NCBI RefSeq assembly: GCF_037975245.1
Contig: NC_092564.1
Span: 9,335,984 to 9,399,983, forward strand
Length of the DNA stretch: 64,000 bases
Origin: Apostichopus japonicus
Lineage: Eukaryota > Echinodermata > Holothuroidea > Aspidochirotida > Stichopodidae
Direction of reading: 5' to 3'
The stretch's first letter is position 1. Each line of letters opens with the position of its first letter. Positions 1 to 64,000 of this stretch are shown here, in pieces. The notes beneath the pieces were generated by a model. That model did not search any database, was not told where the DNA came from, and saw only the letters and a program-made list of their open reading frames with translations. A program made the translations under genes and the position numbers.

Positions 1-103
1 CCAATGTTCATTTTGATGCTGTCCCAATGTTCACTTTGATGCTGTCCCAATGTTCATTTTGATGCTGTCCCAATGTTCAATTTTGATGCTGTCCCAACGT
101 TCG
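1..103. repeat. 23-bp minisatellite, cut by the window edge
   Basis: About four and a half copies of a 23-bp unit (CCAATGTTCATTTTGATGCT followed by GTC) run from the first base. The fourth copy has one extra base and the fifth decays. The array probably extends left of the window. The short open frame across it is a by-product of the repeat. Confidence 0.85.
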
Positions 104-3100
104 TTATTGATTTATGGGAAAACTTTCAATCGTGGGGGCGAACTTTCATTTAGTTCGCGCAGTCATTGTTCCTTTTCATCTTTGTTCTTGTCTGTTTGTC
201 TCTTGTTTCATCGTTGTAGTTTTTGCCTAAATGGCCGCCCATAAATACCTCTTAACAACTTAAACAAAGTAAAAGTGAGTTAAATGGCATTTTTTAACGG
301 GTGGCATTAACTGCTGTACGATCCACTTGTAAAATTATACCTTAATTACAACAAATCAACAAAAACACTTATCAATTTTCTAATGTTTATTATTCGACCC
401 AGGTGTGTAAGAATAGTTTTAATTTCTTAAGCCCATGAATAATTGTTTGTTCATGATTGATTATTTTGTTGTCCTGAACGGATTCCAGGAACGCGCAAAA
501 GCTTACAACAGTGTAGAACAAATAAAGAGTGTGCATTATATCAGTTAATCAAGGTCTTTATAATTGTTGGCATTGTGTGGAGATTTCATAGAAACATCTT
601 CTTTCCTTGTCCGTCAGCAGCTGTTCAATTTATTATTGAATGTTAGCTAATAACAATCGGTAAAATGGCGTCTCCTTCAATGTCCAACAGACACCGCACG
701 AACGCAACATGAAGATGATATGTAAATCATTAATCATTCTATTAATATAACCAATAGATCTTTATTGATAATTTTATGTGAGATGAAGATTAAAACTGTA
801 AATGTTTGCACACAAATAATTCAGGCAGGTAAGTTAATTAGCGGATAATTGACCCCATTACAGGTATATTTGAAACTATATAATTGGCATGTACAGTAGA
901 TAACGTCTTAAGGTTGAGATGATGGTTTAACCGCGATCAATGGTTTACCAGCACGGGAACAGTCTACATGTGATAAATCACTGTACATGTATACATAAAG
1001 ACAGTCCAACAAAAAATATAATAATCCTATCATTTTTATTTGTCATATTCAACCAAAGAAACACCTGTCTGGTAAATGGGGATCTCTAATAAAGGACGAT
1101 GTCATACCGGTCCTTTCTAGTTCCGCGAAAGTTGACAAGGTGCAGTGTCTGAATTCACTGAGAATTCCCTTTGAAGAATCTCTGACGAACAGTTCTCTGC
1201 AAAGTAAGAATACACACGCATTAATTCACACATATAGTGTGACAGACGCTGTTTATCACTTATAACTAATACATTTTAGGGACGAAACGTTGCTCATCGT
1301 TCGTTTGGCAAATTTTACACATGACTAGTCGTCCACCAATCAGAAAGCTTGTTCGAGGTATTTTAAATCACGTCCTCTAAAGAGAGTTTACGCTTTGAGC
1401 GTTACTAAAATTATATTCAAGTCTCCGTAATGGAATACGCAGGTCTCATACTTATACATGACTCTTCTCGTAATTATTGAAGAAGAGAACATTTTAAACA
1501 TATTTTCAAGACTAAAAAAATAGATTGAGGTATGTTACAGTGCTATACAAAATCTTTGGAGATATGTAAACAGGATAGATCACGCGCTTTTATACTCAGA
1601 GCCGTAGCTGCAGAAAAAGAACCAATATGACAATTTAGAAATGCCAACTGCAGTGAAAAAAGGCGGAGTCATGAAGTATTATGACTAATATCCAATTTAT
1701 ATTTAGCACGCATACATCATAGCTTCTGTTTTCGAAGTTTCAAATTCTTTTTCAAACTTATAACATCGTCCTTCTTTCCATTTTTGTTGTTTTAAGTTCT
1801 ATTGTTTTTCTAATATTTGTTGTTCTCTATTTTCTCCACCCCTTGCAATCTACTTAGAGGTCACTGTTTATTTGATATTTAGACAATTTAGCAGTTATGT
1901 TGGAAAAGAAATTGTAAAACCACAATCGTAAGAACAACAAGCCAACTTCGAAACATTCTAAATCCGTTCAACGTTACTAGCTTCACCAGAAAAGCTGCTC
2001 TCGGTGCACTGTCGAATATAAACCATATGTTCATATGTATCCTTAACGTACGTGTTTGAAAAAGGAATACAAGGTGCGTTGAGCAGGTCGTTTGGATTCA
2101 GTCAAGTTAATGTTATGTATACCAAACTAACGCGCGTGCGAGGTGATTAGCTCGCCTCGAACGGAATCTCCAATCATTATGTTTGTGCCAAGCGCTTGCG
2201 TACGAAGTTGTTCAAGTCACCAGAAATTGCCAATGTTTATACATTTAACTTCTTTTATATAATACACTGTTACTAGCATAGGAACCACACATTTGCCACT
2301 ATTTTACCAGACGACAAGTTCACATTACGAAACCGTTTTAGTTTGGCGGCTCGAGTTGTAAGGTTTTGATAATATTGAGACCAGTTGAACACTTCTCTGA
2401 CTGACTGGAGCCTCTCAGTCGATCGCACTGATAGTTTACACGGACCGCAACATTTAAAACAGAAATGTGATCCAATAGTAATACTTATAGTTAAGAATAT
2501 TTCCAATAGTGCCTAAGAAATAGGGTCTAAGAAAGTGCCATCCTGAATAGACGTAAATGACCGATCCACTGCCATGCTAAACAGCACGCTTCTGAATCTG
2601 AATATAAACAATAGCTTAACCACATATTCAGTTACACTTGTTACTCACAGATCTTTCAATATGTTTTCTATGTGTAATCTTCTTAAATGATAACTTTAGG
2701 CACAAAATTCATTTTGATATGTTATAGACCGATAAAAGACACCGCAATCACTTTAAGTTGTATTTCTATAACACGTTTAGTTTAGCGAAATATCCCTTTA
2801 AACAAGTTAGTTTCATCAATTAAAGTGAACGGACTATTTCGTATAAGACACAGACAGGGTCAGTTCCACAGATGCAACACAAAACACAATGAGAAAACCA
2901 TAAGACTTGTATGGGCTTAAATGGCGTGCTTTCATCGTGGTACACAGTTTTAAAGGACAATTGGTGTCTAATGGCATTCAAGGGCGCTCTGTGTTTATAT
3001 GAAGTTAACACAAATATCGTGATTGAGTTATTAGAATTTATTATGCACGTTTCGAGAAGGTTTGCATTTAGATCTTCATAACATTTAGACTTCGGTGTAT

Positions 3101-5170
3101 AGTGCTGGAACTCTTCTAATATGTCCACGTGCTGCACTGCCCTTACTACACGGCGGCATTCACTTCAGCCGGAGTTTCTTGGATTAACATTTCAGTGACT
3201 AACATATTACTGTATGAAGTTTAAGAAAACGACATGTTACCCACCTGCTCAAGCGCATTTATGTTAACTCATGAAAGGGTCCCCCCCCACACCCACAAAG
3301 AGAGAGAGAGGTGGGTGGAGAGATGGACTGAAAGTAAGTCACTTGTTGTGCGGCTAACTTAACGGATTACTTAACCGACGGATATGTTATGTCCTTCCTT
3401 TATTACACCTTTGCATACGTGACAGCAATAATTTATCTGATTTTGTGATAAACTCAAAAACAATGAAAAGATCGATAACATATGCGGAACTTACTTGTTA
3501 AAAATAACTATTTAGCGATCACATCTGTTTATACATATGCAGTCAGATATCGATTCGTTACTCTTATTTGAAGGTCCCAACATAAAAACACTTCCATTGA
3601 TCCGTGAATACGATTTTTTTTTTGTCGCGTTAACTCCATCCCGCAAAATCGTTAAAAAAAGTTGATTTCTACTTTTTAGTGGAATCGATCCTAAAGTTGA
3701 AGTAATTTTTTTTTTTGCTCTTGCACAACTGTCGCACAATCGCCTTTCCCTGGTAGGGGGTTTAAATCAGCAGGAAGAACGTAGGAGTGTAATTAATAAG
3801 GACGTGACGTAAAACGTTAAATGAAAGAATACGGTCGCTAGAGAATTACATTATGGATTCAAATTACCCATAATCCAATTCAAGGTCAAATACTCTCCCT
3901 CTGTTGGTGAAGATCCACAAGTGACTTGAGAGGGTGGTAAAGCCATTGCTAAACCAAGTTTGAATACTATACAGTTTATGTTTGCATGAGCCATTGATCA
4001 TATAGCAACCTGCATGAATCAAGTACAAAATATATCATGAATGTTTAACTTCAGTCCCCTTTGTCTGAATGGATATGCGATTCTCAGTCAAATACTCTCC
4101 CTCTCGAAAAGCGACCCGTGGGCCAAATTCGACCGGCGACAATTTTCATATCGGCCCCGTCAACAAAAACAAAAATGTTCTACAATCTTGCAATGATCGG
4201 GTATGCGGGTCCTTCAGGCCTTTCTGGACCTCTAAAGCACATCGAACGTCACTCTGTGTTGCTCACCATGTTTAGGAAGTGTTGAAGGACTTGTTTGTCC
4301 GGTTTCGAAGGACTAGGGCTCGGCTGCATGTGCAAAAAAACCCGACTAAGTCTCGGTTCTGAAGGATTCGGACAGTCAGGACTCCAGGACTCGAATCGAG
4401 GCAAAAGTCAGGCAAATTAAGCCTACCATATTTATTTTGACTGATCCCAAATTATACATACTAGTTCAAATCGTCACACTGCTGTATTCCGCTCCGTCAT
4501 CTGAATATCGCAAGTAACATAATTTATCTTAAGTTTCATTAAGAAAATTACGCAGATTTTCGCGTAAAGTTGTTGCATCTTTGGCTTTTATCAATTACCG
4601 TTATCTTGTAACAATATCGATATAATAATTTAGAATTGACACGTCAGCTTAACAGTGGTCCCGTAAGATATATTTCCTTCCATTGTATGCACTTTACAAT
4701 AACACTTTCTTTTGTTTCACTTCAAGACCGGTCTCTAATACCCTAGTGCTTTGCCATCGGCCGATCATGCCTATACTCCAATGTCCTACTAGTACCCCCT
4801 TCCATCCCAATGCCGCACCGTCAACAGGGACTGGTAACAGGTCCCCTTGTTAGAGAGTTTTGGTATGGTTGAGCCAGAACTAGCATCCCGCTTGTGCTTT
4901 AGTTTGTGTAAGTCGAATATAAAAATGAAGAAGAAGATTGTTAACTACAGTAGCGATTCAAATTTTGTGAGTATATCGCAAAAAAAAACAAACAAACAAA
5001 TAACGAAGTCACAGCCATTGTGACTATTTCTGTGGTTGACTGGAAATTCATATCTTTTTATTCTTTTTTTTTTAATAAGCAAATGGTTTCTTAGACCAAG
5101 TGCGGATTGCATATCAATTTTCTCCTTTATTAAAAAAGGAAAGAAAGAACAAAGCATTTAATTTCCCTCG
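104..5170. other. Intergenic sequence, no gene recognised
   Basis: This is AT-rich sequence with only short random frames on both strands. I see no splice-flanked conserved coding segment, RNA gene or complete transposon. Small features are a C-run followed by an AG dinucleotide run near 3281-3310 and several A or T runs. Confidence 0.55.
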
Positions 5171-5256
5171 GTGGGGTTGGGGTGGTTGGGGTGGGGTGGG
5201 GTGGGGTTGGGGTGGGTGGGGTTGGGTGGGTGGGGTGGGGTTGGGTGGGATGGGGT
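5171..5256 (+). repeat. G-rich (GGGGTGG/GGGGTTGG) tract, G-quadruplex candidate
   Basis: About 86 bases consist almost only of GGGG and GGG runs separated by T or TT on the plus strand, enough for several overlapping intramolecular quadruplexes. It ends about 400 bp before the signal-peptide start codon at 5662. A separate run of about 17 G lies at 5391-5407. A role in transcription is possible but inferred from position only. Confidence 0.7.
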
Positions 5257-5661
5257 GTCTGTATCCAGAGCGGTTAGCCGAAATGAGTGATACGATAAAA
5301 GGAATAAAGATTCATAAAACTTGTAGATGCCAAAGAAGTCGATAGAATGCATACTGGAAACGGAGATCCATGAAACCAGGATCATGGATCGGGGGGGGGG
5401 GGGGGGACATCAAACACAAATAAAAAAAATCATACTAAGAAAAGGCTTACTAGTTTAAGGTCACAGTATTGGTCAATTGTGAATAGTTTGACAGAACAGA
5501 ATTGCGCAAGCGTCGTTTAGCACCGATCTGTTATTTGTCAGCTAGAAATCGTTATGCCAAAGGTCAATCTAAGTGTTTGTTGAAATAGTCATGTTTCATC
5601 TGCGAATTGTCACAATTGCTTCGTGTTAAGGAGAGAAACGTTTAGAAACAACGAGAGCACC

Positions 5662-5713
5662 ATGAATTACTTATTGGGGCTTTTGCTGGCGTCCTTTGTT
5701 AGCCAATCTATTG
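5662..5713 (+). CDS. HYR protein exon 1: signal peptide
   Basis: The ATG sits in a good context (GCACCATGA) and encodes MNYLLGLLLASFVSQSI plus the first base of a Gly codon, a compact hydrophobic signal peptide. The donor is TTG/GTATGT. The phase-1 end matches the phase-1 acceptor of the TIL-like exon at 7849. No TATA box was recognised upstream. A second in-frame start at 7794 is possible (see findings). Confidence 0.75.
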
Positions 5714-8700
5714 GTATGTACCTTATCTTTGTCATTCTTGATTAATTATGAATATGTTATTTATTTAATTATGTTGACAGATATTTTAAACAAAAGCGTG
5801 TTTGATAGTGTGTAATGTATCAAAGGAAACCCATTTTTCAGTAGGATAATTTTTCAACAGTTGCAAAAATCTTGCTTTTGTCTTTCCAAGTTGTTTTGTC
5901 TGCTCAGTTTATCTTTTCATAATAAATTTCCAATTATTTTAAACCGTCTTGTCTTGTCTTCTTATTATAATCTCGTCTGAAACAAAAAAATCGTACATGT
6001 AATTAACGTGTTTTTTACTCTACTTTGAAACGATCAGCATATGCATTCAATACATTCCATTGGAGAAAACGTATTGAATATTTTGCCGTATCATTTGCAT
6101 TAACAATTAAAAGATGGGAGAAAAACATTCCTAACAAAGTCCATTTTACCTAACAGCTGATTTCAAGTTATTGTTTTCATATTTTAATTCAATTGTCAAA
6201 GTATCAGAAGTTGTGTTTAACCATTCTCCTGCAAAAGATATAACTATCATATTTAATGTACAACACCTCAAAATGTATCTTACTGATTTTGTTTTTATAG
6301 TTTCCATTAATATTGCCAAACTTTTTGCTTGTAGTATGAACTGCTGTAGTATATTTCTACTTTCGTGTTGTATGTTGAGCAACCTTTAGCAAGGTGCTAA
6401 AGTATAGATCAGAAAGCATGCATGTTTAGATCTTTTGTTTTCCGCTTCCCGGTGAATCGTCATAATAAAGAAAATGCCACATAGTTTGTAGGTATTTTCA
6501 TTTTCAAAAAAATCTATATGTCGTCGTTTAATGATCTAAATATATGGCTGCATGCAACGTTTCGAAAACTCTACTTAATATGGAATAACAAAACATGTAT
6601 GTCTTTGATGGGATGTTTTCACTTGGTCTAAGTACACATGTTAGGTCATTAACAAGGAAAGCCAAGAAATGAATACCGTTGGAGGTATCACACGAATATC
6701 AGGCCAGTAGCAAGGCCGCGGCACAGGTCAAAATGGGCCCCACCATTCCAATGCAGACTAATGCTCCTCCCCAATTTGACACCACTTAATACAAAAAAAA
6801 CAAGACACACGCACAACGCACACGAATATCGAGTCCCGCCATAATATAATACACTATACAGAATTGTCCGAGACAAAAATCAAACTCAAATATAGATGCT
6901 ACAAAGATGGCATTGTTGGCACCTGGATTCGACATTAGCATAGGCAGTATCATTTATAGGGATACTCCGGTAGTGGCAGACAATTTGCCACTTATAAAGA
7001 AATTAATATATGTTGACAGGCAAAAACCCTCGTTTTCCGTATTTCAAAGCTTCGTGAAAATGCAACATTTGGTAGAAAATATTATTTCCCCTTGTGATTA
7101 AGTGAGTCAAATAAAACGAAGCTCAATTAGTAATGATGACATCATTCACTTTGTTGTTGCCAGATACATTTACCCAAAAAAAAAAACACTAAATTTGACA
7201 AATTCATTAATTCGCAAAAGGCAATTACGAAGTTGTTGTTGAACCTTCATAGCCTATACAGAAACGTTGGATCATTTTTGTAGCAATCAACTTCAGCCAA
7301 CTGTCTGTGTCACTTTACCCACTTTTCTCAGATAATCTCATGAGACTATGTAGACGTATCAGCTTCATAAATCTATGCCATTCACATTGAAAAATCTGTA
7401 TATACATATCATATTATGACAATATTCCCGCAGTCCCAGAATGTAAAAGCAAAAGTTCTCCGGGTGAGTTCTTCCCAAGTTTTAAATACAAACAGAAAGA
7501 AAAAAAAGAAGGAAAAAGACGAAATGACACTGACATGTGCAAAGTATTATAAAATCGATACAACACTGAGATTAATTGGGGATGTTTTAAACCTAATCCA
7601 CATTTTCCATGTGAGTAGAGTTGGCACAGATTTTGACTACTCAATGCCGATTTCTGGATAAATTCATGACCACTGATTCCAGCCAATGACCTATTTATGT
7701 TTCCATTCTCTCGGTATTTTTCAACTGAAAAAAGTGGCATATGGAATGTGAAAGTAAATCACAATATCAGTTCACTTGTGAAGCCAACGTGATATGCTCT
7801 TCCCCTTATCACTTTGGACTCAGTTACTTGTTTTCCTCCTATTAATAGGTACACTTGATTGCCCAGGAGATTTGGTCTTCAAGAGGTGCGACTCATACGT
7901 ATCGGAAAATGGGTTCAATAATGCGAAAACGTGCGCATATCCCAACGGCGATCCTAACCGGTTATACGACTGCAAAACCGAACCAGTTATTTGCATATGT
8001 CCAGAAGGAACTACCCTGTCGGAAGCGGACGGAACTGAATGTATAGAGCAGTGTGGTGAGTAGCCTATGATATTGTGGTCATATTGGTCTGTATATAGAG
8101 GACTGCATGCCAATCTTTCACTTTTTAAGAAGACTAATTTGATATGAGTACCCATAATCCACTAAACATCATGTGTGAAAGAGTTTATCGGTCAGTCTAC
8201 GAAACATTATATGATACTGCACTATCATGACAGAAAGGTTTCTGCAAATTACCATCAATCTGACAGAAATATGTGATAAATTAATATGCAAGAAACCGCT
8301 TCATTATATCTACATACATATTTGTGTAAGGTATGTAACGTATTTAGAGAATGCTTAGCATCGGTGCAGGCAGAGCAGCCCGTGCATGATCTGTTCTTTC
8401 TTTGTGGTTTAACATACATGTATATATATATAAAGTTGGTTAGCATCATGTTTGATCTCTAGAGTAAGGCAAAATATGTCACCAAAAACAGAACTAGTAT
8501 TGTTCGATACAGGTGATTAACGCCTACAGTGGAATTACGATCTTCCTTACCGGTTTCGAACCTCTGGACACACAATCAGCGTCCATAGCCTAGTGGTTAG
8601 GGTGTCCGCGTACAGAGCGGGAGGCCCGTGGTTCGAGTCCCGGTGGAGGCTGAAAGTTTTTTCACTGTTCTTGATTTTCCAACTCATTACGATTTTCATT

Positions 8701-11225
8701 TATATATATTCATTTGCCTTTGTCGTTTACCTCCATTGCATAAACATAAAGTCTGTTCAAAGTATCTCTTTCGAGATCCGGCTTTAGGAATCACAAATGA
8801 TTTTCGAGTTGGTTAGCATCATGTTTGATCTCTAGAGTAAGGCAAAATATGTCACCAAAAACAGAACTAGTATTGTTCGATACAGGTGATTAACGCCTAC
8901 AGTGGAATTACGATCTTCCTTACCGGTTTCGAACCTCTGGACATACAATCAGCGTCCATAGCCTAGTGGTTAGGGTGTCCGCGTACAGAGCGGGAGGCCC
9001 GTGGTTCGAATCCCGGTGGAGGCTGAAAGTTTTTTCACTGTTCTTGATTTTCCAACTCATTACGATTTTCATATATATATAAAGATATATATATATAAAA
9101 ATATATATCTGCTATGGATAGAAAATTCGACATAAATACATGTTTTTCGTCTGTCAGCTATTTGCTTCCTTTGTAGAAGGAACACACATTTCATTACGAT
9201 TGTTCTTAATTGCTACAATTTATAGACACAACACCCCCTGTACTGACTTGTCCAAATATAAGAGAGCCAGCCCCAGGAAATGATTTTCAGAAGGCGGTGG
9301 AGTTTGCCGATGCAGGCTGTACAGATGATTCCGGTTCTTACACATTTACCTGTAATCGCGAGACTGGTTCGATGTTTTCAATATGGGAAACGGAGTCCGT
9401 ATCTTGCTCGTGTACTGATGGGTCAGATAATACGGCAGATTGTACTTTTACTGTCGAAGTTTTCGGTAAGGTTGTCAATGTTTTAAACGGTTTCATTATA
9501 CATGATACCACATTTGAAAGAAACTTCTCACAATAAATGTTGCAAGTTAATCAGGAGTAGGCAATCCGGGTTCCCCACTTATTCGCAGCAAAGAGTGTAG
9601 TAGGTTGATGTCTATTTTCTATGTCTATTTTTTACCGTTGACGTAAAGTATGGGCAAAATTCATGTCTTAAGTATGCAAACTTGGCGCCAAAAAAAAACC
9701 CCAAAAAAGGGATTTGTTGTAAGTTGCTATTCGAAAGCACCGTACGGCGTACTTATCACTACATTCATAAGCTCCACTGAAGGTAGAATCAAAATAATTT
9801 GAAAAATGGCGCACACTTTATTATTTATGTACTTAATGAGGAAATGTTTCATGTTTTGTTACGTCCAGTGTGTTTCCGAAATGTCACTTAAGCTTGAAAT
9901 AACAATAAAAATTGAAGAAAAGAGAATTTTATATTTTGAAATTGCGTTGGACTGGAATTCACAAGTTTAAAAGCTCAATTCTGCTAGTGTTATAGAGTCT
10001 ATGGTACAACGACAAATGCTTCCACAATCGTTCCTTTACTGAGAATACCCTAGCAGAGCAAAAACCCTACCGTGTATAATTAAATTATATTATTAAATGA
10101 AGTTAGATGTTATCATAAGCATTCAAACATCCAACATCCAACAACAAGTGAATTATAACTATATGTGGAGTCAGTTTGATACAACAAATGGGTGTTAACA
10201 TACTCGCGGACTCCGTTGTTTCTCATCATTCAGTTAGACTGTACGTCTTGTTAACTTTACACTCATTGTGCCCAAAACACCGTCATTCTAAAACTGATGA
10301 TGGATGTGAAGATACTCCGCTATACACAACATGCCCCGCTCGTGACACTGGTAGCTCCACTTGTCATGCAGACATGATACTGGTAGCTCCACTTGTCATG
10401 CAGACATGATACTGGTAGCTCCACTTGTCATGCAGACATGATACTGGTAGCTCCACTTGTCATGCAGACATGGTACTGGTAGCTCCACTTGTCATACAGA
10501 CATGATACTGGTAGCTCCACTTGTCATGCAGACATGATACTGGTAGCTCCACTTGCCATACAGACATGATACTGGTAGCTCCACTTGTCATGCAGACATG
10601 ATACTGGTAGCTCCACTTGTCATGCAGACATGATACTGGTAGCTCCACTTGCCATACAGACATGATACTGGTAGCTCCCTTTGCCATACAGACATAACAC
10701 TGGTAGCTTCACTTGTATAATAATAATAATAATGATAATTATAATAATAATAATAATAACAATAATCATAATAACAATCATAATAATAATAAATAATAAC
10801 AATAATAATAACTATAATGATAATAATAGCAAGATTAGTATTAATAATAATATAAATAATAATAATTATATTAATAATAATATTATTAGTAATAATGATA
10901 ATAATAATAAGAAGAATAATAGTAATAATAGTTATAATAATAATAATAAAATGATAATTATAATAATAAAAATAATAATAATAATATTCAAACTGAGACC
11001 ATAGAACACTTGTTCTGGTCCTGTTATGTCACCTCTAGCCTTCATTTAGACTGTGAGCAAAGGTTTTTTGGGCGGCAGTTTATTTTTTCGAAAAGAGATT
11101 TAAACATTGAAGTACATTAAACTGTTTACATTATGATGTCCGTGTATGAATTATGTAACATACGTACTGTATTTCATGAATTATATCTGAATAAATGAGA
11201 TGGCAAAAAATATATGATAATAATA

Positions 11226-11321
<96 letters not shown>

Positions 11322-14300
11322 TTTTTTTCATCCTACGTTTATTTCAACTATACATTAGTATACAAATATCGTATCCATTCAAAAATAGCAAAAGTTAAAT
11401 AACAATGAAGTTGAGCAATACCATGCAGTATAATAACGACCAACGTGGCGGATAGAAAACAAATAAATATGATAAGAACAATAACAAGAAGTACTACAAT
11501 TTATAGAAAAACTACAAGAATCCCAGACTTACTACGAAAATATTACAACGAATAGCAGCAAAATATAAGAATTGAGGATGCGGAATTTGCGAAAATATTA
11601 AATATTTGAGATATTTATTAATGAGGAGAAAGCATCCTTGAGTTCCTCGAAATTAATTTTATTCTTATTATTCTTTTTGTTTTTTTCCGAGATTCGGACC
11701 TTGACCAAAGCCTTTATCGTTCAAATGGTTGCATTCCAGATCCTTATTTTACTGATTTACAAAATCCCATAGTAGAGGTTGATAATTAATTGGCTTGTGA
11801 GGGTAGGCTTTGTCTAGATGAATACACCCAAGCCCTCGAAGCGTTGAAAAACGACAAGGCGCCAGGTAGCGATGGTCTTTCGGCCAATTTTTATAAAAAG
11901 TTCTGGGATTCAATCGGTGAATTAGTTCTAGAGTCTCTTAATCATGGCTTTGATAAATGTAGTTTTTCCACTGAGCAATCGAGGGGTATTATCACTCTTA
12001 TCCTTAAACCTACGAAAGACCCCATGTCCCTGCAGAATTATCGCCCTTTTACTTTATTGAACACTGACTATAAGATCGGTGCTAAAGCTATTGCCACCAG
12101 GCTGAAAACTGTAATTCAATCTCTTATTGGCCCTCATCAAACTGGTTTTTTTCAAAAGACAGATTTATCGGTGAAAACATAAGATTTGTTTTAGATTTAA
12201 TATATTACGCGGCAGAGCGAGATATTCCTGGCTTCATTTTCATGATAGATTTTGAAAAAGCTTTCGGTAAGCTTGAGTGGGATTTTATTAATGAGACACT
12301 ATCCTTTTTCAATTTTGGTACCAGTTTTAAAAAGTGGGTGAATGTGTTTTACAAAAATACTACTGCTTGTGTATGTAACAACGGTTTTCCACTGGTTTTT
12401 TTCACTTGAGAGAGGAGTAAGGCAGGGATGCCCGCTAAGTCCTTATTTATTTATTCTTGCAGCGGAAGTTTGTGCATTAAAAATTCAAAATTACCACTAC
12501 ATAAGAGGGATCACAATTAATAATAAGGAAGTCAGGATCATGCAATACGCTGATGACACAACTCTCTTTCTCGATAATAGAAGAAACTCTTTAAAGGAGG
12601 CATTGAACATTCTTAATCAACTGAGACTTGCTTCCGGATTGACAATTAATTTAACCAAATCGAGTATTTTCCGCTTGCAGAGAAAAAGAGGACGAGTATT
12701 CGAGTTAACTTTTGAAACTGTATCAACAATGTGCTATGAAAATCGAATACAGTTCTGTAGTAACTATACTGACACAAATGTATTCGACATTTCATCATGT
12801 AAGCCTATACTTGAGAGGGATACAACTATACTAGATATCATAATTCGGTCCAAAAGCGGACCTTATATAGCCGTGAACTGATGTGTGCTCACACTTTACT
12901 GAGACTGTTTGTCCCTTTCAATTTCACACTCGTTTTATTCAAACACCGTAATCCACAATGAATTTAATCATAAACGATTTATGTACAGACGAGACTCCGC
13001 CCGTCGCAGAATGTCCCGACAGCATGACAAGGACAGCTCCAGATGAATCAAATAGTTTGTCTGTCGATTTTGACGAATCCCCACGATGTACTGATAACTC
13101 TGGTGCAGAAATTACTCCTCTATGTGATGCTGCTGACGGGTCTGTGTTCTCGATTGGTGAAAGAGAAGTTACATGCAGTTGCACTGATGCAGCCGACCTT
13201 GAGGACTCATGTAAATTCACGGTAACAGTTGTAGGTAGGTGTCCAGATCTACTCATTTCCTCAAGATAAAATAAGATGTAAACCAGAAGAGGACGAGAAA
13301 TGGAAGGTTTTCGACTTATTTTTTATCAGCGCAGAATGTCATGTCTCAATGCTGACACTATATTATGTATGAATCGAAAGTTGAACTGAACCAAATGTAC
13401 AGAGATTCATGATACTGAATTTGGAAAAGTATTGCAGAGAAAAAGAGGACGAGTATTCGAGTTAACTTTTGAAACTGTATCAACAATGTGCTATGAAAAT
13501 CGAGTAGAGTTCTGTAGTAACTATACTGACACAAATGTATTCGACATTTCATCTTGTAAGCCTATACTTGAGAGGGATACAACTATACTAGATATCATAA
13601 TTCGGTCAAAAAGCGGACCTTATATAGCCGTGAACTGATATGTGCTCACACTTTACTGAGACTGTTTGTCCCTTTCAATTTCACACTCGTTTTACTCAAA
13701 CACCGTAATCCACAATGAATTTAATCATAAACGATTTATGTACAGACGAGACTCCGCCCGTCGCAGAATGTCCCGACAGCATGACAAGGACAGCTCCAGA
13801 TGAATCAAATAGTTTGTCTGTCGATTTCGACGAATCCCCACGATGTACTGATAACTCTGGTGCAGAAATTACTCCTCTCTGTGATGCTGCTGACGGGTCT
13901 GTGTTCTCGATTGGTGAAAGAGAAGTTACATGCAGTTGCACTGATGCAGCCGACCTTGAGGACTCATGTAAATTCACGGTAACAGTTGTAGGTAGGTGTC
14001 CAGATCTACTCATTTCCTCAAGATAAAATAAGATGTAAACCAGAAGAGGACGAGAAATGGAAGGTTTTCGACTTATTTTTTATCAGCGCAGAATGTCATG
14101 TCTCAATGCTGACACTATATTATGTATGAATCGAAAGTTGAACTGAACCAAATGTACAGAGATTTATGATACTGAATTTGGAAAAGTATTGCAGAGAAAA
14201 AGAGGACGAGTATTCGAGTTAACTTTTGAAACTGTATCAACAATGTGCTATGAAAATTGAATACAGTTCTGTAGTAACTATACTGACACAAATGTATTCG

Positions 14301-17300
14301 ACATTTCATCTTGTAAGCCTATACTTGAGAGGGATACAACTATACTAGATATCATAATTCGGTCCAAAAGCGGACCTTATATAGCCGTGAACTGATATGT
14401 GCTCACACTTTACTGAGACTGTTTGTCCCTTTCAATTTCACACTCGTTTTACTCAAACACCGTAATCCACAATGAATTTAATCATAAACGATTTATGTAC
14501 AGACGAGACTCCGCCCGTCGCAGAATGTCCCGACAGCATGACAAGGACAGCTCCAGATGAATCAAATAGTTTGTCTGTCGATTTCGACGAATCCCCACGA
14601 TGTACTGATAACTCTGGTGCAGAAATTACTCCTCTATGTGATGCTGCTGACGGGTCTGTGTTCTCGATTGGTGAAAGAGAAGTTACATGCAGTTGCACTG
14701 ATGCAGCCGACCTTGAGGACTCATGTAAATTCACGGTAACAGTTGTAGGTAGGTGTCCAGATCTACTCATTTCCTCAAGATAAAATAAGATGTAAACCAG
14801 AAGAGGACGAGAAATGGAAGGTTTTCGACTTATTTTTTATCAGCGCAGAATGTCATGTCTCAATGCTGACACTATATTATGTATGAATCGAAAGTTGAAC
14901 TGAACCAAATGTACAGAGATTTATGATACTGAATTTGGAAAAGTATTGCAGAGAAAAAGAGGACGAGTATTCGAGTTATCTTTTGAAACTGTATCAACAA
15001 TGTGCTATGAAAATCGAGTAGAGTTCTGTAGTAACTATACTGACACAAATGTATTCGACATTTCATCTTGTAAGCCTATACTTGAGAGGGATACAACTAT
15101 ACTAGATATCATAATTCGGTCCAAAAGCGGACCTTATATAGCCGTGAACTGATATGCGCTCACACTTTACTGAGACTGTTTGTCCCTTTCAATTTCACAC
15201 TCGTTTTACTCAAACACCGTAATCCACAATGAATTTAATCATAAACGATTTATGTACAGACGAGACTCCGCCCGTCGCAGAATGTCCCGACAGCATGACA
15301 AGGACAGCTCCAGATGAATCAAATAGTTTGTCTGTCGATTTCGACGAATCCCCACGATGTACTGATAACTCTGGTGCAGAAATTACTCCTCTATGTGATG
15401 CTGCTGACGGGTCTGTGTTCTCGATTGGTGAAAGAGAAGTTACATGCAGTTGCACTGATGCAGCCGACCTTGAGGACTCATGTAAATTCACGGTAACAGT
15501 TGTAGGTAGGTGTCCAGATCTACTCATTTCCTCAAGATAAAATAAGATGTAAACCAGAAGAGGACGAGAAATGGAAGGTTTTCGACTTATTTTTTATCAG
15601 CGCAGAATGTCATGTCTCAATGCTGACACTATATTATGTATGAATCGAAAGTTGAACTGAACCAAATGTACAGAGATTTATGATACTGAATTTGGAAAAG
15701 TATTGCAGAGAAAAAGAGGACGAGTATTCGAGTTAACTTTTGCAACTGTATCAACAATGTGCTATGAAAATCGAGTAGAGTTCTGTAGTAACTATACTGA
15801 CACAAATGTATTCGACATTTCATCTTGTAAGCCTATACTTGAGAGGGATACAACTATACTAGATATCATAATTCGGTCCAAAAGCGGACCTTATATAGCC
15901 GTGAACTGATATGTGCTCACACTTTACTGAGACTGTTTGTCCCTTTCAATTTCACACTCGTTTTACTCAAACACCGTAATCCACAATGAATTTAATCATA
16001 AACGATTTATGTACAGACGAGACTCCGCCCGTCGCAGAATGTCCCGACAGCATGACAAGGACAGCTCCAGATGAATCAAATAGTTTGTCTGTCGATTTCG
16101 ACGAATCCCCACGATGTACTGATAACTCTGGTGCAGAAATTACTCCTCTCTGTGATGCTGCTGACGGGTCTGTGTTCTCGATTGGTGAAAGAGAAGTTAC
16201 ATGCAGTTGCACTGATGCAGCCGACCTTGAGGACTCATGTAAATTCACGGTAACAGTTGTAGGTAGGTGTCCATTGATACTCATTTCGTTAAGATAAAAT
16301 AAGATGTAAACCAGAAGAGGACGAGAAATGGAAGGTTTTCGACCTATTTTTTATCAGCGCAGAATGTCATGTCTCAATGCTGACACTATATTATGAATGA
16401 ATCGATAGTTGAACTACACCAAATGTACAGAGGATTATGATACTGAATTTGGAAAAGTACTGCAGAGAAAAAGATGACGAATATTCGTGTTAACTTTTGT
16501 AACTGTATCAACAATGTGCTATGAAAATTGAATACAGTTCTGTAGTAACTATACTGACACAAATGTTTTTTTCCATCATTCATCTTGTAAGCCTATACTT
16601 GAGAGGGATACAACTATACAAGATATCATAATTCGGTCAAAAAGCGAACCTTACATAGCCGTGAACTGATATGTTCTCATCCTTCACTGAGACTGTTTGT
16701 CTCTTTCAATTTCACACTCGTTTTACTCAAACACCGCCGTAATCCACAATGAATTTAATCATAAACGATTTATGTACAGACGAGACTCCGCCCGTCGCAG
16801 AATGTCCCGACAGCATGACAAGGACAGCTCCAGATGAATCAAATAGTTTGTCTGTCGATTTCGACGAATCCCCACGATGTACTGATAACTCTGGTGCAGA
16901 AATTACTCCTCTCTGTGATGCTGCTGACGGGTCTGTGTTCTCGATTGGTGAAAGAGAAGTTACATGCAGTTGCACTGATGCAGCCGACCTTGAGGACTCA
17001 TGTAAATTCACGGTAACAGTTGTAGGTAGGTGTCCAGATCTACTCATTTCCTCAAGATAAAATAAGATGTAAACCAGAAGAGGACGAGAAATGGAAGGTT
17101 TTCGACTTATTTTTTATCAGCGCAGAATGTCATGTCTCAATGCTGACACTATATTATGTATGAATCGAAAGTTGAACTGAACCAAATGTACAGAGATTTA
17201 TGATACTGAATTTGGAAAAGTATTGCAGAGAAAAAGAGGACGAGTATTCGAGTTAACTTTTGAAACTGTATCAACAATGTGCTATGAAAATTGAATACAG

Positions 17301-20300
17301 TTCTGTAGTAACTATACTGACACAAATGTATTCGACATTTCATCTTGTAAGCCTATACTTGAGAGGGATACAACTATACTAGATATCATAATTCGGTCCA
17401 AAAGCGGACCTTATATAGCCGTGAACTGATATGTGCTCACACTTTACTGAGACTGTTTGTCCCTTTCAATTTCACACTCGTTTTACTCAAACACCGTAAT
17501 CCACAATGAATTTAATCATAAACGATTTATGTACAGACGAGACTCCGCCCGTCGCAGAATGTCCCGACAGCATGACAAGGACAGCTCCAGATGAATCAAA
17601 TAGTTTGTCTGTCGATTTCGACGAATCCCCACGATGTACTGATAACTCTGGTGCAGAAATTACTCCTCTCTGTGATGCTGCTGACGGGTCTGTGTTCTCG
17701 ATTGGTGAAAGAGAAGTTACATGCAGTTGCACTGATGCAGCCGACCTTGAGGACTCATGTAAATTCACGGTAACAGTTACAGGTAGGTGTCCATTTATAC
17801 TCATTTCGTTAAGATAAAATAAGATGTTAACCAGAAGAGGACGAGAAATGGAAGGTTTTCGACATATTTTTTATCAGCGCAGAATGTCATGTCTCAATGC
17901 TGACACTATATTATGAATGAATCGATAGTTGAACTACACCAAATGTACAGAGAATTATGATACTGAATTTGGAAAAGTACTGCAGAGAAAAAGATGACGA
18001 ATATTCGTGTTAACTTTTGAAACTGTATCAACAATGTGCTATGAAAATTGAATACAGTTCTGTAGTAACTATACTGACACAAATGTATTCGACATTTCAT
18101 CTTGTAAGCCTATACTTGAGAGGGATACAACTATACTAGATATCATAATTCGGTCCAAAAGCGGACCTTATATAGCCGTGATCTGATATGTGCTCACACT
18201 TTACTGAGACTGTTTGTCCCTTTCAATTTCACACTCGTTTTACTCAAACACCGTAATCCACAATGAATTTAATCATAAACGATTTATGTACAGACGAGAC
18301 TCCGCCCGTCGCAGAATGCCCCGACAGCATGACCAGGACAGCTCCAGATGAATCAAATAGTTTGTCTGTCGATTTCGACGAATCCCCACGATGTACTGAT
18401 AACTCTGGTGCAGAAATTACTCCTCTATGTGATGCTGCTGACGGATCTGTGTTCTCGATTGGTGAAAGAGAAGTTACATGCAGTTGCACTGATGCAGCCG
18501 ACCTTGAGGACTCATGTAAATTCACGGTAACAGTTGTAGGTAGGTGTCCAGATCTACTCATTTCCTCAAGATAAAATAAGATGTAAACCAGAAGAGGACG
18601 AGAAATGGAAGGTTTTCGACTTATTTTTTATCAGCGCAGAATGTCATGTCTCAATGCTGACACTATATTATGTATGAATCAAAAGTTGAACTGAACCAAA
18701 TGTACAGAGAATTATGATACTGAATTTGGAAAAGTATTGCAGAGAAAAAGAGGACGAGTATTCGAGTTAACTTTTGAAACTGTATCAACAATGTGCTATG
18801 AAAATCGAGTAGAGTTCTGTAGTAACTATACTGACACAAATGTATTCGACATTTCATCTTGTAAGCCTATACTTGAGAGGGATACAACTATACTAGATAT
18901 CATAATTCGGTCAAAAAGCGGACCTTATATAGCCGTGAACTGATATGTGCTCACACTTTACTGAGACTGTTTGTCCCTTTCAATTTCACACTCGTTTTAC
19001 TCAAACACCGTAATCCACAATGAATTTAATCATAAACGATTTATGTACAGACGAGACTCCGCCCGTCGCAGAATGTCCCGACAGCATGACAAGGACAGCT
19101 CCAGATGAATCAAATAGTTTGTCTGTCGATTTCGACGAATCCCCACGATGTACTGATAACTCTGGTGCAGAAATTACTCCTCTCTGTGATGCTGCTGACG
19201 GGTCTGTGTTCTCGATTGGTGAAAGAGAAGTTACATGCAGTTGCACTGATGCAGCCGACCTTGAGGACTCATGTAAATTCACGGTAACAGTTACAGGTAG
19301 GTGTCCATTTATACTCATTTCGTTAAGATAAAATAAGATGTAAACCAGAAGAGGACGAGAAATGGAAGGTTTTCGACCTATTTTTTATCAGCGCAGAATG
19401 TCATGTCTCAATGCTGACACTATATTATGAATGAATCGATAATTGAACTACACCAAATGTACAGAGAATTATGATACTGAATTTGGAAAAGTACTGCAGA
19501 GAAAAAGATGACGAATATTCGTGTTAACTTTTGAAACTGTATCAACAATGTGCTATGAAAATTGAATACAGTTCTGTAGTTACTATACTGACACAAATGT
19601 TTTCTTCCATCATTCATCTTGTAAGCCTATACTTGAGAGGGATACAACTGTACAAGATATCATAATTCGGTCAAAAAGCGAACCTTACATAGCCGTGAAC
19701 TGATATGTTCTCATCCTTCACTGAGACTGTTTGTCTCTTTCAATTTCACACTCGTTTTACTCAAACACCGTAATCCACAATGAATTTAATCATAAACGAT
19801 TTATGTACAGACGAGACTCCGCCCGTCGCAGAATGCCCCGACAGCATGACAAGGACAGCTCCAGATGTATCAGATAGTTTGTCTGTCGATTTCGACGAAT
19901 CCCCACAATGTACTGATAACTCTGGTGCAGAAATTACTCCTCTATGTGATGTTGCTGACGGGTCTGTTTTCTCGATTGGTGAAAGAGAAGTTACCTGCAG
20001 TTGCACTGATGCAGCCGACCTTGAGGACTCATGTAAATTCACGGTAACAGTTGTAGGTAGGTGTCCAGATCTACTCATTTCCTCAAGATAAAATAAGATG
20101 TAAACCAGAAGAGGACGAGAAATGGAAGGTTTTCGACTTATTTTTTATCAGCGCAGAATGTCATGTCTCAATGCTGACACTATATTATGTATGAATCGAA
20201 AGTTGAACTGAACCAAATGTACAGAGATTTATGATACTGAATTTGGAAAAGTACTGCAGAGAAAAAGAGGACGAGTATTCGAGTTAACTTTTGACACTGT

Positions 20301-23300
20301 ATCAACAATGTGCTATGAAAATCGAGTAGAGTTCTGTAGTAACTATACTGACACAAATGTATTCGACATTTCATCTTGTAAGCCTATACTTGAGAGGGAT
20401 ACAACTATACAAGATATCATAATTCGGTCAAAAAGCGGACCTTATATAGCCGTGATCTGATATGTTCTCACCCTTTACTGAGACTGTTCGTCCCTTTCAA
20501 TTTCACACTCGTTTCACTTAAACACCGTAATCCACAATGAATTTAATCATAAACGATTTATGTACAGACGAGACTCCGCCCGTCGCAGAATGCCCCGACA
20601 GCATGACAAGGGAAGCTCCATCTACAGGAAATAGTTTGTCTGTCACATTCGACCAATCCCCACAATGTACTGATAACTCTGGTGCAGCAATTACTCCTCT
20701 ATGTGATGCTGCTGACGGATCTGAGTTTTCGATTGGTGAAAGAGAAGTTACATGCAGTTGCACTGATGCAGCCGACCTTGAGGACTCATGTAAATTCACG
20801 GTAACAGTTACAGGTAGGTGTCCATTTATACTCATTTCGTCAAGATAATATAAGATGTTAACCAGAAGAGGACGAGAAATGGAAGGTTTTCGACTTATTT
20901 TTTATCAGCGCAGAATGTCATGTCTCAATGCTGACACTATATTATGTATGAATCGAAAGTTGAACTACACCAAATGTACAGAGATTCATGATACTGAATT
21001 TGGAAAAGTACTGCAGAGAAAAAGAGGACGAGTATTCGAGTTAACTTTTGAAACTGTATCAACAATGTGCTATGAAAATTGAATACAGTTCTGTAGTAAC
21101 TATACTGACACAAATGTATTCGACATTTCATCTTGTAAGCCTATACTTGAGAGGGATACAACTATACAAAATATCATAATTCGGTCCAAAAGCGGACCTT
21201 ATATAGCCGTGATCTGATATGTTCTCACCCTTTACTGAGACTGTTCGTCCCTTTCAATTTCACACTCGTTTTACTCAAACACCGTAATCCACAATGAATT
21301 TAATCATAAACGATTTATGTACAGACGAGACTCCGCCCGTCGCAGAATGCCCCGACAGCATGACCAGGACAGCTCCAGATGAATCAAATAGTTTGTCTGT
21401 CGATTTCGACGAATCCCCACGATGTACTGACAACTCTGGTGCAGAAATTACTCCTCTATGTGATGCTGCTGACGGGTCTGTTTTCTCGATTGGTGAAAGA
21501 GAAGTTACATGCAGTTGCACTGATGCAGCCGACCTTGAGGACTCATGTAAATTCACGGTAACAGTTACAGGTAGGTGTCCATTTATACTCATTTCTTCAA
21601 GATAAAATACTATGTAAATCAGAAGAGGACGAGAAATGGAAGGTTTTCGACTTATTTTTTATCAGCGCAGAATGTCATGTCTCAATGCTGACACTATATT
21701 ATTTATGAATCGATAGTTGAACTACACCAAATGTACAGAGAATTATGATACTGAATTTGGAAAAGTACTGCAGAGAAAAAGATGACGAATATTCGAGTTA
21801 ACTTTTGAAACTGTATCAACAATGTGCTATAAAGATTAAATACAGTTCTGTAGTAACTATACTGACACAAATGTATTCTTCCACCATTCATCTTGTAAGC
21901 CTATACTTGAGAGGGATACAACTATACAAGATATCATAATTCGGTCCAAAAGCGGACCTTACATAGCCGTGAACTGATATGTTCTCATCCTTCACTGAGA
22001 CTGTTTGTTTCTTTCAATTTCACACTCGTTTTACTCAAACACCGTAATCCACAATGAATTTAATCATAAACGATTTATGTACAGACGAGACTCCGCCCGT
22101 CGCAGAATGCCCCGACAGCATGACAAGGACAGCTCCAGATGTATCAGATAGTTTGTCTGTCGATTTCGACGAATCCCCACGATGTACTGATAACTCTGGT
22201 GCAGAAATTACTCCTCTATGTGATGTTGCTGACGGGTCTGTTTTCTCGATTGGTGAAAGAGAAGTTACATGCAGTTGCACTGATGCAGCCGACCTTGAGG
22301 ACTCATGTAAATTCACGGTAACAGTTACAGGTAGGTGTCCATTTATACTCATTTCGTCAAGATAATATAAGATGTTAACCAGAAGAGGACGAGAAATGGA
22401 AGGTTTTCGACTTATTTTTTATCAGCGCAGAATGTCATGTCTCAATGCTGACACTATATTATGTATGAATCGAAAGTTGGACTGAACCAAATGTACAGAG
22501 ATTCATGATACTGAATTTGGAAAAGTATTGCAGAGAAAAAGAGGACGAGTATTCGAGTTAACTTTTGAAACTGTATCAACAATGTGCTATGAAAATCGAA
22601 TACAGTTCTGTAGTAACTATACTGACACAAAAAGTATTCGACATTTCATCTTGTAAGCCTATACTTGAGAGGGATACAACTATACAAGATATCATAATTC
22701 GGTCCAAAAGCGGACCTTATATAGCCGTGATCTGATATGTTCTCACCCTTTACTAAGACTGTTCGTCCCTTTCAATTTCACACTCGTTTTACTCAAACAC
22801 CGTAATCCACAATGAATTTAATCATAAACGATTTATGTACAGACGAGACTCCGCCCGTCGCAGAATGCCCCGACAGCATGACAAGGGAAGCTCCATCAAC
22901 AGGAAATAGTTTGTCTGTCACATTCGACCAATCCCCACAATGTACTGATAACTCTGGTGCAGCAATTACTCCTCTATGTGATGCTGCTGACGGATCTGAG
23001 TTTTCGATTGGTGAAAGAGAAGTTACATGCAGTTGCACTGATGCAGCCGACCTTGAGGACTCATGTAAATTCACGGTAACAGTTACAGGTAGGTGTCCAT
23101 TTATACTCATTTCGTCAAGATAAAATAAGATGTAAACCAGAAGAGGACGAGAAATGGAAGGTTTTCGACCTATTTTTATCAGCGCAGAATGTCATGTCTC
23201 AATGCTGACACTATATTATGTATGAATCGAAAGTTGAACTGAACCAAATGTACAGAGATTCATGATACTGAATTTGGAAAAGTATTGCAGAGAAAAAGAT

Positions 23301-26300
23301 GACGAATATTCCAGTTAACTTTTGCAACTGTATCAACAATGTGCTATGAAAATCGAATACAGTTCTGTAGTAACTATAATGACACAAATGTATTCTTCCA
23401 CCATTCATCTTGTAAGCCTATACTTGAGAGGGATACAACTATACAAGATATCATAATTCGGTCAAAACGCGGACCTTACATAGCCGTGAACTGATATGTT
23501 CTCATCCTTCACTGAGACTGTTTGTTTCTTTCAATTTCACACTCGTTTTACTCAAACACCGTAATCCACAATGAATTTAATCATAAACGATTTATGTACA
23601 GACGAGACTCCGCCCGTCGCAGAATGCCCCGACAGCATGACAAGGACAGCTCCAGATGTATCAGATAGTTTGTCTGTCGATTTCGACGAATCCCCACGAT
23701 GTACTGATAACTCTGGTGCAGAAATTACTCCTCTATGTGATGTTGCTGACGGGTCTGTTTTCTCGATTGGTGAAAGAGAAGTTACATGCAGTTGCACTGA
23801 TGCAGCCGACCTTGAGGACTCATGTAAATTCACGGTAACAGTTACAGGTAGGTGTCCATTTATACTCATTTCGTCAAGATAATATAAGATGTTAACCAGA
23901 AGAGGACGAGAAATGGAAGGTTTTCGACTTATTTTTTATCAGCGCAGAATGTCATGTCTCAATGCTGACACTATATTATGTATGAATCGAAAGTTGAACT
24001 GAACCAAATGTACAGAGATTCATGATACTGAATTTGGAAAAGTATTGCAGAGAAAAAGAGGACGAGTATTCGAGTTAACTTTTGAAAATGTATCAACAAT
24101 GTGTTATGAAAATCGAGTTGAGTTCTGTAGTATCTATACTGACACAAATGTATTCGACATTTCATCTTGTAAGCCTATACTTGAGAGGGATACAACTATA
24201 CAAAATATCATAATTCGGTCAAAAAGCGGACCTTATATAGCCGTGATCTGATATGTTCTCACCCTTTACTGAGACTGTTCGTCCCTTTCAATTTCACACT
24301 CGTTTTACTCAAACACCGTAATCCACAATGAATTTAATCATAAACGATTTATGTACAGACGAGACTCCGCCCGTCGCAGAATGCCCCGACAGCATGACAA
24401 GGGAAGCTCCATCAACAGGAAATAGTTTGTCTGTCACATTCGACCAATCCCCACAATGTACTGACAATTCTGGTGCAGCAATTACTCCTCTATGTGATGT
24501 TGCTGACGGATCTGAGTTTTCGATTGGTGAAAGAGAAGTTACATGCAGTTGCACTGATGCAGCCGACCTTGAGGACTCATGTAAATTCACGGTAACAGTT
24601 ACAGGTAGGTGTCCATTTCTACTCATTTCGTCAAGAAAAAATAAGATGTAAACCAGAAGAGGACGAGAAAATGGAAGGTTTTCGACTTATTTTTATCAGC
24701 GCAGAATGTCATGTCTCAATGCTGACACTATATTATGTATGAATCGATAGTTGAACTACACCAAATGTACAGAGAATTATGATACTGAATTTGGAAAGGT
24801 ACTGCAGAGAAAAAGATGACGAATATTCGAGTTATTTTTTGAAACTGTATCAACAATGTGCTATGAAAATCGAATACAGTTCTGTAGTAACTATACTGAC
24901 ACAAATGTATTCTTCCACCATTCATCTTGTAAGCCTATACTTGAGAGGGATACAACTATACAAGATATCATAATTCGGTCAAAAAGCGGACCTTACATAG
25001 CTGTGATCTGATATGTTCTCATCCTTCACTGAGACGGTTCGTCCCTTTCAATTTTATACTCGTTTTACTCAAACACCGTAATCCACAATGAATTTAATCA
25101 TAAACGATTTATGTACAGACGAGACCCCGCCCGTCGCAGAATGCCCCGACAGCATGACAAGGACAGCTCCAGATGAATCAAATAGTTTGTCTGTCGATTT
25201 CGACGAATCCCCACGATGTACTGATAACTCTGGTGCAGAAATTACTCCTCTATGTGATGTTGCTGACGGGTCTGTTTTCTCGATTGGTGAAAGAGAAGTT
25301 ACATGCAGTTGCACTGATGCAGCCGACCTTGAGGACTCATGTAAATTCACGGTAACAGTTACAGGTAGGTGTCCATTTATACTCATTTCGTCAAGATAAT
25401 ATAAGATGTTAACCAGAAGAGGACGAGAAATGGAAGGTTTTCGACTTATTTTTTATCAGCGCAGAATGTCATGTCTCAATGCTGACACTATATTATGAAT
25501 GAATCGATAGTTGAACTACACCAAATGTACAGAGATTTATGATACTGAATTTGGAAAGGTACTGCAGAGAAAAAGATGACGAATATTCGAGTTAACTTTT
25601 GAAACTGTATCAACAATGTGCTATGAAAATCGAATACAGTTCTGTAGTAACTATACTGACACAAATGTATTCTTCCACCATTCATCTTGTAAGCCTATAC
25701 TTGAGAGGGATACAACTATACTAGATATCATAATTCGGTCCAAAAGCGGACCTTACATAGCCGTGAACTGATATGTTCTCATCCTTCACTGAGACTGTTT
25801 GTCCCTTTCAATTTCACACTCGTTTTACTCAAACACCGTAATCCACAATGAATTTAATCATAAACGATTTATGTACAGACGAGACTCCGCCCGTCGCAGA
25901 ATGCCCCGACAGCATGACAAGGACAGCTCCAGATGTATCAGATAGTTTGTCTGTCGATTTCGACGAATCCCCACGATGTACTGATAACTCTGGTGCAGAA
26001 ATTACTCCTCTATGTGATGTTGCTGACGGGTCTGTTTTCTCGATTGGTGAAAGAGAAGTTACATGCAGTTGCACTGATGCAGCCGACCTTGAGGACTCAT
26101 GTAAATTCACGGTAACAGTTACAGGTAGGTGTCCATTTATACTCATTTCGTCAAGATAATATAAGATGTTAACCAGAAGAGGACGAGAAATGGAAGGTTT
26201 TCGACTTATTTTTATCAGCGCAGAATGTCATGTCTCAATGCTGACACTATATTATGTATGAATCGAAAGTTGAACTGAACCAAATGTACAGAGATTCATG

Positions 26301-29300
26301 ATACTGAATTTGGAAAAATATTGCAGAGAAAAAGAGGACGAGTATTCGAGTTAACTTTTGAAACTGTATCAACAATGTGCTATGAAAATCGAGTAGAGTT
26401 CTGTAGTAACTATACTGACACAAATGTATTCGACATTTCATCTTGTAAGCCTATACTTGAGAGGGATACAACTATACAAGATATCATAATTCGGTCCAAA
26501 AGCGGACCTTATATAGCCGTGATCTGATATGTTCTCACCCTTTACTGAGACTGTTCGTCCCTTTCAATTTCACACTCGTTTTTACTCAAACACCGTAATC
26601 CACAATGAATTTAATCATAAACGATTTATGTACAGACGAGACTCCGCCCGTCGCAGAATGCCCCGACAGCATGACAAGGGAAGCTCCATCTACAGGAAAT
26701 AGTTTGTCTGTCACATTCGACCAATCCCCACAATGTACTGACAATTCTGGTGCAGCAATTACTCCTCTATGTGATGCTGCTGACGGATCTGAGTTTTCGA
26801 TTGGTGAAAGAGAAGTTACATGCAGTTGCACTGATGCAGCCGACCTTGAGGACTCATGTAAATTCACGGTAACAGTTACAGGTAGGTGTCCATTTCTACT
26901 CATTTCGTCAAGATAATATAAGATGTAAACCAGAAGAGGACGAGAAAAGGAAGGTTTTCTATTTTTTTTATCAGCGCAGAATATGTCTCAATGCTGACAC
27001 TATATTATGTATGAATCGAAAGTTGAACTGAACCAAATGTACAGAGATTTATGATACTGAATTTGGAAAAGTACTGCAGAGAAAAAGAGGACGAGTATTC
27101 GAGTTAACTTTTGAAACTGTATCAACAATGTGCTATGAAAATCGAATACAGTTCTGTAGTAACTATACTGACACAAATGTATTCGACATTTCATCTTGTA
27201 AGCCTATACTTGAGAGGGATACGACTATACAAGATATCATAATTCGATCCAAAAGCGGACCTTATATAGCCGTGATCTGATATGTTCTCACCCTTTACTG
27301 AGACTGTTCGTCCCTTTCAATTTCACACTCGTTTTACTCAAACACAGTAATCCAAAATGCATTGGACAATTCATCTTGTAAGCCTAAACTTGGTTTAATG
27401 TACACATAATTATCATACTGAATTTGTTAACACGCTGCAAGGAAAATCAGAATGCAAAATGCATTGAGGTTTCGATGACTTCAATGAACTACACTTCTCA
27501 TTGTTAACCAGAAGTAGGTTTTACAATATAAATGGCCCGAACCACTATTTTGATGTACAATTACACCATGGCATGGTAAACACAGGTCAGTGTACTGTAC
27601 AATACACACCTCCACCAAAAACAAGTATGAGAAGTATCCACGATTCCCAATTTCAGATATCATGTAAAGGTGTTTAGAGTTTGACCTCTGGTGACCTCAA
27701 TTGAGATTTGACCTTACAAGCAACAGATTCTTGTACTCAATATGGTAACTCCATATACCATGTATGAAAAGAATTCATGATCTCTACCATGAGAAATCAT
27801 GTCTTAGAGATTTTCAGGCTTCGAAAAAAAAATTAAAAGTACTCGCTATTTGGCCACCGTGACTAAAAAACTTCTTGCCAAATTTCACTCGCCAGTAGGC
27901 CTATGATTGCTGTTCAAGTCTCCATAGTAGAGATCTACAACATCAATACTTTCTGTGAAAAAAAGATGCAATCTGTGCTACGTAATTGCACATTAGAAAG
28001 CTGTCTTTCTGTTCAATATGAAATTTAACCTTTTCCACCAAAAGTATGAACAAAGTAAAACATGACGCAGAATCATAAATAAGCAGCTAGGCCTACTATA
28101 GTGTCTTAAACAATTAAAACTACTACAACATCTGTAAAATACCTACGAAGATAGCTTGGCTTCTGTTACATTTGTGCTCCTCTATTTTACTAGGCATGTT
28201 CTATGCAGTAACTAGGTGTGCGCGAGTCCTAAGCCTTATACAGTAACTCACTGCTACTTTGAACTGCTGCTCGATTAGAGCGAAGGCTTAGTACATTTTC
28301 TCATTTATTTATCTTGTCTTTTAGCTGCAGATTGATGCGCGAAAAACATATCGCTATTACTCCATTACACTGCCGAAATCAAAGCGATATTTTACGCAGT
28401 GAAAATCTGAGGTTGTAAGAGCATCTATCTTCCATAAATCCTAGCAGAAACAACAGCAAACTTGTCTCAAAACTCCTTAAATTGTTCTATACTTTGCGAA
28501 TTATGACTGATAGCCAGTAGGAAAATTGCCTTAAGAAATAATTAAGGAGATGTTTTGCCATCTTAAGTGCATTGGTATTCTGACTGGTATTCTTCACGTT
28601 GTTGTATTAACGAACCATATTCTTGCCAACCGTTGCTGGCCTAGACAACATAAAATTGCTCACAAGCCTACCCAGGTTTGTTTAAGTTGTCCCATAATCA
28701 TAAACGTGACGAAAGTCCAACGTTACTTTTAAGGCCAAGCTATGCTGAAACTGCTGGAAGAAACTACACAAATTGATATCAACAGCCGATCCAGACAATA
28801 GCTCGTGAACTCACTGCCAAACTAAGACCGTTTTACACAATTATTTCGCATTGGTCATAGTACACAATCTTACTATGTATGTATGTATGTATGTATGTAT
28901 GTATATGTGATCTTCCCGCAAGCAGGAACTCGCGAAAGAAGCCATGGAGGCTTATAGACTCGCAAGCTGACCGAAGCCAATCTCTCGGCACTAGACGAAC
29001 TGTTAAGTTTCATAAACGCTGCCTGGTCAAATCGATACTACATCCAACCTGGAATAAATACGACGGAAAACGTCCTATAGATTCGCTGTACTACAAGGAG
29101 TACAAACAAATTTTGCACGCAAAGTATGCCTTCGAGCGGCACGTTCTAGCCATGATGCAATTTTGTTCGAATTTTCAATTTTAGATTCCACGGATGCTCA
29201 TTTACAATTGCTAATAGCCTCCTAATCGTATGAGGCGTAGCGCACATGTTATCTGATAGGCTGGTCGGTGGGAGATACGGTAGCTCATAAAAGAAAATTT

Positions 29301-32236
29301 CCACAATTGGCGTCTGTTGACTCCAAATGACCTTTGACCTCCCCACAAAACAATCATGAGGGTTCTTCTACTCAATGTGGTACTCATATACACCAAATAT
29401 TAGATTGGTCCAAGCTTCCCTTCTTGAGATACCGTGTTTACAAGCGAGGCGTCACACACACACACACCCACACCCATGTTGGTTTTACATTCCAACCGAG
29501 GAACCCATTGTATTTTCCATTGTTCAAATCCACGTACCCTAACCTTAACAATACCCCATTCAATAGAACTCTTCCGAGGACGTGGAGATTCTTTAGAAAT
29601 CACAACCGAGGACCTGAAATTCTTTTGTTCAAGTCCTCGGTCAGATAGCAAAACAAACGCACACACACACCCACCCACACGCACACCCAAGTTGCAAAAT
29701 CATGCTTTGTTCAGGTTATTCCTTAAACTTAAACACTTATTACGACTTTGAAAAGTATACTTGAAGGGACCTTCGGGGAGAAAAGAAGCATGACGAATAC
29801 TCGATATAAATATATAGTCGCGTAAATATGAACTGTGATCATGCAGAGGAGGGTAGCCTACGTTCCTCTCTCGAGATCAGTGCAGGGAGGTGTTGACTTA
29901 ACGGAAACATTTTGGAATTTGTACTAGAACTTGAGTATATATAATGGTGGCAGAGGAAGAGCATTTGCGTGGACATACATTTTGGTCTGGAATTTAATGT
30001 GTAGGGTGTCTTTGTGATTGACACTCTTTACATTCGGGAAATACTTGCACAATTTTCGTAACTGGTCAGGTTATTAGAAAACTGGAAAGGGTCAACTGGA
30101 TCGCCTGAGTCCCTTCAAGTCTCTTTCTCCCTTTGTATCACAACCTATAATACAGGTACATTTTAATACACATGTACGGTCCCGAGGTGACGGTTCAAAG
30201 ATCTTCCTACCAAAAACATTACTGTAAACATTACATCATATGTAGTCACGAACAGCACCGATAGTAATGCGTAATATCTTGATACTTTAGTGGAATCCAT
30301 CTAATCTGAAAGTTTAGAGTTTCTGTAAAATGTAAGCACTCCTAACTTCATACAATCTTAACAATAATTTAAATTTATGAGTTGGAATCTTCGATATATC
30401 GTACTATCATGGAATTATATTTATTATAAATATATGTTTTAATTAAATTTATAAACTATTTATTTTTATTTTGGCTATAGTTCGTGCTGAATTGCTTTTT
30501 GCACATTAAATACTCTAACGTGCAAGATCATTGGGTTTCTTTGACAGATGTCGATGAACCAGTTATAACTTGCGTGAATCCTTCACTTAAATACGTTGAC
30601 TTAGAGACGTACCTGGCCTACGTTAATTGGGAGGAACCAACCTGTGTCGACAACAGCGGTAGTGTTTTGCAGATTTACTGCGATGAAGATTTCGGTGACA
30701 GGGCAATTGGAACCTATACAGTCAGTTGTTATTGCATAGACGAATCAGACAATTCGGCTACTTGTGATATCATCGCAGAAGTGGATGGTAAGTAAAGGAA
30801 CTTTTAAGCAAACCCAACTTTACCCTCCTTTCCTTCATATAGAGATGCATGTGATATACAATTTCTGAAAACGAAAATAGCCTAGGATGGAAAGGTTCAG
30901 CAACTTTTGATAACGACATATCAAAGTATAGATTATAGTCTTGTAATTGGTAAAGCTTCCTAAGAAACTGGATGAGGTATAGCCTTTTCAGAAATTTTAT
31001 TTTTATTAGTAAACTTTTTAAAAGAATGAGAAGACAACTAACCCCAAATTCCGGACTTCATTTCTGTGCAGCCTATGTACTCCCCAAACTTACCATGTGC
31101 AATTTTTTAATAGGATATTAATTTGAGGAAACGTGGACAAGATATGTTACTTAACTGCAAAGTATGAGTAATGTAGTGCCAATATTATAAAGAATGATCT
31201 CGAAATGATAGTCATTACAGATGGGTTAACCACAAGAATGCACCATCTGAAAACTGTACTCTCTACAAGGTCAAGCACTAGCAAATGTAACTTTTGTCAC
31301 CAAGTAGCATATTTATATGGTGACAGATGCACCTCGGCAAAAAGATATCATAACAATAAAACTTAATATTATGATGATTGTTTCTCCTTCCTTCTTCTCT
31401 CAAACTAATAATGAATTAAAATGTAAAGGTAGTTCAGTTACAATCACATTAAAATGAGCACATGCAACTCCAAATAGCTTATCACACTGGCGAAGCCAAG
31501 AAATTGACAAGTAAGCTCCACCTACGTGCTCGCATAGATCGCACAGGTGTGTTCTAAAGTTATTGTTCTGAAAGGATTAAATGTAGGTCATGTAACAAAA
31601 CAATAATTACTTATCATATTGTTGTAACCGAGCGTGAACAACTGGAGAAAAAATCTTCCAAGGAAACATAAACAAAAAATCTGGGGACTTATCTCCAGAG
31701 AAGCTGTAAGGGACTAAAAGGACTCAATGCTATGTTAAACATATTCTATTATATGCATGGAATTAACACCGGCTCCATATTTGTGTAATCGGTTTGTTGA
31801 TAGTTAAATACACAATACTGGTATTTAAAAGTGAAAGGTACATGACAGTAACATGGAATAATTACTGGAACGAATTGTTAATTATCGAAATCTTGGTTTT
31901 TGTGGAAAGAACGTGTTGAATACTTCCATAGAACGAAATTAAGATTGTCTATATCTCGTATAAGGCTGCATAACAATATGGTATTAAGTATTACAATATG
32001 ATAACGCTGATCCCTATCGTGACCGCCAGGTGTGCCCCATGCTGACTGCGTACAGGAGTCTGATACTAGTTTTTTTCTGGACATCAACGATCCAAATGAC
32101 CCTGTTGAGATTCGAGCCAAAATAAAACTGCCAGAAGTGGGCACTTACTCGATCACCGTCATCGCTACTCCAACCGGTGAAACCCCAGGGGAAGAACTTA
32201 CTTGTGATTACGCCGTGGATGTTTACGAAAATAACT
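5662..32236 (+). CDS. Secreted multi-HYR (hyalin-repeat) protein, full gene span
   Basis: Recognised coding exons are 5662-5713, 7849-8055, 9226-9465, nineteen array exons from 12989 to 26881, 30548-30787 and 32030-32236, with a terminal exon from 33850. All internal junctions are phase 1 and all flanking dinucleotides are AG/GT. The sum is 5,620 nt, and the first two bases of the terminal exon complete a stop codon, giving 1,873 residues. Domain order is signal peptide, TIL-like cysteine-rich module, 21 HYR domains, then a 69-residue tail module. HYR domains have an Ig-like fold and occur in hyalin and other extracellular adhesion proteins. Each array domain has about 19 acidic and 4 basic residues, so the product should be strongly acidic and extracellular; calcium-linked matrix or coat function is an inference from hyalin. 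No transmembrane segment follows the signal peptide. Exons that are too divergent to notice in the large introns could be missing. Confidence 0.85.
5714..7848 (+). other. Intron 1 of the HYR gene
   Basis: About 2.1 kb of AT-rich sequence between GTATGT and a pyrimidine-rich tract ending in AATAG. No conserved coding segment or complete transposon is recognised. The short frames within it look random. Confidence 0.6.
7849..8055 (+). CDS. HYR protein exon 2: TIL-like cysteine-rich module
   Basis: This 207-nt phase 1-1 exon encodes 69 residues with eight cysteines. The end, CICPEGTTLSEADGTECIEQ followed by C, has the CxC, PxG and terminal cysteine spacing typical of trypsin-inhibitor-like (TIL) modules found beside VWF-type and matrix domains. 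Canonical TIL domains have ten cysteines, so this is TIL-like rather than a confirmed member. The acceptor is CTATTAATAG and the donor is GTGAGT. Its place right after the signal peptide makes it the mature N-terminal module. Confidence 0.75.
8579..8710 (+). repeat. tRNA-derived SINE, copy 1
   Basis: A tRNA-like head at 8579-8650 has an A box (TAGCCTAGTGG, 8586-8596) and a perfect B box (GGTTCGAGTCC, 8630-8640). The acceptor stem pairs at six of seven positions and the anticodon arm TCCGC/GCGGG encloses GTACAGA. The T stem does not pair well, and a fixed tail (TGAAAGTTTTTTCACTG and onward) follows, ending in TA repeats. This favours a SINE over a working tRNA gene. Confidence 0.75.
8952..9090 (+). 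repeat. tRNA-derived SINE, copy 2
   Basis: Same head and tail as the copy at 8579, with B box GGTTCGAATCC and a longer TA-rich tail. It was copied together with its flank by the 373-bp duplication. Confidence 0.75.
9226..9465 (+). CDS. HYR protein exon 3: HYR domain 1
   Basis: A 240-nt phase 1-1 exon encodes an 80-residue HYR domain. It begins DTTPPVLTCP, has CTDDSG in the middle and ends CTFTVEVFG, the usual HYR start, Asp-rich core and final strand. It has six cysteines, including the SCSC pair seen in the array domains. Acceptor is TTTATAG, donor GTAAGG. It is clearly divergent from the array exons and is probably an old copy. Confidence 0.9.
9466..10342 (+). other. Intron 3 of the HYR gene, first part
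   Basis: No gene or complete mobile element is recognised. The sequence is AT-rich and leads into the minisatellite at 10343. Confidence 0.55.
10343..10717. repeat. 32-bp minisatellite
   Basis: About 11.7 copies of a 32-bp unit containing GATACTGGTAGCTCCACTTG lie head to tail, with a few substitutions between copies. It runs directly into a long TAA-rich microsatellite. The frames across it are repeat by-products. Confidence 0.92.
10718..10990. repeat. (TAA)n-rich microsatellite, imperfect
   Basis: About 270 bases of TAA/AAT trinucleotides with scattered substitutions. The Asn/Ile-rich frames across it are not genes. Confidence 0.92.
11213..11320. repeat. Compound (ATA)n-(TA)n microsatellite
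   Basis: ATA/TAA repeats to about 11255 are followed by about 32 uninterrupted TA dinucleotides ending at 11320. Probably length-variable between individuals. Confidence 0.93.
11700..12674 (+). mobile_element. Broken LINE (L1/Tx1-like) reverse-transcriptase fragment
   Basis: Three frame segments together resemble the RT domain of a non-LTR retrotransposon. The first (about 11790-12182) has KAPGSDGLSANFYKKFWD, then LQNYRPFTLLN and HQTGF. The second (about 12160-12390) has FIFMIDFEKAFG. The third (to 12674) has RQGCPLSP and the catalytic YADD near 12546, followed by SGLTINLTKS. There is an in-frame TAA near 11788 and frame changes near 12160 and 12390, so it is dead. No 5' end, endonuclease or poly(A) tail is present. 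The right end is cut at TTGCAG, where the HYR exon array begins. Confidence 0.9.
12989..13234 (+). CDS. HYR array exon 1, type A
   Basis: An 82-residue HYR domain, phase 1-1. It begins DETPPVAECPDS, has CTDNSG and GEREVTCSCTDA, and ends CKFTVTVVG. The acceptor is TTATGTACAG, the donor GTAGGT. The upstream part of its unit is replaced by the LINE fragment, so only about 314 nt of unit intron precede it. Confidence 0.9.
13746..13991 (+). CDS. HYR array exon 2, type A
   Basis: Same protein as array exon 1; synonymous differences only (GATTTC for GATTTT, CTC for CTA). Ends TVVG. Followed by an X-type intron. Confidence 0.9.
14503..14748 (+). CDS. HYR array exon 3, type A
   Basis: Identical protein to array exon 1, ending TVVG. 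X-type intron follows. Confidence 0.9.
15260..15505 (+). CDS. HYR array exon 4, type A
   Basis: Identical protein to array exon 1, ending TVVG. X-type intron follows. Confidence 0.9.
16017..16262 (+). CDS. HYR array exon 5, type A
   Basis: Identical type A protein, ending TVVG, with the CTC codon variant. It is followed by the first Y-type intron and by an extra CCG before the next unit, giving the longest spacing (763 bp). Confidence 0.9.
16780..17025 (+). CDS. HYR array exon 6, type A
   Basis: Identical type A protein, ending TVVG, CTC codon variant. X-type intron follows. Confidence 0.9.
17537..17782 (+). CDS. HYR array exon 7, type A with TVTG end
   Basis: Type A core, but the last residues are TVTG (ACA in place of GTA), the end otherwise seen in the distal half. 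The following intron is a mosaic: Y-type in its first half (GATGACGAATATTCG), X-type afterwards (ATTCGACATTTCATC). Confidence 0.9.
18294..18539 (+). CDS. HYR array exon 8, type A
   Basis: Type A protein ending TVVG. It carries the synonymous TGC in AECP and ACCAGG in MTR that recur in array exon 12. X-type intron follows. Confidence 0.9.
19051..19296 (+). CDS. HYR array exon 9, type A with TVTG end
   Basis: Type A core with the TVTG end, like array exon 7. A Y-type intron follows (unit spacing 760 bp). Confidence 0.9.
19811..20056 (+). CDS. HYR array exon 10, type B variant
   Basis: First type B domain (PDVSDS and CDVADG), with a unique ESPQC in place of ESPRC, and the TVVG end. X-type intron follows. 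It forms a B-C pair with array exon 11. Confidence 0.9.
20568..20813 (+). CDS. HYR array exon 11, type C
   Basis: First type C domain: REAPSTGNS, VTFDQSPQC, GAAITP and GSEFS replace the type A residues, nine changes against type A. Ends TVTG. X-type intron follows. Confidence 0.9.
21325..21570 (+). CDS. HYR array exon 12, type A with TVTG end
   Basis: Type A protein apart from the TVTG end, with synonymous changes shared with array exon 8. Y-type intron follows. Confidence 0.9.
22085..22330 (+). CDS. HYR array exon 13, type B
   Basis: Standard type B (PDVSDS, ESPRC, CDVADG) with TVTG end. X-type intron follows; pairs with the next type C exon. Confidence 0.9.
22843..23088 (+). CDS. HYR array exon 14, type C
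   Basis: Type C domain with CDAADG and TVTG end. The following intron is Y-like in the AAGATGACGAATATTC and TTCTTCCACC segments but X-like near its start. Confidence 0.9.
23602..23847 (+). CDS. HYR array exon 15, type B
   Basis: Standard type B with TVTG end; same protein as array exon 13. X-type intron follows. Confidence 0.9.
24359..24604 (+). CDS. HYR array exon 16, type C with B-like CDV
   Basis: Type C apart from CDVADG, a type B residue, so this exon looks like a C/B exchange. Y-type intron follows. Confidence 0.9.
25119..25364 (+). CDS. HYR array exon 17, A/B hybrid
   Basis: Type A in its first half (PDESNS) and type B in its second (CDVADG), ending TVTG. Y-type intron follows. Confidence 0.9.
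25879..26124 (+). CDS. HYR array exon 18, type B
   Basis: Standard type B with TVTG end. X-type intron follows; pairs with the final type C exon. Confidence 0.9.
26636..26881 (+). CDS. HYR array exon 19, type C
   Basis: Last array exon, type C with CDAADG and TVTG end. Its X-like intron segment continues to about 27357, where similarity to the unit breaks down. Confidence 0.9.
27358..30547 (+). other. Intron after the array, with a decayed unit remnant
   Basis: The first 100 bases hold scrambled remnants of the array intron. The remainder has no recognised exon. It contains a (TATG)n microsatellite at 28874-28905 and CA-rich stretches near 29453-29480 and 29655-29690. An open stretch near 28900-29180 (about 100 codons) matches nothing I recognise and may be a mobile-element remnant. 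Confidence 0.55.
28874..28905. repeat. (TATG)n microsatellite
   Basis: About eight TATG units in an intron of the HYR gene. Confidence 0.9.
30548..30787 (+). CDS. HYR protein: last HYR domain (domain 21)
   Basis: A 240-nt phase 1-1 exon encodes DVDEPVITCVN, CVDNSG, SCYCIDESDNSATC and a final strand ending EVDG. The six-cysteine pattern of the other domains is kept, but the sequence is far from the array types. Acceptor TTTGACAG, donor GTAAGT. Confidence 0.88.
30788..32029 (+). other. Intron between HYR 21 and the tail exon
   Basis: About 1.2 kb of AT-rich sequence. No exon or complete repeat recognised. Confidence 0.55.
32030..32236 (+). CDS. HYR protein: 69-residue tail exon, possibly a cassette
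   Basis: This 207-nt phase 1-1 exon begins GVPHADCVQESD and ends DYAVDVYENN plus one base (T). The spacing of a TC before the last strand and the YAVDVY strand recall the end of an HYR or Ig-like fold, but it is not a recognisable HYR domain. The donor GTAAGT is strong. Joined to the terminal exon at 33850, the split codon becomes TAA, so inclusion ends the protein at NN. Unspliced read-through would add about ten residues before TGA. Confidence 0.7.
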
Positions 32237-32370
32237 GTAAGTATAGGCTACTCGAACTATGTTGATGACTATTCTAGAATCAATTCCACATTCCCTTCCG
32301 AATTACGTCCTTTTCGAGGGCAACAAAACAGAATGAGAAACAAAATAGAGCTGATATTCATGTCTCCGAT

Positions 32371-33158
32371 CATGGGCGTCAGCAGGTTTCAGAAAGTGGG
32401 GGGGACACTATACTATCTAAGCGGAGCGCCACCATTGGTTGGCGCGTAGCGTACCAGAAAATTTTGGGTATATAAGACCCCCTAGATCGCAGGAGACGGC
32501 CTTCCTGAGTCGTTTTTAGTTACATCAGAACCAGATCTGTGAGGAGAAATTTTGTCTCACAAAACTAAATTCCGACAGAAAGTACTGGTAGAAAGATGCC
32601 GTTCTGACACCAAGGGAAACGAATTACACAGCGTCCATCTCAAACGAAATATTTTCGGTAGTTTGGTATCATATAATACCCTGCATACAGGCAGAATACT
32701 GTCTGTAGGGCCTAAAATATATGATATTACCTTCCTGGTGGGGTCTTCGACTTGTTTTCAAGTTGAAATGCGTCGTTTTCTCTGATTCACAGTGTAGGGC
32801 AAGGGGAATTCCATTTCTGGCGAGAAGGGGTGCTTCCACAAAACACTCTAAAACATCGTTCAAACATCGCACAAACTTTTATCAGAGGTCTCGGACGAAG
32901 CGGGGAGGGTGAATATCGGAGGAAGGGGGATAAAGGGCCAAGCACTGTTCTAATTTCCAGTGCAATTTATTGATAATGATTCTTAAGTTAGATTCTACTT
33001 GAATCAGCTCAGCAATTGTGATAGAAAATCGCGCATATGCATGTGATTTTTTTAATAACTGCTCTGAAAAGTGGGGGGGACAAATGATATGATATCCCCT
33101 CCACTTTTGAAAGTGGGGGGGACATGTCCCCCCCGTCCCCCACCTGTTGACGCCCATG
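32371..33158. mobile_element. hAT-like non-autonomous element (788 bp)
   Basis: The ends are inverted: CATGGGCGTC at the left and GACGCCCATG at the right. They are flanked by a perfect 8-bp target-site duplication, TCTCCGAT, at 32363-32370 and 33159-33166. An 8-bp duplication is characteristic of hAT transposons. The interior has G-rich and C-rich subterminal stretches and a GCGCCACC module shared with other elements here. No transposase is seen. It lies in the last intron of the HYR gene. Confidence 0.9.
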
Positions 33159-33651
33159 TCTCCGATCATGACAGATATTTACCTGTAAAGGAGTGAATGT
33201 TGTACTCACAATAATAATATGTAGTCGAAGGTTTATTTAGTAATGGTTAGGCCTATATTAGAATGCTATAGTTGAATAGCTGTTGAAAGCAGAGCTGAAT
33301 CCGTTAGGTGGCAGTTGTCACGTATTTAGGGAAAGGTTTAAAGGAGTACTCGCGATGGCGTTCTTACGATATGATATAATGGAAAACAGAGGTGGGAACG
33401 AAATTGACTTGCGGGTCACGATGACATATTGTACTCACTCCACGGGCCACAACTCTTTATGTATCCAACCTTATCAAATGTTACTAATATTGCATTATAT
33501 GTTAACTTGAAAGATCAGAAAATTCTATAGATATGCATTTTCTATCTGTTATTGACATGTGCCAAAAGCTATACATAAGTTTTTCCTATAATAATGTTCT
33601 GCGGGCGCATTAATAGGGTTTCGAAACCCTGCTCTGTGTGTGTTAAATATA

Positions 33652-33715
33652 TAGATCCTTGACACCGGTGTCTACAGTTTGCATAGATCCTTGACACCGG
33701 TGTCTACAGTTTGCA
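33652..33715. repeat. 32-bp unit repeated twice
   Basis: Two perfect head-to-tail copies of a 32-bp unit, each holding the palindrome GACACCGGTGTC. In the last intron of the HYR gene. Confidence 0.9.
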
Positions 33716-33849
33716 ATTGGAAAAGAAGATCGTTCAAATAACTACAGATATATACAACTGTTATATTCTCTAAGAAATGTTTAAGCTTTAAGCTTGTAGG
33801 CATTTAGGTATTTATATCGCTTTGATTATTTTTTGTTTTGTTTCCACAG

Positions 33850-33980
33850 AACAGGAAATGACGTTGAATAAGAAGAAGATTAGCTGATTCTATTTTCCCC
33901 TTATTCTAAGTTGAAAATTTAGAAGCTTTTATGCCCGCGTTAGACATGAATAAACATGTATTCACACACTGTATTTTACA
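33850..33980 (+). other. HYR gene terminal exon and 3' UTR
   Basis: A strong acceptor (GTTTTGTTTCCACAG) precedes the exon. After the T-ending tail exon its first two bases complete a TAA stop. After the G-ending HYR 21 exon the frame instead reads EQEMTLNKKKIS and stops at 33885-33887. A canonical AATAAA lies at 33949-33954. The exact cleavage site cannot be read, so the right end is approximate. Confidence 0.6.
33949..33954 (+). terminator. Polyadenylation signal AATAAA of the HYR gene
   Basis: A canonical hexamer about 60 bp after the stop at 33887 and on the coding strand. Inferred from position; no transcript evidence. Confidence 0.55.
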
Positions 33981-35286
33981 TAACACAATTTTTATGCACT
34001 GCTGCATGATGGGATAGGTTTCAAATGTTTAATCTGCTCCTTATTGCTAGTGTCGAGAGGTGGCTTAATGATCAAATATTTATATTGATGATGTAATCGG
34101 CGGGGGGGGGGGGTCGATCAATGGCGTAAGAACTACTTTTCATACACGACACACAGGTCACAGATATTTCTTTCAAATACATTTGACTAAAGCTTATCGT
34201 TTACACAGGCAAGTGGAATTACAACATTTGGCTAAAAAAGCTATGGCCAGACCAAACACAATAGGTACACTGAGCAGTAATATTAGGGGAATTGATAAGA
34301 GGGTAATAATGTAAGCCTATGAACTGGTGGTGGATCTATTAAGTGAGAGGTTAATAAAAAGAATTAAATGTAATCCAATCATTGTTTCTTCTCTCTTTCA
34401 AGAGATAATAACATCAACAGGTTTAAAGGAACAGCTCCATACACAGGAGATCGGTCGAAGAGAAAGTTGGTTTTAGTGGAATCGATTGACCACAAATAAG
34501 GCTATTTATAGCATATCGTCAAACCCCTCCCCTTTTTGGTGGAGAATGGGGAGAGTGGAGAGGGGAGAGGGGAGAGGGGGAGGGGAGATTTTTTCAGAAA
34601 CTTGCATGTTCATGCACATTAAAGGTAAACCGAAATCTGAATACAGCGAGTTAAACGGCTCATACATAGTGTTGTGTTTTCGTTGGTAGGGTTGATTAAT
34701 TAGACATCTCAGGATAATTAGCAATAATCAGAAACACGATTAAGGTCCGATTCGACTCCGATTTCTTGATATTTTCTCTGCATTCGAATATTTACTAGTC
34801 ATCCACTCCCAGAACGTGACTCCTGTCAGAACCCGCAAAGGTCCTTCTAGAAGCTTCGATATGGGTCTCTTGACCAAATCACTTGACATACACAATAATG
34901 AATAATTATGAATCAATAACCAATCACAATACTGTAGATTATCTTTGATTTTACCGAGAGGCATTAGAAATCCTTTACACAACAATAGTGGTTTCTCCCA
35001 CACAAGTTACGTTGCTGAGAGATGTTGAAAATAATTTGAATATGTAGATTTGCGTATAAAGTAATTTGAGATGAGAGGCACCGACATAACACAAACTTGG
35101 TCTCTTTATCATTCTTTGTTTTTCGATGGTTGATTCCAAACCCGTCCACAATCTTAATCACTGATTAATATATTGATAACGATATTAATTGATTATATCA
35201 ACAAAACTACGGTGATGACAACATTAAGTTTGCTACTTTAGTACCATAAATGGCGAGTCATACAACCTATACAGGGCTCTTAGGCC
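33981..35286. other. Intergenic sequence, no gene recognised
   Basis: Contains a G-run at about 34103-34113 and a purine-rich GGGGAGAGG stretch at 34548-34590. No coding segment or complete transposon is visible. Confidence 0.5.
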
Positions 35287-36516
35287 CATGGGGGGGGGCG
35301 AATTGTTTCAAATATGGGGGGGGGACATTTGCTTGGGTGCAGGCGTGTAGCAACTTTCATACCCAAAATTGTTCGCGCGCTTCGTGATATTTTTTTATAT
35401 ATAGATATATGTATAACAATTGGTTATCAATCGATGAGCTCTACAATGAAACTAACCAAACACCTTAGTCGCACATAGAAGATGGACAATTTTCGGTCAT
35501 GTAGCAAGACTCCAGGAGGACGCAGCAAAGGTTGCTTTAAGAGAATAATTGAGACATACTGCTAAACCAGTAGGAAAGCACGTGACTACCTTCTATCAAA
35601 GCGGGGCGCCACCATTGGTTGGTGCGCAGCGTAGAAGAAAATTTCTGGTTTTGATAGCCCCCCAGATCACCGGAAATGGCACTTCTCGGACTTGAAAATT
35701 ACCAACCAGATGTACACTTTTGCCTTAGAACCAAGTTTTTCCTGATAGTTTATTTTTCATCTATAACCTTTTTCAAGATTGTCACCAGTCACACATCATG
35801 TTCGACCTCATCGCATCTCATGTGGATCATTGCTTTTGTAGGTAATTCTACGTAACGGCCCACAAAACCCGTCAGCCCCACTTTTCAAGGTTTTAAGCCC
35901 ATTATTTGTTCAGAATTTGAATAATAAATTCACTTCAAAACAAACCCATAATGTTGCACAAAATTTCATCTATGGACAACCAATATAGAAAAAAAACCTT
36001 AAACCCCTAACAGACCGGTCAAAATTGTACGAGTAGAGGGAAGTATGATGAAGAATGTTGGTCAGGGAATCTTCAAAAATTCAGACACAGTTAATTTATT
36101 GGTGTACAAATATTAAAACCTCTTAAAACGGCTACTATAAAACTTCGATATCATAAAAAAATGCTCAAGGGGGGGGGGGGGGGGTGACCGTCTCCCCTTC
36201 GCCGTACGTACTTACACTCATACACAAGAGATGTACAGACAATATGATAATAATCATGAGTGAAAACATGCTGGACGGTCACAGATCACAGAAACGACCA
36301 CGAAGAGTCATTTACCTCATGCAGCATGTGTTGGATGAAGTTTTAGCCACCGCCAAATATGATTTGGATAAATAACCTCACACATTATTTGCTATTTATA
36401 GCCACACACAAAATTATGCTACCAAATATTGGGGGGATATTTGATACTATATCCCCCACCTAAAATATTGGGGGGACATGTCCCCCGTCCCCCCCCCCAT
36501 GATATCGCCGCCCATG
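35287..36516. mobile_element. hAT-like non-autonomous element (1,230 bp)
   Basis: The element starts CATGGGGGGG and ends GCCGCCCATG. It is flanked by a perfect 8-bp duplication, CTTAGGCC (35279-35286 and 36517-36524). It has the same subterminal G/C-run layout and shared GCGCCACC module (near 35602) as the 788-bp element. A short frame at 36184-36375 inside it matches nothing recognised. Confidence 0.88.
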
Positions 36517-36524
36517 CTTAGGCC

Positions 36525-37449
36525 CCATCCTTGGGTCCGTCCGTGCACTACAACTTAGATGTTTTTCATGTGCTTGGCGTGGAGCAGGTTGAATCCCTAT
36601 GATACAGGCAATTGTGAATTTAGATCGTTGTTTCGATTTACAATAATCACAGGATCATTGCCACGTTACAGATATTACAAAGGAAATGGGCTTAGCCTAA
36701 TTATTCGAAAAATAAGACGAATAGAAGATCCTTGATCAAAATGAGAAGGATTGATGACGAATTTACATTCTTTCTCATTTGGAAAACGAAATATATACTG
36801 TTTTATGCTATTTTGACCTTTTCTTTCTACCGCAAAAACTTGATCAATAAATAATAAAAAAATACAATGGGAAGCACCTATATTAGCAATGTGTTGTCAT
36901 ATCATACATGTGCGTTGCACTCCTCTGTGGAATGGTAACAATCACAGAACGAAGGAATTCTTAACACATTTCATAAGTTTTATACCTATATAGACGATGT
37001 TGTCCGCCATCAAAATCGCTATCAATTTGGTGCAGGAATAAAACTGGTGCATTTTACATTCAAGTTGTGAGATGATCACCTTTCAAGGTCTATGAAATAA
37101 CTAACGACATGTCGGGAGGGGCTGAGGGTTGGATGTACCAGGGCAATTTTGATCCAAAAGTACCCCTAGATCATTTTAATTTTGTAATAAGGTTCAGAGG
37201 CAGTTTTTCCCGTCCTCCGGTGCCCCCGAAACCACACTTGCCCCTTCGATCACGAACGTATTAATAACACATTTTAACACAATTCTGAGAGAAAAAAGTA
37301 CTAGTCACAACAGAATGGTGCAACTTTTCGTTATTAAAAGTCCAAGGGTCATGCAATGAGCTACACATTTCTCTCGGACTGCAGTGTCGTGCACATTCAA
37401 GAGGGACTTGAGAACCAGGGGCCATGCATACCCTCTCCACAAACGTTTA
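36525..37449. other. Intergenic sequence, no gene recognised
   Basis: AT-rich spacer between two hAT-like elements. Nothing else is recognised. Confidence 0.5.
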
Positions 37450-37627
37450 TGTCCACCCATGGGCGTCAATCCAGGGGGGACGGGGGGACACGTCCCCCCC
37501 ACATTTTGATGGATGGGGAAAACAATATCAAATGTCCCCCCCCACACATTTGGAAAAAGAGTAGTGTTGTGGCTCTATTTGGTTACGGCTTACACATCTT
37601 AGGATTCATATCCTCGAATATCACTCA

Positions 37628-37960
37628 ATGTTGCTGAATGGAGAATTCCACCCAGATCTCGTGAGTTGGTACCCTGAGCTCTCCAACAATCTTAAGCTTA
37701 GTCTGCCTTTATTTCGAGGCCAGTTCCATTCGTCGTCGGTTGAAGGGTATAGACAAATATTCAAGTTGATGAATCCAGTGGTACGGGCTATGTTTGGTGA
37801 AGTCGAAGCTCTCTTGCGGTTGCTCCTCGTCTCCTCCGCCAGTTCGACGGAAGCCGAGAGATCTTTTAGTGCTTTGAGGCGTTTGAAGACAAGGCTACGG
37901 AGCACCATGACTCAACAGAGGCTGAACCATGTGATCGTGTTCCATATTCACCGCGCAGGG
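37628..37960 (+). pseudogene. hAT transposase C-terminal (dimerisation) domain fragment
   Basis: The segment reads ...RLLLVSSASSTEAERSFSAL then RRLKTRLRSTMTQQRLNHVI and ends HIHR. The S-(S/T)-x-x-ERSFS-LRR-K-LR-TM-Q-RL pattern is the signature of the C-terminal dimerisation region of hAT transposases, common in ZMYM1-like and hAT proteins. The catalytic core and BED zinc finger are not found beside it, so this is a remnant. The frame continues to 38008 with non-homologous residues. It lies inside the 3.6-kb hAT element. Confidence 0.9.
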
Positions 37961-38203
37961 ACGTCGTTAGAGGGGGTGTGGGTGTGTCTCACCCCCAAGC
38001 CATGGTAAAACTGACGCTAGTTGGAAAATTGGAGTGTGACAGTCGGAATTTCCGACTGTCGCACTCTAGTTTATCTAGGCCTTTTCATGTAATTTTTTTT
38101 TTTTTAATTTTGGTCAAAATTGACCTTTAACCTGCAGTCAAAACCGTACAAAACTTCTTATGATTTTGAATACTACAAAAAATGCCTAATAGAACTACCG
38201 TCA

Positions 38204-38540
38204 TAGGCGTAGGAGCCCAATTTGTTTTGTGGGGGGGGGGGGGGGGGGGGTTGTAACGACTTGCCCGAAAAATATAAGCAAAATTTTTCGCGCGCTACGC
38301 GCGCATCACACATGATCATGTGCATATCATACAGGCATGCATCGGTTTTTACATCGCATGCAAATAGCATACAATCATTTTCCGTTTTATTACCCTTCCG
38401 TATTGGTGATAATTGTTGGGTAATAATAATATCAGTATAACCACTGAAAAACACATTGCAAATTATCCAAAAAGCTATCAGCATATTGCCCGAATTTCAC
38501 AAAAATATTTGGTTGGGGTGGGGGGGGGGGCCAATAAGTT
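38204..38540. mobile_element. CATAGGCGTA-family element, right end not found
   Basis: It starts CATAGGCGTAGGAGCCC, then a long G-run, then a body clearly similar (in the opposite orientation) to the complete element at 55425-55745, including ATTACCCTTCC and AAAAACACATTGCAAATTAT. No matching right terminus or duplication was found, so the end is approximate. Confidence 0.7.
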
Positions 38541-39272
38541 TTTGAAATGAGTGCCAGTGGGTACAAATGTATCGCAACAAGTTCGTAACAGAAGTGCAGT
38601 CGCGAAAGATTGGGTTTTCTGACTGACACTGACCGTATCGTTGACAAGTAGCGAGAGGGTGGGGGGTACAAAGCAGCAGTTGGAATTTTCTGGCTTCAAA
38701 ACCGATTTTCAGCCACTACACCCCCCCCCCCCCCCCCAATCATCAGGCCTTAGCTACGTCCTTGGGTACATGGTGGTTACATAGTACGCTCCGACCAGAA
38801 TTCACCCGATAACCAGATGCAAATCCACCTAGCAACCGAGGTAACTTGCTTGAGGACTCCAACGAACAACCACTGATTTATTTTCATGCCTTCATCACTT
38901 TAGCCACCACTCACATGGGACCTATTCTAAGTCTGACGATACATGCGCATGTGTGAGGTCCTGAAAACATAATACAAGTTGTTTGTCTTGCTATCCTTGT
39001 TTTCAAATTTCATGTAAATGTATTCTTGTAGACCTAGCAACCTGGTTTAACATGCTGGCGCCAAATTTGCGCTAAGCTTGCTATACGAACTCGGATATGG
39101 GCTGTGCCTTATTAGTTAGTTATTTAAATTATTAATAATGGCGTATGAGGAAATGCACCATTTTGTGGTATGACTCCCAGGACAGAAAGTCGAGAAACTC
39201 ACATGCAGTCGCGGCGGATAGCTTCCTTCGCCTATATGTCCGGGAAAATTTTGGGACATCGTTCCTATAGAC

Positions 39273-39626
39273 CAGGGGTGGGCAACCTGCGGGCCACATG
39301 CGGCCCGCCAGTGATTTTTTTTTTTGCGGCCCGTGAGATGTCTCAAGAAAAAGAAAACAATCAATCTATTTTGCATCATCACCAAAAACGAGCTAGCTGC
39401 TTAGAATTTATCTGCACTTATGATGCTGTCAGGTTGGTCTATTATCACCATTAATTATCAACAGGACTGTATTGACATTATGGTTGTGTGAATACACACA
39501 CCTATTGCTTGAACGTCATCGGAATCAAAGGTTTGAAATCAGCAGCAGGCCGTTGGTTAGGTGCGGCCCTGTCAATCTTTCACTCCTAAAATCTGGCCCA
39601 TTCATTCAAAAGGTTGCCCACCCCTG
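39273..39626. mobile_element. hAT-type MITE (354 bp), nested
   Basis: Termini CAGGGGTGGGCAACC and GGTTGCCCACCCCTG are perfect inverted repeats, and CAGGGGTGGGCAACC with a following GCGGCCC-rich segment is a well-known hAT end type. The flanks CTATAGAC and CAATAGGC match at six of eight positions, an aged 8-bp duplication. Inserted within the 3.6-kb hAT element. Confidence 0.85.
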
Positions 39627-41129
39627 CAATAGGCCTATATCTGAGGCCCTGGGGTCAGTGGAGTCGTGCCCATTGGGGCCCGGGGGCACAAACCCCCCCC
39701 CCCAAAAAAAAATCAAAGGTGTCATAAAATTTTGTCATAATTTAAAAAAAAAGTGTTTTCGAAATCGAAAAGTAGACTAAATATTCAATTGCTCTTTGAT
39801 GGTCGTTGCGGATTTTCCACACACATCAAAGACGGCATATCGGGATTAGTAATGCCATTACCTTTGAATATGTTTGTCCTAAGCTCGCGTTTGGTACGGT
39901 CTCAATTAACCTGGAAAATAATCACTTCGTTATCGCGCGTTTTACCTTAGGTTTCGCTACTTTCACTTTTTCTGCCCATGTTGTCAAACGGCATGGCTTT
40001 TTCTTCACCCAGTCACCACTTCTCACGGGCATGGGCGGCAAGGGCGGCGGAACCGGGGGCACAGGGGGCACGTTCCCCCACTTTTCCCCAGGTTAAAAAT
40101 GTGCCCATTTTCTACATAAAAATTGAGGTGTCTCAAGTTAGCAAGAGGCCAGGGAACCAGAATGAACACTCGGGAAGGGCCTTTTTCCGGCCATCTGAGG
40201 GGTTTGTAAAACCAAAAATTTTCTACTACGCTCTGCGCCAACCGATGGTGGCGCTCCGCTCAGATAGTCGTGCATACAACTTTTAACTCCTGGCTACGCC
40301 TCTGACTCTTAGTGAATTTCTGTGGGTCAAACTCAAAACTATTTCGAATGAAACAAATTTGTTAAGATATTAACAAGAAATAAACTCTACTTTGGAAGAT
40401 TCCTACATTAGCAATTAGCATGATATCGCCTCATTTTGTCTCAAAAGAAAACTTAATTGTTCCTTGTTTCCCAATTTGCACATTGGATATTGCAGTGCTA
40501 GTATGCATATTTTCCTTGAGAGGGGGGGGGGCGTTGATGGAGTGATGTGTGTACACAAATAAGATAATACAATAAGAGTTGTAAAGGGTACTAAATATAA
40601 GGCTGCATCAGTCCAATCGAATTGCTGCAAAGTGCCCTTTGATGTCGGTGCCCCCCCCCCAGATTAAAAGTGCTTCCGCCGCCCTTTATGGGCGGTGATC
40701 ATGGATCAGCCAACACGAAAATGTTTCGATATCTTAAATGTTGGGCGCTTCTGGGAGACGAGGAATTGGTAAACTTAGGAATAAATGGCGATCCCTTCCT
40801 TCGAGAATATTTCCCAAAATAAAAATTTGCCGGAAATTTTTATCAATTTTAGGGGTGTTGCTTTCTGCCATAATGCACGGGAAGTGCCGTTTCCTGCAAT
40901 CTGAGGGATCTGCCAGAAGAAAAATTTTCTTGTACGCTGCTCGCCAACCGATGGTGGCGCTCCGCTTAGATAGTACTTACGGCCGGAATACTCGAATCGA
41001 TTCCGTCCCCCCCACGTTTCAAATCGGATTGACGCCCCTGTGTCCACCGGAGGGTTGTGACCTGCTTCCCCCACGAGTATCTACTTCCGGGTTTCTCTAT
41101 TTCGACTCTGCTGCTACACCTACCGTGTA

Positions 41130-41600
41130 ACATTTTACCTAAGGGGAGTTAATTTCACTTAAGCTTAATTTTATTTTACTTAGTAAATATTATTCTACTT
41201 AAGCTGAATAACTAGTGACTTTAAGTAACATACAAAGCTTAACTCAAATATAATATATTACTCAAGAGTCATTAATTTAGCTTAAGCTTAAGCTTCCATT
41301 TGACTGAAGTGGAATTAATTCTACTAAAGTAGAATAGAGACGTAAATGTTAAAACGGCTTGCAATACGTGTGTATGGCAAAATGCAATTTAGCTTATGTG
41401 GAATCAAAATATAGGCCATGTATGCCATTTCCTTCTATGCTTAAGTGAAATTATATTCCACTGAAGTAATTAGAGCATTTGTATTCTACTTAGGTGAAAT
41501 TCTACCTTTTGTTAAGTGTAATACATTTTACTAAGGTCGATTACTTATTCACTTTAGTTGATTTAAATTCGACTTAATTAAGTAGAATTGGGAGCAAACT
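41130..41600. repeat. Cluster of degenerate palindromes around ACTTAAGT
   Basis: Short imperfect palindromes of the form TTCTACTTAAGTAGAA, in variable spacing and with many substitutions (CTTAAGC, ACTTAGG, ACTTAATTAAGT), fill about 470 bp. Two direct copies of GTTAAAACGGCTTGC lie at about 41348 and 41601. A similar cluster is at 46640-47080. Confidence 0.6.
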
Positions 41601-42211
41601 GTTAAAACGGCTTGCCATAATGTGCGATGACCGCAACTTCAGTGCACTTGTCTTAGCAACGTATGACGCTCAATGCCCTTCTACCATAGAAATTGATATA
41701 ATAAGGATTCTAGGCCTATATCATTGAATCTGTTTCAACCATCGAGGTAAATGAATCTTTTCAACGCCAAGGGTGTGCTGTCAGTAATACTAAACTATTC
41801 TCTACATAGGCCTATCACCGATCATGGACCGAAGACGAGCCGCCTTTGGTCCATATTCTTCATTAGGACTCAATAATGTAATTGAAAGCCAGTACTTTTG
41901 CGATCTTGCTCAAATTTAAGCGGTTGGTTTGATCTTAACCGCAGCTTTTATCCTTGTTGGTATCGATTTCAACGGTACCAGTTCAGCGAAATCGCGATCG
42001 GTTTTCGATCAAAACTGCAAAGGCTACACTTCCGATGATTAACTGTACAGGATGCTGTCATTATTTCAAGAACGTTTTTCAGAATTCAATTCCAGTTCCT
42101 ACATCTTTGCATGTTATAAAACTTCTGCAAAAGGAAATAAGTGAACTGAACGTTAGATCTAGCATATAGGGCTAGGCTGATGTAACTTGTAGTTACTACT
42201 TGTAGTTTTAT

Positions 42212-42488
42212 GGCCGTGGCTATTCTTACGACGAGTCGTAACAATTATTTATAAACTATTCTTACGACAAAGGCAAATTCAAGCGCAGTAAAGTAAATAA
42301 AGCAACTGCGCATGTAGTAGGGGTAACCCTAAACATAACCCTAAACCTCAATCCTAACCCTTACCCTAACCCTAACCGGAAATTATTGTTTCTCCTCGTC
42401 GTAAAAATAGTACTCCTGGTCATGAAAATAGCAACTGCGCATGCGTAGTCGGGAATTATTCTTACGACTAGTCGTAACAATAGCCACT
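42212..42488. mobile_element. MITE-like inverted-repeat element with telomere-like core
   Basis: Near-inverted ends (GTGGCTATTCTTACGAC at the left; GTCGTAACAATAGCCAC at the right) enclose about 280 bp. A 12-bp direct repeat, TTGTAGTTTTAT, flanks it (42200-42211 and 42489-42500). Internally, GCAACTGCGCATG occurs twice, and CCCTAA-type repeats lie at about 42326-42378. The superfamily is uncertain. Confidence 0.7.
42326..42378. repeat. Interstitial telomere-like (CCCTAA)n stretch, degenerate
   Basis: About 50 bases of ACCCTAA-type repeats with several interruptions. It lies inside the inverted-repeat element, so it is not a chromosome end. Confidence 0.75.
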
Positions 42489-42500
42489 TTGTAGTTTTAT

Positions 42501-45500
42501 ACCTACAGGCTACAGCTAATAGGCTCTAGTCTAACAGGCCCACAGTAAGTTGGATAAGCCTCCTTGCCTAGGCTAGACTTTGTAAAAGTAATCATACCCA
42601 GATGCTAGATGAAGTCCTGATTGTCTTAACTCTAGGTATAATTGAGACTAGGAACTTGACAGTAGCATGATTGGTTACGCCTGAACACAACGCAGCAGCT
42701 TAGCCAGGGGGAGGGGTCAGCGTGTCAGAAATTATTGTGGGCGACACAGTGGCTACAAAAATAATTGCACACACATAAAATGGTATATGTAGGTTTTAAC
42801 CAAATTAAATGTCCCCCTAGCTACCCCCCCACCCCCAAAAAACATCCAAATTGAGACGGAGGATAGAGCAGGAACGCCCCTATGGCACACAGAATATGAG
42901 ATCATTTCTACTTAGGTATAGTCAGTATTGCAAAGTACGGACACCCCTAAGAAATCCATGATTTCACTATGACAACCTACAGCAAGAGCCAATTTCACAA
43001 AAAAACTACGGAGCTACAGTTATTTTCTCTCCAAAATGACCATGTGCAAGTATGTATTTACATTTGTCAATAAAAGGAAGTTATAGTTTTGGCATGTTTT
43101 AAAGGGTGTGAAGACTCGCGCACAAAGAAACGTCTCATGTCGGTAATCTGACCTAGTTTCGAATGAGGTGTAACAGAAATGTTATACACCACCATCGATT
43201 CCAGAAAATACACACATAGCTTGCTACTGTCGGTAACTAGACACTAATGTACAGTCAATACATACAGCTACAGTCAACACCCACAACACAGTGCACAAAG
43301 CAGCGATGGACATCTCAGGTCTAGATAAAAGATAACAAGGTATCACGTTTCATTACTGTCTGCATTTTGTAGCGACAAGAAAGAAGCTTCACTTGCAAGC
43401 AACGGAAAGTTAACTTTTTTGCATCGCGGCACACGGTTTGGGGCTAGTCTTCAATGCCTTTAAGGCTTAGGTGTCCGAACTTCGTAGTGTCCATGCTACA
43501 TGTACATTTATATATGCTGAAAATTCTTCAACATTGTTTTATTTTTGTCAAACTCTCAGTGAATGAGGAAGAAATATACTTATCCTTACCACCAAACAAA
43601 CTAGATGATATGTAGAGCTACAACCTTTACTGAAATGTTGATCAAACACTGTCTAGAGGTTAGCAATTTAAGCAAAGCTTCATTGAAGTCAGATTGAGAT
43701 ACAAATTGCAAAAGGTGCTCAATTTCCTAAAAACCTTTAAAAAAATATCACATGTAAACCAAGAATCTGAAACATATCTTTCTATTGAAATAATAAATAG
43801 AACTACAAATTAAAATGCCAGGCCTATCGATGTTTGACAAAATGACTGATGAAACAACATGATGCAGTCAGACAGTATTAAATGTAGCCACGAACGCGAC
43901 TTCTTTATCAATGTGAGAATGCCATCATTTAGTGGGGCCATTTTGTTTGCGCCGGCCTCACAACTAGAAAAATTACACACACTCCTGCCATTTCATTGTC
44001 ACTAATTAATGATAAAAATTTCAGTTCCAGGGATCAAAAGAATATGATGGCTAGGGAAAGACCTAGTGTGATATTCCTAGGCAAGACAAAATATTTCTAA
44101 ACTATCGCAGCACTAATGGCTTTATTCAGACCCTTTCATTCTTAGTGAGATTAGAATTTTCAGTCAAAAATCAGAATTCATGTGTTATTTCTGGCCAAGC
44201 ACTGAAGTTAGGCAGCCAGGCAAGTAAAATTGTTAACCCCAGTGGCATGCACAGGATTTCGAAGGTGGGGGGGGGGATTTTGGTATCAGAAAACATTCAG
44301 AGATATAGAATGAAATTGGAGCATTCTGAGGTATACTTAGACTATGAGTTGGGTCTAAAGATGAAGCCCTTAATGCAAGGTTATGCTTATAAATACTTTG
44401 TGTGGAGCTGAAATGGGGGAGGGTGGAAGGAGTCATTTTCTGTCCTAGCTGAATGCTTACTTCCCCAAATCTTCTCCACACCTATCTGTCTTTGTCCTTT
44501 TCCAGTTTATTCCCTACCCCATTCCTTTAATCCTCTCTTTGTCCCTCCACTGTTCATCTCCTACCTCTCCTCTTCCCCTGTTGCTTTCTTATCTCCATCC
44601 CTTGCCTTCTAATCCCCTTTCATCTATCTCATTGTGTTTACCGTGCTCATTAACCTGTCTGTATTCTGTGCGTGTTTTTGTCCCTCCTGTTACTGTTACT
44701 TGTCATTTAATAGCCTTTGAAGAAGATCCTGCTAGGATCGAAACGTCAGGCCAACTTACTTTTATACATTCCCCAAATCTTGACCTGACAATATGAGCTG
44801 CACCCCCTCCCCATTTGCCTGTGCCACTGTATCACAGGCCTGACTATTTTAATGGCTGTTAAGTACCCAATCAGGGTGAAGAGTATGGTTTCCACACTTG
44901 GTGGTAATAAGTGCCAAGCACTGTGGGTTCAGCTCCAGTTGGTATTCATATTACATTACATGAAACCACAGGATGACACAGGATGTTTTATCCAACACAA
45001 CACTGGGCATGTTGTGGGATGTGTAATGTCAAGAACATTCACAATTCAAAAACTTACTTTTAATGAAAGTCAACTCTTTAATTTTAGGTGCCATTAGCTA
45101 ACCACCTCTCTCAACGAGCTCTTAAATTTGTACGTGCTTATAGCAAGTAACGACACTATTCTGTATCTGAAATATAATGTAATATATCTGTAATATTTGC
45201 ATTTAACTAGATGCAGGATTCAACTTGTGATTCCATCTTTGTCCAACCATGGAGGTTTTACCTCCATGGTCCAACTACCCGGTAAATCAGAAAATGTGTC
45301 GTGTTTGACCAGCAGCAAGTTAAATAAACAGTTCTGTATGTGCTGCCAGGGGCATAACTTTGTTATGTGTTCTGATTAGCACTACAGCTATGGGAAATAG
45401 GGCAAGTGTCTGTCCTTATTCATCTGTCTGTGGCTGATGAAATAACAACATGCATTCCCTTATTCATCCAGAAGCCAGATAAATAGTTGAGAGCTCTACA

Positions 45501-45673
45501 CCTTTTATGTTCGGCTGCTGGGTAAATAGCATCACACGTTCCAAGAATTAGACACGGAACAAATCAAGAACAACAAAATGTACATGAATACATAGCATAT
45601 GCTAGCTAGACCTACTTATAAACAAAGCTGCTTTGGCATTTTTTCAATTTTTCATTTATTTCCTTCAAAACAG
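42501..45673. other. Intergenic sequence upstream of the RNF32-like gene, mostly unassigned
   Basis: No coding exon is recognised, although the RNF32 first exon or exons should lie here. A possible element (CAGTGGCA at 44240 to TGCCACTG at 44829) lacks a clear duplication. It contains a motif, TGAAGAAGATCCTG with GGATCGAAACGTC (44718-44748), of the kind found in Penelope-like elements. A 10-bp perfect hairpin (ACCATGGAGG, loop TTTTA) lies at 45246-45270. Confidence 0.5.
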
Positions 45674-56104
<10,431 letters not shown>

Positions 56105-57277
56105 ACTGCCATCTGTGTTAAACTGTTAACAATTTTTGACCATGGATTAAAATTGTATGATCCAGTATTCAGGATGTATGTATGGAATTATGAATTCACC
56201 CACCAAAGCACCCTCACCAATTCAGCCAGCCATGAACAAATATTTTCATGACCTTAAAATGTTGATCTTTTGAATATATACATTATTCCACATTTTGGAA
56301 ACAACGTTCGATGACAATGGACCAAGGTGAAATGTGTTAGTCAACCAGATGTTTGCAAGTGTGATTTACAGGAACTAATCTCAGATTAACAGTGACTCTT
56401 TTTTGGCATCAACTGTAAATTCAGAAGTATTTTATGGTGACTTTATGCTGGAATTTATAAGAAAGAGACATTTTCTAGAACTGTTTCATGAGTACTGTAC
56501 ATCAAATCTTTTACATGTAACAATTTTTGCCTAAGCTTTTTACCAAACATTTAAGATAATATTTGTACATATTGAAAGAGGGGGGGAAAAAAAAACACAA
56601 GCCCATGCAACAATTGAAGTGAGAATCCTGAAGCTTGCATGACATTGAAATAGCCGGCTTTAAACAGTGACGGTCACTCTTAATTCAATGAAGCCACATA
56701 TTTCGTATCCAGAGGGCCAGACCCATCTGAAGGGCCATACCGTATGCGCTTCCATTTATCAGGTGAAAACCAAATCTCATCACCTAATTGTTGCAAGTGT
56801 TGAATTGCTGTGAATGTAGCAGCTTATAATATTGAATGATATTATCATTACAGATTAAATCCGCAACCCTGATCATATTTTGCTTATAGGAGAGACGAAT
56901 CCCAACTAACGACTTTAAGGGATATTTCCGTGGTTATAGGTTGATTGTTTAATAAAGATGCTGGTCATTTTCTGTCACTTCAGGTAAACACCACATCCTC
57001 ATAGCTCTATGTATTGCAAAGATAATCGTGAATGATGTCATCATGGCAATTCAGCTGAAAATATTTTGCTTTTCTGTTATATATATTTAACTCACTTTAT
57101 CCACAGAGGAAAAAATACTCCCTAATGCCACTTTTTAAAGCATAGTTTATAATATTTTCTGTCAATGTGAAACCTCTTTAAAGCTTATATATATATATAT
57201 AGCTAATAATATCAGCATAATACATATTTTTTTGATTGGAATATGAGCATCAAAGGTCATTAATTCTTACGAGTACC

Positions 57278-57280
<3 letters not shown>
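56105..57280 (+). other. RNF32-like 3' UTR and intergenic spacer
   Basis: ATTAAA lies about 40 bp after the stop and a canonical AATAAA at 56951-56956. Which one is used cannot be told from sequence. No other gene is recognised. Confidence 0.5.
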
Positions 57281-57283
<3 letters not shown>

Positions 57284-57320
<37 letters not shown>

Positions 57321-57427
57321 TATATATATATATAGATATATATATATATGTAATTGAAATCGTAGTGAGTTGAAAAATCCAGAACAGTGAAAAACTTCCA
57401 GCCTCCACCAGGATTTGACCCGGGCCT

Positions 57428-57520
<93 letters not shown>
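57284..57520. repeat. (TA)n microsatellites flanking a truncated SINE
   Basis: TA repeats at about 57284-57350 and 57433-57520 flank a minus-strand piece (about 57349-57427) matching the tail and B-box side of the SINE found at 8579. That family's TA-rich tail explains one of the two tracts. Confidence 0.85.
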
Positions 57521-57522
<2 letters not shown>

Positions 57523-57935
57523 ATCTGCTTTAAATATATAAATAAATGTTTTAAAATAGTCCATGAGGACGAAGATTTAAAAATGTCAGGAGTAGACATG
57601 TAAAATATTAATGTAAGGATGTATGTTAATCATCGTGGTAGCGCCGTAAGCCCCTATATTATGACTGCATCGAAGTTAGAAGTTCGTAACAATTACAAAT
57701 ACACCAAAGTTGCAAAGTTTATAGCCAAACGAGAGTCCGAAAACAGTCTTTTAATAAAGTTTGCTTTTACACTACCCTAGCAGAACGAGCTGCAAGTTAT
57801 TGAGAAAAAAGAAGATTTTCTTTGTTGGGTTTAAAAGTCGAGTTCGGAGTCCACTGTTTCAGTGAACTGGATCGGTCTCACCGCCAATCCTCACGCAGAT
57901 CAGCATACAGAAGTACTTAAGATCTGCAGTAGTAA

Positions 57936-58138
57936 TCATCGATCATATCCTGAGGAGGTGGATGAAGAGGAGGAGGATAGTGGCTTCATCTTGGTGACAT
58001 CTTTAGGTTCTCTGTTAGGTGTCGTCGGTTCATATTCACAGAGGTTCCATACAATGGCAGTTAGTGCTGCTACCATGCTAATCACCCCAAGGAAAATGAA
58101 AGATGCGGTATATGTTTGGTAGTAATCGAAGCAGAAAC
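57936..58138 (-). CDS. SLC16/monocarboxylate transporter-like, last coding exon
   Basis: Reading the minus strand, the acceptor TCTAAACCACAG precedes an exon whose phase-1 start completes a Gly codon and reads GFCFDYYQTYTASFIFLGVI, then SMVAALTAIVWNLCEYEP. It ends in a Ser-rich tail with SGYDR and TGA at 57938-57936. The G-x-x-x-D-x-x-x-(S/T)-Y-x-x-S-F motif and the single hydrophobic helix that follows match the end of MCT/SLC16 family members (loop and TM12 of a 12-helix MFS transporter). The preceding exons would lie at higher coordinates and were not found, so the gene is partial and the substrate unknown. It converges on the RNF32-like gene. Confidence 0.7.
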
Positions 58139-58785
58139 CTGTGGTTTAGATGAATACAAAACAAAGTTCATAAGAGTCATTCGTATCACTTGAAAAGGAA
58201 ATACATCATAGTGGAGCGTTTCAAGAGATACAATCATAAATACCATCGAATATGTTGAATTTTAACTCTTCATTTGAACGTTTACGAAGCGAGGTTAGAT
58301 GTTTTTTTTATAGGTTTTTTTTTATATTTTTTTCAAAGGTGCTGGTCTTTCCACATGAGAACTATTTGCAAATCAGGAGTTCCTTTAAATTTGTTTGAAA
58401 TTAATTACTCAAAAATCACATCAGTGTAGGGGAATTTATAACATTATTAACTATGCAGTGAACAGCTGGATATATGTCGACTCCACCGGTGTTATGTACA
58501 GCAGCAAAACTGATAACGCTAATACTAATTTGGGTGTTTTAATTGTACCAATTTGTGCCACAAGAAATTCAAAATTTCGGATTGAAAATTTATATGTCAA
58601 TGGTGCATTCTGATACATATAATAGACTCCATATTTAGTACGTCCATAATAAGCTTTAAACGGAAGGGTTGTGCTAATAAATACTGAACTTTATTGAATG
58701 TGTTTGAAAGAATGGGGAGCGGGATGTGCACCCGTAGCAGTGGTCCCGACAACCATTTTATCCCTACTGACTGTGGAAGGTGTGG
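58139..58785 (-). other. Intron of the SLC16-like gene, no exon recognised
   Basis: AT-rich sequence without a further MCT-like exon on the minus strand. If the gene continues, its next exon lies beyond the transposon-rich stretch or outside the window. Confidence 0.45.
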
Positions 58786-59154
58786 CAGGGGCGGATCCAG
58801 GATTTTGAGAAAGGGGGGGCCGACATCCCGATGGTAGCACTTTAGTGATCTGCGTCCTGGGGGAGGGGTCTAGGGGGAGGGGCCCCCTCCCCCCTTGGAA
58901 ATTTTTGGTTAATTGTGAGTGCTTAGATGCAAAATGGTGAAACATTTCGCCAAAAACTAGAAAAACCAGAAACGTTGCAGACATATTTTTGCTCGATAGA
59001 CACATATTTAAGAACGCTCAACAGTGCATGTACAATGGATACACTATTATTGCGTCGATTCGTTTTTTCTTTTGCGCGAAAATTATGACGCCAGATTCAC
59101 CCCAAGAAAAAACATAAAACAAGATATGTTCAATGAGATAATTATGATATACTT

Positions 59155-60755
59155 ATTAATGAAATGGGGGTGTAGGCGGTTTTACACTATCTAACGCAAC
59201 GTAGTCGCCAAGAACCTGAAGTATTTTTAAGGGAGGGCCTGATAATAAGCGGAAACGGATCACCGACCGAAAATATATCGGAATTTGTGGATTATTTCTT
59301 GTTTCCTATTCAGGGGCGTAGCGAAGGTTCTTTTGTTGGGGGGGGGGGTGATTTGATTTGCCGACGGATCTGGAAGTGGTGACTGAAATGGGGGAGGGGT
59401 CTAAGGGGAGGGGGTGTCCCCCTTCCCTTTTGGAAAATTTTTAGTATTGAAACATCCTTAGATGCAATCTGGTGTATATTTTAAGTCAAATTTGATTTGC
59501 CGACGGATCTGGAAGTGGCGACTGAAATGGGGGAGGGGTCTAAGGGGAGGGGGTGTCCCCCTCCCCTTTGGAAAATTTTTAGTTTTGAAACGTCCTTAGA
59601 TGCAATCTGGTGCATATTTTAAGTCAAATTTGGCACCGTAGAATTTCCATTTCGATATTATTTTTATGGCAGTCGGCAGAAGAAGAATTAATTGGGACCA
59701 ATTATCGAACTGTGTTTTCTCTTTCACCGATCGTTGAAATAGTGAAACTTCGTGATGAAAATGTTCAGAAAACTTTCCGGTAATGAGAAATAACAACATT
59801 CATTGATATACAAGCGAGAAACGTTAAAAATTGTGTACAATTAGTGAGCCGTGTCCTTAAGTTTTCCACGGAGAACGAAGAATGACATCTGCGATGACGT
59901 CATTCTGAACAGAGGATAATAACAACACGTTGTCACACGATAGCACGACTCATGGGCTACGGCCTATACGGAAGCCTTTAATTCTATTTCTTTCACTGAG
60001 TTGCCGGCGATTCTGGCACTCGTCTAGCTGAGCCTGGCTACAGTAGCTATACTGACGGCCGTGACATTATCAGTTATTTGCCGAGAGGTTTTTAACTTGC
60101 AGGCGTCGGGTGATTGGATTGGTGAATGAGTTTATCAGATGAAGAACTGGAAAATCGAAAAAACCGATAAAGAAGCTCCCGTTCTCCTTTTCTCTATTCA
60201 GCTTTCCTTCTTTCTTCCCCTTCCGCTCTCTTCACCTTTTCTCCTTTTGCCGACAGACCCAAAATTTGCCGACAGCGACCAAATTATTATATATAATATA
60301 ATAAATAAAAAATAAAACCAAAATCTCAAAGGTTTACTTGTTAACTCAAGGTTTCATACTAACGAAGAATCAGCTGACTCTCAAGGTTCACACGAAGCTC
60401 TTTTAGATGCTCTTATAGCTGCATTATGAGCCCATAAAAACTCGTGCACAGAAAATTGATGCATTTTGAGAACGAGACGCCCAGGCCGAATATAAAATAT
60501 TCAAAGGCTATACTACTGATGAAGCTCCTATAAAGTTTGAGAGCAGAAACCGGTCTAGTTGGTCATAAGAACCTACACTATAGTCTCTCCTACTATTAAC
60601 AGTACACTCAATTCACCTAATAGGTGCAATTATGCTTCACCACGAGGAGCATGCTATAAGTTCATGTTCCTTGGGCCCTCCCTTAAAAATACTTCAGGTT
60701 CTTGGCGACTACGTTGCGTTAGATAGTGTAAAACCGCCTACACCCCGTTTCATTC
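59155..60755. mobile_element. Long-TIR element (1.6 kb) flanked by 19-bp direct repeats
   Basis: A terminal inverted repeat of about 80 bp (59158-59239 against 60673-60753) is nearly perfect. It includes GTGTAGGCGGTTTTACAC at the outer side. Outside it, AGATAATTATGATATACTT occurs in direct orientation at 59136-59154 and 60756-60774. The interior carries a duplicated segment (about 59346-59470 and 59487-59620) but no transposase. Confidence 0.75.
59346..59620. repeat. Tandem duplication of about 140 bp
   Basis: ATTTGATTTGCCGACGGATC and the following GGGGGAGGGGTCTAAGG and CCTTAGATGCAATCTGGTG segments occur twice in a row with few differences. Confidence 0.8.
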
Positions 60756-61165
60756 AGATAATTATGATATACTTGCTAACTGTGCATTGATTTTCCCTGA
60801 CAGTAATAGTCAGCACTATAGTACTGAGCCGTATCTAATTAATACGTGATGTCGCGTAGGCCTGGTAATTGCCTTAGTTTCAAATTTGGAATAAAAACGA
60901 TCGCGTTTCAGGAAAGAACAGCTGGATATATATTAGGCTTTTCTTTCACCAAGTTATGCCTATTAGGAATTTAAAGTACTCCCACATAAAAAAAAACGCA
61001 ACTGATTTCCAAAAAGGGGGGGGCCGGGGCCGGGTCGGCCCGCCCCTGGATCCGCCCCTGTGTGGGCATGCTCCTGCCCCCCCCCTCCTCACCGTCCACT
61101 CTCACTTTGCACACGTCATTGGCACTATGCGTGGTATGTTATCCGAGCAAGCAGTATTCTACATG

Positions 61166-61539
61166 CAAGGGCGTAGGAGCTGGGGGCGCCAGCCCCCCCC
61201 CCCAGTGAAAAATATGGAGGGGCGGAAGTATCATTCCGCCCCCCCCCCCCCGCTTCGCAAGTCAGAAAACCCCTTTTTCATTTCCAAATGAGAAAAAAAT
61301 CTCATTTGGAGCACCAAATTGCATCTAAGGCCAGGTGAAAATGCAAAATTATATACAAAATGGAGTGGGTGGGTTGAAGTGTGCTATATTGCACCAAATT
61401 GCATCTGAGGCCACCTGAAAATGCAAAAAAATTTCCAAACGGGAGGGGGAGCCCCCTCCCCTTAAATCCCTCCCCCAGGCCGGCCATCAGTCTTCAGCCC
61501 CCCCCCCCCCACACTCAAAAGTACCTTCCTACGCCACCG
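61166..61539. mobile_element. hAT-type MITE (374 bp)
   Basis: The ends share GGCGTAGG in inverted orientation. The flanks TCTACATG (61158-61165) and TCTACCTG (61540-61547) match at seven of eight positions, an aged 8-bp duplication. Subterminal C-runs and a duplicated GCACCAAATTGCATCT segment lie inside. Confidence 0.75.
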
Positions 61540-62349
61540 TCTACCTGTTTTCGAATAGAAGTCTTAAGGAGTTGAAACAGCTCCCTGATGTAAAGAAGAT
61601 ACATTGCGGATCCTTCTTTTTCGCCATGAGCAACACGTATATCTTTGCCCCAATGCAAAACTTTGTTCCCCGAAATGAGCACGATAAGTCACTTTGGCTG
61701 AGAGGGAAACATGTCAAACACGAAAAGGAAAAGTGTAAGTTGGGCCCTGAATTGGAATGGTTGGTCAGGTTTAGGCTAACCCACTATGGGAATTATCATG
61801 ATCTTATAGATAAAATGATGAACATGATAGGCTATTGGCTTTATGTAGCCTGTTTCTATCTTCTGTGAGAGAATATGTGTTATGTGTATATAATACACTG
61901 TCACAGCACGTTCGTGCCTCTGTGTTGCGTTGTATCGAACAACAGCTAAGTTGCTGTGATGTTATAGACCCGCGTCTTTTAATTTCTGTTGAGAATAGGA
62001 TATTTCTTAGCTGTGAATATATATCTATATATATATCGCCGCATGACTTTGGTGAAGTTGATGGTGTACGCATGACAGTACGTCGAGAAGATAAAGAGCT
62101 GAGAAAGTAACTGAAAGGTTGACCAAAGTAATTAAGTTATTATTATTTTGGAAATTCCAGATGACCTCCAGTTTGCCCGACTCAAAGCATAAATTCATGC
62201 TTGAAAATTGTTGTTGAGTGACAACATGGAGTCAATAGCCTGTTTTAGCATGATATACCAGTTCAATATTTCACTATGAACTTGATCTTTTACGAAGCAC
62301 TTTTATGCGTATCAGGTGCGTATCCAGGGGGGGCGTTGGGGGCGCGCGC

Positions 62350-62530
62350 CCCCCGGGTAAGAAAAAGAGAAGAGAAAAAAAGAGAAGAAAAAAGAGGAAA
62401 AAAGAGGGGAAAAAAAGAGGAGAAGGAGAGGAAGGAAGGGAAAAGAAAAAGAAGAAAGAGAGAAAAAGGAGAAAAAGAGGGAGTAAAAGCAAAACGCGAA
62501 GACACCGGGAAGAGAAAGAGGAACAGTGAC
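62350..62530 (+). repeat. Polypurine (GA/GAAA-rich) tract
   Basis: About 180 bases of almost pure A and G on the plus strand, able to form triplex-type structures. The Lys/Arg/Glu-rich frames across it, and the Phe/Leu/Ser-rich frames opposite, are composition artefacts. Confidence 0.85.
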
Positions 62531-62819
62531 ATCATTACAGCGCTGAAGGGTAGCCAGTGACGGATCAATGATTTCGTAAAAGTGTGACTCACCTTACCCC
62601 TTACACCGACAACTCCATTTTTTGACGTTTCCATTTTCCTCTCTCACTAATGATCTATATATATACTATATATGGTCTATCATAACGCGTGTGTAGAATT
62701 GTGCTATGAAACCAACTGTGGCTGGTCTCGAACTCGACCGTGTCGTCGGGGAACATGACGCATTTTGGGATGGGGGCGACCGCCCGCCCCCCCCCCCCAT
62801 TCAGCATTTTTTAAATGAT

Positions 62820-63451
62820 ATCGCTAAGTAATTTCAAAATAGAAAGTGCTTAGAGGCAACTTACAAGGCCTGGGAAGTGTCATTTCCAGCGATCTGGGAG
62901 ACATTTTCGGCCAAAATTTGCTTGTACGCTTCGCGCTAACAAATGGTCCTGGGTAGTGCCATTTCCAGCGATCTGGGAGGCATTTTCGGCCAAAATTTTC
63001 TTGTACGCTTCGCGCCAACCTATGGTGGCGCTACGCTTAGATAATTTGCCTACAGGCTTCGCCCCTCCCTTGGCAAATTCCTCGCTACGCGCCTGTTCGA
63101 ATTTGTAACGCAAACAGCAGATATCACATCATATCAGTGAGCATGAAAATGGCGTTCCAGGATGAAAAGCCTCAAAACTGTCCGACTTGCCTGAAAAAAT
63201 AACCAAAAATTTTCGCTGCGCGAAGCGCGCGTTCAACGTGTTCATGTCAATATCATATAAGCAAGCATCGGTTATTACATCGCATGCCATCATGTACCGT
63301 ACGGTCCGTTCAAATTGCGCAGTATACCGCGGGATGCTAATGTAAACAACGACATGTCTCATGTAGATGTATAAAAAGCATGGAGGTCCAATTATGTCAA
63401 AACTCTCTTTCACATTAGTAATGGCAAATTACGGCCTGCACCCCCGCCGCG
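62820..63451. repeat. Transposon-derived segment with repeated modules
   Basis: A module with CATTTCCAGCGATCTGGGAG and TTGTACGCTTCGCGC occurs twice in tandem at about 62878-63047. From about 63170 a segment related to the CATAGGCGTA family follows (CATCGGTTATTACATCGCAT). No complete termini were assigned. Confidence 0.65.
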
Positions 63452-63828
63452 CAGTGGCGGAGCGTCCATATGGTCAGGGGGCGGATGCCCCACCTGACGG
63501 ACTCAAATGGACTGCTGGCGCCTTTTTCAGCTCTTAACCACTTTTTAATTATTCTAGATTATTGACTTTTTTATTGCGCTCTCATCTACTTATTGACATT
63601 TGTCACATTTTGTTGGTGTAATTTGGCGATAACACCTTATTCTTCGTTTATCTGCAAATTAGCCAGGCCCGGAAAGGGTCATTTCCTGCGATCTAGGGAG
63701 TATCTTTACTCAAAAATTTTCTGTACGCTACGCGCCAACTAGTGGTGGCGCTCCGCTTAGATAGTGTCGAAAGCGCCCCTTCAGACCATTCTCGCCACTC
63801 CTGACCAATACCCCTAGCTCCGCCATTG
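63452..63828. mobile_element. hAT-type MITE (377 bp)
   Basis: Ends CAGTGGCGGAGC and GCTCCGCCATTG are inverted repeats with one mismatch. A perfect 8-bp duplication, CCGCCGCG, flanks it (63444-63451 and 63829-63836). It is inserted just inside a CCTCCTACGCCTATG end of the CATAGGCGTA family at 63837-63851. Confidence 0.9.
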
Positions 63829-64000
63829 CCGCCGCGCCTCCTACGCCTATGTGTGTAGTGTTCGGTTTCGGAAATATCTGCTATTTTTTCATTTCCTTCA
63901 ACCAAGTTTTATAATATTGTTATAACAGGTTTTAATATTTGTACACCAATAAATTAACTGTGTCTGAATTTTCGAAAATTTCTGACCAACATTCTACATC

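Follow-up and report, generated by a model that had tools for sequence, protein, structure and literature searches.

Large coding VNTRs made of whole exons are, to our knowledge, few and best known from humans. Long chains of HYR modules are known from hyalin, and in abalone VERL homogenised repeats sit beside a few diverged ones. Several described systems come close to the locus analysed here. The kringle IV-2 VNTR of LPA has from 1 to ~40 units per allele, with the subtypes KIV-2A, KIV-2B and KIV-2C (PMC11462820). The egg receptor EBR1 is described as having multiple HYR repeats (PMC8403831); in EBR1_5, only three of the seven HYR domains are reported to show positive selection, and one repeat holds a cluster of seven codons (PMC5521101).

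The locus lies in a window of 64,000 nucleotides (the whole stretch of DNA that was analysed) from Apostichopus japonicus. Like LPA kringle IV-2, the locus has an exon-plus-intron unit for one extracellular domain, tandemly repeated in one gene and present as several subtypes. However, the LPA units are 5.6 kb long with two exons, while those found here are ~757 bp long with one exon, and the LPA subtypes are called synonymous in the source (PMC11462820), whereas the types found here differ by replacements. Copy-number polymorphism is known for LPA, while the array described here is known from one assembled sequence. The locus shares multiple HYR repeats in an extracellular protein with sea urchin EBR1 and EBR1_5, for which the excerpted sources describe no exon-level arrays. 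It shares tandem domain expansion with VERL, an egg-coat protein with 23 ZP-N domains (PMC8830517), but VERL is built of ZP-N rather than HYR domains and coevolves with sperm lysin. A long chain of HYR modules is also reported for HycP (23 modules; PMC3723904), which is, however, bacterial. Among the papers listed in literature searches, none has a title or abstract opening that mentions an HYR exon array with introns.

The array consists of 19 head-to-tail units on the plus strand, each comprising an intron of ~511 bp and a 246-nt HYR exon. Its edges, set by blastn with the unit consensus, are at 12675 and 27363; a first-pass annotation had placed the left edge at the same position and the right edge at 27357. 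Searching the window by tblastn with the translation of one exon returned 19 strong copies, 86.7–100% identical over 83 aa, with codon starts from 12988 to 26635. The same search returned two diverged copies, at 9225 and 30559, and four matches at chance level (E 6.4–7.3). The exons run from one to 246 nucleotides past the codon start (12989–13234 up to 26636–26881), and the 18 spacings between units are 757 bp (11 cases), 760 bp (four cases) and 758, 759 and 763 bp (one case each). Unit 1 has an intron without its 5′ part, and the intron after unit 19 is without its 3′ end. One array domain was scanned against Pfam and matched HYR (PF02494; E 4.2e-17, 62.7 bits against a cut-off of 21.7). The first-pass claim of 19 units, each with one phase 1-1 HYR exon, was thus borne out.

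All 19 exons are open and of phase 1-1, with neither a stop nor a frameshift in any of them. Chance is excluded as the reason for this openness because, among 6972 sampled plus-strand windows of 246 nt outside the array, only 160 (2.3%) were open, and none of 18 units is open through its own intron. The splice sites are similarly intact, as the first-pass annotation had said: all 19 units agree over the final 20 nt up to the acceptor AG and also share one intron-side donor sequence (GTAGGTGTCCA); on its exon side the donor reads ACAG or GTAG. Since the exon is symmetrical and 246 nt long, misaligned exchange between units adds or removes domains of 82 residues in frame, and the earlier proposal that gain or loss of a unit keeps the frame is supported by this anatomy. 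The array has the anatomy of a coding VNTR of the LPA kringle IV-2 kind, in that gain or loss of its head-to-tail exon-plus-intron units, probably parts of one gene, keeps the frame. Counting against the reading preferred below, a second GTAGGT is found four bases upstream of the donor in units 1–6, 8 and 10; its use would shift the frame.

Both edges of the array carry older sequence. On the left, the array edge interrupts the ORF of a decayed, frame-shifted LINE-type reverse transcriptase (11790..12668, plus strand), which ends where the array begins; RVT_1 was matched in three overlapping ORFs (E 5.2e-5, 0.0043 and 1.4e-14), only the last of them above the Pfam cut-off. At the right edge and beyond are older, rearranged relics of the unit (27355..27426, plus strand), of which 27355–27392 is 89.5% identical to unit positions 299–336, and 27397–27426 is 86.7% identical to positions 160–189. 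The decayed LINE adjoining the array might suggest that the gene is dead and the array pseudogenic or unspliced. The absence of stops and frameshifts from all 19 exons, the unchanged splice sites and the mainly silent variation within one domain type (type A, below) make this extremely improbable.

The flanking exon candidates and the array are on the same strand and all match in phase 1, which fits the expectation for one modular extracellular gene, and we infer that they are joined in one transcript. The likely first coding exon (7794..8055, plus strand) is an ORF that opens with ATG and ends in phase 1 at a donor, before GTGAGT. It has a signal-peptide-like start, judged by eye (MLFPLSLWTQLLVFLLLIGTLDC), followed by a Cys-rich, TIL-like stretch whose match to TIL (E 0.059) is below the Pfam cut-off. 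Because of this signal-peptide-like exon, the product is likely to be extracellular. Two diverged HYR exons, both of phase 1-1, on the plus strand and with splice-site candidates, flank the array: one upstream (9226..9465; 45% identity by tblastn, Pfam HYR 1.8e-10, 41.4 bits) and one downstream (30548..30787; Pfam HYR 8.6e-10, 39.3 bits), both above the cut-off of 21.7 bits. A further phase 1-1 exon candidate with splice-site candidates (32030..32236, plus strand) possibly encodes a beta-sandwich domain, its sole Pfam match being to Ig-like_KY (E 0.078, below the cut-off). No exons beyond this one, no membrane anchor and no 3′ end of the gene were recognised in the window, of which 16 stretches were scanned against Pfam. 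The window holds 166 stretches of at least 50 aa on the plus strand (the array left out) and 196 on the minus strand. Because the Pfam scans covered only 16 stretches, with some overlap and trimming among them, additional exons and genes may have escaped notice.

The array is heterogeneous. The first-pass annotation had called its HYR domains near-identical, a description that has to be qualified: there are seven distinct domain sequences, in three recurring types that the annotation did not mention. Type A is found in units 1–9, 12 and 17, type B in units 10, 13, 15 and 18, and type C in units 11, 14, 16 and 19. Thus exons 1–9 and the introns between them (12989..19296, plus strand) are all of type A (TAPDESNS..VDFDES), while exons 10–19 with their introns (19811..26881, plus strand) follow the order B C A B C B C A B C. 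The first type C exon (EAPSTGNSLSVTFDQSPQ) occupies 20568..20813 on the plus strand, and the others begin at 22843, 24359 and 26636. All four C exons come immediately after a B exon (chance probability 2.6e-4 over 19 units, 0.0048 within units 10–19). A strict three-unit higher-order repeat was also considered and was dropped, since an offset of three in units 9–19 gave p 0.095; the B–C pair alone is supported. This pairing, and the excess of replacements in type C described below, were likewise absent from the first-pass annotation.

At the nucleotide level there are 13 distinct exons among the 19, and all 18 complete units are distinct. The units are mosaics of shared variants. All four combinations of variants were found in 863 of 2145 pairs of informative sites, and the array contains eight exact repeats of 409–933 bp, one to seven unit lengths apart, which together argue for repeated sequence exchange among units; 18 complete units that are distinct mosaics are the pattern expected from repeated exchange and conversion. 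Exact repeats of up to 933 bp are also sufficient to confuse a short-read assembly, so that a few true units might have been multiplied by the assembler, or the count might be wrong. We consider such an artefact very unlikely, as no two complete units are the same (the closest pairs differ at 0.4% of sites, ~3) and every C exon comes after B, although a miscount by a few units is possible. Mean identity of whole units is 97.8% in units 2–9 (28 pairs) and 95.3% in units 10–19 (45 pairs), and on this basis the left part of the array looks more recently homogenised.

The first-pass annotation had also stated that the introns are as similar as the exons. This is correct on average: mean pairwise identity is 95.63% over 171 exon pairs and 95.77% over 153 intron pairs, the latter without the truncated first intron. 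It does not hold for the individual types, and the equal means conceal opposite effects, because exons are the more alike within type A (1.5% different, against 3.6–4.0% for introns), while introns are the more alike between A and C (3.8% different for the preceding and 4.7% for the following intron, against 8.8% for exons). Leaving aside the truncated first intron and the one that follows unit 19, neither the preceding nor the following introns have any fixed A–C difference. Exchange and conversion have shuffled the intron variants to the point where types C and A are not set apart at any intron site. The introns are nevertheless not homogenised across every type, as those preceding B and those preceding C have 10 fixed differences. 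Exon distances showed no significant correlation with intron distances (Mantel p 0.11 and 0.07), whereas the distances of the two intron halves did correlate with each other (p 0.0015). The intron itself has a divergent stretch beside gaps (alignment columns 260–319), with 19.6% divergence in the worst pair, compared to 25% in the exon block.

That exon block spans codons 16–54, where C differs from A and B by 13.5 replacement and 1.5 silent fixed differences (path averages). As sites are linked, conversion breaks independence and the types were first noticed in protein, the following p values are optimistic and are guides only: the variants inside pooled A and B and inside C are 7:12 (replacement:silent; Fisher p 0.0048 against the fixed differences), or 6:11 if two doubly variable sites are counted once (p 0.0039 with fixed differences of 14:2, 0.0046 with 13:2); A against C alone gives 14:2 fixed and 3:10 variable (p 0.0007); and counting by codon gives 8:1 against 5:11 (p 0.011) or, with 8:2, p 0.041. 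Types A and B are separated by two fixed replacements and no silent difference. Within type A (11 units) there are eight silent and three replacement variants, a silent excess over the 23% expected under uniform mutation (p 0.0007) and also over 33% (p 0.008); within type B there are one silent and three replacement variants, contrary to the constraint in A. Replacements dominate the differences of C from A and B, and silent changes the variation within A, which makes it probable that the domain is translated and under constraint.

The separation of type C does not depend on how the units were labelled. A label-free check over the 18 full units used two-letter sites without gaps at which each letter occurs in three or more units. 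The largest set of sites that divided the units in the same way comprised 14 sites, all exonic, which separated units 11, 14, 16 and 19. The next largest comprised six intron sites and placed units 6 and 17, both of type A, together with all four units of type B. A recurring type whose differences mostly change the protein hints that selection may shape it. Positive selection is not proved, however, and an imported old block fits equally well, because silent divergence is raised as well: between A and C, codons 16–54 have dS 0.135 and dN 0.184 (dN/dS ~1.4), compared to 0.029 for the introns.

Type C may be a block, old or imported, that spread by copying together with B instead of having been shaped at its present site by selection. 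Taken to its end, this becomes a neutral account of the whole array, in which unequal exchange grew and partly homogenised it, any number of domains is tolerated, and C is no more than an exon haplotype, old or imported, that was carried along as the B–C pair spread. The raised dS in the same block, the presence of two or three changes in each of five codons, as an old tract would show, and the mosaic units are all consistent with this account, and the fixed differences between introns before B and before C are expected if the pair was copied as a block. It fits less well with fixed C differences of about 14:2, compared to 6:11 for other variants (p ~0.004), and with the mainly silent variation within A; we regard it as possible but not the likelier course of events.

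A second alternative is a gamete-recognition protein of the EBR1 kind, with HYR repeats on the egg surface that are homogenised except for a few residues diversified by coevolution with sperm. The clustered replacements of type C recall the clustered selected codons in an HYR repeat of EBR1_5 (PMC5521101), and EBR1 itself has multiple HYR repeats (PMC8403831). However, EBR1 is also described with CUB and TSP domains, and EBR1_5 with a SEA domain and a transmembrane segment. None of these was found here, where the 3′ part of the gene is missing. There was no match to CUB, TSP1 or SEA in the 16 Pfam-scanned stretches, a small share of the ORFs in the window, and the first exon is TIL-like instead (below the cut-off, as noted). 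On balance we think an EBR1-like role unlikely.

We lean, with moderate confidence, towards an extracellular HYR protein whose gene is built like a domain-sized coding VNTR that evolves in concert while a diversified domain type is retained. The protein would be secreted or sit at the cell surface, with the array as the repeated core of its gene, and misaligned exchange between the units, consistent with their anatomy and mosaic structure, would gain or lose 82-residue domains. Such exchange would still be going on, and the number of domains would differ among individuals. Codons 16–54 form a coding block that is retained in distinct versions, most clearly in type C, which always comes after B. 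Type C would owe its differences either to diversification by selection or to conversion from a diverged HYR exon, with the imported block retained afterwards.

Copying errors in such an array could insert or delete entire protein modules, and reshuffled introns beside a retained, replacement-rich coding block would provide a test of selection keeping repeat types apart against gene conversion. With 19 units of less than 800 bp each, the array should be typable by ordinary long reads. A more far-reaching possibility is that exchange reshuffles the introns while selection keeps the domain faces A, B and C apart, with length and face order varying individually to give an inherited recognition barcode, which would serve self, mate or microbe recognition. 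We consider this quite unlikely.

Under the preferred reading of a retained domain type in a coding VNTR, the product would be long and acidic, with 21 or more HYR domains in a chain, and would act in the extracellular matrix or in adhesion; it might serve as a fibre, as the first-pass annotation had proposed. The type A domain has 19 D/E against 4 K/R, and six cysteines are invariant in an alignment of four array exons and both flanking HYR exons. The antisense ORFs, one opposite each exon, were dismissed as a side effect of the copying of repeats; the one of 19 that was tested had no Pfam match. No relatives were confirmed in plasmids, nor in viral_contigs (3 pattern matches) or genome_contigs (22 pattern matches), the latter two being searched with short patterns that could overlook distant HYR domains. 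Against solved structures, a single-domain query gave one weak match (E 0.83), and a six-sequence profile matched nine sequences up to E 1. The best profile match was to 'Serine-rich adhesin for platelets' (4m03; E 0.0018 over 44 positions), which does no more than hint at an adhesin-like fold.

In units 1–6, 8 and 10 of the HYR array (19 head-to-tail intron-plus-exon units, 12675–27363, forward strand), the exon ends read GTAGGTAGGT, in which the hexamer of the donor (the 5′ splice site ending each array exon) occurs twice, four bases apart. Splicing at the first of the two hexamers would shift the reading frame. Every array exon is also faced by an antisense ORF, lying at 12942–13322 in the first unit and at the equivalent place in the others. 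It is 127 residues long in 14 of the 19 units and 125–133 residues in the remainder, and the one ORF of the 19 that was scanned against Pfam gave no match.

A frame-shifted LINE-type reverse transcriptase remnant (11790–12668) ends where the array starts, and the left array edge therefore looks like a recombination junction. Between the array and the diverged upstream HYR exon (9226–9465) lies a 32-bp minisatellite of 11.7 copies (10343–10716).

Elsewhere, the window holds a second minisatellite (29 bp, 37 copies, 93% matches; 47765–48842), a C-terminal hAT transposase remnant (37565–38002; PF05699, 7.6e-5), and a RING-finger stretch (55649–56098; zf-RING_5, 4.6e-6, with 26.9 bits, below the cut-off of 27.9), which is probably a separate gene.
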